Source: Nitratidesulfovibrio termitidis HI1 (GTDB lineage Bacteria; Desulfobacterota; Desulfovibrionia; Desulfovibrionales; Desulfovibrionaceae). Taken from it: 64,000 nt of DNA. Each line of letters starts with the position of its first letter. Positions within the stretch are counted from its first letter, which is position 1. The translations under genes and the position numbers were made by a program. Below the pieces are notes generated by a model. It ran no database searches. It had not been told where the DNA came from and was given only the letters and a program-made list of their open reading frames with translations. This document shows positions 1 through 64,000 of the stretch, in pieces. The stretch lies in contig NZ_KI632512.1 of assembly GCF_000504305.1 (NCBI RefSeq), positions 3,474,404 through 3,538,403 on the forward strand, in the 5' to 3' direction.

Positions 1-381
1 ATGTTCCACCGCCTGACCGAGCTTGGCCTGCACGCCCTTGACGGCGGCAAGACCCCCCTGGTCATCGACGGCGACGACTTCCAGAACGATCCCGAAGGGA
101 TCATGGCCGCCTGGTGCGACGCCATCGGCGTGGACTACAAGCCCGAAAGCATGAAGTGGGCGCCGGAATGGCGGCCCGAGTACAACCACTGCGAGGGCTT
201 CTACGGCGACGTAAGCCAGAGCACGGGCGTGCAGAAGAATGTCGAGGCCTTCATGTACGACGAAAAGGTCGTGAACGCCCTCTTCGAAGACCTGCCCATG
301 CTCAAGATGCTCTACGAGCACTGCCTGCCCTACTACGAGGAACTGTACTCCTACAGGCTGAAGCCCAAGAAGCTCGCGTAG
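1..381 (+). CDS. Sulfotransferase-like protein, C-terminal part
   Basis: The reading frame is open from the first base, so the gene probably begins upstream of the window and only about 126 residues are seen. The segment around residues 18-50 (value-rich strand followed by DGDD, a DPEG turn, then a helix and a W-x-PEW block) resembles the C-terminal half of sulfotransferase-fold proteins that use PAPS. The PAPS-binding N-terminal P-loop is not in view, so the family call rests on the C-terminal pattern alone. It lies directly upstream of a sulfonate-type ABC importer on the same strand, which makes a role in sulfonate or sulfate-ester chemistry plausible. That link is inference; the substrate is unknown. 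Confidence 0.45.
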   Translation: MFHRLTELGLHALDGGKTPLVIDGDDFQNDPEGIMAAWCDAIGVDYKPESMKWAPEWRPEYNHCEGFYGDVSQSTGVQKNVEAFMYDEKVVNALFEDLPMLKMLYEHCLPYYEELYSYRLKPKKLA

Positions 382-496
382 CGAACGGGGCCGAGGCATG
401 ACGCAGGCAGCCATTCAGTAAGGATACGGGTTCCCCGCGCGCCCTGCCGTGCAGGACACGGCGGACGCGCGGGGAATGACTGAAGGGGAACATCGT

Positions 497-1324
497 ATGC
501 AAACCCGGGAAGGCCATCTCCAGGTCGTCAACGCCGTAAAGGTCTACGACCCCGCCGGGGCCAACGTGCGCGCGGTGGACGATTGCAGCTTCGAGATCAA
601 GGCCGGCGAGTTCGTGGCCATCGTCGGCCCTTCGGGCTGCGGCAAGACCACCCTCCTGAACATGACCGCCGGCTTCGAGAACACCACGGCGGGAGAAATC
701 CTGATGGACGGCAAGGTCATCGCCGCTCCCGACAAGGTTCCCGTGCCGGGGCCGGACAGGGTGGTGGTCTTTCAGGCCGGTGCGCTCTTCGACTGGATGA
801 CGGTGCTGGAAAACATCGTCTTCGGCCCGGTGAGCACCGGAGCCATGACGGCAAGGGACGCCAGGGCCAAGGCGCTGGACCTCATCCGGGGCGCGGGGCT
901 TGCCGGGTACGAGAACGAATATCCCATCCGTATTTCTTCCGGCATGAAGCGGCGGGTGGAAATCCTGCGAGCCCTGATCAACGAACCCAAGACGCTGCTT
1001 CTGGACGAGCCGTACCGGGCCATGGACGCCATCACCAAGGCCGTCATGCACAAGTTCCTTCTCGACGTCTTCGACCGGGTGCACAAGACGGTCATGTTCA
1101 TCACCCATGACCTGGACGAGGCCGTCTACCTGTCGGACCGGGTGGGCATCATGACCACGCGACCGGGCAGGTTCAAGACCTGGATCAATGTGGACCTGCC
1201 CCGACCGCGCGACTTTACCATCAAGAAGACGCCTGAATTCCTGGAGTACAAGCGGGCGACCCTGGAAGCCGTGCACGAAGAGGCGAAAAAATCCTTTGAA
1301 CGCGGTGAGCGCGAAGGCGCGTAG
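497..1324 (+). CDS. ABC transporter ATP-binding protein, nitrate/sulfonate/taurine type, with divergent signature motif
   Basis: A 275-residue ATPase subunit of a NitT/TauT-type importer. The Walker A motif GPSGCGKTT is intact near residue 50, and Walker B with the following D-loop reads LLLDEPYRAMDA. The ABC signature is unusual: ISSGMKRR instead of the usual LSGGMxQR, and the D-loop lacks the usual GALDA form. The start at 497 is chosen because an AAGGGG ribosome-binding site sits at 483-488; the frame stays open upstream to 449. The gene is followed 29 bases later by a second, more canonical ATPase, a permease and a binding protein, so the two ATPases most likely pair as a heterodimer in one importer, with this subunit contributing a weakened composite site. 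The substrate is inferred from family only. Confidence 0.85.
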   Translation: MQTREGHLQVVNAVKVYDPAGANVRAVDDCSFEIKAGEFVAIVGPSGCGKTTLLNMTAGFENTTAGEILMDGKVIAAPDKVPVPGPDRVVVFQAGALFDWMTVLENIVFGPVSTGAMTARDARAKALDLIRGAGLAGYENEYPIRISSGMKRRVEILRALINEPKTLLLDEPYRAMDAITKAVMHKFLLDVFDRVHKTVMFITHDLDEAVYLSDRVGIMTTRPGRFKTWINVDLPRPRDFTIKKTPEFLEYKRATLEAVHEEAKKSFERGEREGA

Positions 1325-1353
1325 CCGGTTACGCAACACACCGGAGACAGACC

Positions 1354-2139
1354 ATGGCTGACGCAATGCGGATGGAAAACGTCTGCGTCTCCTTCGGGAA
1401 CAAGCAGATTCTCGACAACATCTCGCTCGCCATTGAGGATGGATCCTTTTCGTGCATCTGCGGCCCTTCCGGATGCGGCAAGACCACCATCATGTCCGTC
1501 CTCGCCGGCTACCTCATGCCGGACAGCGGCAGTTGCACCTTCATGGGCAGGCCCGTCACCGGTCCCAGCCCCGACCGGCTTGCCGTGTTCCAGGAAAATA
1601 CGCTGTTCCAGTGGATGACCCTTTGGGAAAACACCCTCTTCGGACCGAAAATCCAGGGCAAGGACATGAAGGCCGCGGCGGAAAAGGCGCGGGAGCTCAT
1701 TGCCCTGACAGGCCTGGAAGGCTTCGAGGGCAAGTATCCGGGGCAGCTCTCGGGCGGCATGCAGCGCAGGGCGGAGCTTATCCGGGCCCTGATCAACGAC
1801 CCGCGGATACTGCTCATGGACGAACCGTTTCGCGGCCTCGACGCCATGACCAGGGGGATGATGCAGGAGTATTTTCTGCGTGTGTTCGAAAGCACGGGCA
1901 TAACCATGCTGCTCATCACCTCGGAACTGGACGAGGCCGTGTTCATGAGCGACACCGTGTACCTGCTCACCACCATGCCGGCCACCATCAAGAAGCGGAT
2001 GCCGGTAGCCATCGGGCGTCCGCGCCTTTTGGAGCATCAGACTTCGCAGGAGTTCGCGAACATCCAGACCGAGGCGTTCGCCATCATGGAAAGTGAGGCG
2101 CTCAAGGCGTTCGAGCACATACCGTCAACCAGAACATAA
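1354..2139 (+). CDS. ABC transporter ATP-binding protein, nitrate/sulfonate/taurine type
   Basis: A 261-residue ATPase with Walker A GPSGCGKTT near residue 38, a canonical signature LSGGMQRR, and Walker B followed by DEPFRGLDA. It keeps the motifs that the preceding ATPase has partly lost, so the pair probably forms an asymmetric heterodimer energising the downstream permease. The usual H-loop histidine region reads LLITSELDEA, with serine-glutamate where many relatives have HD; the upstream paralogue has ITHDLDEA. Each ATPase thus seems to supply a motif the other lacks. Located 61 bases before the permease start, same strand, clearly one operon. Confidence 0.88.
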   Translation: MADAMRMENVCVSFGNKQILDNISLAIEDGSFSCICGPSGCGKTTIMSVLAGYLMPDSGSCTFMGRPVTGPSPDRLAVFQENTLFQWMTLWENTLFGPKIQGKDMKAAAEKARELIALTGLEGFEGKYPGQLSGGMQRRAELIRALINDPRILLMDEPFRGLDAMTRGMMQEYFLRVFESTGITMLLITSELDEAVFMSDTVYLLTTMPATIKKRMPVAIGRPRLLEHQTSQEFANIQTEAFAIMESEALKAFEHIPSTRT

Positions 2140-2200
2140 GCCCCGGCAGGACGGCTCTGTACCGCCGCATCCTGCTGGCTGCGACAACGAGGTGGCCCCC

Positions 2201-3073
2201 ATGACCCAGCCCACAGCACAACCGGATCATGCCCCGGGCACGACCCCCACCGGTTCCGCCGGTCCCGCCGGTTCCGCCGGAAAGCCCAAGGCGTTTTTCT
2301 CCGGATACCGGCCCAAGGTTGAAAGTCTGATCACCTGCACCACCCTGGCCATCATATTCCTGGTCTGGTTCGAGGTGACGCGCAGACAGGTCGTGCCCAA
2401 GATATTCATCCCCTCGCCCCATGACGTGTTGATGGGGTTCAACGAAACCATTTTCACCGGTTACCACGGCAAGGGGCTCGCGTTTCACTGCCTGGTGAGC
2501 CTTGGCCGCGTGCTGCTGGGCTGGGTGGTGGCCTGCTTCATCGCCGTCCCCCTGGGCCTGGCCATGGGCCTGAGCTCCAAGGTACGGGCCGTGTTCGACT
2601 ATCTGATCGAATTCTACCGGCCTCTCCCGCCGCTGGCCTATTACACGTTGCTGGTCCTCTGGTTCGGCATCGGCGAGCTTTCCAAGGTGCTGTTGCTGTT
2701 CCTTGCGGCCATTCCCCCGCTGACCATCGGCGCCGTGGAGGGGGTCAGGGAGATCAGCCCGTCGATCATCCAGGCGGCGCGCTCACTCGGCGCCAATTCG
2801 CGGCAGGTTTTCTACAGGATCATTCTGCCCGCGACCACTCCGGCCATCATCACCTCCATGCGCATCAGCCTCGGCTTCACCTACACCGTGCTGGTGGCGG
2901 CCGAGATCGTGGCGGCCACCGAGGGCATAGGCTGGATGGTCTGGGACGCCAGCAAGTTCATGCGCTCGGACATCATTTTCGTAGGTATCATCACCATGGG
3001 CGCCACCGGCATCGGCCTTGACGCCTGCCTCAGGATCGCCGCCAGGCGGCTTTTGAGGTGGAAGTACAATTGA
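2201..3073 (+). CDS. ABC transporter permease, SsuC/TauC-like
   Basis: A 290-residue integral membrane permease of the NitT/TauT importer family. The N-terminus (residues 1-35) is a proline/glycine/serine-rich cytoplasmic tail encoded by short GGTTCCGCC-type repeats. A first transmembrane helix follows near residues 45-62, then the helices of the BPD_transp_1 domain; the EAA-like loop (AARSLGANSRQVFYRIILP) that contacts the ATPases lies near residue 190. The frame is open upstream to 2093 and overlaps the previous gene, but 2201 gives the natural N-terminus for the family. It would move an organosulfur or related anion across the cytoplasmic membrane together with the two ATPases and the binding protein encoded next to it. 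Confidence 0.87.
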   Translation: MTQPTAQPDHAPGTTPTGSAGPAGSAGKPKAFFSGYRPKVESLITCTTLAIIFLVWFEVTRRQVVPKIFIPSPHDVLMGFNETIFTGYHGKGLAFHCLVSLGRVLLGWVVACFIAVPLGLAMGLSSKVRAVFDYLIEFYRPLPPLAYYTLLVLWFGIGELSKVLLLFLAAIPPLTIGAVEGVREISPSIIQAARSLGANSRQVFYRIILPATTPAIITSMRISLGFTYTVLVAAEIVAATEGIGWMVWDASKFMRSDIIFVGIITMGATGIGLDACLRIAARRLLRWKYN

Positions 3074-3136
3074 CGCGGCATATGGAGTGACATCGCAATG
3101 CCCCGCCTGAACCGGATTTGCGGAAAGGAGAAGACC

Positions 3137-4153
3137 ATGCGCAAAATCAGCCTGATATGTGCGTTACTGGCAATTGCCCTGCTCATCGGCCCCGCGTACG
3201 CCCTGGCGGCGGAAAAACCCAGGAAGGTGCGCATCGGCTATCTTTCTCTGGTGAACGCCCAACTCATAGCCAAGAATCTCAAGCTGCACGAAAAGGAAAT
3301 GGGCGTCGAAATCGAGTGGTACCGCTTCAATTCCGGTCGCGACGTCAACACGGCCATGGCCTCGGGCAGCCTGGACTTCGGCAACGTGGGCCTGCCGCCG
3401 GTGGCCATCGGCATTTCCGGCAACCTTACCTACTGGGGCATCCTGAACGCCAACGTGCTCGGGGCCGGCGAGGCCCTGGTGGTTCGCAATAACATCAACA
3501 GTCTCAAGGACCTGGAAGGAAAGACCGTGGTGGCTCCCTTCGGGTCCACCACCCATTACCTCATCATGAAGGCCATGATCGATGCGGGCGTGGACATCAG
3601 CAAGGTCAAGCTCATGGACATGGCCCCGGGCGAAGCCCTGGCCCCTTTCATCCGGGGCGATATCGACGCCGCCTACATCTGGGAGCCTTCTCTGGGTCAC
3701 GTGGTGGCCAACGGCGGCAAGATCCTGCTCACCAGCGCAGACATGGCCCGGCAGGGCTACCTGACCTGGGATATTATCTCCGTACAGCCGGAATTTGCCA
3801 ACAAGTATCCGGATCTGGTCAAGAAATTCATCAAGAGCGAACTGGCCGCCATGGAGTACTGGGAAGCCAATCCCGAAAAGTCGGCGGAGATCATTACCGA
3901 GGAACTGGGCGGCATTTCGGTTGACGACGCCAGGCGCATGATGCGCGGCACAGTGCTCGTCAAACTGGACGATCAGTTGAGCGCCGCCTATCTGGGCACC
4001 TCGCAGAAAAAGGGCCGCACGGCCAAGGACATCGTGGCCGTCGCCAGGTTCCTGCAGGAACAGGGCCGCATCAAGAACCCGGTGACGCTGGAAATGGCCG
4101 AGAAGTTCCTGCATCCCGAATTCCTGGAAGCCGTCAAGGCCGAGGCGCCATAA
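3137..4153 (+). CDS. ABC transporter substrate-binding protein, taurine/sulfonate-like (TauA family)
   Basis: A 338-residue periplasmic binding protein. Residues 1-25 form a Sec signal peptide ending in an ALA motif. The mature part has the type-2 periplasmic-binding fold pattern seen in TauA/SsuA: an early strand KVRIGYLS, a G-S-L-D-F-G-N-V-G-L-P-P block near residue 75-90, and a G-D-I-D-A-A-Y-I-W-E-P segment near residue 180 that is typical of TauA-like proteins. The start at 3137 follows an AAAGGAG ribosome-binding site at 3124-3130. Last gene of the importer operon and followed by a hairpin terminator. Taurine or another alkanesulfonate is the likely cargo by family, and sulfonates are known electron acceptors or sulfur sources for some Desulfovibrio relatives. 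The exact ligand cannot be read from sequence. Confidence 0.85.
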   Translation: MRKISLICALLAIALLIGPAYALAAEKPRKVRIGYLSLVNAQLIAKNLKLHEKEMGVEIEWYRFNSGRDVNTAMASGSLDFGNVGLPPVAIGISGNLTYWGILNANVLGAGEALVVRNNINSLKDLEGKTVVAPFGSTTHYLIMKAMIDAGVDISKVKLMDMAPGEALAPFIRGDIDAAYIWEPSLGHVVANGGKILLTSADMARQGYLTWDIISVQPEFANKYPDLVKKFIKSELAAMEYWEANPEKSAEIITEELGGISVDDARRMMRGTVLVKLDDQLSAAYLGTSQKKGRTAKDIVAVARFLQEQGRIKNPVTLEMAEKFLHPEFLEAVKAEAP

Positions 4154-4206
4154 CAGGGAACGGCCGTTCCGCGGCTGAAGACCGGCATGCATCCATAAAA
4201 GCGGGC

Positions 4207-4229
4207 GGGGCCGTCTGCAACGGCCCCGC
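4207..4229 (+). terminator. Hairpin terminator after the ABC importer operon
   Basis: The arms GGGGCCGTC and AACGGCCCC pair across a short loop about 55 bases after the binding-protein stop codon. There is no long T-run, so efficiency is uncertain. Confidence 0.5.
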
Positions 4230-4325
4230 ATGACGGGCGCGCGCAAATCCGGTGGACACCAGCCTCCACGTCGAAGCACCGGTCGGTTGCGCGCGCCCTC
4301 TTTTCGCCAGAAAACGGGAAATCCC

Positions 4326-4358
4326 GCCACGATCCGGCCACGATCCGGCCACGATCAG
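4326..4358 (+). repeat. Three tandem 11-bp repeats upstream of the small membrane protein
   Basis: The unit GCCACGATCCG occurs at 4326-4336, 4337-4347 and, with one change (GCCACGATCAG), at 4348-4358. The array ends 19 bases before the start of the next gene and could affect its expression or be a simple slippage product. Confidence 0.8.
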
Positions 4359-4377
4359 GCAGACAAGGGCGACGGCC

Positions 4378-4647
4378 ATGACCTACACCATCTACGATTT
4401 CATCGGCAACATCGGGCTGTTGCTGCTGCTGGGCACCTACTTTCTGCTGCTCCTGAACAAGATTGAAAGCCGCTCGGTGGTCTATTCCCTTTCCAACGCC
4501 GCCGCCTCAACGCTCATCGGCATTTCCCTGCTTGTGGACTTCAACCTTTCAGCGTTTCTGGTGGAAGTGTTCTGGCTGGCCATCAGCCTGTTCGGCATCG
4601 GGAAATGGTGTTACCTGCGGCGCAAGACGACGCCCACCGACGCCTGA
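4378..4647 (+). CDS. Small membrane protein, CBU_0592-like
   Basis: An 89-residue protein with three likely membrane segments: residues 8-27, 36-52 and 57-77. It ends in a basic tail (RRKTT). The pattern of a hydrophobic hairpin followed by D-F-N-L and F-L-V-E-V-F-W resembles the uncharacterised CBU_0592-type membrane proteins. The start at 4378 is chosen because it yields a membrane segment close to the N-terminus, whereas the longer frame from 4252 would add a basic non-conserved stretch. Function is unknown. It stands alone between the importer operon and a convergent response regulator, with a strong hairpin between them. Confidence 0.65.
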   Translation: MTYTIYDFIGNIGLLLLLGTYFLLLLNKIESRSVVYSLSNAAASTLIGISLLVDFNLSAFLVEVFWLAISLFGIGKWCYLRRKTTPTDA

Positions 4648-4654
4648 CGTAAAA

Positions 4655-4698
4655 GGGCGCAGCCGGTGCGGCGCAGGCTCGCCGCACCGGCTGCGCCC
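4655..4698. terminator. Bidirectional terminator, 18-bp perfect stem
   Basis: GGGCGCAGCCGGTGCGGC at 4655-4672 is perfectly complementary to 4681-4698, with an 8-base loop. It lies between two convergent genes (stops at 4647 and 4757) and can serve both strands, with an A-run before the plus-strand left arm acting as a T-run for the minus strand. Confidence 0.8.
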
Positions 4699-4756
4699 GG
4701 AGCACTCATGCCGCTTCCGCCGCCGGAAGCCATGTCCCCGTGACTGCGGATGGTTC

Positions 4757-5152
4757 CTACCCGGCGGCGATCAGCCCCAGGGTGCGCAGTTCGGCCAGCA
4801 GGCGGTCGAAGTCCAGCGGTTTCACCAGATAGGCGGAGATATGCCCCTGCTCGAAGGCACGCAGGGCGATATTGATGTCGGTGACGGCGGTGGTGACCAG
4901 CACGGGCACGCGCGGCAGGCCGCGTTCCGTTTCCACGGTACGGATGCGTTCCAGCACGGTCAGGCCGCTTTCACCGGGCAACATCAGGTCCAGCAGCACC
5001 ACGTCGAAGGGAACGTCGCCGTTCAGGGCCTGCATGTAGGCCGAGAACGATTTTTCCGCATCATCCGTACAGACGGTTTCGAAGTGAGGGTGCAGCGTCA
5101 GGTGCAGGACACGGGCGCTGAGGGCGTCGTCTTCAACTATGAGAGCTCGCAT
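4757..5152 (-). CDS. Single-domain response regulator (CheY-like receiver)
   Basis: A 131-residue stand-alone receiver domain. The acidic pair is in IVEDD near residues 5-9, the phospho-acceptor aspartate in VVLLDLMLP near residue 55, and the conserved lysine in LVKPLDF near residue 111. No DNA-binding or enzymatic output domain is attached, so it should act through protein partners. It is the second receiver protein in this block after Rrf1 and lies downstream of rrf2 on the same strand, separated by 194 bases, so it may or may not be cotranscribed. The reading frame is open far upstream, but the domain begins precisely at the ATG at 5152. Confidence 0.85.
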   Translation of the reverse strand: MRALIVEDDALSARVLHLTLHPHFETVCTDDAEKSFSAYMQALNGDVPFDVVLLDLMLPGESGLTVLERIRTVETERGLPRVPVLVTTAVTDINIALRAFEQGHISAYLVKPLDFDRLLAELRTLGLIAAG

Positions 5153-5346
5153 GTGGCCTCCGGGCGGCACGCTGTCGTGGCAACACGCGCCCGGTACACG
5201 GGGCGCTGCAGGATAACCCGTGCAATGTAGCCCGGAATGCCCGGTGAATGGAAGGGCGATTTTGCGAAGGCGCATGCAGGAAGGCGCCGCGCGCGGGGGC
5301 AGTGGGAGCAGGCAGGGTCCTGGTCCTGGGCGTAGTTTGGGTCGCC

Positions 5347-5799
5347 TCAGTCCTGGGCGTGCGGGGAGATGTGGCAGGCGTTCTTGGGGCACAGGCTGGC
5401 GTCGCGCATCAGGTCGGCCAGGGTGAAGCTGTTGAGCTTCTTGTACATGGCCCGCGAGGCCTCGTCCCAGATGGTGCGGGTCAGGCATACGGCCATGCGC
5501 GGGCAGCAGGGGTTTTCCTCGTCGCAGGTGTAGGGCGCCAGCGATTCTTCCAGCGCAAACACCACGTCGCCCACGGGAATTTCCGCAGCGGGCTGGGTAA
5601 GCTGATAGCCGCCGTGCGCGCCCAGCGTACTGCGGATGTAGCCCGCCTTGCGCAATACCCGGATGAGCTTTTCCAAATACTTGACGGAAATGCCCTGCCG
5701 CTTGGCAATATCGCGGATGGACACGGGGGCCTCCGTGCCATGCATGGCGATGTCGAGCAGCATGCGGGTGCCGTAACGGCTGCGGGTGGTCAGTTTCAT
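5347..5799 (-). CDS. rrf2: Rrf2-family iron-sulfur transcriptional regulator of the hmc operon
   Basis: A 150-residue winged-helix regulator. The N-terminal LTTRSRYGTRMLLDIA segment and the recognition region (residues 27-60, with SVKYLEKLI and GAHGGYQL) are typical of the Rrf2/IscR family. Cysteines spaced C-x5-C-C-x5-C at about residues 93-106 are positioned to bind an iron-sulfur cluster, making it a candidate redox sensor. Rrf2 is the founding member of its family, named for the last gene of the D. vulgaris hmc operon, and the gene is in that exact position here, 108 bases after rrf1. Published D. vulgaris work implicates rrf1/rrf2 in hmc regulation; the operator here is not proven. Confidence 0.93.
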   Translation of the reverse strand: MKLTTRSRYGTRMLLDIAMHGTEAPVSIRDIAKRQGISVKYLEKLIRVLRKAGYIRSTLGAHGGYQLTQPAAEIPVGDVVFALEESLAPYTCDEENPCCPRMAVCLTRTIWDEASRAMYKKLNSFTLADLMRDASLCPKNACHISPHAQD

Positions 5800-5907
5800 G
5801 CGTCTGCCGTGTGGTTTGCGGCGGTGTCCGTTGGCCGGGCCGCGTTCGTATCATGCCGTGTCGTTGCCGGGCTGCCCGCTGCGCAGCGTGCGTGATTGTT
5901 CGTTCCG

Positions 5908-6324
5908 TTACTGGCCCAGGGCGCGTCGCACGATGCCCAGCATCAGGTCCGGGTCGAATGGCTTGTCCACGGTGCCCACGGCGTTGGGCACCATCAGGTG
6001 CAGCCCGCCAAGGCCGGTCACCAGCACCACGGGGATGTGCGCGCCGCCGGGCAGGTCCATCAGTTCGCGGTACACGCGCGGACCCCACTGGCGGGGCATT
6101 TCCAGGTCCAGGGTGACCAGGTCGGGCCGCCGGGCGCGGGCCATTTCCACGGCGTCGGGGCCTTCGGTGGCCGCATCGGCCCGGTAGCCGTTGGTTCTGA
6201 ACAGTGAGACGAGGTAGGCGGCGATGTCCGGGTCGTCTTCCACCACCAGGATGGACTTGGCCAGAGTGTTCTGGGCCAGAGTGTTCCGGGCCGGGGTGTT
6301 CCGGGCCTGGGTGGCGTTGGCCAT
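5908..6324 (-). CDS. rrf1: Response regulator Rrf1 of the hmc operon
   Basis: A 138-residue single receiver domain: acidic pair in VVEDDPD near residue 29, phospho-acceptor aspartate in VTLDLEMP, and lysine in VDKPFDP near residue 120. It lacks an output domain. The first 22 residues precede the receiver fold and consist of five-residue repeats (ARNTP, ARNTL, AQNTL) encoded by a 15-bp minisatellite at 6262-6321, so this tail is probably recently expanded and may be length-variable. The gene sits between hmcF and rrf2 as in D. vulgaris. A strong hairpin at 6458-6490 separates it from hmcF and could lower rrf1/rrf2 expression relative to the redox subunits. Confidence 0.92.
   Translation of the reverse strand: MANATQARNTPARNTLAQNTLAKSILVVEDDPDIAAYLVSLFRTNGYRADAATEGPDAVEMARARRPDLVTLDLEMPRQWGPRVYRELMDLPGGAHIPVVLVTGLGGLHLMVPNAVGTVDKPFDPDLMLGIVRRALGQ
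6262..6321 (-). repeat. 15-bp coding minisatellite in the rrf1 N-terminus
   Basis: Units at 6262-6276, 6277-6291, 6292-6306 and a diverged 6307-6321 share the pattern cagagtgttccgggc (plus strand). In the gene they encode five-residue repeats ahead of the receiver domain. Confidence 0.85.
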
Positions 6325-6457
6325 GCGTCGCTCCGGGCCTCCGTTTGCGGGCCGGGCCGGGGCGCCCGTGCCATCGTGCGAGGGATGGGGGCGTTACCGG
6401 CGGGCCGGGCGGGGGGTGGCTCTCCCCATCCGGCGGCCATGCGGTCGCGTGCGGGGG

Positions 6458-6490
6458 GCGGGCCTTGTCATGATGTCATGCAAGGCCCGC
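6458..6490 (-). terminator. Hairpin between hmcF and rrf1 (attenuator candidate)
   Basis: GCGGGCCTTG (6458-6467) and CAAGGCCCGC (6481-6490) form a perfect 10-bp stem, 14 bases beyond the hmcF stop codon. There is no T-run, so it could be a partial terminator or a processing or stabilising hairpin in the hmc-rrf transcript. Confidence 0.6.
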
Positions 6491-6504
6491 ACGTCCGGCG
6501 CGTT

Positions 6505-7896
6505 CTATTCGTCTTCTTCCTGCGGCTTCAGGTGCTCGGGCACGATGGCCATGCCGATGAGCAGCGGCTTCAGGAACGACCAGCGGATGCCGATCTCGTA
6601 TTCTTCCTCAAGGTCGCGGATGGCGTCCCAGCAGTTGTGGCAGGGGGCCACCACCAGCTTGCAGCCGGTGGCCAGGATCTGGTCGCGCTTGGTCTTCAGG
6701 GCCACGTTGCGCTGGTGGCGGTAACGACCGATGCCGTTGAACCCGCCCCCGCCGCCGCAGCAGTAGTTGTGCTCGCGGTTGGGCGCCATTTCGCGGAAGT
6801 CTTCCGCGATGTAGCTCATGATGATGCGGGTGTGCTTGGCAAGGCCGTGGTTGCGCACGTAGTTGCAGGAATCCTGCAAGGTCACGGGTTCCTTGATGCG
6901 CTTTTCCGGGTCGATCTTCAGCTTGCCGGTGGTCAGCGCCTCGGACACCCATTCCACGTAGTGCAGGAAGGGCACCGGGGTCTGGCCGCTGGGCAGGCCC
7001 GCCCAGTAGGGGCCTTCGATGACCGTGGCGCGGTGGGCGTGGCCGCATTCGGTGCCCACGACGCGCTTGGGCCGCAGCTTTTCCACGGCGGCGTACACGC
7101 GTTCCACCTGCATCTTGCAGCCCGCCCAGTCACCGGCGAACATGGTCAGCGAGGTCTGCTCCCAGCCTTCGCTGGGCACGGTCCAGTTCTCACCCGTCAG
7201 GTGGAACAGGATGGCGGCCTCGGCAAGGTCTTCAGGATAGTGCTTGGGTTCGCGGGCGTTCAGCACGTACATGGTATCCGCGTCTTCCTTGTCGACGGGG
7301 ATTTCCAGGCCCGGCCATTCTTCCTGCTGTTCCTCGGCCATCCATTCGCAGGTTTCCACCCAGTCTTCGGTGGTCACGTCCATCTGCGCGCCGTACACGC
7401 GGTGCATGCCGGAGCCGATCTTCAGTTCCCACGGCACGAAGCCCTGGGAGAAGAGCAGGCCGCGCAGGTAGCTGAACATGACGCCCATGTCGATGCCGTG
7501 GGGGCAGTACATGCCGCAACGGTTGCAGCAGGTGCACTGCGACCACGCCACTTCCATGGTGTGCATCATGAACGCGGTGTCCACCTCGCCCTTCTTGCGG
7601 ACGATTTCGCCCAGGGTGGACTGGATCTTGTAGGCGGGCACCTGCTTGGGGTCGCGGTCGTTGACCCGGTACAGGAAGCAGCTGTCGGCACACATGCCGC
7701 AGTGGGCACAGATTTCCAGCCACGTCTTGGTGCGAGACTGCAAGGTCTTTTGCAGCGAAGCCTTCAGGGCTTCGACATCGACCTCCATCTCGGCCATTTC
7801 CTTGTAGTATTGCGCACCGCCCTTGTCGCCGAGCAGGGCCTTGAGGTCCTCTTCGGTGTTGACCGGACGTCTGTTGCAGAACGTTCCTTCAGGCAT
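6505..7896 (-). CDS. hmcF: Hmc complex iron-sulfur protein HmcF (HdrD-like)
   Basis: A 463-residue cytoplasmic subunit of the Hmc transmembrane redox complex. Two 4Fe-4S motifs occur near residues 61-72 ([11 protein letters not shown]) and residues 112-122 ([11 protein letters not shown]), and the C-terminal half has CCG-domain cysteines, including YCCGGGGG near residue 377 and CHNCW near residue 425, as in the heterodisulfide-reductase HdrD family. No membrane helix is evident, fitting a peripheral protein that hands electrons between the membrane subunits and cytoplasmic partners. An AAAGGAG ribosome-binding site precedes the start at 7896, and hmcE ends 57 bases upstream in the transcript. 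Confidence 0.95.
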
Positions 7897-7953
7897 GGGA
7901 TGCTCCTTTCATGTCCATCGGGTCGTGGCACGGTCGGATAACGGCCGGGGCCG

Positions 7954-8634
7954 TTACCAGGGGAAGGCCGTCCCGCGGCTGTAGCCGCCGCGCTTGATGG
8001 CGTAGTCCATGCCGAGCTGGCCGCGCGACATGAAGAACAGCACGATGTGGGACAGCTTGGTGAACGGGGCCACGATGAGCAGCAGTTCGCCCGTGATGAT
8101 GTGGGCGAGCAGCCACGTTTCGTAGTTGGCCACGTGCAGCCGGGCCACGAAGCCGGTGACGAACGGCGCCGCCGAAACGGCGAGGATGAACCAGTCGTAG
8201 GCGGTGGTGAGGATGCGCACCTCGGTGAGGGCGATGCGCCGCAGCGCGATCATCACCAGGCCGATGATGGCGGCCACGGTCAGCGCGTCGGCGATGCCCA
8301 TGGGCAGCACCGGCAGGCTGAAGCCGAACCGCTCGGCCAGGATGATGTTGTGCCCGGCAAGGAACAGCGGCACCAGCACCGCGCCGATGTGGAACAGGAA
8401 GAAGGCAACGGCGAAGTAGGGCTGGTCGCGCCAGCTTTGCGTGCCGAAGGGCATCATCCACTTCAGGGCGGAATGGACGCCGCCCTTCAGGCCGTGCGCC
8501 AGGTGCGGCCCGTAGGCCACGCGGTCAAGCTGCCAGCTCAGGCCGCGCACGTACCAGACCACTCGCGCCGCAAGGCCGCCGAAGAAGACCAGCAGCGCCA
8601 CCCACAGCATGGGACCGGTGAGGAATGCGTACAT
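7954..8634 (-). CDS. hmcE: Hmc complex membrane subunit HmcE (NarI-like)
   Basis: A 226-residue integral membrane protein with about five helices, similar in layout to the NarI/DsrM-type cytochrome b gamma subunits. Histidines in helices (for example HIGAV near residue 82 and HIITGELL near residue 178) are candidate b-haem ligands. It would carry electrons across the membrane between HmcC/HmcB and the cytoplasmic HmcF. The start at 8634 follows a TAGGAG ribosome-binding site. Unlike the tightly packed neighbours, it is separated from hmcD by a 171-base gap that holds one copy of the fold-back repeat described elsewhere. Confidence 0.93.
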   Translation of the reverse strand: MYAFLTGPMLWVALLVFFGGLAARVVWYVRGLSWQLDRVAYGPHLAHGLKGGVHSALKWMMPFGTQSWRDQPYFAVAFFLFHIGAVLVPLFLAGHNIILAERFGFSLPVLPMGIADALTVAAIIGLVMIALRRIALTEVRILTTAYDWFILAVSAAPFVTGFVARLHVANYETWLLAHIITGELLLIVAPFTKLSHIVLFFMSRGQLGMDYAIKRGGYSRGTAFPW

Positions 8635-8657
8635 GGTTTGCTCCTATGGCAGGCCAT

Positions 8658-8789
8658 GTTTACAGGTGGATCTTTCGCCCGTTGGCGGCGTCAGGCTGCG
8701 CCTGCCATCTCGGTCAAATACCAGAAGAGTATGTTCCCTCATGGCAGGCTTGCCTTCCTTGCCAACGAACGAAATCTCTCACTGTAAAC
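8658..8789. repeat. Fold-back intergenic element, copy A (hmcD-hmcE)
   Basis: Four nested complementary arms: GTTTACA 8658-8664 with TGTAAAC 8783-8789; GTTGGC 8681-8686 with GCCAAC 8761-8766; GCCTGCCAT 8700-8708 with ATGGCAGGC 8741-8749; ATAC 8718-8721 with GTAT 8729-8732 closing a cagaaga loop. It lies inside the hmc transcript and is not protein-coding. Confidence 0.9.
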
Positions 8790-8805
8790 ACGCCCTGGTC
8801 ACTGC

Positions 8806-8943
8806 TTAGTATTTGCGAATCTTCTTGTCGCGCCCGGTCAGGAACAGCCAGTAGCATACGAAGCCCACCAGAGTGGCGCCCATCAGCAGATAGGTGATGT
8901 TCTTGGTGTGCAGCATGAACTCGTGCAGGGTATGGATTTCCAT
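8806..8943 (-). CDS. hmcD: Hmc complex small membrane protein HmcD
   Basis: A 45-residue protein: a polar N-terminus (MEIHTLHEF), one membrane helix at about residues 17-36 (YLLMGATLVGFVCYWLFL) and a basic C-terminus (RDKKIRKY). Its size, single helix and place between hmcC and hmcE match the small HmcD subunit of D. vulgaris. An AAGGAG ribosome-binding site precedes the ATG at 8943, and the hmcC stop lies 19 bases upstream in the transcript. The role is structural within the membrane part of the complex by analogy; no cofactor ligands are apparent. Confidence 0.9.
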   Translation of the reverse strand: MEIHTLHEFMLHTKNITYLLMGATLVGFVCYWLFLTGRDKKIRKY

Positions 8944-8962
8944 AGCGTGCTCCTTGGCTGCC

Positions 8963-10129
8963 CTAGTGGGCGTCCTTGTAGTCGGGATGCTCGTACAGCA
9001 CCGGCATGCGCGTGGCGATGAACCGGTAGACCGTGATGATGAGCGTCACGATGAACACCGAAACGCCGATCTCCATCCAGTGCGGGAAGTAGCGGTCGGC
9101 GGCGGGCAGGTTCCAGTTGAAGGCGACGAGCGACACGTTGAAGCGGTTCAGCACGATGCCGAGCACCGCGTTGATGGACGCGATGCGCACCACGGTGACG
9201 TTCCTTTCGCGCACGCCAAGGGCGTACAGGAACGAGGGCAGCGCCACGAAGCCGAACATCTCGACCAGGAACCAAGCCCCGTAGCCGGTGCCAAGGTAGG
9301 CCCAGTCGTTGTCCATGGCGATGTCCATGGTCTTGATGAAGAAGTACCCGGCAAGCACGAACGAGGCGGCCTTGCCGAAGCCGAAGATCACGCCTTCGGC
9401 CTCCTTCAGGTGGGTTTCGTCCATCTTGTGGTGCAGCCCGGCGTGGGCCAGGGTGCCTTCGAAGATGACCATGGAAAGGCCCGCCACCATGGACGAGATG
9501 AAGAAGAACACCGGCAGGAAGCTGGAGTACCACAAGGGGTGCAGCTTGCCCGGGGCGATCAGGAACAGCGCGCCCAGCGAGGACTGGTGCAGGGTGGACA
9601 GCACCACGCCGAAGATGGTCAGCATGATGGTCAGCTTGACGATGACGTTGCGCAGCTTGCGCAGGCCCAGCCATTCCAGCGCCGCCGGGGACCATTCCAC
9701 GAACAGCACGGTAAGGTAGGTTGCCACGCACAGGCCCACTTCGAACAGCAGCGAGGTGGTGCCCTGCGAGTACACCAGCGGGTAGGGCAGGCGCAGCGGG
9801 TGGCCCAGGTCGTAGTGCAGCGCCACGACCACGAAGAAGTAGCCGAGGAACGCGGTGGTGATGGCCGGGCGCACCGCAGAGTGGTAGCGCTTCATCCCGA
9901 ACAGGTAGCACGAGGCCGAGGTGACGTAGCCGCCGGCGGCCAGAGCCACGCCGCACAGCAGGTCGAACCCGATCCAGATGCCCCACGGGTTGTTGTCGGA
10001 CAGATTGGTGACGGCCCCGATGCCCTGGGTGAAGCGGATGAAGGTGATCACCGCGCCCACGGCCAGGATGATGCCCGTGATGATGTTGCCGGGCGTGAAC
10101 AGGCCGCTCTTGGTGTTGGCGTCATGCAT
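8963..10129 (-). CDS. hmcC: Hmc complex integral membrane subunit HmcC (NrfD/PsrC family)
   Basis: A 388-residue polytopic protein with about ten membrane helices, member of the NrfD/PsrC/DsrP quinone-interacting family. The start at 10129 is preferred over 10138 because a GGAGG ribosome-binding site at about 10141-10145 leaves nine bases to it but none to the upstream ATG. The start falls just after the hmcB stop codon, so the two are translationally linked. It would connect the periplasmic HmcA/HmcB module with the membrane, possibly at a menaquinone site. The C-terminus ends in a polar YEHPDYKDAH tail. Confidence 0.94.
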   Translation of the reverse strand: MHDANTKSGLFTPGNIITGIILAVGAVITFIRFTQGIGAVTNLSDNNPWGIWIGFDLLCGVALAAGGYVTSASCYLFGMKRYHSAVRPAITTAFLGYFFVVVALHYDLGHPLRLPYPLVYSQGTTSLLFEVGLCVATYLTVLFVEWSPAALEWLGLRKLRNVIVKLTIMLTIFGVVLSTLHQSSLGALFLIAPGKLHPLWYSSFLPVFFFISSMVAGLSMVIFEGTLAHAGLHHKMDETHLKEAEGVIFGFGKAASFVLAGYFFIKTMDIAMDNDWAYLGTGYGAWFLVEMFGFVALPSFLYALGVRERNVTVVRIASINAVLGIVLNRFNVSLVAFNWNLPAADRYFPHWMEIGVSVFIVTLIITVYRFIATRMPVLYEHPDYKDAH

Positions 10130-10130
10130 G

Positions 10131-11258
10131 TTATGCATCCTCCTTGCCTTCGCCGCCGTCGCCATTGTCGCCGGTGTCGGCGCCCTGGCTTTCGGCACGC
10201 AGGGCGGCGAACTTCTCTTCGAAGGCCTGCTCCGCCTGTTCCATGGCCTTCTTGACCTCGCGGGTCACGGCGGCGTCCTTTTCCTTGGCAGCCTTGGCAA
10301 GGGCGGTATCCATGGCCTTGGCCGCATCGTCGCGCGCCTTGGCCAGCGCGGCCTGCACGGCTTCTTCGCGCTCTTCGGCCGCAACCTTTTCCTTGCGCTT
10401 GGAGATGGCGTAGGCGCCGGTCAGCAGCACCGGCCAGATGCCCACCACCATGGGCACGGAACCAAGAGCCCCGGCCGTGTATTCCGGCGCGGACTTGGTG
10501 CCCATTTCCTGCTGGCCCACGGCGTCGAAGGGCACGCCGGCCAGGTACATCCACGCGGTGCCGCCCATTTCCAGTTCGCCGTAGACGTGATCCTGGTACC
10601 GGCCGGGGTTGCTGCGGATGCGGTCGTGGGCGATGCGCACGAGGTCTTCGCGCTTGCCGAAGGTCAGGGCCTCCTTGGGGCAGGCCTCGACACAGCCGGG
10701 CAGCTTGCCTTCCTGGATGCGCGGGTGGCACATGGTGCACTTCTGGATCAGCGGGTCGAAGGGCTCGTCGTACTGGAAGGCGGGCACGTTGAACGGGCAC
10801 GCGACCATGCAGTAGCGGCAGCCTACGCACAGGCTGCCGTCGTAGGTGACGGAGCCGTCGGGGTTCTTGGTGAAGGCCTTGACGAAGCAGGCCGAGGCGC
10901 AGGCGGGTTCCAGGCAGTGGTTGCACTGCTGCTTGCGGAACACCGGATGGTCCAGACCGGCCACGTTGTACTTGTTGACCACCGTCCAGTTGTTCGCATC
11001 TGTGCGGCGCGATTTTTCAAGCACCGTCAGGTCGTCGAACTTTACCTTGGGCGCGGGCAGCTTGTTCACCTCGTTGCAACCCTGCTCGCACTTGCGGCAG
11101 CCGATGCAGCGGGTGGTGTCGTGCAGCACCCCGTAACTGTCCTTGTAGCCCTTGAAGCTCTGGTTGCCCGCCGCGACGGCCTTTTTCGCGCCTACAGCGC
11201 TCATGGCCGTGGAAACACCGGCGGTGCCCAGCAGGGTCAGGAATCTTCTCCTGTTCAT
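10131..11258 (-). CDS. hmcB: Hmc complex periplasmic ferredoxin-like subunit HmcB
   Basis: A 375-residue protein with a twin-arginine signal (NRRRFL at residues 2-7, hydrophobic core to about residue 20). Four ferredoxin-type clusters are indicated by [35 protein letters not shown] and CTMCHP...CVEAC. After the iron-sulfur domain comes a hydrophobic segment near residues 262-280 followed by a long Ala/Lys/Glu-rich tail (residues 282-350) that should form a charged helix or coiled coil, probably membrane-anchoring and cytoplasmic. It links HmcA haems to HmcC. An AAGGAG ribosome-binding site precedes the ATG; hmcA ends 21 bases upstream. Confidence 0.95.
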
Positions 11259-11279
11259 GGATAACTCCTTACCGGTTTC

Positions 11280-12962
11280 CTATTTCGCGCGTTCCTTGTG
11301 ACACTCGGCGCAGGCCGTATCCGCGGGCTTTTCCAGCTTCATGCGGTTGTGGCAGCCCATGCACTGCTGGTGGTAGGCAGCCTTCAGGCCGGGGCGGTCG
11401 CCCTTGGCGGCGTCAAAGGGCTTGCCGTGGCAGCTGGCGCATTTGGGCGGCGTCTTGCTGGCGGGGCTGTTGTGATGGCAGCCCGCGCACACGGTGGCCT
11501 TGTCGGTGTGGAACGTGCCGGCCAGCTTGTCATCGCCGATGGCGGCCATCAGGGTGTTGATGATCTTGCGGTGCGGCAGCTTCGAGGGTTCGTACTTGTC
11601 GGACAGAACGCCGATGGTCACGAACTCGGGGATGTCGTCGGCAGGCAGGGTGCCCTTGGTGGTGCGGCGGGCGGCCAGGGTGGCGGCGGCCACTTCGGCG
11701 CGCTGCTCCTTGGTGGCCTTCAGCAGGCCGCCGTCGGCCACGGCCTTGGCGTCCAGCGGACCGGAGGGGCCCACCGGATCGGCGTGGCACACCGCGCAGG
11801 CGGCTTCGGGCTGGGGCTTGGCGCCGGTCTTCATGAAGCCGTGGCAGCCCGCGCAGGCCGGGGCCTGCACCTTCTGGTTGTGGCAGCCCACGCAGCTCTT
11901 CATGGAATCGGGCTGGTGCATGGCCTTCTCGATCTGCACGAAGTTGCCGTCCTTCACGCCTTCCAGCGTGTGGCAGGTGGTGCAGTTGTCGATCTTCACA
12001 TGGTGGCAGGCGCGGCAGGTGTTGCTGGCCGCTTCGTGCACCTTGTGGTTGAAGGCCACGGGCTTCATGGAACCCTTCATGCCCTTGGGGGCATCCTTGG
12101 CGCCGGGGCCCGCCACGGGCAGGACCATGGCGGCGTCAGGCTGGCCGCGATCCAGGCGGGGCACTTCGCGCACCACCTTGAACCTGGCCTGCATGGCCGG
12201 GTCGTGACAGCCCGCGCAGGAGACGGGACCGCTGTCGGTCTTGGCCGGGGCGGCGGCCACGCTGCGGTGACAGGTGATGCACTGGGTGTGCGCGGCTTCG
12301 CGCAGCGAAGGCTTCTTTTCCACGCGCGCGTCGCCGTGGCAGGCGCGGCAGGAATCTTCCTTGTTCTTGACCCAGGAAAGCTTTTTGGCGGCTTCGTCGT
12401 ACACGTGGTGGCAGGCGCCGCAGTTCTTCTGCGGGTCATTCACCGGCGCGATGGCCTTGGCGGCCACGTGGCGGTAGTGCAGCGACTTGTCGAGGCCGAT
12501 CTGCTTCCACGAAGAGGCAACGGGATTCGGGTTGTGGCACGAACGGCATTCGCCGTCCTGCGGCCCGGTCTTCTTGCCCGCCTTGGCCTGCTCGGTGTGA
12601 CAGCCGATACAGTTGGCGTGGTAGATATTCTTCAGGTCGGCGGCGGTGGTGTCCTCAAGGCGCATGAATTTGAGCGACATCTTGCCCTTGTCGTCGTTCT
12701 TGTGGCAGGTGGCGCATTCCTTGCCGGGCGCGGCGACCTTGGCCACGGCCTCGGAATGCCGATCGTGCGGGAAGGTGACCTTCGGCAACTCCAGGTCGCC
12801 GAATTTCGCCATGACGCCGATCTCCACCAGGTCGGCGCGCTGCTCGCCCGTGGAGCCGGGAAGGGGCTTGGTCGTGCCCCGCGCATCCAGTCCGAAGACC
12901 GTGACCGCAGCCACGGCGACCAGAGCTCCCGCCCATCGCAGCAGTGATTTCGCGTTCATCAT
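11280..12962 (-). CDS. hmcA: High-molecular-weight cytochrome c HmcA, 16 haems
   Basis: A 560-residue periplasmic multihaem cytochrome. I counted 16 CxxCH motifs spread along the mature protein, matching the 16 haems of the known HmcA. Residues 1-30 form a Sec signal peptide ending near ALDARGT. It accepts electrons in the periplasm, for example from hydrogenase through the type I tetrahaem cytochrome, and passes them to the HmcB-F membrane part. The start at 12962 is supported by an AAAGGA site eight bases upstream; a second ATG follows immediately. First gene of the hmc operon, with an 880-base upstream region carrying palindromes. Confidence 0.97.
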   Translation of the reverse strand: MMNAKSLLRWAGALVAVAAVTVFGLDARGTTKPLPGSTGEQRADLVEIGVMAKFGDLELPKVTFPHDRHSEAVAKVAAPGKECATCHKNDDKGKMSLKFMRLEDTTAADLKNIYHANCIGCHTEQAKAGKKTGPQDGECRSCHNPNPVASSWKQIGLDKSLHYRHVAAKAIAPVNDPQKNCGACHHVYDEAAKKLSWVKNKEDSCRACHGDARVEKKPSLREAAHTQCITCHRSVAAAPAKTDSGPVSCAGCHDPAMQARFKVVREVPRLDRGQPDAAMVLPVAGPGAKDAPKGMKGSMKPVAFNHKVHEAASNTCRACHHVKIDNCTTCHTLEGVKDGNFVQIEKAMHQPDSMKSCVGCHNQKVQAPACAGCHGFMKTGAKPQPEAACAVCHADPVGPSGPLDAKAVADGGLLKATKEQRAEVAAATLAARRTTKGTLPADDIPEFVTIGVLSDKYEPSKLPHRKIINTLMAAIGDDKLAGTFHTDKATVCAGCHHNSPASKTPPKCASCHGKPFDAAKGDRPGLKAAYHQQCMGCHNRMKLEKPADTACAECHKERAK

Positions 12963-13175
12963 AGTGGCAGTCCTTTGAAATGAGTGAAACGCTTCCTCTG
13001 ACAACCCTCAGTCGGCGTGCCGCCAGCCGGTTCCCTGCGGCTTGCGCGGCGGCACGTTCAGACAGAGCCCTGCCACGAAACGGAACCGCGCCGATGCCCC
13101 CCATGCCGGGGCACCCGCGTGTGGTCCGCATCGTGGTTCCTCCCTGTGGCGTTCACGCTATCCAGATGTATTGCC

Positions 13176-13187
13176 TGTGATGTCACA
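13176..13187. promoter_or_regulatory. Palindrome TGTGATGTCACA upstream of hmcA
   Basis: A perfect 12-bp palindrome about 214 bases before the hmcA start. The half site resembles CRP/FNR-family half sites (TGTGA...TCACA), but the two-base spacer is shorter than the usual six, so the binding protein is not assigned. Confidence 0.4.
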
Positions 13188-13259
13188 CGGTTGTGCAACA
13201 TGTGCAGGTTCATTCACCGGGTTTTTTCCGGCCGTTGGCGTCGGTCGGAAGGCGCGCGA

Positions 13260-13279
13260 ATACCCTACTTCTAGGGTAT
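13260..13279. promoter_or_regulatory. Inverted repeat ATACCCTA-CTTC-TAGGGTAT upstream of hmcA
   Basis: Eight-base perfect arms (13260-13267 and 13272-13279) in the AT-richer part of the hmc upstream region. It is an operator candidate, conceivably for Rrf2, but nothing in the sequence proves the partner. Confidence 0.45.
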
Positions 13280-13655
13280 GGAATAATTCCTACCGGAGGG
13301 GTATGCGATAATTAAGGGTGCGTCAAGCACATTTTGCGAAAAATCGGGGTTGCTCGAAGGCTTTCGCGTGTTGGTATTATTGGCTGATATATTTAATAAA
13401 TTTTATGTATGTGAATGGTTGCAAACCGGTCTTTTTTAGTCCGGATTAAGGTGGTACGCCGCGTGGCGGTGGGGTGGTTTTTGCGAGGGTGCGCCCAAAA
13501 GGGTAGGGCAGGCGCGAAACGGGGGTGGATGCCGGAATACGGGTGTCGGGTTGCCGAAAAGAGGGTGCAGTATGCGGAAGGCGGGGGGTGGTCGGCGAAA
13601 AACGGGGTAAGGTCTGTTTTCTGTCGGGGGCGGCCCGGCACGGACGGAGGAAGGC

Positions 13656-13744
13656 TGCTGACAAAGTCTGCTTTTGTAAGCCTCCGGCTGCCGCAAAAGG
13701 GTCCCTCCCCCGGAAAGTTTTGGGTTTGTCAGCAGTCTGGGAGG
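13656..13744. repeat. Fold-back repeat of a second type
   Basis: TGCTGACAAA (13656-13665) is perfectly complementary to TTTGTCAGCA (13735-13744), with inner CTTTTG/CAAAAG pairing. The core (TCCCTCCCCCGG followed by AAAGTTTTGGG) differs from the AAGA-loop family but recalls the C-rich hairpins at 31552-31641. Confidence 0.7.
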
Positions 13745-13845
13745 AAGGTTCCGTTTCCGAATGGCCCTCCTGGCCGACCAACGGCGCGGGGCCCGTCCCG
13801 CGTTGCGTGGTTGGCCCCGGGCGGGCGCTGTGCTACACGCCCCCC

Positions 13846-14682
13846 ATGCACACCTTCGTGAATCTCCCCCTCAGCTGGGTGGCCCGAGACCCCGCGTGGC
13901 TCGACCGTTTCGTGGCCGATGGGCTGGCCCCGGAACTGGGTATCGATACCTTTGCCGTGCAGGAACTGACTCCGGACTGGCACCGCGACACCGCGCGCCG
14001 TCTGGCCGAAGCCGGGTTGCCCTGCGCCGTGCACCTGCCGTTCTTCGACCTGCACCCCGGCAGCCTCAATGACGCTGTCCTGGCCGCCAGCCGCGACACC
14101 CTGTGCCGCGCGGCGGAACTGGCGGCCCTGTATGCGCCGCGCCACATGGTGGGGCACGCCGCCTTCGACCACAGCCAGCACGATGCCGCCCTTGACGCGT
14201 GGCTGGAGCGGTCTTGCGGCACCTGGGCGGCGGTGCTGGGCGTGTGCGATGCGCCCGTGCACATCGAGAACACCCACGAACGCGACCCCGAGCCGGTGGC
14301 CGCGCTGGTGGATGCCCTTGCCGCCCGTTGCGGCGTCCACGCGGGCATTTGCTTCGACGCCGGGCACTGGCACAGCTTCGCGCGCGGCGCGCAGCGGCGC
14401 GACATGCGGCGCTGGCTGGATGCCTTTGCCCCGCGCCTTGCCCACCTGCACCTGCACGACAACGACGGCAGCGACGACCAGCACCTGGGCCTGGGCACCG
14501 GGTCCATCCCGCTGGACGACCTGTTCGGCGGGCTCATCGCGCGCGGGCTGCACCCCACCGCCACCATGGAGCCGCACGACGAGGCGTCCTTTGCCGTGTC
14601 CCGCGCCTGGCTGGCCGCGCGCAAGCACTACGCGGACGTGCTGACGCCCCCGAGCGCCCTTGCTGCCGCCCCCTCAGCCTGA
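13846..14682 (+). CDS. Sugar-phosphate isomerase/epimerase-like TIM-barrel protein
   Basis: A 278-residue protein of the xylose-isomerase-like TIM-barrel superfamily (AP endonuclease family 2 fold). Metal-ligand positions are visible: H in GHAAFDHS near residue 103, E in HIENTHERD near residue 141, D-H in CFDAGHWH near residue 172, H in HLHDNDG near residue 205 and E in TMEPHD near residue 246. These are the scattered acidic and histidine ligands typical of the fold. The start at 13846 gives the natural N-terminus; the frame is open further upstream through low-complexity DNA that does not look coding. Substrate unknown. The gene is isolated and convergent with the next gene. Confidence 0.75.
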   Translation: MHTFVNLPLSWVARDPAWLDRFVADGLAPELGIDTFAVQELTPDWHRDTARRLAEAGLPCAVHLPFFDLHPGSLNDAVLAASRDTLCRAAELAALYAPRHMVGHAAFDHSQHDAALDAWLERSCGTWAAVLGVCDAPVHIENTHERDPEPVAALVDALAARCGVHAGICFDAGHWHSFARGAQRRDMRRWLDAFAPRLAHLHLHDNDGSDDQHLGLGTGSIPLDDLFGGLIARGLHPTATMEPHDEASFAVSRAWLAARKHYADVLTPPSALAAAPSA

Positions 14683-14755
14683 TGGGGCACCCGGCTGCGT
14701 GTGACGGGACTGCCCGCCGTGTCAGCCGTTTTCCCTGTCTGTTCAGCAAACGAAG

Positions 14756-14783
14756 CGCGCCGCCCGGTATGCCGGACGGCGCG
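14756..14783. terminator. Hairpin between convergent genes
   Basis: CGCGCCGCCCGG and CCGGACGGCGCG pair with one mismatch over a TATG loop. It lies between the stops at 14682 (plus) and 14837 (minus) and can serve both directions. Confidence 0.65.
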
Positions 14784-14836
14784 TTGTGCATTGCGATTGC
14801 TGCGGGTTGAACATGGCGGCAGCAGCCATTTCGCGT

Positions 14837-15889
14837 CTACAGCCCGTCGGCGTAGTTCACGGGCAGCCAGGCGTAGCCGTCCTTGCCATCGCCCTTGCCG
14901 CCATTTCTGGCACGCACCCGGCCAAGGCCGGGGAAGGGCAGGTGCGACCCGGCCACCCAGCAGCCCTCGGCGGCCACCTGGGGCAGCAGGCGCAGGCGGG
15001 TGGCCACGGCGGCCTTCTGGTCCACGTCGAAATCGATGGACACGTCCGGCCGGGCAAACTGCACCGGTGTACTATGGATGATGTCCGCCCAGAACAGCAA
15101 CGCCGTGCCGCCTGAGGCCACACGGAAACCGCAGTGCCCCGGGGTGTGGCCGGGCAGATCCACTGAAGTGACAATCGGCAGTTCGGCCAGTGGCGCGGCC
15201 CCCGGCGCAAAGGTGTGCAGTCGCCCGGAATTCTTGTAGGGGGCCAGGGCCTTGCGCAGGGCCAGCAGCCCGGCCTTGCGGCCTTCCGGCGCGGCGGAGA
15301 AGGTGGCGTCGCTGGTCCAGTAGTCCAGTTCCGGCGCGCTCACGTGCACCCTGGCGCCGGGGAACACGGGAGCCCCGGCGGCGTCCACCAGCCCCAGGGC
15401 GTGGTCCGGGTGCAGGTGCGAGAGCAGCACGTGGTCGATGCCGCCGGGCGTGTATCCGGCGGCGCGCAGGTTGTCGGGCAGGTACCCGCCCCGCGCGCCG
15501 AAGAAGGCCCCCGCGCCGGTATCCATGAGCACCCGGCGCGTCCCGGCGTCCAGCAGAAAGCAGTTCACGTTGCTGGTGGCGGGTTGTCCGGCGGGGATGC
15601 CCGCATCCTCAAGCAACGCGTCGATATCCTTGCGGTCCGCGCCGTGCAGGATGGCGGGGTCGAGTTTGCCGTGGGCGTCGAACAGCGCGAACACCGTCAC
15701 GCCGCCCACGGGCAGGCGGAAGAAGCCGGGGGCCTGCGTGGTATGGGGCGTGGCGGGCGCACCGCCTGTCGGAAGTTTCGACGCGCCGGTTTCCGCGCCG
15801 CCGGTGGCGGCGTTGGCCGCGGTTGCGGGCAGGGTTGCCAATGAAGCCAGGGCCAGCAACGATTGCATGAAGCGTCTGCGGTCAGGCAT
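14837..15889 (-). CDS. Exported metallo-beta-lactamase-fold hydrolase
   Basis: A 350-residue protein. The N-terminus DRRRFMQS followed by a hydrophobic stretch to about residue 27 is a twin-arginine export signal. The metal-binding HxHxDH motif is SHLHPDHAL near residue 155, with further ligands in LPGHTPGH (about residue 257) and FWADIIHS (about residue 279). The pattern fits periplasmic MBL-fold hydrolases of the type annotated as quorum-quenching lactonase-like or methyl-parathion-hydrolase-like; the substrate is unknown. A GGAGG site at 15895-15899 supports the start at 15889. It is separated by over 300 bases from mscL, so it probably has its own promoter. Confidence 0.8.
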   Translation of the reverse strand: MPDRRRFMQSLLALASLATLPATAANAATGGAETGASKLPTGGAPATPHTTQAPGFFRLPVGGVTVFALFDAHGKLDPAILHGADRKDIDALLEDAGIPAGQPATSNVNCFLLDAGTRRVLMDTGAGAFFGARGGYLPDNLRAAGYTPGGIDHVLLSHLHPDHALGLVDAAGAPVFPGARVHVSAPELDYWTSDATFSAAPEGRKAGLLALRKALAPYKNSGRLHTFAPGAAPLAELPIVTSVDLPGHTPGHCGFRVASGGTALLFWADIIHSTPVQFARPDVSIDFDVDQKAAVATRLRLLPQVAAEGCWVAGSHLPFPGLGRVRARNGGKGDGKDGYAWLPVNYADGL

Positions 15890-16214
15890 GCGAGCCTCCG
15901 GAATGGTTGGGGGCGACGGATGGCGGGTGCGCCGGGTGCCGGGGCGCGGGCAGGCGGGGTGGCAGTCAGGGGTTGGTGTCCATCGTAACAGAACAGCACG
16001 TGAGGGCGCGCAGGCAAGCGGGCACCCGCAGGATACCGGCTGCCCGATCCTGTCCATTCTTGTCGGCTGCTGCCTGCCCGTGCCGTTCTTGTCCGTCGCG
16101 ACTAACCTCCGCTGGCATCCGCTGGCCGCCGCTACGCCGCCGGAGGCGACACCGGAGGCGCAACGGCGGCGCAGCCCCATGGGGACCCGCACGACGGGCA
16201 GGGCGCGGTACGCG
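15890..16214. other. Intergenic region upstream of the MBL-fold gene
   Basis: About 325 bases between the mscL stop and the MBL gene start, both on the minus strand. Rich in GCC and GGCG repeats; no gene, clear promoter or structured element was identified. Confidence 0.5.
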
Positions 16215-16664
16215 CTATCCGCCTATCTCGGCGGTGCAGTGGGGGCAGCGGGTGGCGCGTGCGTCGATCTTGCTGAAGCAGAACGGGCAGTCCTGCTGTT
16301 TGGGGGCGGCCGGACCCTCCAGGCGTTCGCGCAGGGTGTTCACCCCGCGCACCAGCAGGAACACGGCAAAGGCCACGATGACGAAGCTGACCACCGTGTT
16401 GGCGAACACGCCCGCGTTCAGGGTTACCGCCCCCGCCTGTTTGGCGGCGGCCAGGCTGGCGTACGGGCCGGGCGCGGCGCCGTCGCGCAGGGTGACGAAC
16501 AGGTTGGAAAAATCCACGCCGCCCAGTACCAGGCCGATGGGCGGCATGATCAGGTCATCCACCAGCGACTTGACGATGGTGCCGAACGAGGCGCCCAGAA
16601 TGACGCCCACGGCCATGTCCAGCGCGTTGCCTTTGACCGCGAATTCCTTGAATGCCTTCAGCAT
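16215..16664 (-). CDS. mscL: Large-conductance mechanosensitive channel MscL with C-terminal zinc ribbon
   Basis: A 149-residue channel protein that releases solutes under hypo-osmotic shock. The N-terminal helix (MLKAFKEFAVKGNALDMAVG) and the first transmembrane helix (GVILGASFGTIVKSLV) match MscL closely, and the second helix lies at about residues 86-107. Beyond the usual C-terminal bundle it carries a four-cysteine motif, CPFC near residue 126 and CPHC near residue 141, forming a probable zinc ribbon that the E. coli protein lacks. The role of the ribbon is unknown. The gene is monocistronic as far as can be seen. Confidence 0.93.
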   Translation of the reverse strand: MLKAFKEFAVKGNALDMAVGVILGASFGTIVKSLVDDLIMPPIGLVLGGVDFSNLFVTLRDGAAPGPYASLAAAKQAGAVTLNAGVFANTVVSFVIVAFAVFLLVRGVNTLRERLEGPAAPKQQDCPFCFSKIDARATRCPHCTAEIGG

Positions 16665-17333
16665 GCGAACCTCCTAGGTGCGAGAGAATATCTGATGCTA
16701 TGCACGCATCGGCGCGCGGTGGCAACCCCGTAGCGGCGTGGCGCATCCCTGCCGTCCCCGGAAGGGCGGGTGGAAACGGATGGGGCAACGGAGAAGGGCG
16801 CGGGCAGGACGCCATGGGGCATTGCCAGCGAGACGGGCGAAGACAGCACCCCTGAAAGGGAACGGCATGACAAGGGGACCGATGCATCTGCCGTGATGCT
16901 CTTGACGGATGAAGCGATGCAAGGGTAGGGCAGTGCGCCCGGTGCGAAACGAGAGGGCGGCGCAGGACCGTGGCGCGCAGCGCATGCGAGTGCGCCTGTC
17001 AGTCAGGCGTGTGAGTGCGTTATCCGGCACGTGCACCCGCACGCGCATGCTGCGGAGCGGAGAACATGACCTGCGGCAGGTTTTCCGCCACGAAGCGATG
17101 CCAAAAATGACAATGCGCGGGGTGTCGCCGGAATTTCGCCAAAACATCGGATAGTTGTCGTAACCGGTAGGATTTGACAGCTTTCCGGATTCCGTGGCAT
17201 CAAAAAGTGTTGGTCGATGGTGGCATTCCTGCCCGACGCGCTGCATTGCCGTGCGTGCGCGGGGTGGTCGCCGTTGCGGCAATGTCTTTACAATATTGTC
17301 CACTCATTCCGTCAACATTTCGGAGGATCGAGC
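16665..17333. other. Intergenic region between mscL and livJ
   Basis: About 670 bases between divergent genes. A TTGACA box at 17174-17179 could be a -35 element for livJ, but no good -10 follows at the right spacing. No gene or strong structure was identified. Confidence 0.5.
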
Positions 17334-18452
17334 ATGCGTAAAGGATGGTTCAAAGGCCTTGTTGCGGGTCTTGTCGTGGCCGTTATGGCCTGCCCGGCGT
17401 TTGCTGCGGACACCATCAAGTTCGGCGTGGCCGGCGCCCACAGCGGCGACCTGGCCTCCTACGGGCTGCCCACCGTCAACGCCGCCAAGCTGGTGGCCAA
17501 GATGATCAACGCCAAGGGCGGCGTGCTCGGCAAGCAGGTGGAAGTCATTCCCCAGGATGACCAGTGCAAGCCCGAACTGGCCACCAACGCGGCCACCAAG
17601 CTGGTGTCCGACGGCGCCAACGTGGTGCTCGGCCACATCTGCTCCGGCGCCACCAAGGCCGCGCTTCCCATCTACAAGGAAGCCAACATCGTGCTGATGT
17701 CGCCCTCGGCCACCAACCCGGCCCTGACCCAGAGCGGCGACTACCCCAACTTCTTCCGCACCATCGCCTCTGACGATCAGCAGGCCAAGCTGGGCGTGGA
17801 CTTCACCATCGACAAGCTGGGCAAGAAGAAGATCGCCGTGCTGCACGACAAGGGCGACTACGGCAAGGGCTACGCCGAATACGCCAAGCAGTTCATCGAA
17901 CAGGGCGGCAAGGGCACCGTGGTGCTCTTCGAAGGCGTGACCCCCGGCGCCGTGGACTACTCCGCCGTTGTGCAGAAGATCCGCAACTCCGGCGCCGAAG
18001 CCGTGATGTTCGGCGGCTACCATCCCGAAGCCTCGAAGATCGTGCAGCAGATGCGCAAGAAGCGCATGGACCTGCCCTTCGTGTCCGACGACGGCGTGAA
18101 GGACGACACCTTCATCAAGGTTGCCGGCAAGGACGCCGAAGGAGTGTACGCCTCCAGCTCGCGCGACGTGAGCTCGCTGCCCCTGTACAAGGAAGCCATC
18201 GAAGCCCACGTGAAGGAATTCGGCACCGAACCCGGCGCGTTCTACAAGGAAGCCTACGCCGCGTCGCTGGCCCTGCTGAACGCCATCGAAAAGGCCGGTT
18301 CCACCGATTCCGCCAAGATCATGAACGCCCTGCGCACCGAATTTGTTGAAACTTCGGTGGGCAAGATCAAGTTCGACAAGCGCGGCGATGCCGAAGGCGT
18401 CGGCTTCTCCATGTACCAGGTGAAGAACGGCAAGTACGTGGAACTCAAGTAG
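17334..18452 (+). CDS. livJ: Branched-chain amino-acid-type ABC transporter binding protein (LivJ family)
   Basis: A 372-residue periplasmic binding protein. Residues 1-25 are a Sec signal peptide ending AFA. The mature protein has the Peripla_BP_6 hallmarks: an initial strand TIKFGVAGAHSGDLASYG, a ligand-contact region GHICSGATKAALPIY near residue 100, and SPSATNPALT near residue 123. It captures Leu/Ile/Val or related amino acids and delivers them to LivHM. A GGAGG ribosome-binding site precedes the ATG at 17334. A hairpin just after the gene would favour excess binding protein over the membrane components, as is usual. The true ligand cannot be told from sequence. Confidence 0.9.
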   Translation: MRKGWFKGLVAGLVVAVMACPAFAADTIKFGVAGAHSGDLASYGLPTVNAAKLVAKMINAKGGVLGKQVEVIPQDDQCKPELATNAATKLVSDGANVVLGHICSGATKAALPIYKEANIVLMSPSATNPALTQSGDYPNFFRTIASDDQQAKLGVDFTIDKLGKKKIAVLHDKGDYGKGYAEYAKQFIEQGGKGTVVLFEGVTPGAVDYSAVVQKIRNSGAEAVMFGGYHPEASKIVQQMRKKRMDLPFVSDDGVKDDTFIKVAGKDAEGVYASSSRDVSSLPLYKEAIEAHVKEFGTEPGAFYKEAYAASLALLNAIEKAGSTDSAKIMNALRTEFVETSVGKIKFDKRGDAEGVGFSMYQVKNGKYVELK

Positions 18453-18478
18453 TTCGACGGAAAGCATCGCATACGACA

Positions 18479-18505
18479 GGGGGGCGGGCCACAGGCCCGT
18501 CCCCC
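18479..18505 (+). terminator. Hairpin between livJ and livH (partial terminator)
   Basis: GGGGGGCGGGCC and GGCCCGTCCCCC pair across ACA, followed by GAGTTTT. Its position right after livJ suggests attenuation or 3'-end protection that sets the binding protein to permease ratio. Confidence 0.7.
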
Positions 18506-18554
18506 GAGTTTTGACAAGGTGCGGCCAGGGCCGCGCATGTACGGGAAGGCACTA

Positions 18555-19463
18555 ATGGATTGGCAGTATTTCTGGGAACTCTTCTTCGGCGGGCTGACGC
18601 GCGGCTCCATCTATGCGCTCATCGCGCTCGGCTACACCATGGTGTACGGCATCATCGAGCTGATCAACTTCGCCCACGGCGAAGTGTACATGCTGGGCGC
18701 GTTCACGGCGCTGATAGTGGCCGGGGTGCTTGGCATCTACGGCTTTCCCGCCGTGGCCATCCTGATCATCGCCGCCGTCGTGGCCGTCATCTACTGTGCG
18801 GCCTACGGCGTGACGCTCGAAAAGATCGCCTACAAGCCCTTGCGCGACGCGCCGCGCCTCTCACCGCTCATCTCGGCCATCGGGATGTCCATCTTTCTCC
18901 AGAACTACGTCATTCTGGCCCAGACCTCGGACTTCATGCCGTTTCCCAACCTGGTGCCGCAGCCCGAATTTCTTGAACCCATCGCGCACATCATGGGCGC
19001 CAGCGAAGTGCTGATCATCGTCACCTCCGCCGTGTCCATGGCCGCGCTGACGCTGTTCATCAAGTACACCCGCATGGGCAAGGCCATGCGCGCCACGGCC
19101 CAGAACCGCAAGATGGCCATGCTGCTCGGCATCGACGCCGACAAGGTGATCTCGCTCACCTTCGTCATCGGCTCGTCGCTGGCCGCCGTGGGCGGTGTGC
19201 TCATCGCCTCGCACGTGGGCCAGGTGAACTTCGCCATCGGCTTCATCGCGGGCATCAAGGCGTTCACCGCCGCCGTGCTGGGCGGCATCGGCTCCATTCC
19301 CGGCGCCATGCTGGGCGGCCTTGTGCTTGGCTGGTGCGAAAGCTTCGCCACCGGGTACATTTCGAGCGACTACGAGGATGCGCTGGCCTTTGCGTTGCTT
19401 GTGCTCATCCTCATCTTCCGGCCTTCGGGCATTCTGGGCAAGGCCAAGACGCAGAAAGTCTAG
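18555..19463 (+). CDS. livH: Branched-chain amino-acid-type ABC transporter permease LivH
   Basis: A 302-residue permease with about eight membrane helices. The family block GYTMVYGIIELINFAHGE lies near residue 28, and the conserved GGIGSIPGAMLGG ATPase-contact loop near residue 250. It follows livJ in the same direction. The start at 18555 places the first helix at residue 10 as expected. It forms the membrane channel with LivM, whose gene follows after a 310-base gap filled by a fold-back repeat. Confidence 0.92.
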   Translation: MDWQYFWELFFGGLTRGSIYALIALGYTMVYGIIELINFAHGEVYMLGAFTALIVAGVLGIYGFPAVAILIIAAVVAVIYCAAYGVTLEKIAYKPLRDAPRLSPLISAIGMSIFLQNYVILAQTSDFMPFPNLVPQPEFLEPIAHIMGASEVLIIVTSAVSMAALTLFIKYTRMGKAMRATAQNRKMAMLLGIDADKVISLTFVIGSSLAAVGGVLIASHVGQVNFAIGFIAGIKAFTAAVLGGIGSIPGAMLGGLVLGWCESFATGYISSDYEDALAFALLVLILIFRPSGILGKAKTQKV

Positions 19464-19473
19464 GCGGGGACGA

Positions 19474-19604
19474 TTTCCAAATGGTCCTTTCGCCCGTTGG
19501 CTGTGTCAAACTTCGCCTGCCATGTCGGTCGAATACGATAAGAGTATACTCCCTCATGACAGGCTCGTTTTCCTTGCCAACGAACGAAAGTCCTGATTTG
19601 GAAA
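19474..19604. repeat. Fold-back intergenic element, copy B (livH-livM)
   Basis: Nested arms: TTTCCAAAT 19474-19482 with ATTTGGAAA 19596-19604; GTTGGC near 19496 with GCCAAC near 19576; GCCTGCCAT 19515-19523 with ATGACAGGC 19556-19564 (one mismatch); ATAC 19533-19536 with GTAT 19544-19547 around a gataaga loop. The outermost GGCGG (from 19463) also pairs with CCGCC after 19604. Confidence 0.9.
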
Positions 19605-19773
19605 CCGCCCCTGGCCGGTAGCCTCCCAACTCCCGGTCGCGTATCGGGGGGGAGGTCCGCAGACCTGGCACGGTAACCCCCAAGTTTGCCGATATTCCAC
19701 GGGCGCGGCAACGACCGCCCCGCCGGGTGCCGGAACACGCAGGACACAACGACGCATTCCGAGGAAAGTCTTC

Positions 19774-21021
19774 ATGCAAGGTCTCAAGAAATCCATACTG
19801 GTCAGCCTGTGGTTCATGTTCCTGACCTTTCCGCTCATGGTCATCAGGATCGACAGCCTGAAAGGAACCATCGACTGGCGCTGGGAGAACATGCTGGGCA
19901 TGGGCGTGGGCACGTTCGTGCTGTCCTTTGTGTGGCGGTTCATGCTGGCCCGCAAGGAAGCCGGGCGCGCCGCCACCGCTGGCGGCGCCATGTCCACGCG
20001 CGGGGCGTGGTTCGAACGCCTGCGTAGCGACCCCAAGGCCGCCGTGCCCGCCCTGGCCGTGTTGCTGGCCGCGTTTCTGGTGCTGCCATGGGTGGTTTCC
20101 ACCTACCAGACCAACATCATGATTTCCGCGTTGCTCTACGTGATGCTGGGCCTTGGCCTGAACATCGTGGTGGGGCTTTCGGGCCAGCTGGTGCTGGGCT
20201 ACGTGGCCTTCTACGCCGTGGGCGCCTACTCCTATGCCATCCTGAACAGCAACTTCGGCCTCGGTTTCTGGGCGGTGCTGCCCATCGGCGGGGCCATGGC
20301 CGCGTTGTTCGGCATCCTGCTGGGCTTTCCGGTGCTGCGCCTGCGCGGTGACTACCTGGCCATCGTCACCCTGGGCTTTGGCGAAATCATCCGCCTGGTG
20401 CTGGAAAACTGGAGCAGCTTCTCGCAGGGGCCCAGCGGCATCGCCAACATCGAGCGGCCCGGCCTGTTCGGCATGCAGCTTTCGGTCAGCGACGCCACCA
20501 CCTATATCTACTACCTCATTCTGGCGGCGGTCATCGTCACCATCCTTGCGGTGACGCGCCTGAAGAATTCGCGCATCGGCCGCGCGTGGCAGGCCCTGCG
20601 CGAGGATGAAATCGCCTGTCAGGCCATGGGCATCGACATCACCACCACCAAGCTCACCGCATTCGCTCTGGGCGCGTGCTGGGCGGGTTTTGCCGGGGTC
20701 ATCTTTGCGGCCAAGACCACCTTCATCAACCCGGCCAGCTTCACCTTCCTGGAATCGGCCATGGTGCTTGCCATGGTGGTGCTGGGGGGCATGGGCTCGG
20801 TCATCGGGGTCTCGGTGGGCGCGCTGGTGCTCATCCTGCTGCCCGAATACCTGCGCGCGTTCTCCGAGTACCGCATGCTCATCTTCGGCGCGACCATGGT
20901 GCTGATGATGGTCTTCCGCCCGCAGGGCCTCGTTTCGCCGGGGCGCACCAAGTACAACGTGCCCGACGCCGAAGGCGCCGGTGCTGACGCGGCGCGCCCC
21001 GCCGCCGGAGGCAACGCCTGA
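19774..21021 (+). CDS. livM: Branched-chain amino-acid-type ABC transporter permease LivM
   Basis: A 415-residue permease. Two extra N-terminal hydrophobic segments (about residues 7-24 and 42-57) precede the conserved LivM domain, as in other long LivM forms. The block [17 protein letters not shown] near residue 130 and the late [13 protein letters not shown] loop near residue 335 mark the family. The stop overlaps the livG start by one base (TGATG), so translation is coupled. Unlike the later genes of the operon, it is separated from livH by 310 bases. Confidence 0.92.
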
Positions 21022-21833
21022 TGTCCGCAACCACCGCCAATGCGGCTGCCGCCGTACTCGACGTCCGTTCCGTTTCCATGAATTTCGGGGGCCTGCGCGC
21101 CCTGAACGAAGTTGACCTGCAAGTGCGCCAGGGCGAGATAGTGGCGCTCATCGGCCCCAACGGGGCGGGCAAGACCACGTTCTTCAACTGCATCACCGGC
21201 ATCTACGTGCCCACCGAAGGCACCGTGCACGTGACCCCGCGCGATGGCCGCACCGTTACCGTCAACGGTCTGAAGGCCAGCCAGGTCACCGCGCTGGGCA
21301 TGTCGCGCACCTTCCAGAACATCCGGCTGTTCCCCACCATGAGCGTGCTGGAAAACGTGATGATCGGCCGCCACTGCCGTACCCGGGCGGGCATTCTGGG
21401 CGCGCTGCTGCGCGACCCCAAGACCCGCGCCGAGGAACAGCGCATCGTGGAAGAGAGCTACGCGCTGCTGCAAAGCGTGAACCTGCACCAGCACTACAAG
21501 GACGAGGCGCGCAACCTGCCCTACGGCGCCCAGCGCAGGCTGGAGATTGCCCGCGCGCTGGCCACGGAACCCTTCCTGCTCTGCCTCGACGAACCCGCCG
21601 CCGGCATGAACCCGCAGGAAACCCACGAACTCAAGGAACTCGTCATCGAGATCCGCGAGCGCCACAAGCTTTCCGTGCTGCTCATCGAGCACGACATGAG
21701 CATGGTCATGTCGCTGTCGGACCGTATCTACGTCATGGAGTACGGTTCGAAGATCGCCGAGGGCACCCCCGAGGAAGTGAGCAAGAATCCCAGGGTCATC
21801 AAGGCCTACCTGGGCGAGGAATCCCATGCTTGA
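21021..21833 (+). CDS. livG: Branched-chain amino-acid-type ABC transporter ATPase LivG
   Basis: A 270-residue ATPase. Walker [10 protein letters not shown] is near residue 41, the signature region reads [15 protein letters not shown] near residue 168 (a normal LivG variant of LSGGQ), Walker B is [11 protein letters not shown], and the switch histidine is in [11 protein letters not shown]. It couples ATP hydrolysis to LivHM transport as a heterodimer with LivF, whose start codon lies inside the end of this gene. Confidence 0.94.
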
Positions 21834-22530
21834 GCTGCGTAACGTCAATGCCTTCTATGGCAACATCCAGGCCCTGCGCGACATCAACCTGACCATCGGT
21901 CAGGGCGAGATCGTCACTCTTATCGGCGCCAACGGCGCGGGCAAGACCACCACGCTGATGACCGTGTGCGGCGCGGTGCCCCCGCGCACCGGCGAGGTGC
22001 TGTTCGAGGGCAAGCCCATCCACACCATGAAGCCCAACGAGATCGTGCGTCTGGGCATCAGCCAGGTGCCGGAAGGGCGGCTGATCTTTCCCGACCTGAC
22101 GGTGCAGGAAAACCTGGACCTTGGCGCGTTCCTGCGCAACGACAAGGACGGCATCGCCCGCGATCTGGACTACATCTTCGGCCTGTTCCCCATCCTCGCG
22201 CAGCGCCGCAAGCAGGCGGGGGGCACCCTTTCCGGCGGCGAACAGCAGATGCTGGCCATTTCGCGCGCCATCATGGGCAGGCCGCGCCTGCTGCTGCTGG
22301 ACGAACCCTCGCTGGGCCTTGCGCCCATCATCATCCAGCAGATCTTCGACATCATTCGCAAGATCAACGCCGACGGCACCACGGTGTTCCTGGTGGAGCA
22401 GAATGCCAACCAGGCCCTGAAGATCGCCCACCGTGCGTACGTCATGGAAACCGGGCGCATCACCCTGGAAGACACCGCCGCCAACCTGCTGGTGAACGAA
22501 GACGTGAAAAAGGCCTACCTCGGCATGTAG
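21826..22530 (+). CDS. livF: Branched-chain amino-acid-type ABC transporter ATPase LivF
   Basis: A 234-residue ATPase with Walker A GANGAGKTT, signature LSGGEQQMLAISRAI and Walker B LLLDEPSLGLAP, the normal LivF forms. It overlaps livG by eight bases and ends the operon; a T-tailed hairpin follows. Partner of LivG. Confidence 0.94.
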   Translation: MLELRNVNAFYGNIQALRDINLTIGQGEIVTLIGANGAGKTTTLMTVCGAVPPRTGEVLFEGKPIHTMKPNEIVRLGISQVPEGRLIFPDLTVQENLDLGAFLRNDKDGIARDLDYIFGLFPILAQRRKQAGGTLSGGEQQMLAISRAIMGRPRLLLLDEPSLGLAPIIIQQIFDIIRKINADGTTVFLVEQNANQALKIAHRAYVMETGRITLEDTAANLLVNEDVKKAYLGM

Positions 22531-22586
22531 CCGGGGCGGCTGACCATGTGGCCCCGTACGCGGGGCGTGCACATTGCCTGGCGTGG

Positions 22587-22623
22587 GCGGTCCTTTCCGA
22601 AAGGGGAGGGCCGCTCTTTTTTG
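22587..22623 (+). terminator. Rho-independent terminator of the livJHMGF operon
   Basis: GCGGTCCTTTCC and GGGGAGGGCCGC pair over a GAAA loop and are followed by a run of six T. It lies about 60 bases after the livF stop. Confidence 0.85.
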
Positions 22624-22751
22624 TCGGCGGGGTGGAGAAGCGGGCAGGTGCGACCAGATGCAGGCGGGTGCGTGTAGGTACAGTCAGAGTCAGGCCGTTG
22701 CGCCGGAATGTGGCAGGTCGCCTGGATGCCACCGGGCGCGGAATGTGAACA

Positions 22752-22795
22752 GGGGCCGCCGTCCCTCCTCCGCGCGGAATGGGACGGACGGCCCC
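22752..22795 (-). terminator. Hairpin downstream of the nifV unit
   Basis: GGGGCCGCCGTCCC (22752-22765) pairs with GGGACGGACGGCCCC (22781-22795), with one bulged base. It lies downstream of the minus-strand nifV and small ORF; there is no T-run. Confidence 0.55.
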
Positions 22796-22877
22796 CGTAT
22801 CAGAGCCCGTTGTTCGCGGGGCCGCCACTCCGCAGACGCGCTCCTGGTGGACGCGTACGCGGGGTGTTCGGTCGCGG

Positions 22878-22967
22878 TCAGGCGGGCAGCGGGCCGAGGA
22901 GAAGCGCCGACAGCATGGCGCAGGCCATGGCTATGGCGACAGAGGTACAGAACAGGCGCATGGTCAT
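22878..22967 (-). CDS. 29-residue hydrophobic peptide coupled to nifV
   Basis: A very short reading frame whose ATG overlaps the nifV stop codon as ATGA (22964-22967) and has a GGGAGG ribosome-binding site directly upstream, inside nifV. The predicted peptide starts MTMRLFC and is otherwise a single hydrophobic stretch (residues 8-27) ending GPLPA, compatible with one membrane helix or a signal sequence. Overlap geometry of this kind usually signals translational coupling, but a chance reading frame of 29 codons cannot be excluded. No family is recognised. Confidence 0.4.
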   Translation of the reverse strand: MTMRLFCTSVAIAMACAMLSALLLGPLPA

Positions 22968-24232
22968 GCCTCCCGTGTACGTGCCGGACCGCGCTGGCCT
23001 TGATTGGCGCGGCGCGGTTGCCGGTTGTTGTCGGTGGTTGAAGTAATGGTCGGCCCGGATTGCGGGGCGTGGGCCTGCGTGCTTCGGGCATCAGGCTGTT
23101 GCGCCAGTTCGGCGAGTTCCGTGAGCTCCGCCGTGGTCAGCGGACGGCGCAGGGTGGCGGAAAGTTCTCGCACCGCCTCGACGATGGCGGGCAGTTCGTC
23201 CGGGGGGGGCAGGATGGAAAGTTCGGACAGGGCGGCGGCCACGGCGGCCACGCCGCTCTTGCGGCCCACGCCCATGCGGCGATTGCCGCCCACGAGTTCC
23301 GGCGGGAAGGGTTCGAACAGGCCCGGGTCGCGCCGCACGCCGTGGGCGTGCAGGCCGCTTTCCACGGCAAAGATGTCGCGTCCGGCCACGGGCCAGTGAC
23401 GCGGTACGGACAGCGAGGCGGCCTGGGCCACGTGGGCGCACAACCCGCGCAGGGGCGCAAGGTCGAACGACGCCCGGCCACGCACCACCAGAGCGGCGGC
23501 CAGTTCTTCCAATCGGGCCACTCCGGCCCGCTCGCCAAGACCCAGTACGGAAACGTCGGCGCAGTCCGCGCCGCATTCCAGCGCGGTGAGGGCGTTGGCC
23601 GTGGCCATGCCGCAATCGTTGTGGAAATGGGTGCCGATGGAGACCCGGCGCGCACGGGGGGCCGAGCCGTCCAGCCGGGCGTTTTCCAGTTCCGTGCGCA
23701 GCGCGCGCACCATGTCCGCCACCTCCAGCGGGGTGTACAGACCAACGGTGTCGCTCAGGCGTACCCGGTGCGCGCCGTGCGCGGCGGCGTGGCGCGCCAC
23801 GGCGACCACGAAGGCACGTTCCGCGCGCGAGGCGTCCTCCATGCCCACGGTCACGTGTTCGATGCCCAGCATGCGCGCTTCGGCCAGGGTGGTGGCCAGC
23901 AGGTCGAGCAGGGCGGGCCTGCCCAGGCCCAGCCGCCGGGCAAGGTGCGCATCGGATACGGGCACCCCCACGCAGACCCGCCGCGCCCCGCAGGCCACGG
24001 CGGCGCGCAGGTCCTCGGGGCGGCAGCGGCACCACGCGGCGGCTGCCAGGCCAGGGGCCACGCGCGCCGCAAGTGCCAGCATGTCCGCAAGGTCGTCACG
24101 CCCGGCCCAGCCCACCTCGGCTTCCGGTACGCCCACGGCGGCAAGGCCGCGCAGGACGCGCTCGCGGTCGGCAACGGACAGGTAGGTGCCGAAGGACTGT
24201 TCCCCTTCGCGCAGGGTGGTGTCGAGCAGCAT
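22964..24232 (-). CDS. nifV: Homocitrate synthase NifV
   Basis: A 422-residue DRE-TIM metallolyase. The catalytic N-terminal signature DTTLREGEQ is at residues 4-12, the metal-binding HFHND motif near residue 206, and the family block VESGLHAHGV near residue 295. It condenses acetyl-CoA and 2-oxoglutarate to homocitrate, the organic ligand of the iron-molybdenum cofactor. The nif setting favours NifV over leucine or lysine pathway paralogues. It is divergent from nifH across a 640-base region. The last 50 residues form a low-complexity Q/T/P/R-rich tail not typical of NifV. A CGGAGG site precedes the ATG at 24232. Confidence 0.9.
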   Translation of the reverse strand: MLLDTTLREGEQSFGTYLSVADRERVLRGLAAVGVPEAEVGWAGRDDLADMLALAARVAPGLAAAAWCRCRPEDLRAAVACGARRVCVGVPVSDAHLARRLGLGRPALLDLLATTLAEARMLGIEHVTVGMEDASRAERAFVVAVARHAAAHGAHRVRLSDTVGLYTPLEVADMVRALRTELENARLDGSAPRARRVSIGTHFHNDCGMATANALTALECGADCADVSVLGLGERAGVARLEELAAALVVRGRASFDLAPLRGLCAHVAQAASLSVPRHWPVAGRDIFAVESGLHAHGVRRDPGLFEPFPPELVGGNRRMGVGRKSGVAAVAAALSELSILPPPDELPAIVEAVRELSATLRRPLTTAELTELAELAQQPDARSTQAHAPQSGPTITSTTDNNRQPRRANQGQRGPARTREA

Positions 24233-24648
24233 GGGGCCTCCGAAAAGAATGGCGGAGCCGTCCCGACCCCACAGGAACAGGTGCGGGTGTTGGCGGGGAA
24301 AGAGGTCGGGACGGACCTCCGCGTGAACCGGATGCCCTACCCCTGCATCGTCAATGCCAAACCCCCATCAGATGGAAAGGCGGTGCGGGGTGCGTCCGGC
24401 TCACATCCGGCTCACATCCGGCTCGTGCCGCCCCTGCATGCCTGCCCGGCGTAACCCGCTGGCGGGTCGCGTTTCATTGCATCCCCTAGTGCCCCTGCGC
24501 TTCGGTGCGGCTGACACGGTGCCGCCATCCTTCGTGCCGGTGCTGCTGGCCTTGGCGTACACGCGCGTCGCAAATCCTGCCGTTTTGCCGCATCGCTCCC
24601 TCTGTCTTCCTTTTCAGGCCCTGTTCCGATCATGTCGGGCACAACGCA

Positions 24649-24666
24649 TTTGTCGCATACGACAAA
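24649..24666. promoter_or_regulatory. Palindrome TTTGTCG-CATA-CGACAAA upstream of nifH
   Basis: Perfect seven-base arms with a four-base spacer, about 100 bases upstream of the sigma54 -24 element, the usual place for an activator site. It contains TGT-N8-ACA, close to but not the NifA consensus, and also has the shape of CRP/FNR-family operators. The cognate protein is unknown. Confidence 0.55.
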
Positions 24667-24740
24667 ATAGTCGGTGCATACGTGTAGCGTCCGACGTGCG
24701 TCATGAACTCGTGGCGCGCGAATAACGTATGCCATTTTAA

Positions 24741-25703
<963 letters not shown>

Positions 25704-25747
25704 ACGAACCATTTCCACCACCACCCACAATCTGAAGGAGAACGGCG

Positions 25748-26098
25748 ATGATGATCATGGTTCGTGCCATCGTGAGACCCGAAAAATCCGACGACGTACT
25801 GGCTGCCCTCATGGCCGCAGGCTTTCCGGCCGTGACCAAGATGTCCGTGGCCGGGCGCGGCAAGCAGCGCGGCATCAAGATCGGCGAAATCACCTACGAC
25901 GAAATTCCCAAGACCCTGCTGATCAGCGTGGTGAAGGCCAGCGAAAAGCAGTTCGTCATCGACACCATCATGGAAGCGGCCCGCACCGGCGCCAAGGGCG
26001 CCTTCGGCGACGGCAAGATCTTCGTCACCTCGGTTGAAGAGGTCTACACCATCAGCTCCGGCGTGAAGGAACCCGACATCGAGGAGGCCGCGGCATGA
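25748..26098 (+). CDS. nifI1: PII-like nitrogenase regulator NifI1
   Basis: A 116-residue PII-family protein with the usual strand pattern, a T-loop region near residues 35-53 (GRGKQRGIKIGEITYDEIPK) and the C-terminal GDGKIFVT signature. Lying between nifH and nifD, it is the NifI1 (GlnB1) type known in archaea and anaerobic bacteria, which inhibits dinitrogenase with NifI2 when nitrogen is plentiful and is relieved by 2-oxoglutarate. Its stop overlaps the nifI2 start as ATGA. Confidence 0.94.
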   Translation: MMIMVRAIVRPEKSDDVLAALMAAGFPAVTKMSVAGRGKQRGIKIGEITYDEIPKTLLISVVKASEKQFVIDTIMEAARTGAKGAFGDGKIFVTSVEEVYTISSGVKEPDIEEAAA

Positions 26099-26469
26099 AG
26101 GAGATCATGGCCGTTGTGCGCCTGAACAAGATGAACCAGACCAAGAAGGCGCTGACCGAAGCGGGCGTGAACGGTTTCTACGCTCACGAGGCCTTCGGTC
26201 GGGGCAAGGGGCTGGTCAGCAGCGACCTGCTGGAAGGCGCCAAGGAAGGGTTCGAAGAGGCCGTGGAACTGCTCGGTGAAAAGGGCAGACTGTATTCCAA
26301 GCGCGTGGTCACCGTGGTGGTGCCCAACGACCAGGTCAGCGACGTGGTCGAGGCCATCATCAAGGTGAACCAGACGGGCAAGCCCGGCGACGGCAAGATC
26401 TTCGTCACCGCCGTTCCGGAAGCCCACCGTGTGAGAACCGCCGAGCATGGCGACAAAGCCATCCTGTAG
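26095..26469 (+). CDS. nifI2: PII-like nitrogenase regulator NifI2
   Basis: A 124-residue PII-family protein, partner of NifI1. The T-loop region spans about residues 36-60, longer than in NifI1, as is typical for NifI2, and the GDGKIFVT signature is near residue 98. It probably forms a complex with NifI1 that blocks NifDK. Four-base overlap with nifI1; a fold-back element of more than 200 bases then separates it from nifD. Confidence 0.94.
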   Translation: MKEIMAVVRLNKMNQTKKALTEAGVNGFYAHEAFGRGKGLVSSDLLEGAKEGFEEAVELLGEKGRLYSKRVVTVVVPNDQVSDVVEAIIKVNQTGKPGDGKIFVTAVPEAHRVRTAEHGDKAIL

Positions 26470-26677
26470 GCGCGTTGCAAGGGTTCTTTTGCCCGCTGAC
26501 GGACTGACCCGAAGGGCGCGAAGCGTGGCCGTTAGGCGAGCGTGCGAGCCTTACGGACATCAAGAGCGAAGCGTCAAACTTCGGCCGCCGACTCGGTCAA
26601 ATACAAGAAGAGTATGTTCCCTCGCGGCCGCCTCGTTTTCCTGGCCAGCGAACAAAACTACACCTTGCAACCACGCC
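26469..26677. repeat. Fold-back intergenic element, copy E, with nested module (nifI2-nifD)
   Basis: Arms: GTTGCAAGG 26474-26482 with CCTTGCAAC 26663-26671 (outer GGCG also pairs with the GCC at 26675); CGCTG near 26494 with CAGCG near 26646; CGGCCGC 26582-26588 with GCGGCCG 26624-26630; ATAC 26601-26604 with GTAT 26612-26615 around aagaaga. A second palindromic module (26503-26575) is inserted in the left side. It starts one base before the end of the nifI2 stop codon. Confidence 0.9.
26529..26556 (+). repeat. Nested palindromic module S1
   Basis: CCGTTAGGC (26529-26537) pairs with GCCTTACGG (26548-26556) apart from a central T-T. It is followed by a conserved tail ending GCGAAGCG. Related copies occur at 31654, 41189, 45117 and 45217. 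Confidence 0.85.
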
Positions 26678-26700
26678 TACTGCTAGCAACGAGGTACATC

Positions 26701-28335
26701 ATGGCTTTGAAGCACAAGAGCATCCCCGACGTCGCGACCGTCAAGGAAGAACTGCTCAAGAAGTATCCCACCAAGGTCGCCCGCAAGCGTGCCAAGCAGA
26801 TCGTCATCAACGACGTGAAGGACGGCGACGTGGTGCCCGAGGTGCAGGCCAACGTGCGCACCACGCCCGGCATCATCACCATGCGCGGCTGCACCTACGC
26901 AGGGTGCAAGGGCGTTATCCTGGGCCCCACCCGCGATATCGTGAACATCACGCACGGGCCCATCGGCTGCGGGTTCTATTCGTGGCTCACCCGCCGCAAC
27001 CAGACCAAGGCGCCGTTCGAATCGTCCGAAAACTTCATGCCCTACGCCTTTTCCACGGACATGCAGGACGAGGACATCATCTTCGGCGGCGAAAAGAAGC
27101 TGATCGCGGCCATCCAGGAGGCCTACGACACCTTCCACCCCAAGGCCATCGCCATCTTCGCCACCTGTCCGGTGGGCCTCATCGGCGACGACATCCACGC
27201 CGTGGCCCGCAAGATGAAGGAAAAGCTGGGCATCAACATCTTTGCCTTCAGCTGCGAAGGGTACAAGGGCGTCTCGCAGTCCGCGGGTCACCACATCGCC
27301 AACAACCAGATCTTCACCCACGTGGTGGGCGAGGACGATACCCCCAAGCTTGGCGAATACAAGATCAACATGCTGGGCGAGTACAACATCGGCGGTGATG
27401 CCTTCGAACTGGAACGCGTGCTGGAAAAGTGCGGCATCACCCTGGTGTCCACCTTCAGCGGCAACTCCACCTACGAGCATTTCGCCACCGCCCACCAGGC
27501 CGACCTGAACGCCGTCATGTGCCACCGTTCCATCAACTACGTGGCCGAAATGATGGAGACCAAGTACGGCATCCCGTGGATCAAGGTGAACTTCATCGGT
27601 GCGGAATCCTCTGCCAAGTCGCTGCGCAAGATCGCCCAGTACTTCGGCGACAAGAAGCTGATCGACCGGGTGGAAGAAGTCATCGCCGAAGAAATGCCCG
27701 CCGTGTACGCGGCCCTGGAAGAAGTGAAGCCCTTCACCGAAGGCAAGACGGCCATGCTGTTCGTGGGTGGCTCGCGCGCTCACCACTACCAGGACCTGTT
27801 CACCGAAATGGGCATGAAGACCATCGCCGCCGGGTACGAATTCGCCCACCGCGACGACTACGAAGGCCGCAAGGTGATGCCCAGCATCAAGGTGGACGCC
27901 GACAGCCGCAACATTGAAGAAATCGAGGTCACCCCGGACGCCACCCGCTTTGTCCCGCGCAAGTCTGACGAAGACCTGAAGCGCCTCACCGAGGAAGGCT
28001 TCACCTTCAAGGATTACGAAGGGATGATGCCCCAGATGGAATCCAACACCCTCGTCATCGATGACCTGAACCAGTACGAGGCCGACAAGCTGATCGAACT
28101 CCTGAAGCCCGACGTGTTCTGCGCGGGCATCAAGGAAAAGTTCTCGGTGCAGAAGATGGGCGTGCCCATGAAGCAGCTGCACAGCTACGACTACGGCGGA
28201 CCCTATGCGGGCTTCAAGGGCGCGGTGAACTTCTACACGGAAATCAAGCGCCTGGTCACCAGCAAGGTCTGGTCCGACCTCAAGGCCCCCTGGGAAGAAA
28301 ACCCCGAGCTCTCGGCAACCTACGTCTGGGAATAA
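26701..28335 (+). CDS. nifD: Nitrogenase molybdenum-iron protein alpha chain NifD
   Basis: A 544-residue catalytic subunit. P-cluster cysteines are visible in RGCTYAGCKG (residues 62-69), THGPIGCGF near residue 90 and FATCPVGLIGDD near residue 158. The cofactor cysteine is in NAVMCHRSINY near residue 274, and the cofactor histidine is in KQLHSYDYGGPY near residue 498. The chain is longer than the Azotobacter type, with an insertion in the last third, as seen in the group of nitrogenases from anaerobes. The ATG at 26701 is chosen because the upstream open frame is the repeat element and is not coding. It forms the alpha2beta2 enzyme with NifK. Confidence 0.97.
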   Translation: MALKHKSIPDVATVKEELLKKYPTKVARKRAKQIVINDVKDGDVVPEVQANVRTTPGIITMRGCTYAGCKGVILGPTRDIVNITHGPIGCGFYSWLTRRNQTKAPFESSENFMPYAFSTDMQDEDIIFGGEKKLIAAIQEAYDTFHPKAIAIFATCPVGLIGDDIHAVARKMKEKLGINIFAFSCEGYKGVSQSAGHHIANNQIFTHVVGEDDTPKLGEYKINMLGEYNIGGDAFELERVLEKCGITLVSTFSGNSTYEHFATAHQADLNAVMCHRSINYVAEMMETKYGIPWIKVNFIGAESSAKSLRKIAQYFGDKKLIDRVEEVIAEEMPAVYAALEEVKPFTEGKTAMLFVGGSRAHHYQDLFTEMGMKTIAAGYEFAHRDDYEGRKVMPSIKVDADSRNIEEIEVTPDATRFVPRKSDEDLKRLTEEGFTFKDYEGMMPQMESNTLVIDDLNQYEADKLIELLKPDVFCAGIKEKFSVQKMGVPMKQLHSYDYGGPYAGFKGAVNFYTEIKRLVTSKVWSDLKAPWEENPELSATYVWE

Positions 28336-28356
28336 CGGGCAAGGAAGGGAAACGAC

Positions 28357-29733
28357 ATGCTGCTCAGACATACCCCGACGGAAATCAAGGAGCGCTCGGC
28401 GCTCAACATCAACCCGGCCAAGACCTGCCAGCCCATCGGCGCCATGTACGCGGGCCTGGGCATCAAGGGCTGCCTGCCGCACAGCCACGGTTCGCAGGGC
28501 TGCTGCGCCTACCACCGCAGCACCCTGACCCGCCACTACAAGGAACCCGTGTCGGCGGCCACCAGCTCGTTCACGGAAGGCGCCTCGGTGTTCGGCGGAC
28601 AGGCCAACCTGTTGCAGGCCATCGAAAACATCTTCTCGGTGTACGAACCGGAAGTCATCGCCGTGCACACCACCTGCCTGTCCGAAACCATTGGCGACGA
28701 CCTGAAGCAGATTGTCGACAAGGCGGAGAAGGAAGGCAAGGTGCCCGCGGGCAAGCAGGTGATCTTTGCCTCCACGCCCAGCTACGTGGGTTCGCACGTC
28801 ACCGGCTTCTCCAACATGGTCAAGGGCATGGTAAAGTGCCTGGCCGTTTCTACCGGCAAGAAGAACGGCAAGGTCAACATCATTCCCGGCTGGGTGGAAC
28901 CTGCGGACATGGAGGAGATCAAGCGCATCGCCGGCATGATCGGCGTGTCCTACACCATGTTCCCGGATACCTCCGGCGTGCTCAACGGCCCGCTGACCGG
29001 CGAGTACCACATGTTCCCCGATGCGGGCACCCCGGTCGAGGACATCCGCGCCGCGGGCGATGCCATCGGCACGCTGGCCCTGGGCGAATGGTGTTCCGCC
29101 GATGCGGCCCGCACCCTGGATTCGCAGTGCAAGGTGCCCTGCCGGGTGCTGGACATCCCCATCGGGCTGAAGGCCACCGACCGCTTCATCGACACCCTGC
29201 GCACCGTGGCTGGCACCTCCGTGCCCGACACCGTGAACTTCGAACGTGGCCAGCTCATCGACGTCATCTCGGACTACCACCAGTACTTCTTCGGCAAGAA
29301 GGTGGCACTGGTGGGCGACCCGGACCAGCTCATCGCGCTGACCGAGTTCCTGCTGACGCTCGACATGCAGCCCGTCCACGTGGTTACCGGCACGCCGGGC
29401 AAGAAGTTCGAGGCGCGCATCAAGGAATTGTGCGCGGGCAAGGGCTTTGACGTCAATGTGCGCGCCGCGGGCGACATGTTCCTGCTCCATCAGTGGATCA
29501 AGAACCAGCCCGTCGATCTCATCATGGGCAACACCTACTGCAAGTACATCGCCCGTGACGAAGACATCCCCTACGTGCGCTTCGGCTTCCCCATCGTGGA
29601 CCGGGTGGGCCACCAGTACTTCCCGGTGACGGGGTACAAGGGCGGCATCCGCCTGATGGAAAAGATCCTGGGCGTCCTGCTCGACCGCGCCGACCGTGAC
29701 GCGCCCGAGGAGAAGTTCGAACTGGTCTACTAG
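28357..29733 (+). CDS. nifK: Nitrogenase molybdenum-iron protein beta chain NifK
   Basis: A 458-residue subunit. P-cluster cysteines are in NPAKTCQPIG near residue 23, SQGCCAYHRS near residue 49 and TTCLSETIGDD near residue 106. It lacks the roughly 50-residue N-terminal extension of the Azotobacter protein, as usual for the short NifK that pairs with a long NifD. The C-terminal region VDRVGHQYFPVTGYKGG is characteristic. The start lies 21 bases after the nifD stop; the stop is followed at once by a fold-back repeat. Confidence 0.97.
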   Translation: MLLRHTPTEIKERSALNINPAKTCQPIGAMYAGLGIKGCLPHSHGSQGCCAYHRSTLTRHYKEPVSAATSSFTEGASVFGGQANLLQAIENIFSVYEPEVIAVHTTCLSETIGDDLKQIVDKAEKEGKVPAGKQVIFASTPSYVGSHVTGFSNMVKGMVKCLAVSTGKKNGKVNIIPGWVEPADMEEIKRIAGMIGVSYTMFPDTSGVLNGPLTGEYHMFPDAGTPVEDIRAAGDAIGTLALGEWCSADAARTLDSQCKVPCRVLDIPIGLKATDRFIDTLRTVAGTSVPDTVNFERGQLIDVISDYHQYFFGKKVALVGDPDQLIALTEFLLTLDMQPVHVVTGTPGKKFEARIKELCAGKGFDVNVRAAGDMFLLHQWIKNQPVDLIMGNTYCKYIARDEDIPYVRFGFPIVDRVGHQYFPVTGYKGGIRLMEKILGVLLDRADRDAPEEKFELVY

Positions 29734-29879
29734 GGCGTGCGGTCACGAGCGTCCTTTTGCCCTCTGCCTTCGTCAGAACAAGTTTTTATTCCGGTCACGT
29801 ACGAGAAGAGTACGCTCCCTCCATAAAAAATTGTCCTTCCTTGGCAGAGCACAAAAATCCTGCTCGTGACGACACACCC
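29733..29879. repeat. Fold-back intergenic element, copy F (after nifK)
   Basis: Arms: GTCACGAGC 29742-29750 with GCTCGTGAC 29862-29870 (outer GGGCGTG pairs with CACACCC); CTCTGCC near 29762 with GGCAGAG near 29843; TTTTTAT 29783-29789 with ATAAAAA 29823-29829; GTAC 29799-29802 with GTAC 29810-29813 around gagaaga. It begins at the nifK stop codon. Confidence 0.92.
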
Positions 29880-29962
29880 AGCAACCGCATCCTTTCCGCC
29901 CGGCGCCGCTTGGCACCACACGGAGCCTTGAGGCGCCGGGCGGAGAACCCCACGGAGACACC

Positions 29963-31213
29963 ATGAGCGGCGCACCCCACTGTATGCACACGAACGGACG
30001 GCCCGGCGGCTGGCTGCTGCTGCCGGTGGCGCCGCGTTCCAACGCCCGCAGCCGTCATGGCGATACGGGCGTGAGCACCCCGTGCGCCTGCGGAACGCAG
30101 CCTGCGTCCCCTGCCATGCTGCCGCACGAGGCGCTGGAGCACCTGCGTACGGTCATGGAATCGGGCGCGGTGGTGGACACGGTGGGCATTGCCGGTCCCG
30201 GCGATCCGTTCGCCGTGCCCGACCGCACCCTGGAAACCCTGCATCTGGTGCGCGCCGCCTACCCGCACATCACTCTGTGCGTGACCACCAACGGCCTTGG
30301 CGTGGCCAGCCATGCCGCCGCACTGGCGGACCTTGGCGTCAGCCACGTCACCCTGCTCATGGACGCCGTGGACCCGGAACTGGTGGACACCCTGTACGCC
30401 TGGATCCGCCCCGGCACCCGCACCCTGCGGCCCGGCGAGGGCGCCGCGCTGCTCGTGGACGAGCAGGCCGTGGCCCTGGCCGCGCTGGTCAAGGCGGGCA
30501 TCGAGGTCGCGGTGTGCGTCACCGTGTACCCCGGCATCAACGATACCCATGTGGGCGACATCGCTGCCGCAGCCAAGGTGCTGGGCGCCTCGGGCATCTA
30601 CGTGCTGCCCTTCGTTCCCGCCGAGGACACGGCAGGCCCTGTGCCCGCTGCCGACGCGGCCACCATGGACGCCGCCCGCAACGCGGCCGCCGCCTGGCTG
30701 CCCGTGCTTGACGCCTCTGCCCGCGACGGTCTGCCCGTCGCGCGGCGCACCGGCATGGGATGCGGCGAACCCGTGGCCGTCACCGCAGGCTCCGGCCTGC
30801 CGGTGCCCGGCGGTGACAGGCCCTACGTGGCCGTGGCCAGCAGCGATGGTTTTGACGTGGATGAACACCTTGGGCACGCCCGCCAGTTTCTGGTGTACGG
30901 GCCCAAGGCCGGTCCTGGGGACGGACCCCAGAACGATCCCACGGTCGGTCCCATGGTCGGGCCGGTGGAGTTGCTGGGCGTGCGCCCGGCACCGCCCGCC
31001 GGTTCCGGCGACGCCCGGTGGGAGGCGCTGGCCGCCGTCCTGTCCGACTGCACCTACCTGCTGGTGTCCAGCGCGGGCCAGCGCCCCGTGGAATACCTGG
31101 CCGGCAAGGGGCTGCGCGTCATCCAGACCGAAGACAACATCGAGGGCCTCGTGGACGTGCTCTACGGGGGTGGCAAGAAAGGCAGGAAACGCGGCAAGGG
31201 CCGCACAGTCTAG
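29963..31213 (+). CDS. NifB-like/NifX-domain protein lacking the radical-SAM cysteines
   Basis: A 416-residue paralogue of NifB. It aligns with the true NifB of this cluster (34819-36102) through the radical-SAM barrel: PVAPRSN against PVAPRCN, GIAGPGDPFA against GIAGPGDPMA, LETLHLV and TNGLGV, and a GINDTHVGDIA segment. The three cluster-binding cysteines of NifB (C33, C37, C40) are replaced by S26, S30 and G33, and the second NifB cysteine pair (HCKRC) is reduced to one cysteine. It therefore should not bind the SAM cluster. A NifX/NafY-like domain follows (about residues 285-405) with an inserted proline/glycine-rich segment. Possible roles are a cofactor carrier, a NifB partner or a decaying duplicate. 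The frame is intact over its full length, against a pseudogene. Confidence 0.85.
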   Translation: MSGAPHCMHTNGRPGGWLLLPVAPRSNARSRHGDTGVSTPCACGTQPASPAMLPHEALEHLRTVMESGAVVDTVGIAGPGDPFAVPDRTLETLHLVRAAYPHITLCVTTNGLGVASHAAALADLGVSHVTLLMDAVDPELVDTLYAWIRPGTRTLRPGEGAALLVDEQAVALAALVKAGIEVAVCVTVYPGINDTHVGDIAAAAKVLGASGIYVLPFVPAEDTAGPVPAADAATMDAARNAAAAWLPVLDASARDGLPVARRTGMGCGEPVAVTAGSGLPVPGGDRPYVAVASSDGFDVDEHLGHARQFLVYGPKAGPGDGPQNDPTVGPMVGPVELLGVRPAPPAGSGDARWEALAAVLSDCTYLLVSSAGQRPVEYLAGKGLRVIQTEDNIEGLVDVLYGGGKKGRKRGKGRTV

Positions 31214-31237
31214 GTATTGCAAGGGAGAGGAAGGACC

Positions 31238-31540
31238 ATGCCCAAGCCGACGCATCAGATTCTCGTATGCCAGAGCTTCCGTCACAAGGGCGAACCCAAG
31301 GGCGTCTGTTTCAAGCAGACCGACGGGTTCCTGCAGTACCTCGAAGAGGAAATCCTTGATCGCGGTCTGGACATCCTGGTCACTGCCACCGGGTGTCTGA
31401 AGGCCTGCGAGGAAGGCCCCGTCCTCGTGGTGCAGCCGCAGAACTGGTGGTTCAAGGGCGTGGACAGCCACGACGCCATCGATGCCATCCTCGACGGCAT
31501 CGAAGACGGCGAACCTAATGCCGAGTATTTGATGTACTAA
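31238..31540 (+). CDS. 2Fe-2S ferredoxin, thioredoxin-like fold, nif-associated
   Basis: A 100-residue protein with cysteines at C11 and C24 (spaced by 12 residues) and a C-x3-C pair in ATGCLKACEEGP near residue 53. This is the pattern of the thioredoxin-like 2Fe-2S ferredoxin of Clostridium pasteurianum and its nif-linked relatives. It may donate electrons during cofactor assembly or protect nitrogenase. A GAGGAAGG site precedes the ATG at 31238, 24 bases after the NifB-like gene. Three hairpins follow. Confidence 0.88.
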   Translation: MPKPTHQILVCQSFRHKGEPKGVCFKQTDGFLQYLEEEILDRGLDILVTATGCLKACEEGPVLVVQPQNWWFKGVDSHDAIDAILDGIEDGEPNAEYLMY

Positions 31541-31551
31541 AACAGAATCTT

Positions 31552-31641
31552 CCGGGGAGGGGACCTTTTAAAAAAGGTCTCCCTCCCCGGACCCCACCCC
31601 CCCAAACTTTTTATTTGGGGGCACCCTCCCGAGAGGGGTGC
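31552..31641 (+). terminator. Three consecutive hairpins between the ferredoxin gene and nifE
   Basis: Hairpin 1 (31552-31590) pairs CCGGGGAGG and neighbours with CCTCCCCGG through an 18-bp imperfect stem. Hairpin 2 (about 31599-31621) pairs CCCCAAA with TTTGGGG. Hairpin 3 (31621-31641) pairs GCACCC with GGGTGC. The set could reduce read-through into nifE or protect the upstream mRNA. Confidence 0.7.
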
Positions 31642-31653
31642 AGGGGACGGCAG

Positions 31654-31681
31654 CCGTTATGCGAGTCTTCGAGCATTACGG
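31654..31681 (+). repeat. Nested-type palindromic module S5, free-standing upstream of nifE
   Basis: CCGTTATGC pairs with GCATTACGG apart from a central T-T; the tail GATGGCGATCGCAACGCG matches the other module copies. This is the one copy not inside an AAGA-loop fold-back element. Confidence 0.8.
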
Positions 31682-31743
31682 ATGGCGATCGCAACGCGCA
31701 AAGCCCCTTGCCCGCCGGAGGCGTAAAAAGAAGGAAGGCGACC

Positions 31744-33168
31744 ATGACCACCGCAACCGCACCCAACACCACCGCCACGGCAGAATGCCGCGACGCGGAT
31801 CTTCTGGACGAACGGAAGAAGCAGGTGCACCGCGCCGGGCAGGGTCCCATCGACATGGCCTGCAACCGCGAGAGCCTCGCGGGGGCCGTCAGCCAGCGCG
31901 CCTGCGTGTTCTGCGGCTCGCGCGTGGTGCTGTACCCCATCGCCGACGCGCTGCACCTGGTGCACGGCCCCATCGGCTGCGCCGCCTACACCTGGGACAT
32001 CCGGGGGGCGCTTTCGTCCGGGCCGGAACTGCACCGCCTGAGCTTTTCCACCGACCTGCAGGAAAAGGACGTCATCTTCGGCGGCGAAAAGAAGCTGGCC
32101 GCCGCGCTGGACGAACTGATCGACCTGCACCAGCCCAAGGCCGCCTTCGTCTACTCCACCTGCATCGTGGGCCTGATCGGCGACGATCTGGGCGCCGTAT
32201 GCCGCAAGATGTCCGAGAAGAAGGGCATCCCGGTCATTCCCGTGCAGTCGGAAGGCTTCAAGGGCAACAAGCGCGAAGGCTACCTTGCCGCGTGCAAGGC
32301 CATGTTCCAGCTGGTGGGCACCGCACCCACGGACGATGTTTCGCCCCTTTCCGTGAACATCCTCGGCGACTTCAACCTGGCGGGCGAAATCTGGATCGTG
32401 CGTGGCTACCTTGAGCGCATGGGCATTCAGGTGGTGGCCAACATCACCGGCGACGGTCGCGTGGACGACATCCGCCGCTGCCACGGCGCCGCCCTGAATC
32501 TGGTGCAGTGCAGCGGGTCCACCATGGATCTGGCCAAGATGATGAAGGAAAAATACGGCACCCCGCACCTGCGCGTGTCGTACCTGGGCATCGAGGACAT
32601 GGCCGATTCGCTGTACGCCGTGGCCGAACATTTCGAAGCCGTGGACCCCGGCATCGTGGAACGCACCCGCGACCTCGTGCGCGAGGAACTGGCCGCCCTC
32701 ATGCCGCGCCTGCGCGACATCCGGCGCGACCTTTCCGGCAAGCGCGCCGCCATCTACGTGGGCGGTTCGTTCAAGGCGTTCTCGCTGATCAAGGCCTTCC
32801 GGCACATCGGCATGAACGTGGTGCTGGTGGGCTCGCAGACCGGCACGCAGGAAGAGTACCAGGAACTGGAAACCGTGTGCGACCCCGGCACCGTCATCAT
32901 CGACGACGCCAACCCGCTGGAGCTTTCGCACTACGTGCGCGAGCTGGACGTGGACGTGTTCGTGGGCGGCGTGAAGGAACGCCCCATTGCCCACAAGCTG
33001 GGCGTGGGCTTCTGTGACCACAACCACGAGCGCAAGATCGCGCTGGCCGGTTTCGAGGGCATGTACAACTTCGCCCGCGAGGTGCACGCCTCGGTCATGA
33101 GTCCCGTCTGGCGGTTCGTGCCCCGCCGGTCCCGGCGCGCCGCTGTTACCGCTGGCGCGGATGCATAG
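31744..33168 (+). CDS. nifE: Nitrogenase cofactor scaffold protein NifE
   Basis: A 474-residue NifD homologue that forms the NifEN scaffold on which the NifB product is matured to the molybdenum cofactor. Cluster cysteines appear in ACVFCGSRV near residue 56, HGPIGCAAYTWD near residue 79 and STCIVGLIGDD near residue 140. The cofactor-site region reads NLVQCSGSTMDL near residue 255. The final 20 residues are basic and alanine-rich. The ATG at 31744 follows a GAAGGAAGG site. It overlaps the end of the open frame leading to nifN. Confidence 0.95.
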   Translation: MTTATAPNTTATAECRDADLLDERKKQVHRAGQGPIDMACNRESLAGAVSQRACVFCGSRVVLYPIADALHLVHGPIGCAAYTWDIRGALSSGPELHRLSFSTDLQEKDVIFGGEKKLAAALDELIDLHQPKAAFVYSTCIVGLIGDDLGAVCRKMSEKKGIPVIPVQSEGFKGNKREGYLAACKAMFQLVGTAPTDDVSPLSVNILGDFNLAGEIWIVRGYLERMGIQVVANITGDGRVDDIRRCHGAALNLVQCSGSTMDLAKMMKEKYGTPHLRVSYLGIEDMADSLYAVAEHFEAVDPGIVERTRDLVREELAALMPRLRDIRRDLSGKRAAIYVGGSFKAFSLIKAFRHIGMNVVLVGSQTGTQEEYQELETVCDPGTVIIDDANPLELSHYVRELDVDVFVGGVKERPIAHKLGVGFCDHNHERKIALAGFEGMYNFAREVHASVMSPVWRFVPRRSRRAAVTAGADA

Positions 33169-33178
33169 GGGGTGTGTC

Positions 33179-34801
33179 ATGACGTTTGAGTATGTTGCCA
33201 ATGACGGACTGTGCGCCGACGAGTATTCCGGTTCCTGCGACTGTGGCGGAAGCTGCGCGGATAGTTGCGCCGATAGTTGTGCAGACGGCTGCGCCGAGGG
33301 TTGCGACTGTTCCGAAGCGCCGGAAACCGGCCTGGAAACTGCCCCTGACGACAGTGGCCTGACCCCGGTGGCCCTGAAGACCGCGCCTGCCACCAGCGGC
33401 GGCAAGCCCGGCAAGACTCCGCGCCCCAAGCGCCCCGATTTCGTTTCCACCACCAACGCCTGCAAGCTGTGCACGCCGCTGGGGGCCATGCTGGCCTTCC
33501 GGGGCGTGGAGGGCGCCGTGCCCTTCCTGCACGGTTCGCAGGGCTGCGCCACCTACATGCGGCGTTACGTGATCAGCCACTACCGCGAACCCATGGACAT
33601 CGCCTCGTCCTCGCTGGGCGAAAAGCAGGCCGTGTACGGCGGGGGGCCCAACCTGAAGAAGGGCATCCTCAACGTCATGAAGAAGTACGAACCCGTGCTG
33701 GTGGGCGTAGCCACCACCTGCCTCACCGAGACCATCGGTGATGACGTGGGCGGCTATCTGCGCGAATTCCGCAACGAATTCGGCGACCTTGACCTGCCGG
33801 AAATCGTCCATGTGCACACGCCCAGCTACAACGGCACGCACATGGAAGGCTGGAACGCCGCCGTGCGCGCCCTGGTGGACCAGCTGGCCAAGGACAAGGT
33901 GGAACCCCACGGCAAGGTGGCCCTGCTGCCCGGCTTCGTTTCCCCGGCGGACCTGCGCCACCTGCGCGACCTGATTACCGATTTCGGTTCAGAAGCGGTT
34001 ATCCTGCCCGACCTGTCCGACCCGCTGGATGGCCCGGCGCTGGAAGACTACACCCCGCTGCCCGAAGGCGGCACTCCGCTGGCCGATATCCGCGCCCTGT
34101 CCGGGGCTGCGGGTGTCATCGAATGCGGGCGCTCGCTGGCCATGACGCCGACCGGATCCACTGGCCCGGCCACGGCAGGGCGGGTGCTGCACGAACGCTT
34201 TGGCCTGTCGTTGCACGGAGTGGGGCTGCCCATCGGCCTGCGCGAAACCGACGCCCTTGTCGCCGCGCTGGAAGCCGTCACCGGCAAGCCGCTGCCCCGC
34301 AAGCACGAACTGGAACGCGGACGGTTCGTGGACGCCCTGGTGGACGGCCACAAGTATGTGTCCGGCAAGCGCGCCGTGGTCTACGGCGAGGCGGATCTGG
34401 TCATCGGACTCGTCTCCCTGCTGACCGAGATCGGCGTGCACACCGTGCTGGCCGCCACCGGCACGCGCGGGGCGCATCTGGCCGAATCCATTGCCGCCGT
34501 TACCGAAGGCCTGCTGCCCGAAATGCCCATGGTCATCGAGGGCGCGGACTTCGAGGAAATCGCCGACACGGCAGAAGGACTTTCGCCCGACCTCCTGGTG
34601 GGCAACAGCAAGGGCTACCGCTACGCCCGGCAGTGGAACATCCCCCTTGTGCGGGCGGGCTTTCCCATCCACGACCGCTTCGGTGGCCACCGCCTGCTGC
34701 ATGTGGGCTACGCCGGTGCCCAGGCCCTCATGGACCGCATCGTCAACGCCGTCATCGAGAAGACCCAGACCGATAGCCCGGTCGGCTATTGTTACCTGTA
34801 G
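33179..34801 (+). CDS. nifN: Nitrogenase cofactor scaffold protein NifN with cysteine-rich N-terminal extension
   Basis: A 540-residue NifK homologue, partner of NifE. The conserved part starts at about residue 90 (NACKLCTPLGAMLAF), with HGSQGCATYMRR and TTCLTETIGDDVGG downstream. The first 85 residues are unusual: nine cysteines at residues 12, 20, 22, 26, 30, 34, 38, 42 and 44, six of them spaced exactly every four residues in CADS-like repeats, followed by a Pro/Thr/Lys linker. This could bind metal or be a recent repeat expansion. The start at 33179 is chosen over 33161 because the G-rich ribosome-binding site (about 33167-33173) fits only the later ATG. Confidence 0.93.
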   Translation: MTFEYVANDGLCADEYSGSCDCGGSCADSCADSCADGCAEGCDCSEAPETGLETAPDDSGLTPVALKTAPATSGGKPGKTPRPKRPDFVSTTNACKLCTPLGAMLAFRGVEGAVPFLHGSQGCATYMRRYVISHYREPMDIASSSLGEKQAVYGGGPNLKKGILNVMKKYEPVLVGVATTCLTETIGDDVGGYLREFRNEFGDLDLPEIVHVHTPSYNGTHMEGWNAAVRALVDQLAKDKVEPHGKVALLPGFVSPADLRHLRDLITDFGSEAVILPDLSDPLDGPALEDYTPLPEGGTPLADIRALSGAAGVIECGRSLAMTPTGSTGPATAGRVLHERFGLSLHGVGLPIGLRETDALVAALEAVTGKPLPRKHELERGRFVDALVDGHKYVSGKRAVVYGEADLVIGLVSLLTEIGVHTVLAATGTRGAHLAESIAAVTEGLLPEMPMVIEGADFEEIADTAEGLSPDLLVGNSKGYRYARQWNIPLVRAGFPIHDRFGGHRLLHVGYAGAQALMDRIVNAVIEKTQTDSPVGYCYL

Positions 34802-34818
34802 GAATCAAGGAGACCGCC

Positions 34819-36102
34819 ATGAAGCCGCTGCGCACCACCCCCCCCGGCCATCCGTGCTTTGATCGCAACAGCGCCTCGTCCTGCGGTCGCGTCCACGTTC
34901 CCGTGGCGCCCAGGTGCAACATCCAGTGTGGGTACTGCAACCGCAAGTACGACTGCGTCAACGAATCGCGTCCCGGCGTGACCAGCGCAGTGCTTTCGCC
35001 GCGCCAGGCCCTGGACTACGTGGACAAGGTGCTGGCCGCTGACCCGCGCATTACCGTCATCGGCATTGCAGGCCCCGGCGATCCCATGGCCAACCCCGCG
35101 GAAACGCTGGAAACGCTGCGCCTGGTGCATGAAAAGCACCCCGAGCTGCTGTTCTGCCTTTCGTCCAACGGTCTCGGCCTGCCGCCGCACCTCGACCGGC
35201 TGAAGGAACTGGGTGTCACCCACGTCACCGTCACCATCAACGCGGTGGACCCGGCCATCGGCGAAAAGCTGTACTCCTGGGTGCGCGATGACAAGGTGGT
35301 CTGGCGTGGCCGCGAGGCGGCGGAACTGCTGCTTTCGCGCCAGCTGGAATCGGTGCGCGGCCTTGTGGAGCGCGGCATGATCGTCAAGGTGAACACCATC
35401 CTGGTGCCCGGCGTGAATGACCACCATGTGGAAGAGGTGGCGCGCGTTGTGGGCGAACTGGGGGCGACCATCCAGAACATCATCCCGCTGAAGCCCACGG
35501 CAGACACCCCGCTGGCGCATCTGCCGGAACCTGACGCCGCCGCCGTCAACGCGGCGCGCAAGGGCGCGGGCGAGCACATTTCGCAGATGACCCACTGCAA
35601 GCGCTGCCGCGCCGACGCCGTGGGCCTGCTGCACGAGGACAAGTCCGCCGAGATGGCCGAAACCCTGCGCGCCTGTGCCGCCGTCAAGACCGAGGATGCC
35701 GAGCGCCCCTATGTGGCCGTGGCCACCCGCGAAGGCATGCTGGTCAACCAGCACCTGGGCGAGGCCGCCCGGTTCCAGATCTGGGGGCAGGGCGTGAACG
35801 GGTTCTTCCTGGTGGAAGAACGCCTTGCGCCCAAACCCGGCTGCGGCCCCGAACGCTGGAAGCAGGTGGCCCATACCCTGCACGATTGCCGCGCCCTGCT
35901 GTGCGCCGCCTTCGGCGCGCACCCGGAAGGGATTCTGGTGGCCGCCGGGGTGCAGCCGGTGGAAGCCTCCGGCTTCATCGAGGACGCCCTGGAAGTGGTC
36001 TTCGGCAACGGCAACACCGCCGCCCTGCGCGGTCGCAAGGGCGGGGTGGGCAAGACGTCGTGTGCTGGGGGCGGGTGTCGCGGTAACGGCGAAGGCTGTT
36101 AG
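34819..36102 (+). CDS. nifB: Nitrogenase cofactor biosynthesis protein NifB (radical SAM plus NifX domain)
   Basis: A 427-residue radical SAM enzyme that builds the 8-iron NifB cofactor precursor with central carbide. The SAM-cluster motif PRCNIQCGYC gives C33, C37 and C40, followed by NRKYDCVNESRPGV. A second cysteine pair is in MTHCKRCRADAVG near residue 262. The NifX-like domain starts at about residue 295 (RPYVAVATREG). The last 25 residues are a G/C-rich tail (KTSCAGGGCRGNGEGC) not typical of NifB. AAGGAG precedes the ATG. Final nif gene here; a fold-back element overlaps its stop codon. Confidence 0.96.
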   Translation: MKPLRTTPPGHPCFDRNSASSCGRVHVPVAPRCNIQCGYCNRKYDCVNESRPGVTSAVLSPRQALDYVDKVLAADPRITVIGIAGPGDPMANPAETLETLRLVHEKHPELLFCLSSNGLGLPPHLDRLKELGVTHVTVTINAVDPAIGEKLYSWVRDDKVVWRGREAAELLLSRQLESVRGLVERGMIVKVNTILVPGVNDHHVEEVARVVGELGATIQNIIPLKPTADTPLAHLPEPDAAAVNAARKGAGEHISQMTHCKRCRADAVGLLHEDKSAEMAETLRACAAVKTEDAERPYVAVATREGMLVNQHLGEAARFQIWGQGVNGFFLVEERLAPKPGCGPERWKQVAHTLHDCRALLCAAFGAHPEGILVAAGVQPVEASGFIEDALEVVFGNGNTAALRGRKGGVGKTSCAGGGCRGNGEGC

Positions 36103-36229
36103 TTTCCGCAAGTTCTCCGCGCGCTGGCTTCGTCGGATTCCGGTTTTACTCCGGTCACATACCAAAGAGTATGCTCCCTGCGTAAAATCCTCATCCTCCT
36201 TGCCAGCGCACGGACTGCTTGCGGAAACT
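36101..36229. repeat. Fold-back intergenic element, copy G (after nifB)
   Basis: Arms: AGTTTCCGCAAG 36101-36112 with CTTGCGGAAACT 36218-36229 (12 of 12); GCGCTGGC near 36121 with GCCAGCGC near 36202; GTTTTAC 36143-36149 with GTAAAAT 36182-36188; ATAC 36159-36162 with GTAT 36169-36172 around caaaga. It starts inside the nifB stop codon. Confidence 0.93.
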
Positions 36230-36285
36230 GAAGGTCTGCCGGTGCCGTACGGTGGCAGCTACGCCATCTGAAAGTTGAACAGTAA

Positions 36286-36323
36286 AACGGCGGTCCTCCT
36301 TGGGGAGGGCCGCCGTTCTTTTG
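36286..36323. terminator. Terminator between nifB and the convergent liv operon
   Basis: AACGGCGGTCCTCC pairs with GGAGGGCCGCCGTT (one bulge) across TTGG, followed by CTTTTG on the plus strand and, read on the minus strand, by a short T-run. It can end both nif and the second livJHMGF transcripts. Confidence 0.8.
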
Positions 36324-36354
36324 CGTGGGAAGGAGGGGGACGCCTTGCGGGGGC

Positions 36355-37065
36355 CTAGATGCCCAGGTACGCCTCGCGGATGTACGGGCTGTCCAACAGT
36401 TCGCCAGCCGGGCCTTCCATGGCGGCGCGGCCGTGTTCCAGCACGTAGCCCCGGTCGGACAGGCTCAGCGAGTGCTTCACGTCCTGTTCCACCAGCAGCA
36501 CGGTCAGCCCCTTGTCGGCAATGGCGCGGATGGTGCGGAAGATTTCCGCGATCAGGATGGGCGCAAGCCCCAGCGAGGGTTCATCCAGCATCAACATTTT
36601 GGGACAGGCCATCAGGCCCCGGCCTATGGCCACCATTTGCTGTTCGCCGCCGGAAAGGGTCATGGCCGCCTGGTTCTGGCGTTCGCGCAGGCGGGGGAAC
36701 ATGGTGAAGACCTCTTCCAGCGTCCGTTCGCGCACCGCGTAGGCCTTCTTGTTGTGCGCCCCGGCCAGCAGGTTGTCCTTCACGCTCATCAGCGAGAACA
36801 GCCGCCGGCCTTCCGGCACGTGCACCAGACCGTGGTTTACCACTTCTTCCGGCGGCAGGGCGTGCATGGGCGCGCCGTTGAAGGTGATGGACCCGCTGTC
36901 GGGCCGCAGCAGCGCCGATACGGTCTTCAGCATGGTGGTCTTGCCCGCCCCGTTGCCGCCGATGATGGACACCACCTCGCCTTCGCGGACGGAGATGTTC
37001 AGGTCGTACAGTACCTGCACGTCGCCGTAGGCGACGTTGACCTTCTCCATGTCAAGCAGTGCCAT
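36355..37065 (-). CDS. livF: Branched-chain amino-acid-type ABC transporter ATPase LivF (second set)
   Basis: A 236-residue ATPase with Walker A GGNGAGKTT, signature LSGGEQQMVAIGRGL and Walker B LMLDEPSLGLAP. It is the last gene of the second importer operon and overlaps livG by 14 bases, with a GGGAGA ribosome-binding site inside livG. The transporter class covers branched-chain amino acids, amides and urea; the cargo of this copy is not known. Confidence 0.93.
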   Translation of the reverse strand: MALLDMEKVNVAYGDVQVLYDLNISVREGEVVSIIGGNGAGKTTMLKTVSALLRPDSGSITFNGAPMHALPPEEVVNHGLVHVPEGRRLFSLMSVKDNLLAGAHNKKAYAVRERTLEEVFTMFPRLRERQNQAAMTLSGGEQQMVAIGRGLMACPKMLMLDEPSLGLAPILIAEIFRTIRAIADKGLTVLLVEQDVKHSLSLSDRGYVLEHGRAAMEGPAGELLDSPYIREAYLGI

Positions 37066-37777
37066 AGTTCTCTCCCAGGTAGGCCTTGATGACGTTTTCG
37101 TCCCGGGCCACCTGTTCCGGTTTGCCGCGGCATATCTTCTGGCCGAAGTGGATGACCACGATCTCGTCCGACAGGGCCATGATGGCCCGCATGATGTGCT
37201 CGATGACGAAGATGGTCATGCCGCGCTCTCGCAGGGCGCGGATGATGTCGATCATCTCGTCCACCTCGGTGGGGCGCAGACCCGCCATGACCTCGTCGAG
37301 CAGCAGCAGCTTGGGGTCCGTGGCCAGGGCGCGGGCGATTTCCAGCCGCTTGCGGTCGGCGATGGTCAGCGAACCGGGCAGGGCGTTGCTCTTGCTGCCC
37401 ATGCCCAGCAGTCGCAGCACCTCCATGGCCTTGTCGCGCGCCTCGTCGCGGCGGTCGGTGACGGCAAAGGCCCCCACGGTCACATTGTCCAGCACGGTCA
37501 TGGACTGGAAGGGCTTGACGATCTGGAAGGTGCGGGCAAGGCCCTTTTTGCACAGGTCCCACGGCTTCTGGCCGGTCACGTCCTCTCCGTCGAACAGGAT
37601 GTGCCCCTCGGTGGGTTTGTACAGCCCGGCCACGCAGTTGAAGGCGGTGGACTTGCCCGCGCCGTTGGGACCGATGAGGCCGAGAATCTGCCCCCGCCCG
37701 ATTTCCAGGCTCAGGTCGTTGACGGCGATGAGGCCGCCGAAGCGCATGGTCACTTCCTGGACTTGCAGCAGGCTCAT
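37052..37777 (-). CDS. livG: Branched-chain amino-acid-type ABC transporter ATPase LivG (second set)
   Basis: A 241-residue ATPase with Walker A GPNGAGKST near residue 36, signature region [15 protein letters not shown] near residue 135 (the LivG-like replacement of LSGGQ), Walker B LLLDEVMAGLRP, in which the usual DEP is DEV, and switch histidine in FVIEHIMRAIM. The start overlaps the livM stop as ATGA. Partner of the neighbouring LivF. Confidence 0.92.
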   Translation of the reverse strand: MSLLQVQEVTMRFGGLIAVNDLSLEIGRGQILGLIGPNGAGKSTAFNCVAGLYKPTEGHILFDGEDVTGQKPWDLCKKGLARTFQIVKPFQSMTVLDNVTVGAFAVTDRRDEARDKAMEVLRLLGMGSKSNALPGSLTIADRKRLEIARALATDPKLLLLDEVMAGLRPTEVDEMIDIIRALRERGMTIFVIEHIMRAIMALSDEIVVIHFGQKICRGKPEQVARDENVIKAYLGENYGTA

Positions 37778-38901
37778 GGACGTTCCTCCTGAGGCGATGC
37801 GGAGCCCTGGGTGGTGGGTGCCGCCGGTGTGGCATGTGTTGCGGGTGCGCCCGGCCCGTCTGGTCCGCCTTGCGCATCTGGCGTACCCGGATCATCCGGC
37901 GGAGCCGGGGCAAACCGCGCGGCCACCTTGTCGAACAGCCGCAGCAGCGGCTCCGTAAGGCCACGCGGCTGGTACAGCATGACGACGATCAGCACCACGC
38001 CGAGAATGATCAGGTGCAGTCCCGGCAAGGTGGCCGAGAAGTAGATGCGGCTGAATTCCGTCACCGGGCGCAGCAGCAGCGCGCCGATGATGGGCCCGGC
38101 GATGGAGCCGCGCCCGCCGATGAGCGCGATGAACGCCAGTTCGAAGGAAAGATCCAGCGTCAGCACGCTCTTGGGGTAGATGAACAGGGTCAGCTGGGCC
38201 AGAAAGGTGCCGGCCAGCGCCGTGAGAAACGACGAGATGGCCATGGCGGTGACCTTGTAGCGGGCCACGTTCACGCCAAGGGCCTGCGCCGCATCCGGGT
38301 CTTCGCCGCCGCTCTTCAGGTAATAGCCCATCTTGGAGCGGGATATGGCCGCAGTCATGGCCAGCACCGCCACCAGCATGGTCAGGATGATGTAGTAGTA
38401 CGGTTCCTTGCTGGCGAACTGGAAGGCCCAGAAGCTGCCCTCGCCCGCCTGCAGCGGCGGTATGTTCAGCCCGCGCGGGCCGTTCAGCTTCAGGGGGCCC
38501 AGCATGTCGATGTTCTCGACCATCACCCGGATGCCTTCCACGAAGGCCATGGTGGACAGGGCAAAGTAGGCCCCGCGCATCTTCAGGGTGGGCTTGCCGA
38601 TCAGGTAGCCCACCCCGGCGGCCAGCACGGCCCCCACCAGCATGCCTATCCACGGGCTGATGCCGTACTGCAGCCAGAGAATGGTGGAGGTGTAGGCCCC
38701 TATGCCCACGAACACCGAATGCCCCAGCGGCAACACCCCGGCAAAGCCGCCCACCAGGTTCCAGGTGGTGGTCATGTACGCGTACAGGTACAGGATGATC
38801 AGGATGTGCAGGTAGGTCGCGCTGCGCACCACCAGTGGCAGGGCAAAGGCGGCCAGCGTTACGGCGATGAGACAGTTCCGCTTGAATTCCTGTTGTGTCA
38901 T
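37774..38901 (-). CDS. livM: Branched-chain amino-acid-type ABC transporter permease LivM (second set)
   Basis: A 375-residue permease. The conserved block TTWNLVGGFAGVLPLGHSVF lies at about residue 45, and the GGRGSIAGPIIGA loop near residue 260. The last 45 residues form a low-complexity Pro/Gly/Ala/Thr-rich cytoplasmic tail (from about residue 330) absent from most LivM proteins. It overlaps livG by four bases and follows livH by 18 bases. Confidence 0.92.
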   Translation of the reverse strand: MTQQEFKRNCLIAVTLAAFALPLVVRSATYLHILIILYLYAYMTTTWNLVGGFAGVLPLGHSVFVGIGAYTSTILWLQYGISPWIGMLVGAVLAAGVGYLIGKPTLKMRGAYFALSTMAFVEGIRVMVENIDMLGPLKLNGPRGLNIPPLQAGEGSFWAFQFASKEPYYYIILTMLVAVLAMTAAISRSKMGYYLKSGGEDPDAAQALGVNVARYKVTAMAISSFLTALAGTFLAQLTLFIYPKSVLTLDLSFELAFIALIGGRGSIAGPIIGALLLRPVTEFSRIYFSATLPGLHLIILGVVLIVVMLYQPRGLTEPLLRLFDKVAARFAPAPPDDPGTPDAQGGPDGPGAPATHATPAAPTTQGSASPQEERP

Positions 38902-38919
38902 GTGTCGCTCGTGGTGCGC

Positions 38920-39813
38920 TTACCAGTCCTGTTGCTGCCCGAACAGGCCGGAAGGTTTGACGAAAAGCACCAGCAGGAAAAGGGCGTACACGATGCCTTC
39001 CGTCCAGGTGGAGGTCATGAAGTTGGGTCCGATGGACTCGATGAGCCCGATGATGACCCCGCCGACCAGGGCGCCCCAGATGGAGCCCAACCCGCCCAGC
39101 ACGACGATGACGAACGACTTGATGTCGAAGGGAATGCCCACGGTGGGGTAGACGTTGTAGAACGGCGTCAGCACCGCGCCGGAAATGCCGGCCACGGCGG
39201 TGCCGATGCCGAAGGCGATGTTGAAGATCTTCCACTGGCCGATGCCCATCAGGCTGGCGGCCTCGCGGTCCAGGCTGGTGGCGCGCACGGCGCGGCCAAG
39301 CCGGGTGTGTTGCAGGAAAAGGTGCAGCCCCCCGGCGGTGGCCAGGGTGGCCAGGGCCCCGTACAGCTTAGGCACGGAGACGAAAATCTCGCCCATTTCC
39401 AGCATCTGGCCTTTCAGCGGGTTGGGGTTCAGGGCGCGGTAGTCCGGGCCGAACACCAGCAGGGCCAGGTTGTCCAGCACGTACCACAGGCCGGTGGTGA
39501 CGATGATGACCGTGATGGGTTCGCGCACGTTCTTTTCCGCGATGAAGATGGGGCGGATCAGCAGGTGCTGGACCCAGTACCCGAACAGGAACATGGCCGG
39601 AACGATGATCACCAGGGCCGGGTAGGGGGACAGTCCGGAAAGGGTGACGGCCCAGTAGGCGACGTACATGCCCACCATCAGGAACGAGCCGTGGGCGAAG
39701 TTGATGACCTTGAGCACCCCGAAGATCAGGGTCAGCCCCAGGGCCACCAGACCGTAGATCAGGCCCATAAGTACGCCGTTGATGCAATCCTGTGCGAGAA
39801 AGACCGGATCCAT
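38920..39813 (-). CDS. livH: Branched-chain amino-acid-type ABC transporter permease LivH (second set)
   Basis: A 297-residue permease with about eight helices. The family block GLTLIFGVLKVINFAHGSF is near residue 27, and GGLGSIWGALVGG near residue 228. The binding-protein gene lies 57 bases upstream in the transcript. It forms the channel with LivM of the same operon. Confidence 0.92.
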   Translation of the reverse strand: MDPVFLAQDCINGVLMGLIYGLVALGLTLIFGVLKVINFAHGSFLMVGMYVAYWAVTLSGLSPYPALVIIVPAMFLFGYWVQHLLIRPIFIAEKNVREPITVIIVTTGLWYVLDNLALLVFGPDYRALNPNPLKGQMLEMGEIFVSVPKLYGALATLATAGGLHLFLQHTRLGRAVRATSLDREAASLMGIGQWKIFNIAFGIGTAVAGISGAVLTPFYNVYPTVGIPFDIKSFVIVVLGGLGSIWGALVGGVIIGLIESIGPNFMTSTWTEGIVYALFLLVLFVKPSGLFGQQQDW

Positions 39814-39870
39814 GAAAGCTCCAGGCGGTTTGCGGGGCAGGGCGCGTGCCCTGCCCCGCGTCTGTCGCGG

Positions 39871-41100
39871 CTACTTCTTGGGCATGGGGAACACGGGGGT
39901 GTACCCCGCGCGGCGGGCAGCCTTGGGCCACACGGTGATGCGCTCAAGCCCCTTGCCCAGGTCGTTGATCTGCACGATGGCAAGGGCGGCGTTAAGGTTC
40001 TGGCCGGATTCGTCGAACTTGATGGCGTCGTAGGTCACGATCATGCCGGGACCGGTCTTGTAGTCGGTTTCGGCCAGGGCCTTGCGGATGGCGGCCGGGT
40101 CGAGCGAACCGGCGCGTTCCAGCGCGTCGGCCATCACGTACATGGCCACGTAGGCGTCCACCGCCTCGCCGGTCAGGTTGGTGCCGTACCTGGCGCGGTA
40201 CTTCTCGTTGGCTTCCTTGGCGCCGGGCTTGTTCACGTCCGCTTCCCATTCCACGATGTCGAAGACGTAGCGGGCGTTGACGCCGCAGGCGGAAAGGAAG
40301 GTGGGGTCGGCATGGCCGCCGCCGGAACCCAGGATGACCTTGGGGCTGACCTTGTAGTCGGCCAGGGTGTTGGTGAGCAGGATGGCGTCTGCGGCGTTGG
40401 AGACCAGCAGCAGCACGTCGGGCTTGGCGCGGCGGATCTTGTTCACCAGCGGGGTCAGGTCGGTGGAGGACGAGGAGTAGGGTTCGTCCAGCACCACCTG
40501 CATGCCGGAAGCCTTCACCAGTTCCTTCCACTGGGCGGCAAAGCCGGTGCCCCAGTCGCCGTTTTCATACACGAAGGCCACGGAGGACAGGGTGCCGCCG
40601 AATTCCTTCTGCATGTCCTTCAGGAAGGTGAACTGGTCGCGCGTCCACCACGAATCCTTGGCGGCAATGCGGAACACGTTCTTGAAGCCGCGCTCGGTGA
40701 TGGTGTCGCGCACCGAAACCGGCACGATGTAGGGCACGCCGTAGCGTTCGGCCACCGCCGTGGTGGGATAGGTGACGCCGGAGTTCCAGGCGCCGGTGAT
40801 CAGGTGCACCTTTTCCGTGTTGATGAAGCGTTCGGCCTCGGTCACGCCCACGTTGGGGTCGGACTTGGAGTCGGCGTACAACAGTTCGATCTTGGCCCCG
40901 CCAAGCGACTTGATGCCGCCCGCGGCGTTGATTTCCTCGACGGCCATTTCGCGGGCCTGCTTGCCCTGCTGCCCCACGGAGGCGGACGGGCCGGAAAGGG
41001 GCAGGATGTTGCCCACCTTCACGGAGGGGGCGGCGAAGGCCATGGCCGGAACGGTCAGGCACAGCGTCAGGACTGCGGCCAGCAAGCGTGAACTTTTCAT
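39871..41100 (-). CDS. livJ: Branched-chain amino-acid-type ABC transporter binding protein LivJ (second set)
   Basis: A 409-residue periplasmic binding protein of the Peripla_BP_6 family. Residues 1-23 are a Sec signal peptide ending AFA. The mature N-terminus VKVGNILPLSGPSASVG and the GAWNSGVTYPTTAVAERYGVP segment near residue 105 mark the family; it is clearly divergent from the first LivJ, with which it shares little beyond fold motifs, so the ligand may differ. The start at 41100 has a GAAAGGAGAG ribosome-binding site upstream, which lies next to the outer arm of a fold-back element. Confidence 0.9.
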   Translation of the reverse strand: MKSSRLLAAVLTLCLTVPAMAFAAPSVKVGNILPLSGPSASVGQQGKQAREMAVEEINAAGGIKSLGGAKIELLYADSKSDPNVGVTEAERFINTEKVHLITGAWNSGVTYPTTAVAERYGVPYIVPVSVRDTITERGFKNVFRIAAKDSWWTRDQFTFLKDMQKEFGGTLSSVAFVYENGDWGTGFAAQWKELVKASGMQVVLDEPYSSSSTDLTPLVNKIRRAKPDVLLLVSNAADAILLTNTLADYKVSPKVILGSGGGHADPTFLSACGVNARYVFDIVEWEADVNKPGAKEANEKYRARYGTNLTGEAVDAYVAMYVMADALERAGSLDPAAIRKALAETDYKTGPGMIVTYDAIKFDESGQNLNAALAIVQINDLGKGLERITVWPKAARRAGYTPVFPMPKK

Positions 41101-41114
41101 TCCTCTCTCCTTTC

Positions 41115-41310
41115 GGGGCTGTTTCCAAATGGTCCTTCCGCCCGTTGGCTTCGTCAAACTTCGCCTGCCATTGCTTTGCTGTCCTCATCCGTAAGACTCG
41201 CAAGCTCGCCTAACGGCTGAGGCTCAGTCAAATACGAGAAGAGTATATTCCCTCATGGCAGACTCGTTTTCCTTGCCAACGAACGGAAAACCTGCTTTTG
41301 AAACAGCCCC
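41115..41310. repeat. Fold-back intergenic element, copy C, with nested module
   Basis: Arms: GGGGCTGTTT 41115-41124 with AAACAGCCCC 41301-41310; GTTGGC near 41144 with GCCAAC near 41275; GCCTGCCAT 41163-41171 with ATGGCAGAC 41255-41263 (one mismatch); ATAC 41232-41235 with GTAT 41243-41246 around gagaaga. The reverse-oriented S module interrupts it at about 41172-41226. Confidence 0.92.
41189..41216 (-). repeat. Nested palindromic module S2
   Basis: Minus-strand sequence CCGTTAGGCGAGC...TCTTACGG, opposite in orientation to S1; inserted between the GCCTGCCAT arm and the AAGA-loop core of copy C. Confidence 0.85.
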
Positions 41311-41324
41311 TCGCGCGGTGGGGG

Positions 41325-42626
41325 TTATGCGATGGCGGCGAAGCCCTCGTCGATGATGGCCATGGCCTTGTCCAACTGGGCATCGGTGATGGCCAGCGGC
41401 ATCAGCGTGCGGATGACGTTGCCGTAGTTGCCGCACGAAAGCAGGATGAGACCCTTTTCGAAGCAGTACGCGGTCAGGGCCTTGGCCTTGTCCGCTGCCG
41501 GGGTCCTGGCGGTGCGGTCGTGCACCAGTTCAAGGGCAATCATGGAGCCCTTGCCCCGCACGTCGCCGATGATGGCGTATTTCTTCTGCATTTCGCCGAA
41601 GGCGGCGAACAGCTTTGTGCCCAGCGCCTCGGACCGGGCCACCAGGCCATCGGCCTCTATGGCTTCCAGCGCGGCCAGCGCTGCGGCGCAACACACCGGG
41701 TTGCCCCCGTAGGTGCCGCCAAGGCCGCCCACCTGGGGCGAATCCATCAGTTCCGCCTTGCCCGCCACGGCGGAAATGGGCATGCCCCCGCCGATGGACT
41801 TGGCCATGCACACAAGGTCCGGCTCCACGCCCCAGTGCTCCATGGCAAACATCCTGCCGGTGCGGGCTGCGCCGGTCTGCACCTCGTCGGCGATGAACAC
41901 GATGCCGAATTCCTCGCAGATGGCCTTCAGCCTGGCGAAGTATTCCGGCGGCGGCGTGGCGAAGCCACCCTCGCCCACGATGGGTTCCACGAGCAGGCAG
42001 GCGATGTTCTCGGGCGCGAAGCTGTTGACGAAGGCCTTGCGCAGCAGGTCGGCGCAGGCCACATCGCACGAGGGGTATTCCTTGCCCATGGGGCAGCGGT
42101 AACAGTAGGCGTAGGGAATACGATAGATTTCCGGCGCGTAGGGGCCGAAGCCGAACTTGTAGGGCTTGACCTTGCTGGTCAGCGACATGGCCAGCAGGGT
42201 GCGGCCATGGAAGCTGTTTTCGAATACCACCACACCCTGCCTGCCGGTGGCGTGGCGGGCGATCTTGACGGCGTTTTCCACCGCCTCGGCCCCGCTGTTG
42301 AACAGGGCGGCCTTTTTGGGGAACGACCCCGGCGTGAGCGCGGCCAGTTTTTCGCACAGGGCCACGTATTCTTCATACATCACGATGTGGAAGCACGAGT
42401 GCAGCAGCTTGTCCGCCTGCCGCTTGATGGCCTCCACCACCTTCGGGTGGTTGTGGCCCACGTTCATCACGCCTATGCCCCCGGCAAAGTCGATGAACTC
42501 GCGCCCTTCCACATCGGTGATCACGGCCCCTTCCGCCTTGGCTGCAAACACCGGCGCCGCGTTGAACACGCCCTTGGCGACGGACTTGGCCCTTCGATCC
42601 ATCAGGTCTTTGGTCTGTTGATTCAT
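41325..42626 (-). CDS. gabT: 4-Aminobutyrate aminotransferase (class III, PLP-dependent)
   Basis: A 433-residue aminotransferase. The PLP aspartate is in FIADEVQTGAARTG near residue 249, the Schiff-base lysine in MAKSIGGGMPISAV near residue 278, and the phosphate-binding NSGAEAVENAVKIAR block near residue 115. These fit the GabT group, which transfers the amino group of 4-aminobutyrate to 2-oxoglutarate, giving succinate semialdehyde. The nearby succinate-semialdehyde-type dehydrogenase and the sigma54 activator between them support that role; other omega-amino acids remain possible substrates. Confidence 0.88.
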   Translation of the reverse strand: MNQQTKDLMDRRAKSVAKGVFNAAPVFAAKAEGAVITDVEGREFIDFAGGIGVMNVGHNHPKVVEAIKRQADKLLHSCFHIVMYEEYVALCEKLAALTPGSFPKKAALFNSGAEAVENAVKIARHATGRQGVVVFENSFHGRTLLAMSLTSKVKPYKFGFGPYAPEIYRIPYAYCYRCPMGKEYPSCDVACADLLRKAFVNSFAPENIACLLVEPIVGEGGFATPPPEYFARLKAICEEFGIVFIADEVQTGAARTGRMFAMEHWGVEPDLVCMAKSIGGGMPISAVAGKAELMDSPQVGGLGGTYGGNPVCCAAALAALEAIEADGLVARSEALGTKLFAAFGEMQKKYAIIGDVRGKGSMIALELVHDRTARTPAADKAKALTAYCFEKGLILLSCGNYGNVIRTLMPLAITDAQLDKAMAIIDEGFAAIA

Positions 42627-43201
42627 GGGAACCCTCTCTGTGGGATGCTGTTGCCTGGGTTCCCCTCTATCAACCTGTGTGCCGTTGGTAAGTTAGCCTT
42701 TAATTCAAGTGCGTTATATGTTGATTTGGCGACATTGCCATGTCCTTTCGATGCACATATGAATCATTCTGAGTTGTTTATGGCTGCCTTGCCTTCAAAA
42801 ATGATTCGCTATTGTATCAGTGGTGTAATTATTAATTAAATTTCTCATTGAGCAACAAGTCAGTGTACGTTTGTTACGAAAATGTGCATTTTTAATGTAA
42901 TGAAATCAGATTGCTGCAGGTAGAGACACGGGTTGCCGCGCACGTGTGGTGAGCCGGTGTGATTTGTTTTTGCATCGGGGATGCTGCAAGGGCCCGTTGC
43001 GGAGTGGGACCGGGCGGCGGCAGAGAGTGCGCGCGAATGCTGGCGGGCGGTTGGCGTAAGGGGCGGGGGAGGGTGCACGGGGCCTGGCGGTCGTGGATTT
43101 CGGCTTGCGTCGGGAAGGCGGGAGAGGGCGCGGAGAGCGCAGGGGCGGTGAGGGGGAAGCGGGGGGGGCGGAAGATGGCGGCGTGGCCGGGGGCAAGGCG
43201 G
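42627..43201. other. Intergenic region between the sigma54 activator and gabT
   Basis: 575 bases. The part at 42690-42900 is distinctly AT-rich compared with the rest of the window and probably holds activator sites for gabT; the part at 42950-43200 is G-rich and featureless. No gene was found. Confidence 0.6.
42669..42684 (-). promoter_or_regulatory. Candidate sigma54 promoter of gabT
   Basis: On the minus strand CGGCACACAGGTTGAT resembles the -24/-12 consensus, with GG followed ten bases later by GA instead of GC. It sits about 45 bases before the gabT start, and a sigma54-dependent activator is encoded next door, but the imperfect -12 makes it tentative. Confidence 0.4.
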
Positions 43202-44953
43202 CTATTCGGCGTTGCGGGGCGGGCGGATGCCGTGGCGGCGCAGTTTGCGCACCACCGTGGGCTGGCTGATGCCGAGGTAGGTGGCCATTTCGCGGGTGCC
43301 GTGGCAGACGGCGCGGGCCTTGATGAGCATTTCGCGTTCCACCGCATCCACGGCGGCGGTGAGCGAGGTGGTCGCCTCCGCGTCCTGCTGCTCCGCCTTG
43401 TTGCCGATCTGGTCTTCCAGAAAATCGTCCAGCACCACGTCGTCGCACATGACCACGCCCTGGCGGATCAGGCCCGTCAGTTCGCGCACGTTGCCGGGGA
43501 AGGGATACTGCTGCAGCGTGTCCAGAAAACGGGGGGTGATGCGCTTGTGCGTGCCGTAGCGTTCGTTGTTCTGCTTCAGCAGCAGGGTGACCAGTTCGAA
43601 CAGGTCTTCGCGCCGTTCGCGCAGTGGCGGGATGGACACGGTGAAGGTCTTCAGGCGGTACAGCAGGTCTTCGCGAAACTTCTTGGCCTCGGTCATGGCC
43701 TTCAGGTCGCGGTTGGTGGCGGCGATGATGTTGCATTCCAGCGGGCGGGGCTTGTTGCTGCCGAGCGGCAGGAATTCCCGTTCGTCCAGCGCCTTCAGCA
43801 GCTTGGCCTGTCCGCTGGGTGAAATCTCGCCCACTTCGTCGAGGAACAGCGTGCCGTCGCCCGCCAGTTCCATCAGCCCCACGCGGCCCGTTTCCAGCGC
43901 GCCGGTGAAGGCGCCCTTCTCGTAGCCGAACAGTTCCGCCTCGAACAGGCTGTCCGGCAGGGCCGCGCAGTTCACCGAGATGAAGGGCTTGGTCTGGCGC
44001 GGGCCGCTCTTGTGGATGAACTTGGCCAGCAGTCCCTTGCCGGTGCCCGATTCGCCAAGCAGCAGCAAGGTGGTGGCTTCCAGCTGGGCCAGTTTGAGGC
44101 AGGTCATCAGCACGCGGCGCATGGACTTCGATTCCGCCACCACCCCGCCGCGTTCGTACTCCAGCATGGTCAGGCCTTCCAGTTCACGCTGCACCTTTTC
44201 CTGCGCGCGGCGGGCCTGCTCCAGGTTTTCCTGCAGGACGTTCAGGTCGGTGATGTCGCGTTCGTTGGCCACCACCAGATACAGTTCGCCCCGGTCGTTG
44301 AAGGCCGGGGTGCCGGTGACCAGCAACTGGCGCCCGGTCTTCTTGATATTCTGGATGATGGTCTGCTGGCGCTTGGTCTGCAACACGCGCACGGTGACGG
44401 AATCGTCGATCAGTCCGCGCTCCAGCAGGGTGCGCACGTTCTGGCCGCGCAGGGTGGCGGCGTTGACGCCGTTGAGCTTTTCCGAGGCGTTGTTGATGTC
44501 CAGCACCACGCCGTTCTCGTCCGAAACCCAGATGCCGTCGCTGGAGGAATCGAAGATGGTTTGCAGGCGCAGGGCCAGGTTCTGGTAGGTTTCCAGATTG
44601 CAGGCCATCTGCTCGAAGCGTTCCGGCCGTTGCAGGCTGACCACGGCGCCCGCCAGCTTGCCGTCCTGCATCAGGGGGGTGATTTCGTAGAAGAGCTGGT
44701 TGCCCTTGTCCACCATGCGGCCCACACCCGCCTTGAATTCCGCCGTGGTCAGGGCCTTGCGCACCTTGGGGGTGGCCAGCGGCAGAATCTGGTCGCCTTC
44801 GCAGCCGATGCAGTCTTCCACGTAGCGGCCGCGCTTGTGCAGGAACAGCCTGGCGCTCTTGTTCAGGTAGAGCACGCGGCAGTTCAGGTCCAGCGCGACC
44901 ACGGCGTAGCTGGCGGCATCCAGAATGGCGAGCAGGTCGGCATGTGTCGTCAT
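43202..44953 (-). CDS. Sigma54-dependent transcriptional activator with two PAS domains
   Basis: A 583-residue enhancer-binding protein. Two PAS-like sensory domains (about residues 5-110 and 128-240) are followed by a short linker helix and the AAA+ domain: Walker A GESGTGKG near residue 294, the sigma54-contacting GAFTGA loop near residue 344, and Walker B TLFLDEVGEI near residue 365. A Fis-type helix-turn-helix ends the protein (MATYLGISQPTVVRKLRRHGI). The first PAS domain contains cysteines in EDCIGCEGD that could bind a cofactor. Located between gabT and the aldehyde dehydrogenase, it is the probable activator of both. A GTG six bases upstream at 44959 is an alternative start. Confidence 0.93.
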   Translation of the reverse strand: MTTHADLLAILDAASYAVVALDLNCRVLYLNKSARLFLHKRGRYVEDCIGCEGDQILPLATPKVRKALTTAEFKAGVGRMVDKGNQLFYEITPLMQDGKLAGAVVSLQRPERFEQMACNLETYQNLALRLQTIFDSSSDGIWVSDENGVVLDINNASEKLNGVNAATLRGQNVRTLLERGLIDDSVTVRVLQTKRQQTIIQNIKKTGRQLLVTGTPAFNDRGELYLVVANERDITDLNVLQENLEQARRAQEKVQRELEGLTMLEYERGGVVAESKSMRRVLMTCLKLAQLEATTLLLLGESGTGKGLLAKFIHKSGPRQTKPFISVNCAALPDSLFEAELFGYEKGAFTGALETGRVGLMELAGDGTLFLDEVGEISPSGQAKLLKALDEREFLPLGSNKPRPLECNIIAATNRDLKAMTEAKKFREDLLYRLKTFTVSIPPLRERREDLFELVTLLLKQNNERYGTHKRITPRFLDTLQQYPFPGNVRELTGLIRQGVVMCDDVVLDDFLEDQIGNKAEQQDAEATTSLTAAVDAVEREMLIKARAVCHGTREMATYLGISQPTVVRKLRRHGIRPPRNAE

Positions 44954-45116
44954 GGTCACCCTGTAGCAGACAACATGGTGTCCGGAAAGCGGATGCGTCT
45001 CGGACGGTGAGGCGGGGCAGCGTGAAAATCGGAATGGCGAACCGGGGCTGTCTCCCGATTAGGATTTTCGTTCGTTGGCAAGGAAAACGAGCCTGCCATG
45101 AGGGAGTATGCCTCAG

Positions 45117-45143
45117 CCGTTGGCGAGTCTTCGAGCCTTACGG
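45117..45143 (+). repeat. Nested palindromic module S3
   Basis: CCGTTGGCGAG...CGAGCCTTACGG followed by the conserved tail ATGAGGACCGCAACGCG; it interrupts the loop core of copy D. Confidence 0.82.
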
Positions 45144-45216
45144 ATGAGGACCGCAACGCGCTCTTATCGTATTTGACCGACATGGCAGGCGAAGTTTGAC
45201 CGCTCTGCGCTCGATG

Positions 45217-45246
45217 CCCGTAAAGCTCGCAAGTTCGCTTAACGGG
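45217..45246 (-). repeat. Nested palindromic module S4
   Basis: On the minus strand CCCGTTAAGC pairs with GCTTTACGGG. With its flanks (CCCGAAGGGCGC before and GAGCGCAGAGCG after) it matches the module in copy E and sits at the same internal position of the host element. Confidence 0.82.
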
Positions 45247-45306
45247 CACGCTATGCGCCCTTCGGGTCGGTCAGCCAACGTGCGAAAAGACAATTGGGGG
45301 CAGCCC

Positions 45307-46671
<1,365 letters not shown>

Positions 46672-46903
46672 GTTGCGGACTCCTTGCGGGTGGTGGGAAC
46701 GATTGGGGCAAGCGGGGCCGGGGGCGCGGGATACCGTAGCGGACCGGACGGCCCGTGCCCGCCGCGACCGGGTGCCGATGCGGCAGGGGATGGCGATGGC
46801 GCTGCTGCGTGGTGGACGTTGGGAACGCAGTGTGGTCACGATATGCAGACACGCTGCTGCCGCCGTGCGAAGCAGAGACTGTGCCTCAATGCGGAATGCA
46901 TGT

Positions 46904-46917
46904 AACTACGTGTAGTT
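46904..46917. promoter_or_regulatory. Palindrome AACTACGTGTAGTT
   Basis: Perfect 14-bp palindrome about 235 bases upstream of the dehydrogenase start; operator candidate for the GABA group. No regulator is assigned. Confidence 0.4.
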
Positions 46918-47179
46918 GCGAGCTCGTCCGACAGGGCGGCCTTTCCGGTGCGATGCTAGAATGAATCGGCAGGGTTCGCAACCTCGCAAGTATGCGCAGG
47001 TTCTGATGCGATTGTGCATCGCATGGTGGGGTCGAAAGGCGCGGAAAAGGGGAACGTAGGCGGGGAAGTGGTGGGGTGTTGATAAAACATGCTGAAACTG
47101 CAGATGATTTCTTACAGGAAACGGCTCGCGCCCGGAGAGGCATGCGGCAAGCTCGTGCTGTGAACGGAGGTGCGGCAGG

Positions 47180-47211
47180 AAGATTTCGATTCATGCATGA
47201 ATCAAAATCTT
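47180..47211. repeat. 32-bp AT-rich inverted repeat
   Basis: AAGATTTCGATTCATG joins directly to CATGAATCAAAATCTT, two 16-base arms with one mismatch and no spacer. Too symmetrical and AT-rich for a normal terminator in this genome; it may be an operator or a cruciform site. Confidence 0.75.
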
Positions 47212-47240
47212 GACCAAGAGGCAGGGGGAGGGGGGCAGGC

Positions 47241-47275
47241 GGCTCCGGTGAAGGTGGTATGCCTTCACCGGAGCC
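47241..47275 (-). terminator. Terminator of the rhodanese gene
   Basis: GGCTCCGGTGAAGG and CCTTCACCGGAGCC form a perfect 14-bp stem with a seven-base loop, eight bases after the stop codon on the minus strand. Confidence 0.8.
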
Positions 47276-47283
47276 CGCCGTTG

Positions 47284-47817
47284 CTACGGCTTTTCCACCG
47301 GCAGCTTGGCCTCGCCCCAGGCCAGCATGCCGCCGTTCATGTGCAGGATGGAGGTGAAGCCCATGTCGCGCATGGCGTCCACGGCCTTGCCGCTGCGGTT
47401 GCCCGAACGGCAGTACACAACATAGGTGCGGTTGCGGTTCAGCGACCCCACGCGGTCGTGGAAGTCCGACGCCTTGACGTCGAAGTTGCGCGCGTCGACA
47501 AGGTGCCCTTCGGCGAATTCCGCCGGAGTGCGCACATCAAGGATCATGAAGGCCTCGTCGCCCTTGTGCTGCTGCATGAGGACGGTGACTTCTTCCGGCG
47601 TCACGTTGCGCGGTTCGGCGGCCTTGACCTCTGCGGCGCGGGCATTGGGGGCCAACGCGCCCGTGGGCAGGATGGCGGTGGCGGCGTACACCGCCACGCA
47701 CAGGGCAGCCAGGCCCAGCAGCAGGGTGCGCAGTGGCGTGCGCCTTGCGGCGTACGGGATGCGGGCGTGCTCCGCGCGCGGGCTGAATTCCTCGTCGGGT
47801 TCGGAACGGTAGGTCAT
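47284..47817 (-). CDS. Membrane-anchored rhodanese-domain protein
   Basis: A 177-residue protein with one N-terminal membrane segment (about residues 30-50) and a C-terminal rhodanese domain. The active-site loop VVYCRSGNRSGKA (cysteine near residue 136) is intact, so it may carry sulfane sulfur. The alanine-rich stretch ending ARAA before residue 62 could be a cleavage site, in which case the domain is released into the periplasm. The start at 47817 has a GGAGACACC site upstream. Its job in a sulfate reducer may be handling of thiosulfate or polysulfide, but this is inference. Confidence 0.85.
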   Translation of the reverse strand: MTYRSEPDEEFSPRAEHARIPYAARRTPLRTLLLGLAALCVAVYAATAILPTGALAPNARAAEVKAAEPRNVTPEEVTVLMQQHKGDEAFMILDVRTPAEFAEGHLVDARNFDVKASDFHDRVGSLNRNRTYVVYCRSGNRSGKAVDAMRDMGFTSILHMNGGMLAWGEAKLPVEKP

Positions 47818-48196
47818 GGCGGTGTCTCCCTGGTGGTGTGTCTTGTTGCCGCCCGTCAGTCTGGCTGGCGGCATGCGCGGCGCGTTGCGCCGCCGTATCG
47901 GATACCGTTAGTCGGGATGGGGGCGCAATGCCTGGTGTGTTCCTTTCGGTTTCGCACCGCGCTCTGTTCCGGTGCGGCCCAACCCGCCCCGGTTTGGTTC
48001 AGTCCAGCCCGGTCCGCTCAATCTCTTGCCCGTAGCCTGCCAGTCACATGGGCGTTGTTGCCCGCCAGAGGCGAACGCATGGTCTTTCTGCGGCCATTCC
48101 CGCACCGGTCACGCGTTGCCGATATCCGGTCAAGGCGTTGCGTGAAGCGCCACCGTCGCGCTATGCTCCACCTCATCGACACATGGGAGTGCCGCC
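47818..48196. other. Divergent promoter region of rhodanese and ilvN-like genes
   Basis: 379 bases without a gene. It contains C-rich runs (CCGGTTTGG, CCAGCCCGG) around 47970-48020. No promoter could be assigned with confidence. Confidence 0.5.
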
Positions 48197-48679
48197 ATGA
48201 AACATACATTGTCCGTGCTGGTGAAGAACAGGGCCGGGGCCGTGGCCGAGGCCACGGACGTCTTCCGGCGCCGGGGCATCAGCTTTCGTTCCATATCCTG
48301 CGCCGAGACCGAGGATTTCGACGTTTCCCGCCTTGTGCTGACCGTGGAGGACCACGAGGCCGAACTGGAATCCATCGCCGACGAACTGCGCGCCCAGGAC
48401 GTGGTGGCCACGGTCGAGGACCTTTCACGCCGCGACTTCGTGGACCGCGAACTGGTGCTGGTGAAGGTGGACGTGACCCGCGAAACCACCACCCAGATCA
48501 TGCAGGTGTGCGAGGTGTTCCGGGCCAGCGTCATCGGCATGGGCCAGGAAACCATGACCGTGGAAATGACCGGCGACACCCAGAAGGTGGATGGCTTCAT
48601 CCGCATGTTGCGCCCGTTCGGCATTCGCAGCCTGGCGAGGACGGGGGTGGTCGCCATGAAGCGCGGCGATGACGACTAG
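48197..48679 (+). CDS. Acetolactate synthase small (regulatory) subunit
   Basis: A 160-residue protein with an N-terminal ACT domain (KHTLSVLVKNRAGAVAEATDVF, residues 2-23) followed by a second ACT-like domain, the architecture of IlvN/IlvH. It would bind branched-chain amino acids and control the catalytic subunit in valine and isoleucine synthesis. The large-subunit gene is not next to it, so it is an orphan here; the partner must be elsewhere. The stop codon overlaps the left arm of the first of two tandem fold-back elements. Confidence 0.85.
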   Translation: MKHTLSVLVKNRAGAVAEATDVFRRRGISFRSISCAETEDFDVSRLVLTVEDHEAELESIADELRAQDVVATVEDLSRRDFVDRELVLVKVDVTRETTTQIMQVCEVFRASVIGMGQETMTVEMTGDTQKVDGFIRMLRPFGIRSLARTGVVAMKRGDDD

Positions 48680-48805
48680 CAGGGGCGGCGATTTTGCCGG
48701 ATCGCTGCGTCAGCCGCCATTTCCGCTCTGGTCACGCACGGAAGAGTGCGTTCCCATCGCGGAAACGCCGCCTTCCTTGCGCTCCAGCAAACTTGCCACC
48801 CCTGC
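48679..48805. repeat. Fold-back intergenic element, copy H (after the ilvN-like gene)
   Basis: Arms: GCAGGGGCGGC 48679-48689 with GCCACCCCTGC 48795-48805 (one mismatch); TTTCCGC 48720-48726 with GCGGAAA 48759-48765; CGCAC 48735-48739 with GTGCG 48746-48750 around ggaaga. It is nearly identical to copy I, 209 bases away. Confidence 0.92.
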
Positions 48806-48825
48806 ATGAAGAGATTTGCAATGCG

Positions 48826-48873
48826 TACGCTCCCTTGCGCGGCAGCGCTTTTCCTTGCCCACGGGGCAAAATT
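48826..48873. repeat. Right-half remnant of a fold-back element between copies H and I
   Basis: GTACGCTCCCT followed by CTTTTCCTTGCC matches the right side of copy F and its relatives, but the left half is missing. Confidence 0.55.
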
Positions 48874-48887
48874 CCTGCGGGCATCGC

Positions 48888-49014
48888 GCAGGGGCGGCGA
48901 TTTTGCCGGATCGCTGCGTCAGCCGCCGTTTCCGCTCTGGTCACGCACGGAAGAGTGCGTTCCCATCGCGGAAACGCCGCCTTCCTTGCGTTCCAGCAAA
49001 CTTGCCACCCCTGC
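48888..49014. repeat. Fold-back intergenic element, copy I (tandem duplicate of H)
   Basis: Arms: GCAGGGGCGGC 48888-48898 with GCCACCCCTGC 49004-49014; TTTCCGC 48929-48935 with GCGGAAA 48968-48974; CGCAC 48944-48948 with GTGCG 48955-48959. Only two base differences from copy H over about 135 bases. Confidence 0.92.
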
Positions 49015-49105
49015 ATGAAGAGATGGCCAAACGTACACGTTTCCCCCCGCGTCCTCGTTTGCTGCTTCCCGTTCACGACGTCCATATCCAGCGGAGCATG
49101 CCGGT

Positions 49106-50080
49106 TTGACCACTGAAGCAAAGATTTGCCAGGGCCCGCACACGGGCGGGCAGGGGCCGCGCGGCCTTGACGAGTTGGTGGCGCGCGTGGCCGCCTGCGG
49201 GGCACGCCCGCGCATCGTTCTGGCGGCCTGTGCAGAAGCCCACGCCTTGGGCGCGCTGCTGGACGCCATGGACCGGGGCATTGCCCAGCCCCTGCTGGTG
49301 GGCGACATGGAGCAGGCCGCGCGCATTGCTGGCGAGCTCTCGCGCGACATTTCCGACATCGCCGCCGTGCACGCCCCCGACCCGCGCGAGGCGGTGCAAT
49401 GTGCCGTGGACATGGTGCGGCGCGGCGAGGCCGAGGTGCTCATGAAGGGCCTCGTGAATACCGATGTACTGTTGCGTCGGGTGCTCAACCGCACCACGGG
49501 TCTGCCGCCCAAGGGCGTGCTGAGTCATGTGGCCGTGTTCGAACTGCCCGTACCGGGCGGCGGCACGCGCCTGGCCATGATGACCGACGCCGCCGTGAAC
49601 ATCCGCCCCAACCTGCAGCGCAAGCTGGAAATCGTGCACAACGCCGTGGCCGTGGCCCGCGCGTTGGGCATTGCCCGGCCCCGCGTGGCCATGCTGGCCG
49701 CCACGGAAAAGGTCATCCTGCCCGCCATGCCCGCCACGCTGGATGCCCAGATCGTGGCCCGCATGGCCGATCAGGGCGAGTTCGGCGCGGCGGACGTGGC
49801 CGGGCCCATGGCGCTGGACATCGCCATTTCGCCCGACGCCGCCGCCCGCAAGGGCGTGGACCATCCCGTGGCCGGGTGCGCGGACATTCTCGTGGCGCCG
49901 GACATCGAGAGCGGCAACATCCTGTATAAGTCGCTGACCACCCTGGCCCATGCGGACATGGCCAGCACCATGGCGGGCAGTTCCGCGCCGCTGGTGGTCA
50001 CCTCGCGCGGGGACAGCGAACGGTCCAAGTTCTGTTCCATCGCGCTGGCGGGGTATCTGGCCCTGGCCGCAAGAAGCTAG
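49106..50080 (+). CDS. ptb: Phosphate butyryltransferase/acetyltransferase-family protein
   Basis: A 324-residue member of the phosphate acetyl/butyryltransferase family, smaller than Pta and matching Ptb length. Family blocks include EVLMKGLVNTDVLLRRVLN near residue 110, MTDAAVNIRP near residue 155 and GVDHPVAGCADILVAPDIESGN near residue 250. It interconverts an acyl-CoA and acyl phosphate; with the adjacent butyrate kinase it would yield ATP from butyryl- or branched acyl-CoA. The start codon appears to be TTG at 49106, with GGAG at 49093-49096; the ATG at 49098 is in another frame and stops at once. Confidence 0.88.
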   Translation: MTTEAKICQGPHTGGQGPRGLDELVARVAACGARPRIVLAACAEAHALGALLDAMDRGIAQPLLVGDMEQAARIAGELSRDISDIAAVHAPDPREAVQCAVDMVRRGEAEVLMKGLVNTDVLLRRVLNRTTGLPPKGVLSHVAVFELPVPGGGTRLAMMTDAAVNIRPNLQRKLEIVHNAVAVARALGIARPRVAMLAATEKVILPAMPATLDAQIVARMADQGEFGAADVAGPMALDIAISPDAAARKGVDHPVAGCADILVAPDIESGNILYKSLTTLAHADMASTMAGSSAPLVVTSRGDSERSKFCSIALAGYLALAARS

Positions 50081-50162
50081 GCAAACCGGCCTTCCGGCTG
50101 TTGGCGGTTCCGCTTCCGGGCCGCCGCATCCGCATGACACAGCCTTTCGAGAGGATACCCAT

Positions 50163-51458
50163 CTGAGTTCCCAGCCTTCACGCACCGCCAGCCAGTCCGG
50201 CGAACGCATTCTGGCCATCAACCCCGGTTCCACCTCCACCAAGGTGGCCCTGTACGAGGGTGCAACCGAGGTGTTTTCCGAAACCGTGGAGCACCCGCGC
50301 GACGAGCTTGCGGCCTTTCCCACGGTCATCGCCCAGTACGCCTACCGCCGCGCCGCCGTGGACGCGCTGCTGGCCGAACACGGCATGGCCGACATGCCCC
50401 TGGCCGCCGTGGCCGGGCGCGGCGGCCTGCTGCCGCCCATGCCCGGCGGGGCGTGGCGCATCACCCCGGCCATGCTGGAAACGCTGGAGCAGGCCCGCTA
50501 CGGCGAGCACCCCTGCAACCTCGGCGCGCCGCTCGCCCATGACTACGCCGCCCGCTGGGGCGTGGCCGCGTACATCGTGGACCCGCCCGTCACCGACGAG
50601 ATGGACGAGGTGGCCCGCATTTCCGGCCTGCCCGCCCTGCCGCGCCGCAGTGTGTTCCATGCCCTCAGCCAGCGCTCCGCCGCACGGCGGGCCGCCGAAC
50701 TGCTGGGCGTTGACTATGCGGCCAACCGCTGGCTGGTGGCGCACATGGGGGGCGGCATTTCCGTGGCGGCGCACCGCTGCGGGCGCATCGTGGACGTCAT
50801 CAACGCGCTGGACGGCGACGGCCCCATCGCGCCGGAACGCACCGGCCGCCTGCCGTCGCTGGGCGTGCTGTCGCTGGTGCAGGACGGCACCTACACCTTC
50901 GAACAGCTCAGGCGCATCATCCTGCGCGAGGGCGGCATGTGGGCGCATTGCGGCACCAACGACCTGCGCGTGCTGGAGCGGCGCATGGACGGAACGTCTC
51001 GCTGCGATAAGGACGGTACGTCCCGCTGCGATAAGGACGGTACGTCCCGCTGCGATAAGGACGGTACGTCCCGCTGCGATAGGGACGGGGCGTCCCGTTG
51101 CGATAAAGACGGAACGGACGGCGCCCCGCCCGACGCCCACGCCGCGCTGGTGTTCGAGGCCGTGGCCTACACCATCGCCAAGGAAATCGCCTCGCTGTCG
51201 CCCGCGCTGATGGATGGCGGCAGCGGCGCCGGGTGCGGCCAGCCCGCCACGGGCGATCCCGCGTGTCCGCCCCGTATCACCGGGGTGGTGCTGACCGGCG
51301 GCATGGCCCGCAGCGTGCGGCTGACGGAACGGTTGCGCCAGCGGCTGCAATGGCTGGCCCCGGTGGTGGTGCTGCCCGAGGTGGAAGAAATGCACGCCCT
51401 GGCATCGGGCGTGCTGCGCGTGTTGCGCGGCCAGGAGATACCCGGCGACTACGTATAG
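50163..51458 (+). CDS. buk: Butyrate kinase with internal cysteine-containing repeat insertion
   Basis: A 431-residue acetokinase-family enzyme converting acyl phosphate and ADP to the acid and ATP. Family motifs: ILAINPGSTSTKVALY at residues 16-31, MGGGISVAAHR near residue 196 and VVLTGGMARS near residue 380. No ATG, GTG or TTG fits the start; a CTG at 50163 has a GAGAGGAT site at 50149-50156 with proper spacing, so a rare CTG start is proposed. Two insertions relative to usual Buk are present: five eight-residue repeats (DGTSRCDK type, residues 276-315) and a G/C-rich loop before VVLTGG. The gene follows ptb by 82 bases. Confidence 0.85.
   Translation: MSSQPSRTASQSGERILAINPGSTSTKVALYEGATEVFSETVEHPRDELAAFPTVIAQYAYRRAAVDALLAEHGMADMPLAAVAGRGGLLPPMPGGAWRITPAMLETLEQARYGEHPCNLGAPLAHDYAARWGVAAYIVDPPVTDEMDEVARISGLPALPRRSVFHALSQRSAARRAAELLGVDYAANRWLVAHMGGGISVAAHRCGRIVDVINALDGDGPIAPERTGRLPSLGVLSLVQDGTYTFEQLRRIILREGGMWAHCGTNDLRVLERRMDGTSRCDKDGTSRCDKDGTSRCDKDGTSRCDRDGASRCDKDGTDGAPPDAHAALVFEAVAYTIAKEIASLSPALMDGGSGAGCGQPATGDPACPPRITGVVLTGGMARSVRLTERLRQRLQWLAPVVVLPEVEEMHALASGVLRVLRGQEIPGDYV
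50988..51107 (+). repeat. 24-bp coding minisatellite in buk, five units
   Basis: Units at 50988-51011, 51012-51035, 51036-51059, 51060-51083 and 51084-51107; units 2 and 3 are identical and units 1, 4 and 5 carry a few changes. Each encodes DGTSRCDK or a close variant. Confidence 0.95.
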
Positions 51459-51731
51459 GGGGCGCACGGAGCCTGTCGGAGCTGACGGGGCCTGACGGGC
51501 GTTGGCAACCCTGACGGGCCGCCTGCGGGACGGATTGACGGGCATGTGGACACCCATCCCGATGCATTCCGGCGGGGGCGATGGGCATCGCTCTCCGGCA
51601 TGCGAATCCGACGCTGCGCAAATTCCCGTGCTTGACGCCGCCTGCGGGAACGTGTCTATGGTGTGCTGCGCAACGCGCGTTCCGCACCTTTCGCTCTTCC
51701 AGCGGCGGACGCATCCAGAAAAGAGGCACGC

Positions 51732-52292
51732 ATGGCATCTTCCAAAGACCTGATACTGGAAAACGCACGTATCCTGTTTGCCGCCAACGGCTTCAAGGGT
51801 ACCACCATCGCCCAGATCGCCAAGACGTCCAACGTGACGGACGCGGCCATCTACCGGCACTACCGTTCCAAGCAGGAAGTGTTCGACGTCATCGTCGAAA
51901 CCTATCTGGAAGAGTACCGGAAGCTGATGGCGGCCATCAAGGAACGGCAGAAGAGCGGCTATTGCCTGTTGGAAACGCTGATCCTGGACCACTGCGGATT
52001 CATCGACAAGCGCCTGACGGACACCCGGGTGCTGCTGAATACCTACACCACCATTCCCAGCGCCCGCGCGGTGATGGACGCGCTGTCCACCAGCCTGTTC
52101 CAGACCGTGGAGGCCTGCCTGATCCGGGGCATCCGCGACGGCACGGTGCGCGACGACATCGACGTGCCGGAAACGGCGCGCATCGTCGGCATCCTGTTGC
52201 TGGGGCTGAACCGCCGCCGCATCTTCTGGCCGGAAACGCCGGATCTCGCGCAGGGCGTGGTGGCCTTCTGTCAGCGCAGCATCAAGAGCTGA
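51732..52292 (+). CDS. TetR-family transcriptional regulator
   Basis: A 186-residue regulator. The N-terminal helix-turn-helix is clear: ILENARILFAANGFKGTTIAQIA at residues 9-31, then NVTDAAIYRHYRSKQEVFDVI. The ligand-binding C-terminal domain is less conserved. It lies downstream of buk in the same direction with 273 bases between; it may regulate ptb-buk, perhaps sensing an acyl-CoA, but that is context only. The ATG at 51732 has an AGAGG site. Confidence 0.9.
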   Translation: MASSKDLILENARILFAANGFKGTTIAQIAKTSNVTDAAIYRHYRSKQEVFDVIVETYLEEYRKLMAAIKERQKSGYCLLETLILDHCGFIDKRLTDTRVLLNTYTTIPSARAVMDALSTSLFQTVEACLIRGIRDGTVRDDIDVPETARIVGILLLGLNRRRIFWPETPDLAQGVVAFCQRSIKS

Positions 52293-52386
52293 CCGGACAG
52301 TTGACCATGCGGCATGCGGGATGGGGCGTTCCGCTCCGCGCTCGCCGCACACGCACCCCCCTGGTTCTTTTGCCGTGAGCATACGA

Positions 52387-52421
52387 AACGGCCCGTCCAT
52401 CCGGACGGGCCGTCGTCGTTT
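52387..52421. terminator. Terminator between the TetR gene and the DUF4139 gene
   Basis: ACGGCCCGTCC and GGACGGGCCGT pair across a short loop, followed by CGTCGTTTT on the plus strand. It lies between convergent genes. Confidence 0.85.
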
Positions 52422-52456
52422 TCGGGGGGGCAGTTTCGCCAATCCCTTGCCTGTTT

Positions 52457-54256
52457 CTATCTGCCGTCATCCAGACGCATGTCCGCCGGGGCCGTGGCCC
52501 GCACCGCGTGCCGGATGGTGGCGGTGGCGCGGGGGGCAACATCCAGGTTCCATACCAGGTGGTGGTTTTCCGTGGCGGGCCTGGGGTCGGATTCCACGCT
52601 GAGGTTGATGGCCGTGTCGCGCGGTTGCGGTTCCGCGTCTTCCACGCGCACGGACACCGGGGTGGCGCGCCGGTTGGCCACCTCGATGGTCCAGGCCCAG
52701 GTGCGGGTCTGCTGCTTGTTCACCAGCCCTTCGCGGCCGCTCTTGCGTTCGTCCAGGCGCATGGTGGCGGATACCATGGGGTCGCTGCCGAAAAAGATGT
52801 CGGCCTTGTCCTCCGCCAGGCTGAAGGTCGCACTGCCCACGCTGGCCCCGTCGGCCACGTACAGCGCCTCGCCCGCGGGGTAGTGGCGCGGTTCGGGCAG
52901 GGTGACGGCGGCGGTAAGGAAGGCGCGCGGGTCTGCCGCCGGGCGCACGGTGTGCCGGAAGGCAGCAGGCCATGTTTCGTTGCGCAGGGCCACGCGGGCG
53001 CTGCCGCCTGCGGGCAGGGTGCGCTGACCAAGGTCCCACACCTCGTAGGTGGCCTTTTCGTCCACAGGTGCGCCGGACGCGGCGTCGGCGCGCAGGGCCA
53101 CGGCCTCGGCGGCCATGGGGGCCGCCTTCATGGCCATGGGCATGGGCGTCACGCCCAGAACGGGCCGCAACTGCCAGTTGCGCAGGGGCGGCGGTTGCAG
53201 GGCCGTGCCCGGTTCCACCGTGGCCACGGACAGGCGCGCGCCATTCCAGTCCACGGAACTTCCCTGGCGGATTTCCGCCTCGAAGGTGAACCCCACGCTG
53301 TCCTTGTCCGGAAAGGCCTCCAGCCGGTAGGCGGGTCGCCAGCCCGCGTCGCGCAGGGTGTAGGCATACGACACGGCCAGGGGGCCGCGCGCCGGACTTG
53401 CCAGCAGCACCGTGGCCACCGGCGCCGTGCGCGCCGCGCCGCCCGCGTTGTTCAGTTCCTGCTCCAGCCTGTCGATGCGCGCGACCAGCGCGGCTTCCTT
53501 GTCGCGCAGGTCGGGCAGGGTGGCGTTCAGTTCCGCCAGACGACGGGCCATCTGGGCGTCCAGCCGTTCCAGGTCGGCTGTGGGGGCGTTGGTTACCGGG
53601 GGCTTGGACCACAGGGCCATGCGCGCCTCGGTGGCGGCGATGGACCCGGCCACGGACGCGGCCTCGCGCCGCAGTCCGGCCAGTTCGACCCGCAGGCGCG
53701 CCACGCGCGGGGACTCGGCCGCGTCGGCTTCACGAATGCTTATCGATGCCACTCCGTTGCCGGGGATGGTCACGGACAGGGTAGCCGGGTCCGCCCCGGC
53801 GGGCAGGGCCACCCGGAACGATTGTCCGCCCCCGGGCGCGGTCTCCACCGTCACCCGGTCTTCCACCGTGACCCGCGCGGAACGGGGGTAGAGCACCACG
53901 GATGCGGGCGCGGCGGGTAACGGATCGTCTGCCCGGCTGTCGGATACGGACGGCGGAGATGCCGCAGCCGACGGCTGGGCGGCCTGCACGGGGCATGCGG
54001 CCAGTACGAGCAGGAGCGCCAGCAGGGGCAGGGCGGGTGACAGCACGGACGACAGGACAGAAGATGCGGCGGACGCCAGGACGGACGGCAGGGGCTGCGC
54101 CTGGCCGAGCGGGTGCGCCCCGCGCGCGCCGTGCGCCCCGTGCGCCCCATGCGCCCCATGCATCAGATGTGCCCGGTGCGCAAAACATGCTGGACAAGGG
54201 GAACGCAGGGACAAGATCGGTCGGCGCAGGGCGCCTCCGGTACGGAAGGTGAACAT
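52457..54256 (-). CDS. DUF4139 / mucoidy-inhibitor-like exported protein
   Basis: A 599-residue protein. After an odd N-terminus with HGAHGAHGAHGARGAH repeats (about residues 33-48), a hydrophobic segment (about residues 72-90) ends in a lipobox-like LVLAACPVQ, so it is probably an exported lipoprotein. The body has an N-terminal beta domain with early SARVTVEDR, a coiled-coil (about residues 165-265) and a C-terminal DUF4139 beta domain (VSYAYTLRDAGWRPAYRLEA near residue 295 to the end). The architecture matches the MuiA/DUF4140-DUF4139 family of unknown biochemical function. The true start may lie after the His-rich repeats. Confidence 0.8.
   Translation of the reverse strand: MFTFRTGGALRRPILSLRSPCPACFAHRAHLMHGAHGAHGAHGARGAHPLGQAQPLPSVLASAASSVLSSVLSPALPLLALLLVLAACPVQAAQPSAAASPPSVSDSRADDPLPAAPASVVLYPRSARVTVEDRVTVETAPGGGQSFRVALPAGADPATLSVTIPGNGVASISIREADAAESPRVARLRVELAGLRREAASVAGSIAATEARMALWSKPPVTNAPTADLERLDAQMARRLAELNATLPDLRDKEAALVARIDRLEQELNNAGGAARTAPVATVLLASPARGPLAVSYAYTLRDAGWRPAYRLEAFPDKDSVGFTFEAEIRQGSSVDWNGARLSVATVEPGTALQPPPLRNWQLRPVLGVTPMPMAMKAAPMAAEAVALRADAASGAPVDEKATYEVWDLGQRTLPAGGSARVALRNETWPAAFRHTVRPAADPRAFLTAAVTLPEPRHYPAGEALYVADGASVGSATFSLAEDKADIFFGSDPMVSATMRLDERKSGREGLVNKQQTRTWAWTIEVANRRATPVSVRVEDAEPQPRDTAINLSVESDPRPATENHHLVWNLDVAPRATATIRHAVRATAPADMRLDDGR
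54121..54163 (-). repeat. 9-bp coding repeats (HGA) in the DUF4139 gene
   Basis: Units of the type ATGCGCCCC/GTGCGCCCC (plus strand) encode a His-Gly-Ala repeat near the N-terminus. Confidence 0.8.
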
Positions 54257-54547
54257 GTCGACCCTCTACCACGTTTCGTGCGGCGGTGCGAGTGGGCGGG
54301 ATGGCATGCGGCATCGGAACGTCGGACGGGCCGAGGTTGCCCCGCGTGGCAGGCCATCAGCCGGGTGGCGTGACGCATTGTCGGCAAGCGACCGGTCGCC
54401 TGTCGAAAGTACCCCCGTGGGCGTGCCGCAATGCGTCCGGATGCGGCAACTTGTCGATGGTTGCCAGGCTGTTGCCGGGCCGTGTCGGTCCGGCAACGGG
54501 CAGCCTGCGCTACATGCCCGACGTGAGCGTGCGGCAGGGGCGTGCGC

Positions 54548-54946
54548 CTACCCGGCGACGGGGTCCAGCAGGTCGGTGTCCCCGTGGCTGTAGGGCGGGG
54601 CGCAGCAACACAGCACCAGCAGCGGCACATCTCCCGTGTTGGCGATGCGGTGCGGCGTGCCGGGGGCAATGTGCACGGTGTCGCCCGGCCCTACGGCAAA
54701 GCTGGCATCGCCCAGGGTCATCAGCCCCTGCCCGGCGGTGACGTGGTATAACTCCTCACTGTGCGGGTGGCGGTGCAGCAGGGTGACGCAGCCGGGCGGC
54801 ACTTCCGCCTCGGCCAGCGACTGGTTGCGGTTGCCGTGCACGGCGGGGTGCATCAGTTCGCGGATGATGGAGCCGTCGCGGGTGACGTAGGGCACGGCTC
54901 CGGCGCGGGAGGTGACTGTGCCTGCCGGGGGCTTGGGGCCTTGCAT
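54548..54946 (-). CDS. Single-domain cupin protein
   Basis: A 132-residue cupin. Motif 1 is visible as LLHRHPHSEELYHVTAG (about residues 56-72), with two histidines and a glutamate as metal ligands, and motif 2 as PGDTVHIAPGTPHRIAN (about residues 87-103) with the further histidine. The fold stores a metal in a beta barrel; the role (isomerase, oxygenase or sensor) is unknown. The cysteine run LCCCAPP near residue 112 is uncommon. Lone gene on the minus strand, downstream of the penicillin-binding protein but separated by a hairpin. Confidence 0.85.
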   Translation of the reverse strand: MQGPKPPAGTVTSRAGAVPYVTRDGSIIRELMHPAVHGNRNQSLAEAEVPPGCVTLLHRHPHSEELYHVTAGQGLMTLGDASFAVGPGDTVHIAPGTPHRIANTGDVPLLVLCCCAPPYSHGDTDLLDPVAG

Positions 54947-55021
54947 GTGCTTCCTTCGGGCTGCACCCGGGGTTTGCGTTCATGGTGCGGGCAGGCCGCC
55001 TGTCCTCGCCTTCGAAACGAA

Positions 55022-55067
55022 GCGCCCCGGCCCACGGTCCTCGAAAGTCCTCATGGAGCCGGGGCGC
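55022..55067. terminator. Hairpin downstream of the penicillin-binding protein gene
   Basis: GCGCCCCGGC (55022-55031) and GCCGGGGCGC (55058-55067) are perfect complements with a 26-base loop that itself holds a small hairpin. No T-run. Confidence 0.55.
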
Positions 55068-55114
55068 ATGCATCCGGTCGTGTCCGTCATGTATGCCCGG
55101 ACAGGCATTTCACG

Positions 55115-57538
55115 CTAGTACAGCTGCTTCAACAGGTCTTCCGCACTCTTGGTGTCGTCGTCGCCACGGTGCACCGGGTCGCCCGCCGTGGAGGTGGGCT
55201 GGGTGCCCAGCTGGAACGGCAGCAGATAGCTGGTTTCGGAACCGGGCCCGGCGATCTGGCCGGTCTTGCCGTCCACGCGCACCATGACGATACCGGGCGG
55301 CATGGGGAAGTCGTCCGGCGGGTACGAGGGCTCCACCACCTTGCGATAGTCCACGAAGATGGGCAACGCGGCGCGGCTGCCGGTTTCGAACTTGCCCATG
55401 GGCGCCACCTGGTCGAAGCCCACGTACACAGCGGTGACCAGGTGCGGGGTGTAGCCGATGAACCAGGCGTCGCGCTCGTCGTTGGTGGTGCCGGTCTTGC
55501 CCGCCAGGGGCCTGCCCAGCACCTTGGCGCGGGTGGCCGTGCCGTCCTGCACCACTTCCTTCATCAGGGTGGCCATGATGAAGGCGTTTTGCGGGCTGAG
55601 CACCTCACGCACGTCGGGTTTGGACTCGAACAGGGTCTCGCCCCAGGCGTCGCTGATGGAATGGATGAACCGGCGCTTGGCCACGCGCCCTTCGGCGGCA
55701 AAGGCGGTATACGCCTCGGCCATGTTGATGGGCGAAACGGCCACCGCGCCCAGGCTGACGGAAAGCTCGTTGGGGAACGGCCCTTCCAGCCCCAGCGCCG
55801 TGGCCCGCTCGATGACGGCGGGAATGCCAATCTTCTGGGCCACGCGGATGGTGCACAGGTTGCGCGACTTGGCCAGCGCCGTGCGCAGCAGGGTGGGGCC
55901 GTAGAACACGCCCTCGAAGTTTTCCGGCCGCCAGATTTTATCGGTGTACTCGTTCAGGTACACGAAGGGCGCGTCCAGCACCACCGACCCGGCGGTAAAG
56001 CCGTGGTCCATGGCGGCGGAGTACACGATGGGCTTGAACGACGAACCGGGCTGGCGCCTGGCCTGGATGGCCCGGTTGAACTGGCTGTCGCTGAAACTGT
56101 AGCCGCCCACCAGGGCCAGCACGTCGCCGGTGTCCGGCTCTACGGACACCACGGCACCCTGCACGTCGGGGTACTGTTCCAGCGAAAGCTGGACCACCCC
56201 GGCCTGCGAGACCAGCGTGGGGTTGTAGCTGGCGGCCTTGCCGTCGGCCCCCAGGGCGGAAACCCACACCACGTCGCCCACTTCCAGCACCTTTTTGGCG
56301 TCCTTGACGGCGGGCACGTTTTCGGGGGCGTAGCGGATGTCCGGGGTACGGCACCAGGCCATGGTCTTCACGTCGATGAAGCCCCGGTAGCCGCCCAGGC
56401 GCACTTCCGCGCCCTGCGGCACCACCTTGGTCACCAGCGCCCGCGCCCATGCGCCGTCGGCCAGCGTGGGGGGGGTGAAGTTCTCGTGCTTCAGGAAGGC
56501 GTCGTATTCGGCGGGCTTCAGCCTTTGCAGCGGGCCGCGCCAGCCGTGGCGGTGCGATGCGTCGTCCAGCCCGGTGCGCAGGGCCTTTTCAGCCGCCGCC
56601 TGGTGCACCGGCTCCATGCTGGTGCGCACGTGCAGGCCCAGTTCGTAGATGGCGTCCTCGCCGTAGCGGTCCACCTTCAGGCCCAGGCGCTTGACGTTGG
56701 CCTCGCTGAAGAAGTCGATGAGCTGGCGGCGCACCTCTTCAAGGTACCACGCGCCCTCGCGCCAGCCGCTGTCGTCCATGGACCGGTACACCAGGGGCTG
56801 GGCCACGGCCTCGTCGTATTCGGCGCGGTTGATCCAGCCCAGCTCCAGCATGCGGTGCAGCACGTACATCTGGCGCTGTCTGGTGGCGTCCGGATCGCGG
56901 AAGGGGTTGTACTTCGAGGGGGCCTGGGGCAGACCGCCGATCACCGCCGCCTCGGCCAGCGACAGTTCGTTGACGTGCTTGCCGAAGTAGGTGCGCGCCG
57001 CGGCCTCCACCCCGTAGGCGCCGCCGCCGAGGTAGATCTGGTTCAGGTAGATGGTGAGGATTTCGTCCTTGCTCAGGTATTTTTCCAGCCTGTAGGCAAG
57101 GATGGCTTCCTTTATCTTGCGCTCGTAGCTTTTTTCCGAGGTCAGCAGCAGGCGCTTGACGATCTGCTGGGTGATGGTGCTGCCGCCCTGCTTGATGGAC
57201 CCCGCCTGCATGTTCTTGAGGAATGCGCGGAAGATGGCGACGGGGTCGATGCCCTCGTGCCGGTAGAAGCCGTCGTCCTCGGCCGCCAGAAAGGCCTGGG
57301 GCACGCGGGGCGACATCTTGTCCAGCGGGGCCAGGAAGCGCTTTTCACGGTAGAAATAGCCCATCACGCTGCCGTCGCGGGCATACACGGTGGTGACGAG
57401 GGGGGGACGGTAATCGGCGATGCGGGTGAAGCTGGGCAGGTCGTGCGAGGCCCAGATGACCAGCATGGCGGCAAGCCCGGCAGCGGCGGCAATGCCAAGC
57501 GCGCCGACGATGCCGAGGGTGAGCAGCAGTTTTTTCAT
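55115..57538 (-). CDS. Penicillin-binding protein 1A (bifunctional class A)
   Basis: An 807-residue cell-wall synthase. One N-terminal membrane helix (residues 5-28) is followed by the glycosyltransferase domain, with catalytic glutamate in AAEDDGFYRHEGID near residue 88 and the QGGSTITQQIVKRLLL motif. The transpeptidase domain has SxxK as GSSFKP near residue 500, SxN as SRN near residue 555 and KTG as AGKTGTT near residue 690. An inserted OB-like region lies between the two domains, as in other PBP1A proteins. It is the last gene of an operon with the YkgJ-like and glycosyltransferase genes (11-base gap). Confidence 0.94.
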   Translation of the reverse strand: MKKLLLTLGIVGALGIAAAAGLAAMLVIWASHDLPSFTRIADYRPPLVTTVYARDGSVMGYFYREKRFLAPLDKMSPRVPQAFLAAEDDGFYRHEGIDPVAIFRAFLKNMQAGSIKQGGSTITQQIVKRLLLTSEKSYERKIKEAILAYRLEKYLSKDEILTIYLNQIYLGGGAYGVEAAARTYFGKHVNELSLAEAAVIGGLPQAPSKYNPFRDPDATRQRQMYVLHRMLELGWINRAEYDEAVAQPLVYRSMDDSGWREGAWYLEEVRRQLIDFFSEANVKRLGLKVDRYGEDAIYELGLHVRTSMEPVHQAAAEKALRTGLDDASHRHGWRGPLQRLKPAEYDAFLKHENFTPPTLADGAWARALVTKVVPQGAEVRLGGYRGFIDVKTMAWCRTPDIRYAPENVPAVKDAKKVLEVGDVVWVSALGADGKAASYNPTLVSQAGVVQLSLEQYPDVQGAVVSVEPDTGDVLALVGGYSFSDSQFNRAIQARRQPGSSFKPIVYSAAMDHGFTAGSVVLDAPFVYLNEYTDKIWRPENFEGVFYGPTLLRTALAKSRNLCTIRVAQKIGIPAVIERATALGLEGPFPNELSVSLGAVAVSPINMAEAYTAFAAEGRVAKRRFIHSISDAWGETLFESKPDVREVLSPQNAFIMATLMKEVVQDGTATRAKVLGRPLAGKTGTTNDERDAWFIGYTPHLVTAVYVGFDQVAPMGKFETGSRAALPIFVDYRKVVEPSYPPDDFPMPPGIVMVRVDGKTGQIAGPGSETSYLLPFQLGTQPTSTAGDPVHRGDDDTKSAEDLLKQLY

Positions 57539-57549
57539 GGGGGTGCGCG

Positions 57550-58440
57550 TTACAACGTTTCCGGCCCGTCGTCCAGAGCGCCCGGTTTGCCGGGCCGGGG
57601 CGGCCTGCGGCGGCCACGCGGCGCGGTGCGGGGATCGGGAATGGGCTGGGGTTTTGGCAGGAGGACCGCACCGGTGGAAGCCGGGGCGGCGGCATCGTCA
57701 TTGGTGGGGGCGGACGGCGTCTCGAACGGCAGCCCGGCCTCGAAGGGGTCCAGCGGGGCCAGTCCCCAGGCCAAGCGCAGGCGCCCGAACAGGCGGCGAA
57801 CGTCCTTTTCCGCCAGGTGCACGGCGGCCAGCACGTTGGCGAGGGTGCGCCCTTCGCGCACGGCCACGCAGTGGTCCGGGGTGAACAGGGTGATGCGCTC
57901 GCCGCGCATCCACAGGGGGAATAGCCGACAGTACCAGGGCCGCACCTCGCGCGGAAGGCGGCAGCCCTCCACGCCCAGAAAGGCGCAGTCGCCCTGCCGG
58001 TCCACGGCCAGGCGCAGGTGTTCGCCATGCAGGGGAAACAGGGCCTCCACGGCGGCTTCCTCGCCGGGGAACAGGCGCTTCATGCCGTCCACGAAGGGCC
58101 GGGTGTTGCGCTCGGTGGCGAATCCGCCCACATGGTCGCACCATTCCACGATGCGCTCCCATTCCGAGCGGGACAGGGGGAAGCAGAATTCCTCCTCGCC
58201 GGGGGTGGTGGAGCAGCACGTGGGCCCTTGGGCCGCGCAACGGGCGCAGGCCGAAGGGTCGGGCGCGGGCGTGTCGCGTTTGGCATGGGGACGCACGCAG
58301 GGGACGCCCGTTTCGCCAGTCGCGCCCGTCACGCCAACCGGGCCAACCGGGGCAACCGGGCCAACCGGGCCAACCGGGCCAGCCACATCGGGCGTTTCCG
58401 GCGTCTTGGACGTGCGGGGAGTGCGGGGTACGCGTGCCAT
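57550..58440 (-). CDS. YkgJ-family cysteine-rich protein with collagen-like N-terminus
   Basis: A 296-residue protein. Residues 20-46 contain Gly-Pro-Val/Gly-x-x repeats resembling a short collagen-like stretch, encoded by 9-bp DNA repeats. The following part has clustered cysteines (CARC, TCC, FCFPL, and later CAFLG, GCRLP and YCRLFPL) in the layout of the YkgJ (CxxCxxCC) family of putative iron- or zinc-binding proteins. The C-terminal 70 residues are Pro/Ala/Arg-rich and probably disordered. The start falls one base after the stop of the upstream glycosyltransferase gene, so they are coupled. Function unknown. Confidence 0.75.
   Translation of the reverse strand: MARVPRTPRTSKTPETPDVAGPVGPVGPVAPVGPVGVTGATGETGVPCVRPHAKRDTPAPDPSACARCAAQGPTCCSTTPGEEEFCFPLSRSEWERIVEWCDHVGGFATERNTRPFVDGMKRLFPGEEAAVEALFPLHGEHLRLAVDRQGDCAFLGVEGCRLPREVRPWYCRLFPLWMRGERITLFTPDHCVAVREGRTLANVLAAVHLAEKDVRRLFGRLRLAWGLAPLDPFEAGLPFETPSAPTNDDAAAPASTGAVLLPKPQPIPDPRTAPRGRRRPPRPGKPGALDDGPETL
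58330..58382 (-). repeat. 9-bp coding repeats (GPV) in the YkgJ-like gene
   Basis: Five to six units of the CGGGCCAAC type on the plus strand encode the Gly-Pro-Val repeats. Confidence 0.8.
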
Positions 58441-58441
58441 G

Positions 58442-60214
58442 TCAGTAGGCTCCGGAGCCGGAACTGGGCCAGTTGCCGTTGAAGCCACGCAGCACCACCA
58501 CCCAGAACGGGCGGCCCGGCTTGCCCCGGTGGGTGGACTGGTAACGGGTGACCTGCACGGATTCGAACATGCCTTCGAGCTGGCGGGGCATGTCCGGTCC
58601 GTCGCGACGCACCAGCACCGCGTCCCAACCCACCTTGTCGGCGGGCGAGGGCCAGATGTCGTACTGGCTCATGCGACGGCCGAAGTCGGCGCAGTAGGTA
58701 ACCGGCTGGCCGGGGGCGTAGAACGCCAGCGAGGCGGTCATGTCGTAGGCGTCGGAAAAGAAGAACACCCGGTCCGGGTCGGGCAGTTGCCGGCGCACCT
58801 CGTCCAGGTGCTCGCCAAGGTCGGCCCAGCCCTTCAGACGGGTGGCGGGGTTGTATTCCGGCGGCAGGGGCAGCGCGTCCTGCGCGTGCACCAGCCCGAA
58901 GGTCAGCACGCCCAGTATCGCCCACACGGGCGCCAGCCTGCGCCACACCGTGGTGCGCGTACCCCCCGAGAACAGGGTGGCATCGCGACGACGGGCGGCC
59001 ACAAGGTCCGCAAGGGCGCACGCGGCCAGCATGATGCCCGCAACGTAGCTCATGGCGGGCCAGTTGGGGTAGATGCGGGTGTGCAGGCTCCACAGGGTCA
59101 TGCCGCCCCACAGGGGCCAGAATCCGGCGGCCAGCAGGATGTCGCGGCGCAGCCGGTCCGGATCGCCACAGGTGGCGGAAGGTGCGGCGGCACTTCCGCC
59201 TCCCTTGCCCACGGGCGTCTGGCCGGAGCAGGCGTTGCGCAGGGCGCGCCAGCCGCCCACCAGCATCAGGCCCAGCCACCACGGGGTGATGATGCCCGCC
59301 TGCGCGCCGAGGTGCTCCGGCAGGCGGTCCAGCCGCAGGAAGGTTTGCGCGGCCTTGCCCGCCACCCCGGCCAGGGTGGCCACGTGGCGGAAGCTGACCC
59401 AGTCGTTGGAAATGTTCCAGATAAGGATGGGCAGCATGCCCACGGCGGAACCCGCCAGCATGACCAGCAGCACCCGCGCGGCCACGCCGCGCGCCAGCAG
59501 GCCGTGGCGCGAAAGGCCCCACAGCCACAGCACCGCCACGCCCGCCATGGCCAGCATCATGTACTTGGCCAGCACGCCCAGCGCCATGCACGCGAACAGC
59601 AGCGCATAGGGCATGCGGCGGCGCGGCTCCTGCGATATCCAGTGCAGGCAGAACAGCGCGCCCGCCCAGCACACCAGCAGGGGGCTGTCAGTGGTCATCA
59701 GCACGCCGGATGCCATGAACAGCGGGGTGGTGTTGGCCACGAACAGGGTCAGCACGCCCAGCGCGGGCGCACGGAACAGCCGGGCCGTACCCGCGTACAG
59801 CAGGGTCTGGGCCAGGGCGGAATTGACCACCGCCCCCATGCGCACGCCGGTTTCCGTGTCGCCCAGCAGGGCCGTCCAGCCGTGGATGAGCCAGGCGATG
59901 AGCGGCCCCTTGGAATAGTAGGACAGCTGCAACCTGCGCGACCAGTCCCAGTACTGCGATTCGTCCTGCACCAGATCCAGCTGGCCGGAGACCACGAACC
60001 ACAGCCGCACCAGCGTGGTGACGGCGATGATCAGGCCCGCGCACAGGGCGGGGTTGCGTTCCCAGATGGGGGCCGTGGGCAGGGTGGAGGGCATGGCCGC
60101 CGCCTTGGCGCGCGGGGTGCGCGGGCCGTGACCACCATCGGCGGTTGTGCCGGTGATGCTGCCGGATGGTGTGACGGACGGGCGGAATTCGGGCCGGTGT
60201 ATGGATGCGGACAT
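58442..60214 (-). CDS. Family 39-like membrane glycosyltransferase (ArnT/PMT type)
   Basis: A 590-residue polytopic protein. The first extracytoplasmic loop after helix 1 carries the acidic catalytic-type motif LDLVQDESQYWDWS, and the SYYSKGPLIAWLI segment downstream is typical of the PMT_2/ArnT family, which transfers sugars from lipid carriers. About ten further helices occur before a soluble C-terminal domain (from about residue 450). The start is uncertain: 60214 gives a 40-residue basic leader, and the ATG at 60094 would begin just before the first helix. First gene of the operon with the YkgJ-like protein and PBP1A, which suggests a cell-envelope role. Confidence 0.85.
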   Translation of the reverse strand: MSASIHRPEFRPSVTPSGSITGTTADGGHGPRTPRAKAAAMPSTLPTAPIWERNPALCAGLIIAVTTLVRLWFVVSGQLDLVQDESQYWDWSRRLQLSYYSKGPLIAWLIHGWTALLGDTETGVRMGAVVNSALAQTLLYAGTARLFRAPALGVLTLFVANTTPLFMASGVLMTTDSPLLVCWAGALFCLHWISQEPRRRMPYALLFACMALGVLAKYMMLAMAGVAVLWLWGLSRHGLLARGVAARVLLVMLAGSAVGMLPILIWNISNDWVSFRHVATLAGVAGKAAQTFLRLDRLPEHLGAQAGIITPWWLGLMLVGGWRALRNACSGQTPVGKGGGSAAAPSATCGDPDRLRRDILLAAGFWPLWGGMTLWSLHTRIYPNWPAMSYVAGIMLAACALADLVAARRRDATLFSGGTRTTVWRRLAPVWAILGVLTFGLVHAQDALPLPPEYNPATRLKGWADLGEHLDEVRRQLPDPDRVFFFSDAYDMTASLAFYAPGQPVTYCADFGRRMSQYDIWPSPADKVGWDAVLVRRDGPDMPRQLEGMFESVQVTRYQSTHRGKPGRPFWVVVLRGFNGNWPSSGSGAY

Positions 60215-60560
60215 GCGCGCGAAAATGACCTGTGGGGATAATGATGATGGAAGGCGGCAGGCGCGGGCGGTGCCGCGTGCCGGGGAGCGTGGCCGGTGCA
60301 CGTCGGTCGGGTGCAAACCGGTCAGGTGCGAGCCGTGCTGGCGTGAACCGTTGCGGCATGCATCGCTCCGGATCGGTGCCGCTGGGAATGTAGCCTCTCG
60401 CAGTGGGGGTGTCCAGAAGGGCGGGATGCGGCGGTGCCAGCCGACTCCGGGGAGGGGCGGGGATGAAGCGCCGTCTGCGGCGCCGGGCATGCGGACGGGC
60501 GGGACAGGTTCGTGCGGCGGCGGGCCGTGTGTTGCGGCGGTCCGCCGTCGCAAGGGGAAG
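60215..60560. other. Intergenic region upstream of the glycosyltransferase gene
   Basis: 346 bases with GGTCAGGTGC-type imperfect repeats near 60300-60340. No gene, promoter or terminator was identified with confidence. Confidence 0.5.
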
Positions 60561-62069
60561 CTACTTGTACAGCCGCTTGAGCAGCTTCAGCTTCAGGTCC
60601 GAACCGGGGGCGAAGCGCAGGGGGATGTCGAAGAAGTTGGAACCCACGGCTGCCGCGCGCGGGGCCGAGAAGGTGGCCAACCCGGCAGGGCCTGCCACCG
60701 CGCCATACCCGGCTTCGCCAACCCCGCCCTGCGGCAGGCGCGGGTTGGCAAGGTGGGTGGCCGCGTCGTTGATCAGCACGGCCCCGGCGCGAGTGGTTTC
60801 CATCAGCCGTTCGCCGCGCGCGTGGGCGGTGGTGAAGGCGTACAGCGCGGTAAGCGCGGGCAGCCCGGCCAGGAGGGCCGTGGCCTCGTCCAGCCGGGTG
60901 TAGGGGCGGACCACCAGTACGGGGCCGAAGCCTTCCTCGCGCAGCACCGGGCTGTCGTCGGGCACGTCGGTGATCAGGGCGGGCGGCACGTACAGGGAAG
61001 CGCGGTCAGCCTGGTTCGGGGCATCGCCGGGGCCGAAGGGCAGGGTGCGCCCGGCGGCCAGCCGTTCGGCCTGGCGCACGAACCCGGCGGCGGAGACCAT
61101 GCGGCCAAAGTCCGCGCTGGCGCGCGGCTGCGGGCCGAAGGCGCGTTCCAGTTCGGTGCGCAGCGCGTCCAGCACGCGGTCCAGCACGGTGCGCTGCACC
61201 AGCAGCACGTCTGGCGCGGCGCGCACCTGCCCGGCATGCAGAAACTTGGCCCACACGATGCGCCGGGCGGCCATGGCGATGTCCGCGTCGCCGTGCACCA
61301 GCGCGGCGGATGGCCCGCCGGTGATGGCGGCATACGGGGTCAGCGTGGGGGCGGCCAGGGCGGCGATGGTCCGCGCGCCGCGCGTGTCGCCGTCGTACCA
61401 CACGAAGTCGGGCGCGGCGGCCAGCAGGGCCTCGTCCGTTTCCGCGCCGCCGCTGACCACGGCCACGTGCTCCGGTTCGAAGTACTGGCGCACCATCCGG
61501 GCCACCATTTCCGCCGTGGCCGGGGCTTCCGCCGTAGGGCGCAGCACCACGGCGTTGCCCGCGCCGACGGCATCGGCCAGGGGCACCAGCAGGCTGCGGA
61601 ACGGATCGGCCCAGTGGGCGTACGTCACGACGCGTCCCAGCGGCTGACGGCGCACGTAGCTGCGCGCCTTGAACTGCCCCAGCGACGAAAGCACCCGCCG
61701 CCCGCCGCAGAAGCCGGGCACGGCCTTGATCAGCCAGTCGATCTCGTGCAGCACGGGCACCACCTCGCGCACCAGAAAGGGGTGCTCCGGGCGGCCATAG
61801 TCGGCGCGGATGGCGTCGGCCAGACGGTCGCGGTAGCCCTGCACGCCTTCGCGCAGGCGGCGCAGGGCGTCCACCCGCGCACCGGAGGGCAGCACCGCGC
61901 CCGAGGCTATGAACGCGGCCTGGCGGGCGGCCAGCGCGGCCATGTCTTCACCGATGACGGAAGGGTCGGTGGCGGAGGGGACGGAGGATGCGGTGGGGGC
62001 GCCGACAGGCGCGGGAGTTCCGGAAGCGGAGACGGATGCGGCAACGTCGTGGGCGGCGGACTGGGTCAT
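60561..62069 (-). CDS. Aldehyde-dehydrogenase-like protein without catalytic residues
   Basis: A 502-residue protein with the overall plan of class 3 aldehyde dehydrogenases (about 450 residues plus an Ala/Ser/Pro-rich N-terminus of 40). The key sites have changed: the usual AGQTCVAPD reads AGQVRAAPD, so the nucleophilic cysteine is R283; the usual LELGGK reads AAITGGP, so the general base is lost (I249); the usual PWNYP reads HWADP; and the cofactor lysine in LKPSE is R177. Nonetheless the reading frame and the flanking fold motifs (GNAVVLRP, EEGFGPVLVV, FGR-like end) are intact. It is most likely a pseudoenzyme with a binding or structural role. AAGGAG precedes the ATG. Confidence 0.85.
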   Translation of the reverse strand: MTQSAAHDVAASVSASGTPAPVGAPTASSVPSATDPSVIGEDMAALAARQAAFIASGAVLPSGARVDALRRLREGVQGYRDRLADAIRADYGRPEHPFLVREVVPVLHEIDWLIKAVPGFCGGRRVLSSLGQFKARSYVRRQPLGRVVTYAHWADPFRSLLVPLADAVGAGNAVVLRPTAEAPATAEMVARMVRQYFEPEHVAVVSGGAETDEALLAAAPDFVWYDGDTRGARTIAALAAPTLTPYAAITGGPSAALVHGDADIAMAARRIVWAKFLHAGQVRAAPDVLLVQRTVLDRVLDALRTELERAFGPQPRASADFGRMVSAAGFVRQAERLAAGRTLPFGPGDAPNQADRASLYVPPALITDVPDDSPVLREEGFGPVLVVRPYTRLDEATALLAGLPALTALYAFTTAHARGERLMETTRAGAVLINDAATHLANPRLPQGGVGEAGYGAVAGPAGLATFSAPRAAAVGSNFFDIPLRFAPGSDLKLKLLKRLYK

Positions 62070-62521
62070 GGCGCACTCCTTGGCGGACGTTCCGGCACGG
62101 GGCGGATGCGCCCCGCCCGATACGCAATGTTCGGGGGACTGCTGGCGGCTGGCCGGGGCGCGGGACGCCGACTGGCGTCGTGAAAGCCCCGCGTGCGACG
62201 GACGGGCATGGGTGCGTGCCCGGTACGGACCGCCATTTTCCACAGATAACGCATCCCGCGTCGTCACGCCAGAGGGAAAGGGCGGGCCGGGGACCCTTGA
62301 CAGGTCTGGCATTGCGGTGCAGCATACACTGGCCTTCGTGCGGCCCGGCGTCTGGAGCCTGCTGTTCTGCAGCAGCCAATGACGCTGACGGGGCCGGTCA
62401 CTGCGGGCGCACGCGACACCGCTTGCGCCCCTTCGGCGTGCCCGTGGCACGGCGTGACGCAGGTGCCCCTTTCCCCATGCCGCGCGGATGCCGCAATGAT
62501 CCGTCAGGGAGAGTTCTTACC
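62070..62521. other. Divergent region between the aldehyde-dehydrogenase-like and COG2509 genes
   Basis: 452 bases without a convincing gene. No promoter could be assigned; only the GGGAGA ribosome-binding site of the downstream gene (about 62508) is evident. Confidence 0.55.
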
Positions 62522-63913
62522 ATGTCCAAGGGTTCCAATCAGTTCGATGTCATCGTCGTGGGCGGCGGCCCCGCCGGGCTGTTCGCCGCGTACCATCTTG
62601 CCGAGCATTCCGGCCTGCGCACCTGCCTCATCGAGCGTGGGCAGGACGTGCGCAAGCGCAGCTGCCCCATCAACAAGACGCAGAAATGTCTGAAGTGCAA
62701 GCCGTGCCACATCCTGTCCGGCATGGGCGGGGGCGGCCTGTTTTCGGACGGCAAGCTCAATTTCATCCACAAGCTGGGCAAGACCGACCTTACCCAGTTC
62801 ATGCCCCGTTCCGAGGCGGAGGCGCTGATCAACGAAACGGAGACCATCTTCAACCGTTTCGGCATGGACGGCCCGGTCTACCCCTCGGACATGGAGGCGG
62901 CCAAAGCCATCCGCAAGCAGGCCAAGAAGCACGGCATCGACCTGCTGCTCATCAAGCAGAAACACCTCGGCAGCGACTGCCTGCCCGACCATATCGCCTC
63001 CATGTGCGCGCATATCCACGACAAGGGCGTGGACATCCGTACGGGTGAAGAAGTGCGTTCGCTTACCGTGGAAAACGGTGCGGTGCGCGGCCTGGTCACC
63101 GACAAGGGCGAATATGCCTGCAAGGCGGTAATCATCGCCCCCGGCCGCGTGGGCGCGGACTGGGTGGGCGAACTGGCGCGCGGGCACGGCCTGGCCGTGA
63201 GCCAGCGCGGCATAGAGGTGGGCGTGCGCGTGGAAGTGCACAAGGACATCATGTCGGACATCACCAACGTGATCTACGACCCCACCTTCTTCGTGCAGAC
63301 CGACAAGTACGACGACCAGACCCGCACCTTCTGCACCAATCCGGAAGGGTTCATCGCGCTGGAGAACTATCAGGACTTCGTGTGCGTGAACGGCCACGCC
63401 TACCGTCACCGCAAGTCGGAAAACACCAACTTCGCCTTCCTGTCCAAGGTGGTGCTGACCGACCCGGTGTCCGACAACCAGGGCTACGGCACCGCCATCG
63501 GGCGGCTGGCCACCATCATCGGCGGCGGCAAGCCCATCTTGCAGCGCTTCGGCGATTTGCGGCGGGGCCGCCGGTCAACGTGGAACCGCATCAACAAGGG
63601 CTACATAGAACCCACCATGACCAACGTGGTGCCCGGCGACATCGCCATGGCCCTGCCGGAACGCATTGTCACCAATCTTGTGGAAGGGCTGGAGCAACTG
63701 AACAACGTCATGCCTGGCATCGCCAACGAGGAAACGCTGCTCTACGCGCCGGAGATCAAGTTCTTCGCCACCCAGGTGGAGACGGACAACCGGCTGGAAA
63801 CTTCGCTCAAGGGGCTGTTCGTGGCGGGCGACGGGCCGGGCGTCGCGGGCAACATCGTGTCCGCCGCGGCCACCGGGCTGATCCCGGCCAAGGCCATCAT
63901 CGAACGGATGTAG
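62522..63913 (+). CDS. FAD-dependent oxidoreductase of the COG2509 type
   Basis: A 463-residue flavoprotein. The FAD-binding Rossmann motif VIVVGGGPAGLFAA is at residues 10-23, and the C-terminal FAD site GLFVAGDGPGVAGN near residue 434. A cysteine-rich segment (CPINKTQKCLKCKPCHILSG, residues 48-67) followed by GGGGLFSDGKLN matches the uncharacterised dehydrogenases of COG2509 and may hold an iron-sulfur cluster or disulfide. The substrate is unknown. A GGGAGAG site lies before the ATG. The last gene seen; the remaining 84 bases hold no recognisable feature. Confidence 0.87.
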   Translation: MSKGSNQFDVIVVGGGPAGLFAAYHLAEHSGLRTCLIERGQDVRKRSCPINKTQKCLKCKPCHILSGMGGGGLFSDGKLNFIHKLGKTDLTQFMPRSEAEALINETETIFNRFGMDGPVYPSDMEAAKAIRKQAKKHGIDLLLIKQKHLGSDCLPDHIASMCAHIHDKGVDIRTGEEVRSLTVENGAVRGLVTDKGEYACKAVIIAPGRVGADWVGELARGHGLAVSQRGIEVGVRVEVHKDIMSDITNVIYDPTFFVQTDKYDDQTRTFCTNPEGFIALENYQDFVCVNGHAYRHRKSENTNFAFLSKVVLTDPVSDNQGYGTAIGRLATIIGGGKPILQRFGDLRRGRRSTWNRINKGYIEPTMTNVVPGDIAMALPERIVTNLVEGLEQLNNVMPGIANEETLLYAPEIKFFATQVETDNRLETSLKGLFVAGDGPGVAGNIVSAAATGLIPAKAIIERM

Positions 63914-64000
63914 CCGGGCGGTGCGCCGCTGCTTCCGGGAATCGGGGGCCGCGACGTGGATGTACAGGCACGAAACGGACGGGGCGTCTTGCGGGGCGCC

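Follow-up and report, generated by a model that had tools for sequence, protein, structure and literature searches.

The nif region of Nitratidesulfovibrio termitidis HI1, whose genome is a single contig of 4.26 Mb, lies within the 64,000-nucleotide stretch of DNA analysed here (the window) and reads nifH-nifI1-nifI2-nifD-nifK-pB-fdx-nifE-nifN-nifB, the names being given by eye and those of pB, nifB and fdx also by profile scan. We use pB as a working name for the cysteine-less NifB-like protein encoded at 29963-31213 (+ strand) and for its relatives in the slot between nifK and fdx. The assignment draws on the open reading frame, profile scans, the predicted fold and gene order. The frame starts with ATG and runs for 416 codons with no internal stop, exactly as given in the first-pass annotation, and the reading-frame list and gene-order count confirm its placement between nifK (28357-29733, +; named by eye) and the 2Fe-2S ferredoxin gene fdx (31241-31540, +; reading frame and profile scan). 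The complete nifB of the same operon (34819-36102, +; profile scans) served as the comparison sequence. The annotation of N. vulgaris DP4 has a matching gene order around nifK, without pB. A strict σ54 pattern found no match on either strand of 22001-37000; a loose pattern, run on the + strand only, gave one σ54-like match before nifH (24764-24779, +). Between nifK and pB no match was found among the σ70 and terminator patterns scanned. By eye, operons for branched-chain amino-acid-type ABC transporters lie on both sides of the nif region (17217-22530 and 36355-41157).

Alignment with the window NifB indicates that pB has lost the catalytic site. The cysteines C33, C37 and C40 of the CX3CX2C motif are replaced by S26, S30 and G33 (30038-30061, +), the loop residues Cys46 and Glu49 are missing, and S and D stand at the aligned positions of the HCKRC pair; Cys267 (30761-30763, +) lies further on, near the lost pair, and the GCGE around it is kept in the five full-length copies of the window's genus. 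By the NifB motif list in passages of PMC5715403, the window pB lacks HPC, ExRP and Cx2CRxDAxG and retains AGPG. The protein thus has none of the three cysteines that would ligate the [4Fe-4S] cluster of a radical SAM enzyme, and because these ligands are missing, pB should be unable to make the carbide. What remains is a recognizable two-domain NifB. Pfam Radical_SAM matches at 35.9 bits (cut-off 29.5), with a barrel of radical-SAM type at residues 41-201 (30083-30565, +) whose fold is taken from predicted models, and a NifX/NafY-type cofactor domain occupies residues 298-396 (30854-31150, +), identified by a Pfam match of 32.3 bits (cut-off 26.3) and by an alignment search of the PDB. The NCBIfam nifB model (TIGR01290, cut-off 343.65) scores 399 bits on the window NifB, 154.5 on the window pB and 145-279 on three other pB members; among NCBIfam models none lay closer to these four members than nifB, itself below cut-off. 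The first-pass annotation had reported the loss of the radical-SAM cysteines, the reduced HCKRC pair, and the retention of GIAGPGDP, LETL, TNGLG, GINDTHV and the NifX domain, and each of these points was borne out.

pB is predicted to keep the NifB barrel fold. AlphaFold models of the window pB and of a relative (L073) have mean pLDDT values of 81 and 87, respectively. A Foldseek search with the relative's model put NifB structures at the top, at E 1e-22 to 1e-20 against 7e-9 for the match that followed, and VIA-align aligned the window model with NifB structures 7jma, 7jmb, 6y1x and 7bi7 at Z 28.0-28.9, other structures reaching at most 18.6. The window model is of low confidence at residues 35-47, the loop after the former radical-SAM motif, and at 253-278, the region of the C-terminal cysteines.

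The distribution of pB was followed through relatives. In 288 searched genomes of the window's family, additional NifB-like copies turned up, frequently some 4.8 kb away from nifB. Of the 80 loci fetched, 62 were second-copy matches and 18 came from genomes that seemed to have NifB alone or whose state was unclear. Since this sample mixes chosen second-copy and NifB-only-looking loci, it gives no prevalence estimate. The family set, window included, holds 67 pB proteins of at least 300 amino acids; one copy cut by a contig end (L122) was left out. Twenty further loci, mostly from a search of 395 genomes drawn evenly from the phylum, yielded 18 more, for a total of 85, 14 of which represent six further families of the phylum. 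Two more genomes, outside the 85, also gave matches to pB. All 85 occupy the nifK-pB-fdx slot (83 by script and two by eye from the script output), so that the same slot is filled across seven families. Because only open frames of 300 amino acids or more were collected, the set is biased against disrupted copies, and start codons in relatives were picked by script, so that N-terminal counts depend on this choice.

Not every nif locus carries the gene. In seven fetched loci nifK is followed by fdx with no pB between them, and two N. vulgaris plasmids have the same arrangement; because such relatives retain nifK, fdx and nifENB, pB is dispensable in some lineages. On one of these plasmids, that of N. 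vulgaris DP4, the nif operon is directly followed by drt2 (L140:11823-13106), annotated as an antiviral reverse transcriptase; drt2 is not annotated at the matching place in strain L2. NifB above the NCBIfam cut-off was also found in 7 of 11 pB genomes checked. The remaining four are one in which NifB is cut by a contig end (G159), one in which a C-terminal piece of NifB lies less than 400 bases from a contig end (G708) and two fragmented assemblies (G242, G243).

The loss of CX3CX2C is a property of the family, as the first-pass annotation had proposed to check in orthologues: the motif is absent from 83 of the 85 proteins, with no substitute cysteine conserved at its columns, and the five ligands of the radical-SAM motif and loop, retained at 0.00-0.08, are among the least-kept sites. 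HPC persists in 48/85, ExRP in 13/85 and Cx2CRxDAxG in 2/85, each being present in 91/91 NifB. The two pB proteins that keep CX3CX2C belong to one genus; they are mirror-image copies in the nifK-fdx slot (L117:7989-9197 and L118:5183-6391) that have lost HPC and the strand cysteine and carry Gln in place of the loop Glu. Sites invariant in the 91 NifB fare differently in the two domains, median retention in pB being 0.63 in the barrel (n=64) and 1.00 in the NifX domain (n=18). pB also has a basic C-terminal tail (31163-31210, + in the window, from sequence and motif count), two adjacent K/R residues near the C-terminus occurring in 77/85 pB and 0/91 NifB. One part of the first-pass description needs revision: it treated a single gene, and although its cysteine loss is general, the window copy is a derived one, and the N-terminal cysteine, the strand-1 histidine, the SNG-strand cysteine and one C-terminal cysteine are, each taken singly, kept by most relatives.

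In a tree of 41 pB and 35 NifB with an archaeal outgroup, pB forms one clade apart from NifB (support 100/99; present in all 200 bootstrap trees), and the state of the radical-SAM motif requires one change among the 76 sequences. A quick tree of 67 pB, 27 NifB of nif loci and three other NifB agrees. Branches are long, and the tree does not fix the place at which pB joins NifB. Both trees set pB apart from NifB, and on this ground we reject an origin of pB by recent duplication of the nifB next to it. Many nitrogen-fixing sulfate reducers and their relatives keep, in the nitrogenase operon, an old NifB copy that has shed its catalytic iron-sulfur site.

Selection on this copy was estimated by the Nei-Gojobori method in five groups, the fourth with dS near saturation. 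Median dN/dS for pB was 0.25, 0.29, 0.16, 0.11 and 0.39, against 0.09, 0.13, 0.05, 0.04 and 0.24 for nifB in the matching groups, and is thus 1.6-3.1 times that of nifB. This faster evolution, with the absence of pB from some relatives, is what a functionless, decaying nifB duplicate would show; dN/dS is nevertheless clearly below 1, and full-length frames fill the same slot in seven families in 85 copies (gathered as open frames), so that selection and distribution together lead us to reject decay, the least credible of the readings considered. The purifying selection for which the first-pass annotation had suggested looking is evident in four pairs that include the window gene (dN/dS 0.24-0.29; Fisher p 4e-11 to 2e-7), and neither the relaxed selection nor the frequent disruption that it named as refuting was found, as far as open frames can tell: no disrupted pB was met among the copies examined, all gathered as such frames. 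Two weaker matches carry internal stops (G514:C1:1479399 and G699:C42), and in seven matches flagged with one stop the coordinates show that this is the codon which ends the gene. When the domains are taken separately, constraint is tighter on the NifX part in three groups out of four and looser on it in the window's genus (dN/dS 0.42 vs 0.20). The pB barrel evolves faster than that of NifB, yet is constrained.

We next consider what the barrel could still bind. The K-cluster of MthNifB is ligated by C18, H31, C115, C260 and C263 (PMC9692996), which we mapped onto pB through a HMMER alignment. In the window pB, Cys7 (29981-29983, +; N-terminal register uncertain by one residue) aligns with the cysteine of HPC, which is C13 in the window NifB and C18 in MthNifB, Leu19 (30017-30019, +) replaces the K-cluster histidine (H26 and H31, respectively), and Cys106 (30278-30280, +) aligns with Cys113 (C115 of MthNifB). 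Across the family the N-terminal cysteine and the strand-1 histidine are each kept in 62/85 (0.73), the SNG-strand cysteine in 55/85 (0.65) and C263 in 74/85 (0.87), and C260 is retained at only 0.06. In the window's genus the strand-1 histidine and both HCKRC cysteines are lost, and in the 14 proteins from outside the family C18, H31, C115 and C263 are kept in 2, 6, 6 and 10. It is conceivable, though improbable, that pB acts upstream of NifB as a scaffold whose dead barrel gathers [4Fe-4S] units, fuses them into a K-cluster and passes this to NifB; four of the five ligands do occur together in 45/85, L073 included, and a ferredoxin gene adjoins, but the set is incomplete in the other 40, the window copy among them, and C260 is nearly always missing. 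Retention at 0.65-0.87 is moreover weak as proof of cluster binding when the barrel median is 0.63. The four ligands stand at percentiles 0.56-0.83 among NifB-invariant barrel sites, and because their retention is thus ordinary and all four occur in only 45/85, it does not follow that the barrel holds a cluster. Retention of SAM binding, either as a sensor or for chemistry with another metal site, is very unlikely: GPG of the AGPG motif persists in 84/85, but the cysteines of CX3CX2C are gone from 83/85 and no other cysteine is conserved in their columns.

In the NifX domain, His302 of the window pB (30866-30868, +) aligns with H35 of NifX, and this position is a histidine in 85/85 pB, within the motif [DN]xH[LF]G; R341, R352-W353 and D362-C363 are conserved alongside it. 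In an alignment-based PDB search the histidine aligns with H35 of NifX (9ian) and with the histidine of the NafY core (1p90); a search with the window's NifX domain as a single sequence gave no match. In the cryo-EM structure of the NifEN-NifX handover complex, H35 of NifX coordinates the apical iron of NifB-co, and the C-terminal domain of NifB carries an analogous residue (PMC13128457). Of the two domains of NafY, the core (1P90) binds FeMo-co, with H121 as the key ligand (PMC8496260), and MoFe protein devoid of FeMo-co is purified together with NifY and NafY (PMC6016461). In Klebsiella and Azotobacter the nifTY genes fall in the gap that separates nifK from nifE (PMC6429469).

A cofactor domain, a barrel that should be unfit for chemistry and a position in the nifTY gap therefore favour the reading that pB is probably, by a modest measure of confidence, a NifB-derived pseudoenzyme that serves nitrogenase assembly as a chaperone of the cofactor. 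The NifX domain would hold the apical iron of NifB-co (or FeMo-co) through His302, NifEN or apo-NifDK would dock on the NifB-shaped N-terminal part, and pB would hand the cofactor to one of these. Many relatives also retain in the barrel an incomplete complement of ligands for an 8Fe cluster (Cys, His, Cys, Cys); in the lineage of the window copy the NifX-domain site alone is intact. We counted for the chaperone the invariant NifX histidine (85/85), NifX-domain retention of 1.00, the fold, the slot, the single clade and purifying selection. Counted against it were the lower constraint on the NifX part in the window's genus, the absence of pB from some nif loci, the dispensability of NifX in A. 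vinelandii (PMC13128457) and of the NifX domain of K. oxytoca NifB (PMC5715403), and the tail, which is basic, unlike that of NifX, which binds a basic patch of NifE (PMC13128457). Of the non-catalytic jobs proposed in the first-pass annotation, that of a carrier fits the invariant histidine; as the tree shows, pB is no recent paralogue of the neighbouring nifB. More tentatively, pB may be a dedicated pseudoenzyme family spread over several families of one phylum, which dropped its SAM machinery once and whose partial K-cluster set, kept in many lineages, and NifX histidine, kept in every lineage examined, would provide two cofactor-holding sites between NifB, NifEN and NifDK.

Alternatively, pB could be a cofactor-free partner that binds NifB or NifEN and controls stability, access or turnover. 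Such a regulator would accord with the retained NifB fold, with loss of the catalytic motif by one change on the tree and with a barrel that evolves faster than that of NifB while remaining constrained; we consider it unlikely, since it leaves the invariant cofactor-binding histidine unexplained, and NifY and NafX, the suggested placeholders or antagonists, are without that histidine (PMC13128457).

The chaperone reading does not make pB a strict replacement for NifX. The NifX model (TIGR02663) scores 14.7 bits on the window pB against a cut-off of 112, and of the eight PF02579 places in the window's genome, five proteins were scanned and none is NifX by NCBIfam. NifX above cut-off was found in 0/20 hand-picked genomes (12 with pB, seven without and one whose pB state was unchecked), and 14 control genomes likewise gave none and so no positive control. 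Because these genomes lack NifX above cut-off whether or not they have pB, a simple replacement of NifX by pB is not supported. In one pB genome (G637) a NifX-like reading frame of about 109 amino acids directly follows nifB (L212:817 onward), at 39.8 of 112 bits.

Compared with known systems, pB shares with two-domain NifB (TIGR01290) the barrel and NifX domain in the same element order, the GPG motif, the NifX-domain histidine and a predicted fold at Z 28-29, and differs in lacking CX3CX2C (83/85), in a loop shorter in most members, in the basic tail and in scoring 145-279 bits (four members, cut-off 343.65). Like NifX of A. vinelandii (9ian) it has the NifB-co-binding histidine at the same alignment position; unlike NifX it carries a dead barrel and a basic tail. 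With NafY/NifY it shares a two-part build, with a C-terminal domain matching core-NafY, and a gene in the nifK-nifE gap, whereas its N-terminus is a predicted NifB-type barrel and that of NafY is the helical N-NafY domain, which binds apo-NifDK; NifY lacks the histidine that pB keeps (PMC13128457). The window's genome encodes two other NifB-like proteins. One, complete, two-domain and with a Gly/Cys-rich linker, lies near an AnfG/VnfG gene and nifD/K-like frames (G000:C1:82047-83324 and 87744-88076) in an alternative nitrogenase cluster, where pB had no match. The other (G000:C1:4067390-4068124) has the CX3CX2C and HCxRC cysteines and no NifX domain; no other nif-like frame matched within the 16 kb fetched around it.

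A 2017 survey (PMC5715403) removed 28% of putative NifB proteins as probable NifX; the majority of these had no CX3CX2C. Its excluded sequences, as described in passages of that paper, resemble pB in lacking the motif and keeping a NifX domain; because pB has a barrel, it is not a simple NifX, unlike that survey's reading of its excluded set. The NifB3 proteins of PMC8287671 lack a C-terminal cysteine motif rather than the radical-SAM motif, passages of PMC3733012 and PMC13031127 hold no mention of a conserved NifB family without CX3CX2C, and a limited literature search found no description of such a protein in nif operons. NifB surveys filtered on CX3CX2C may therefore have discarded a real family. 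Nitrogenase research and the engineering of nitrogen fixation both still lack an account of the route that NifB-co takes from NifB to NifEN and FeMo-co takes to NifDK. Members of the family with four K-cluster ligands could serve to trap or carry a labile cluster, and a natural NifB minus its catalytic cluster, kept beside nifK, would separate the holding of the cofactor from its making.
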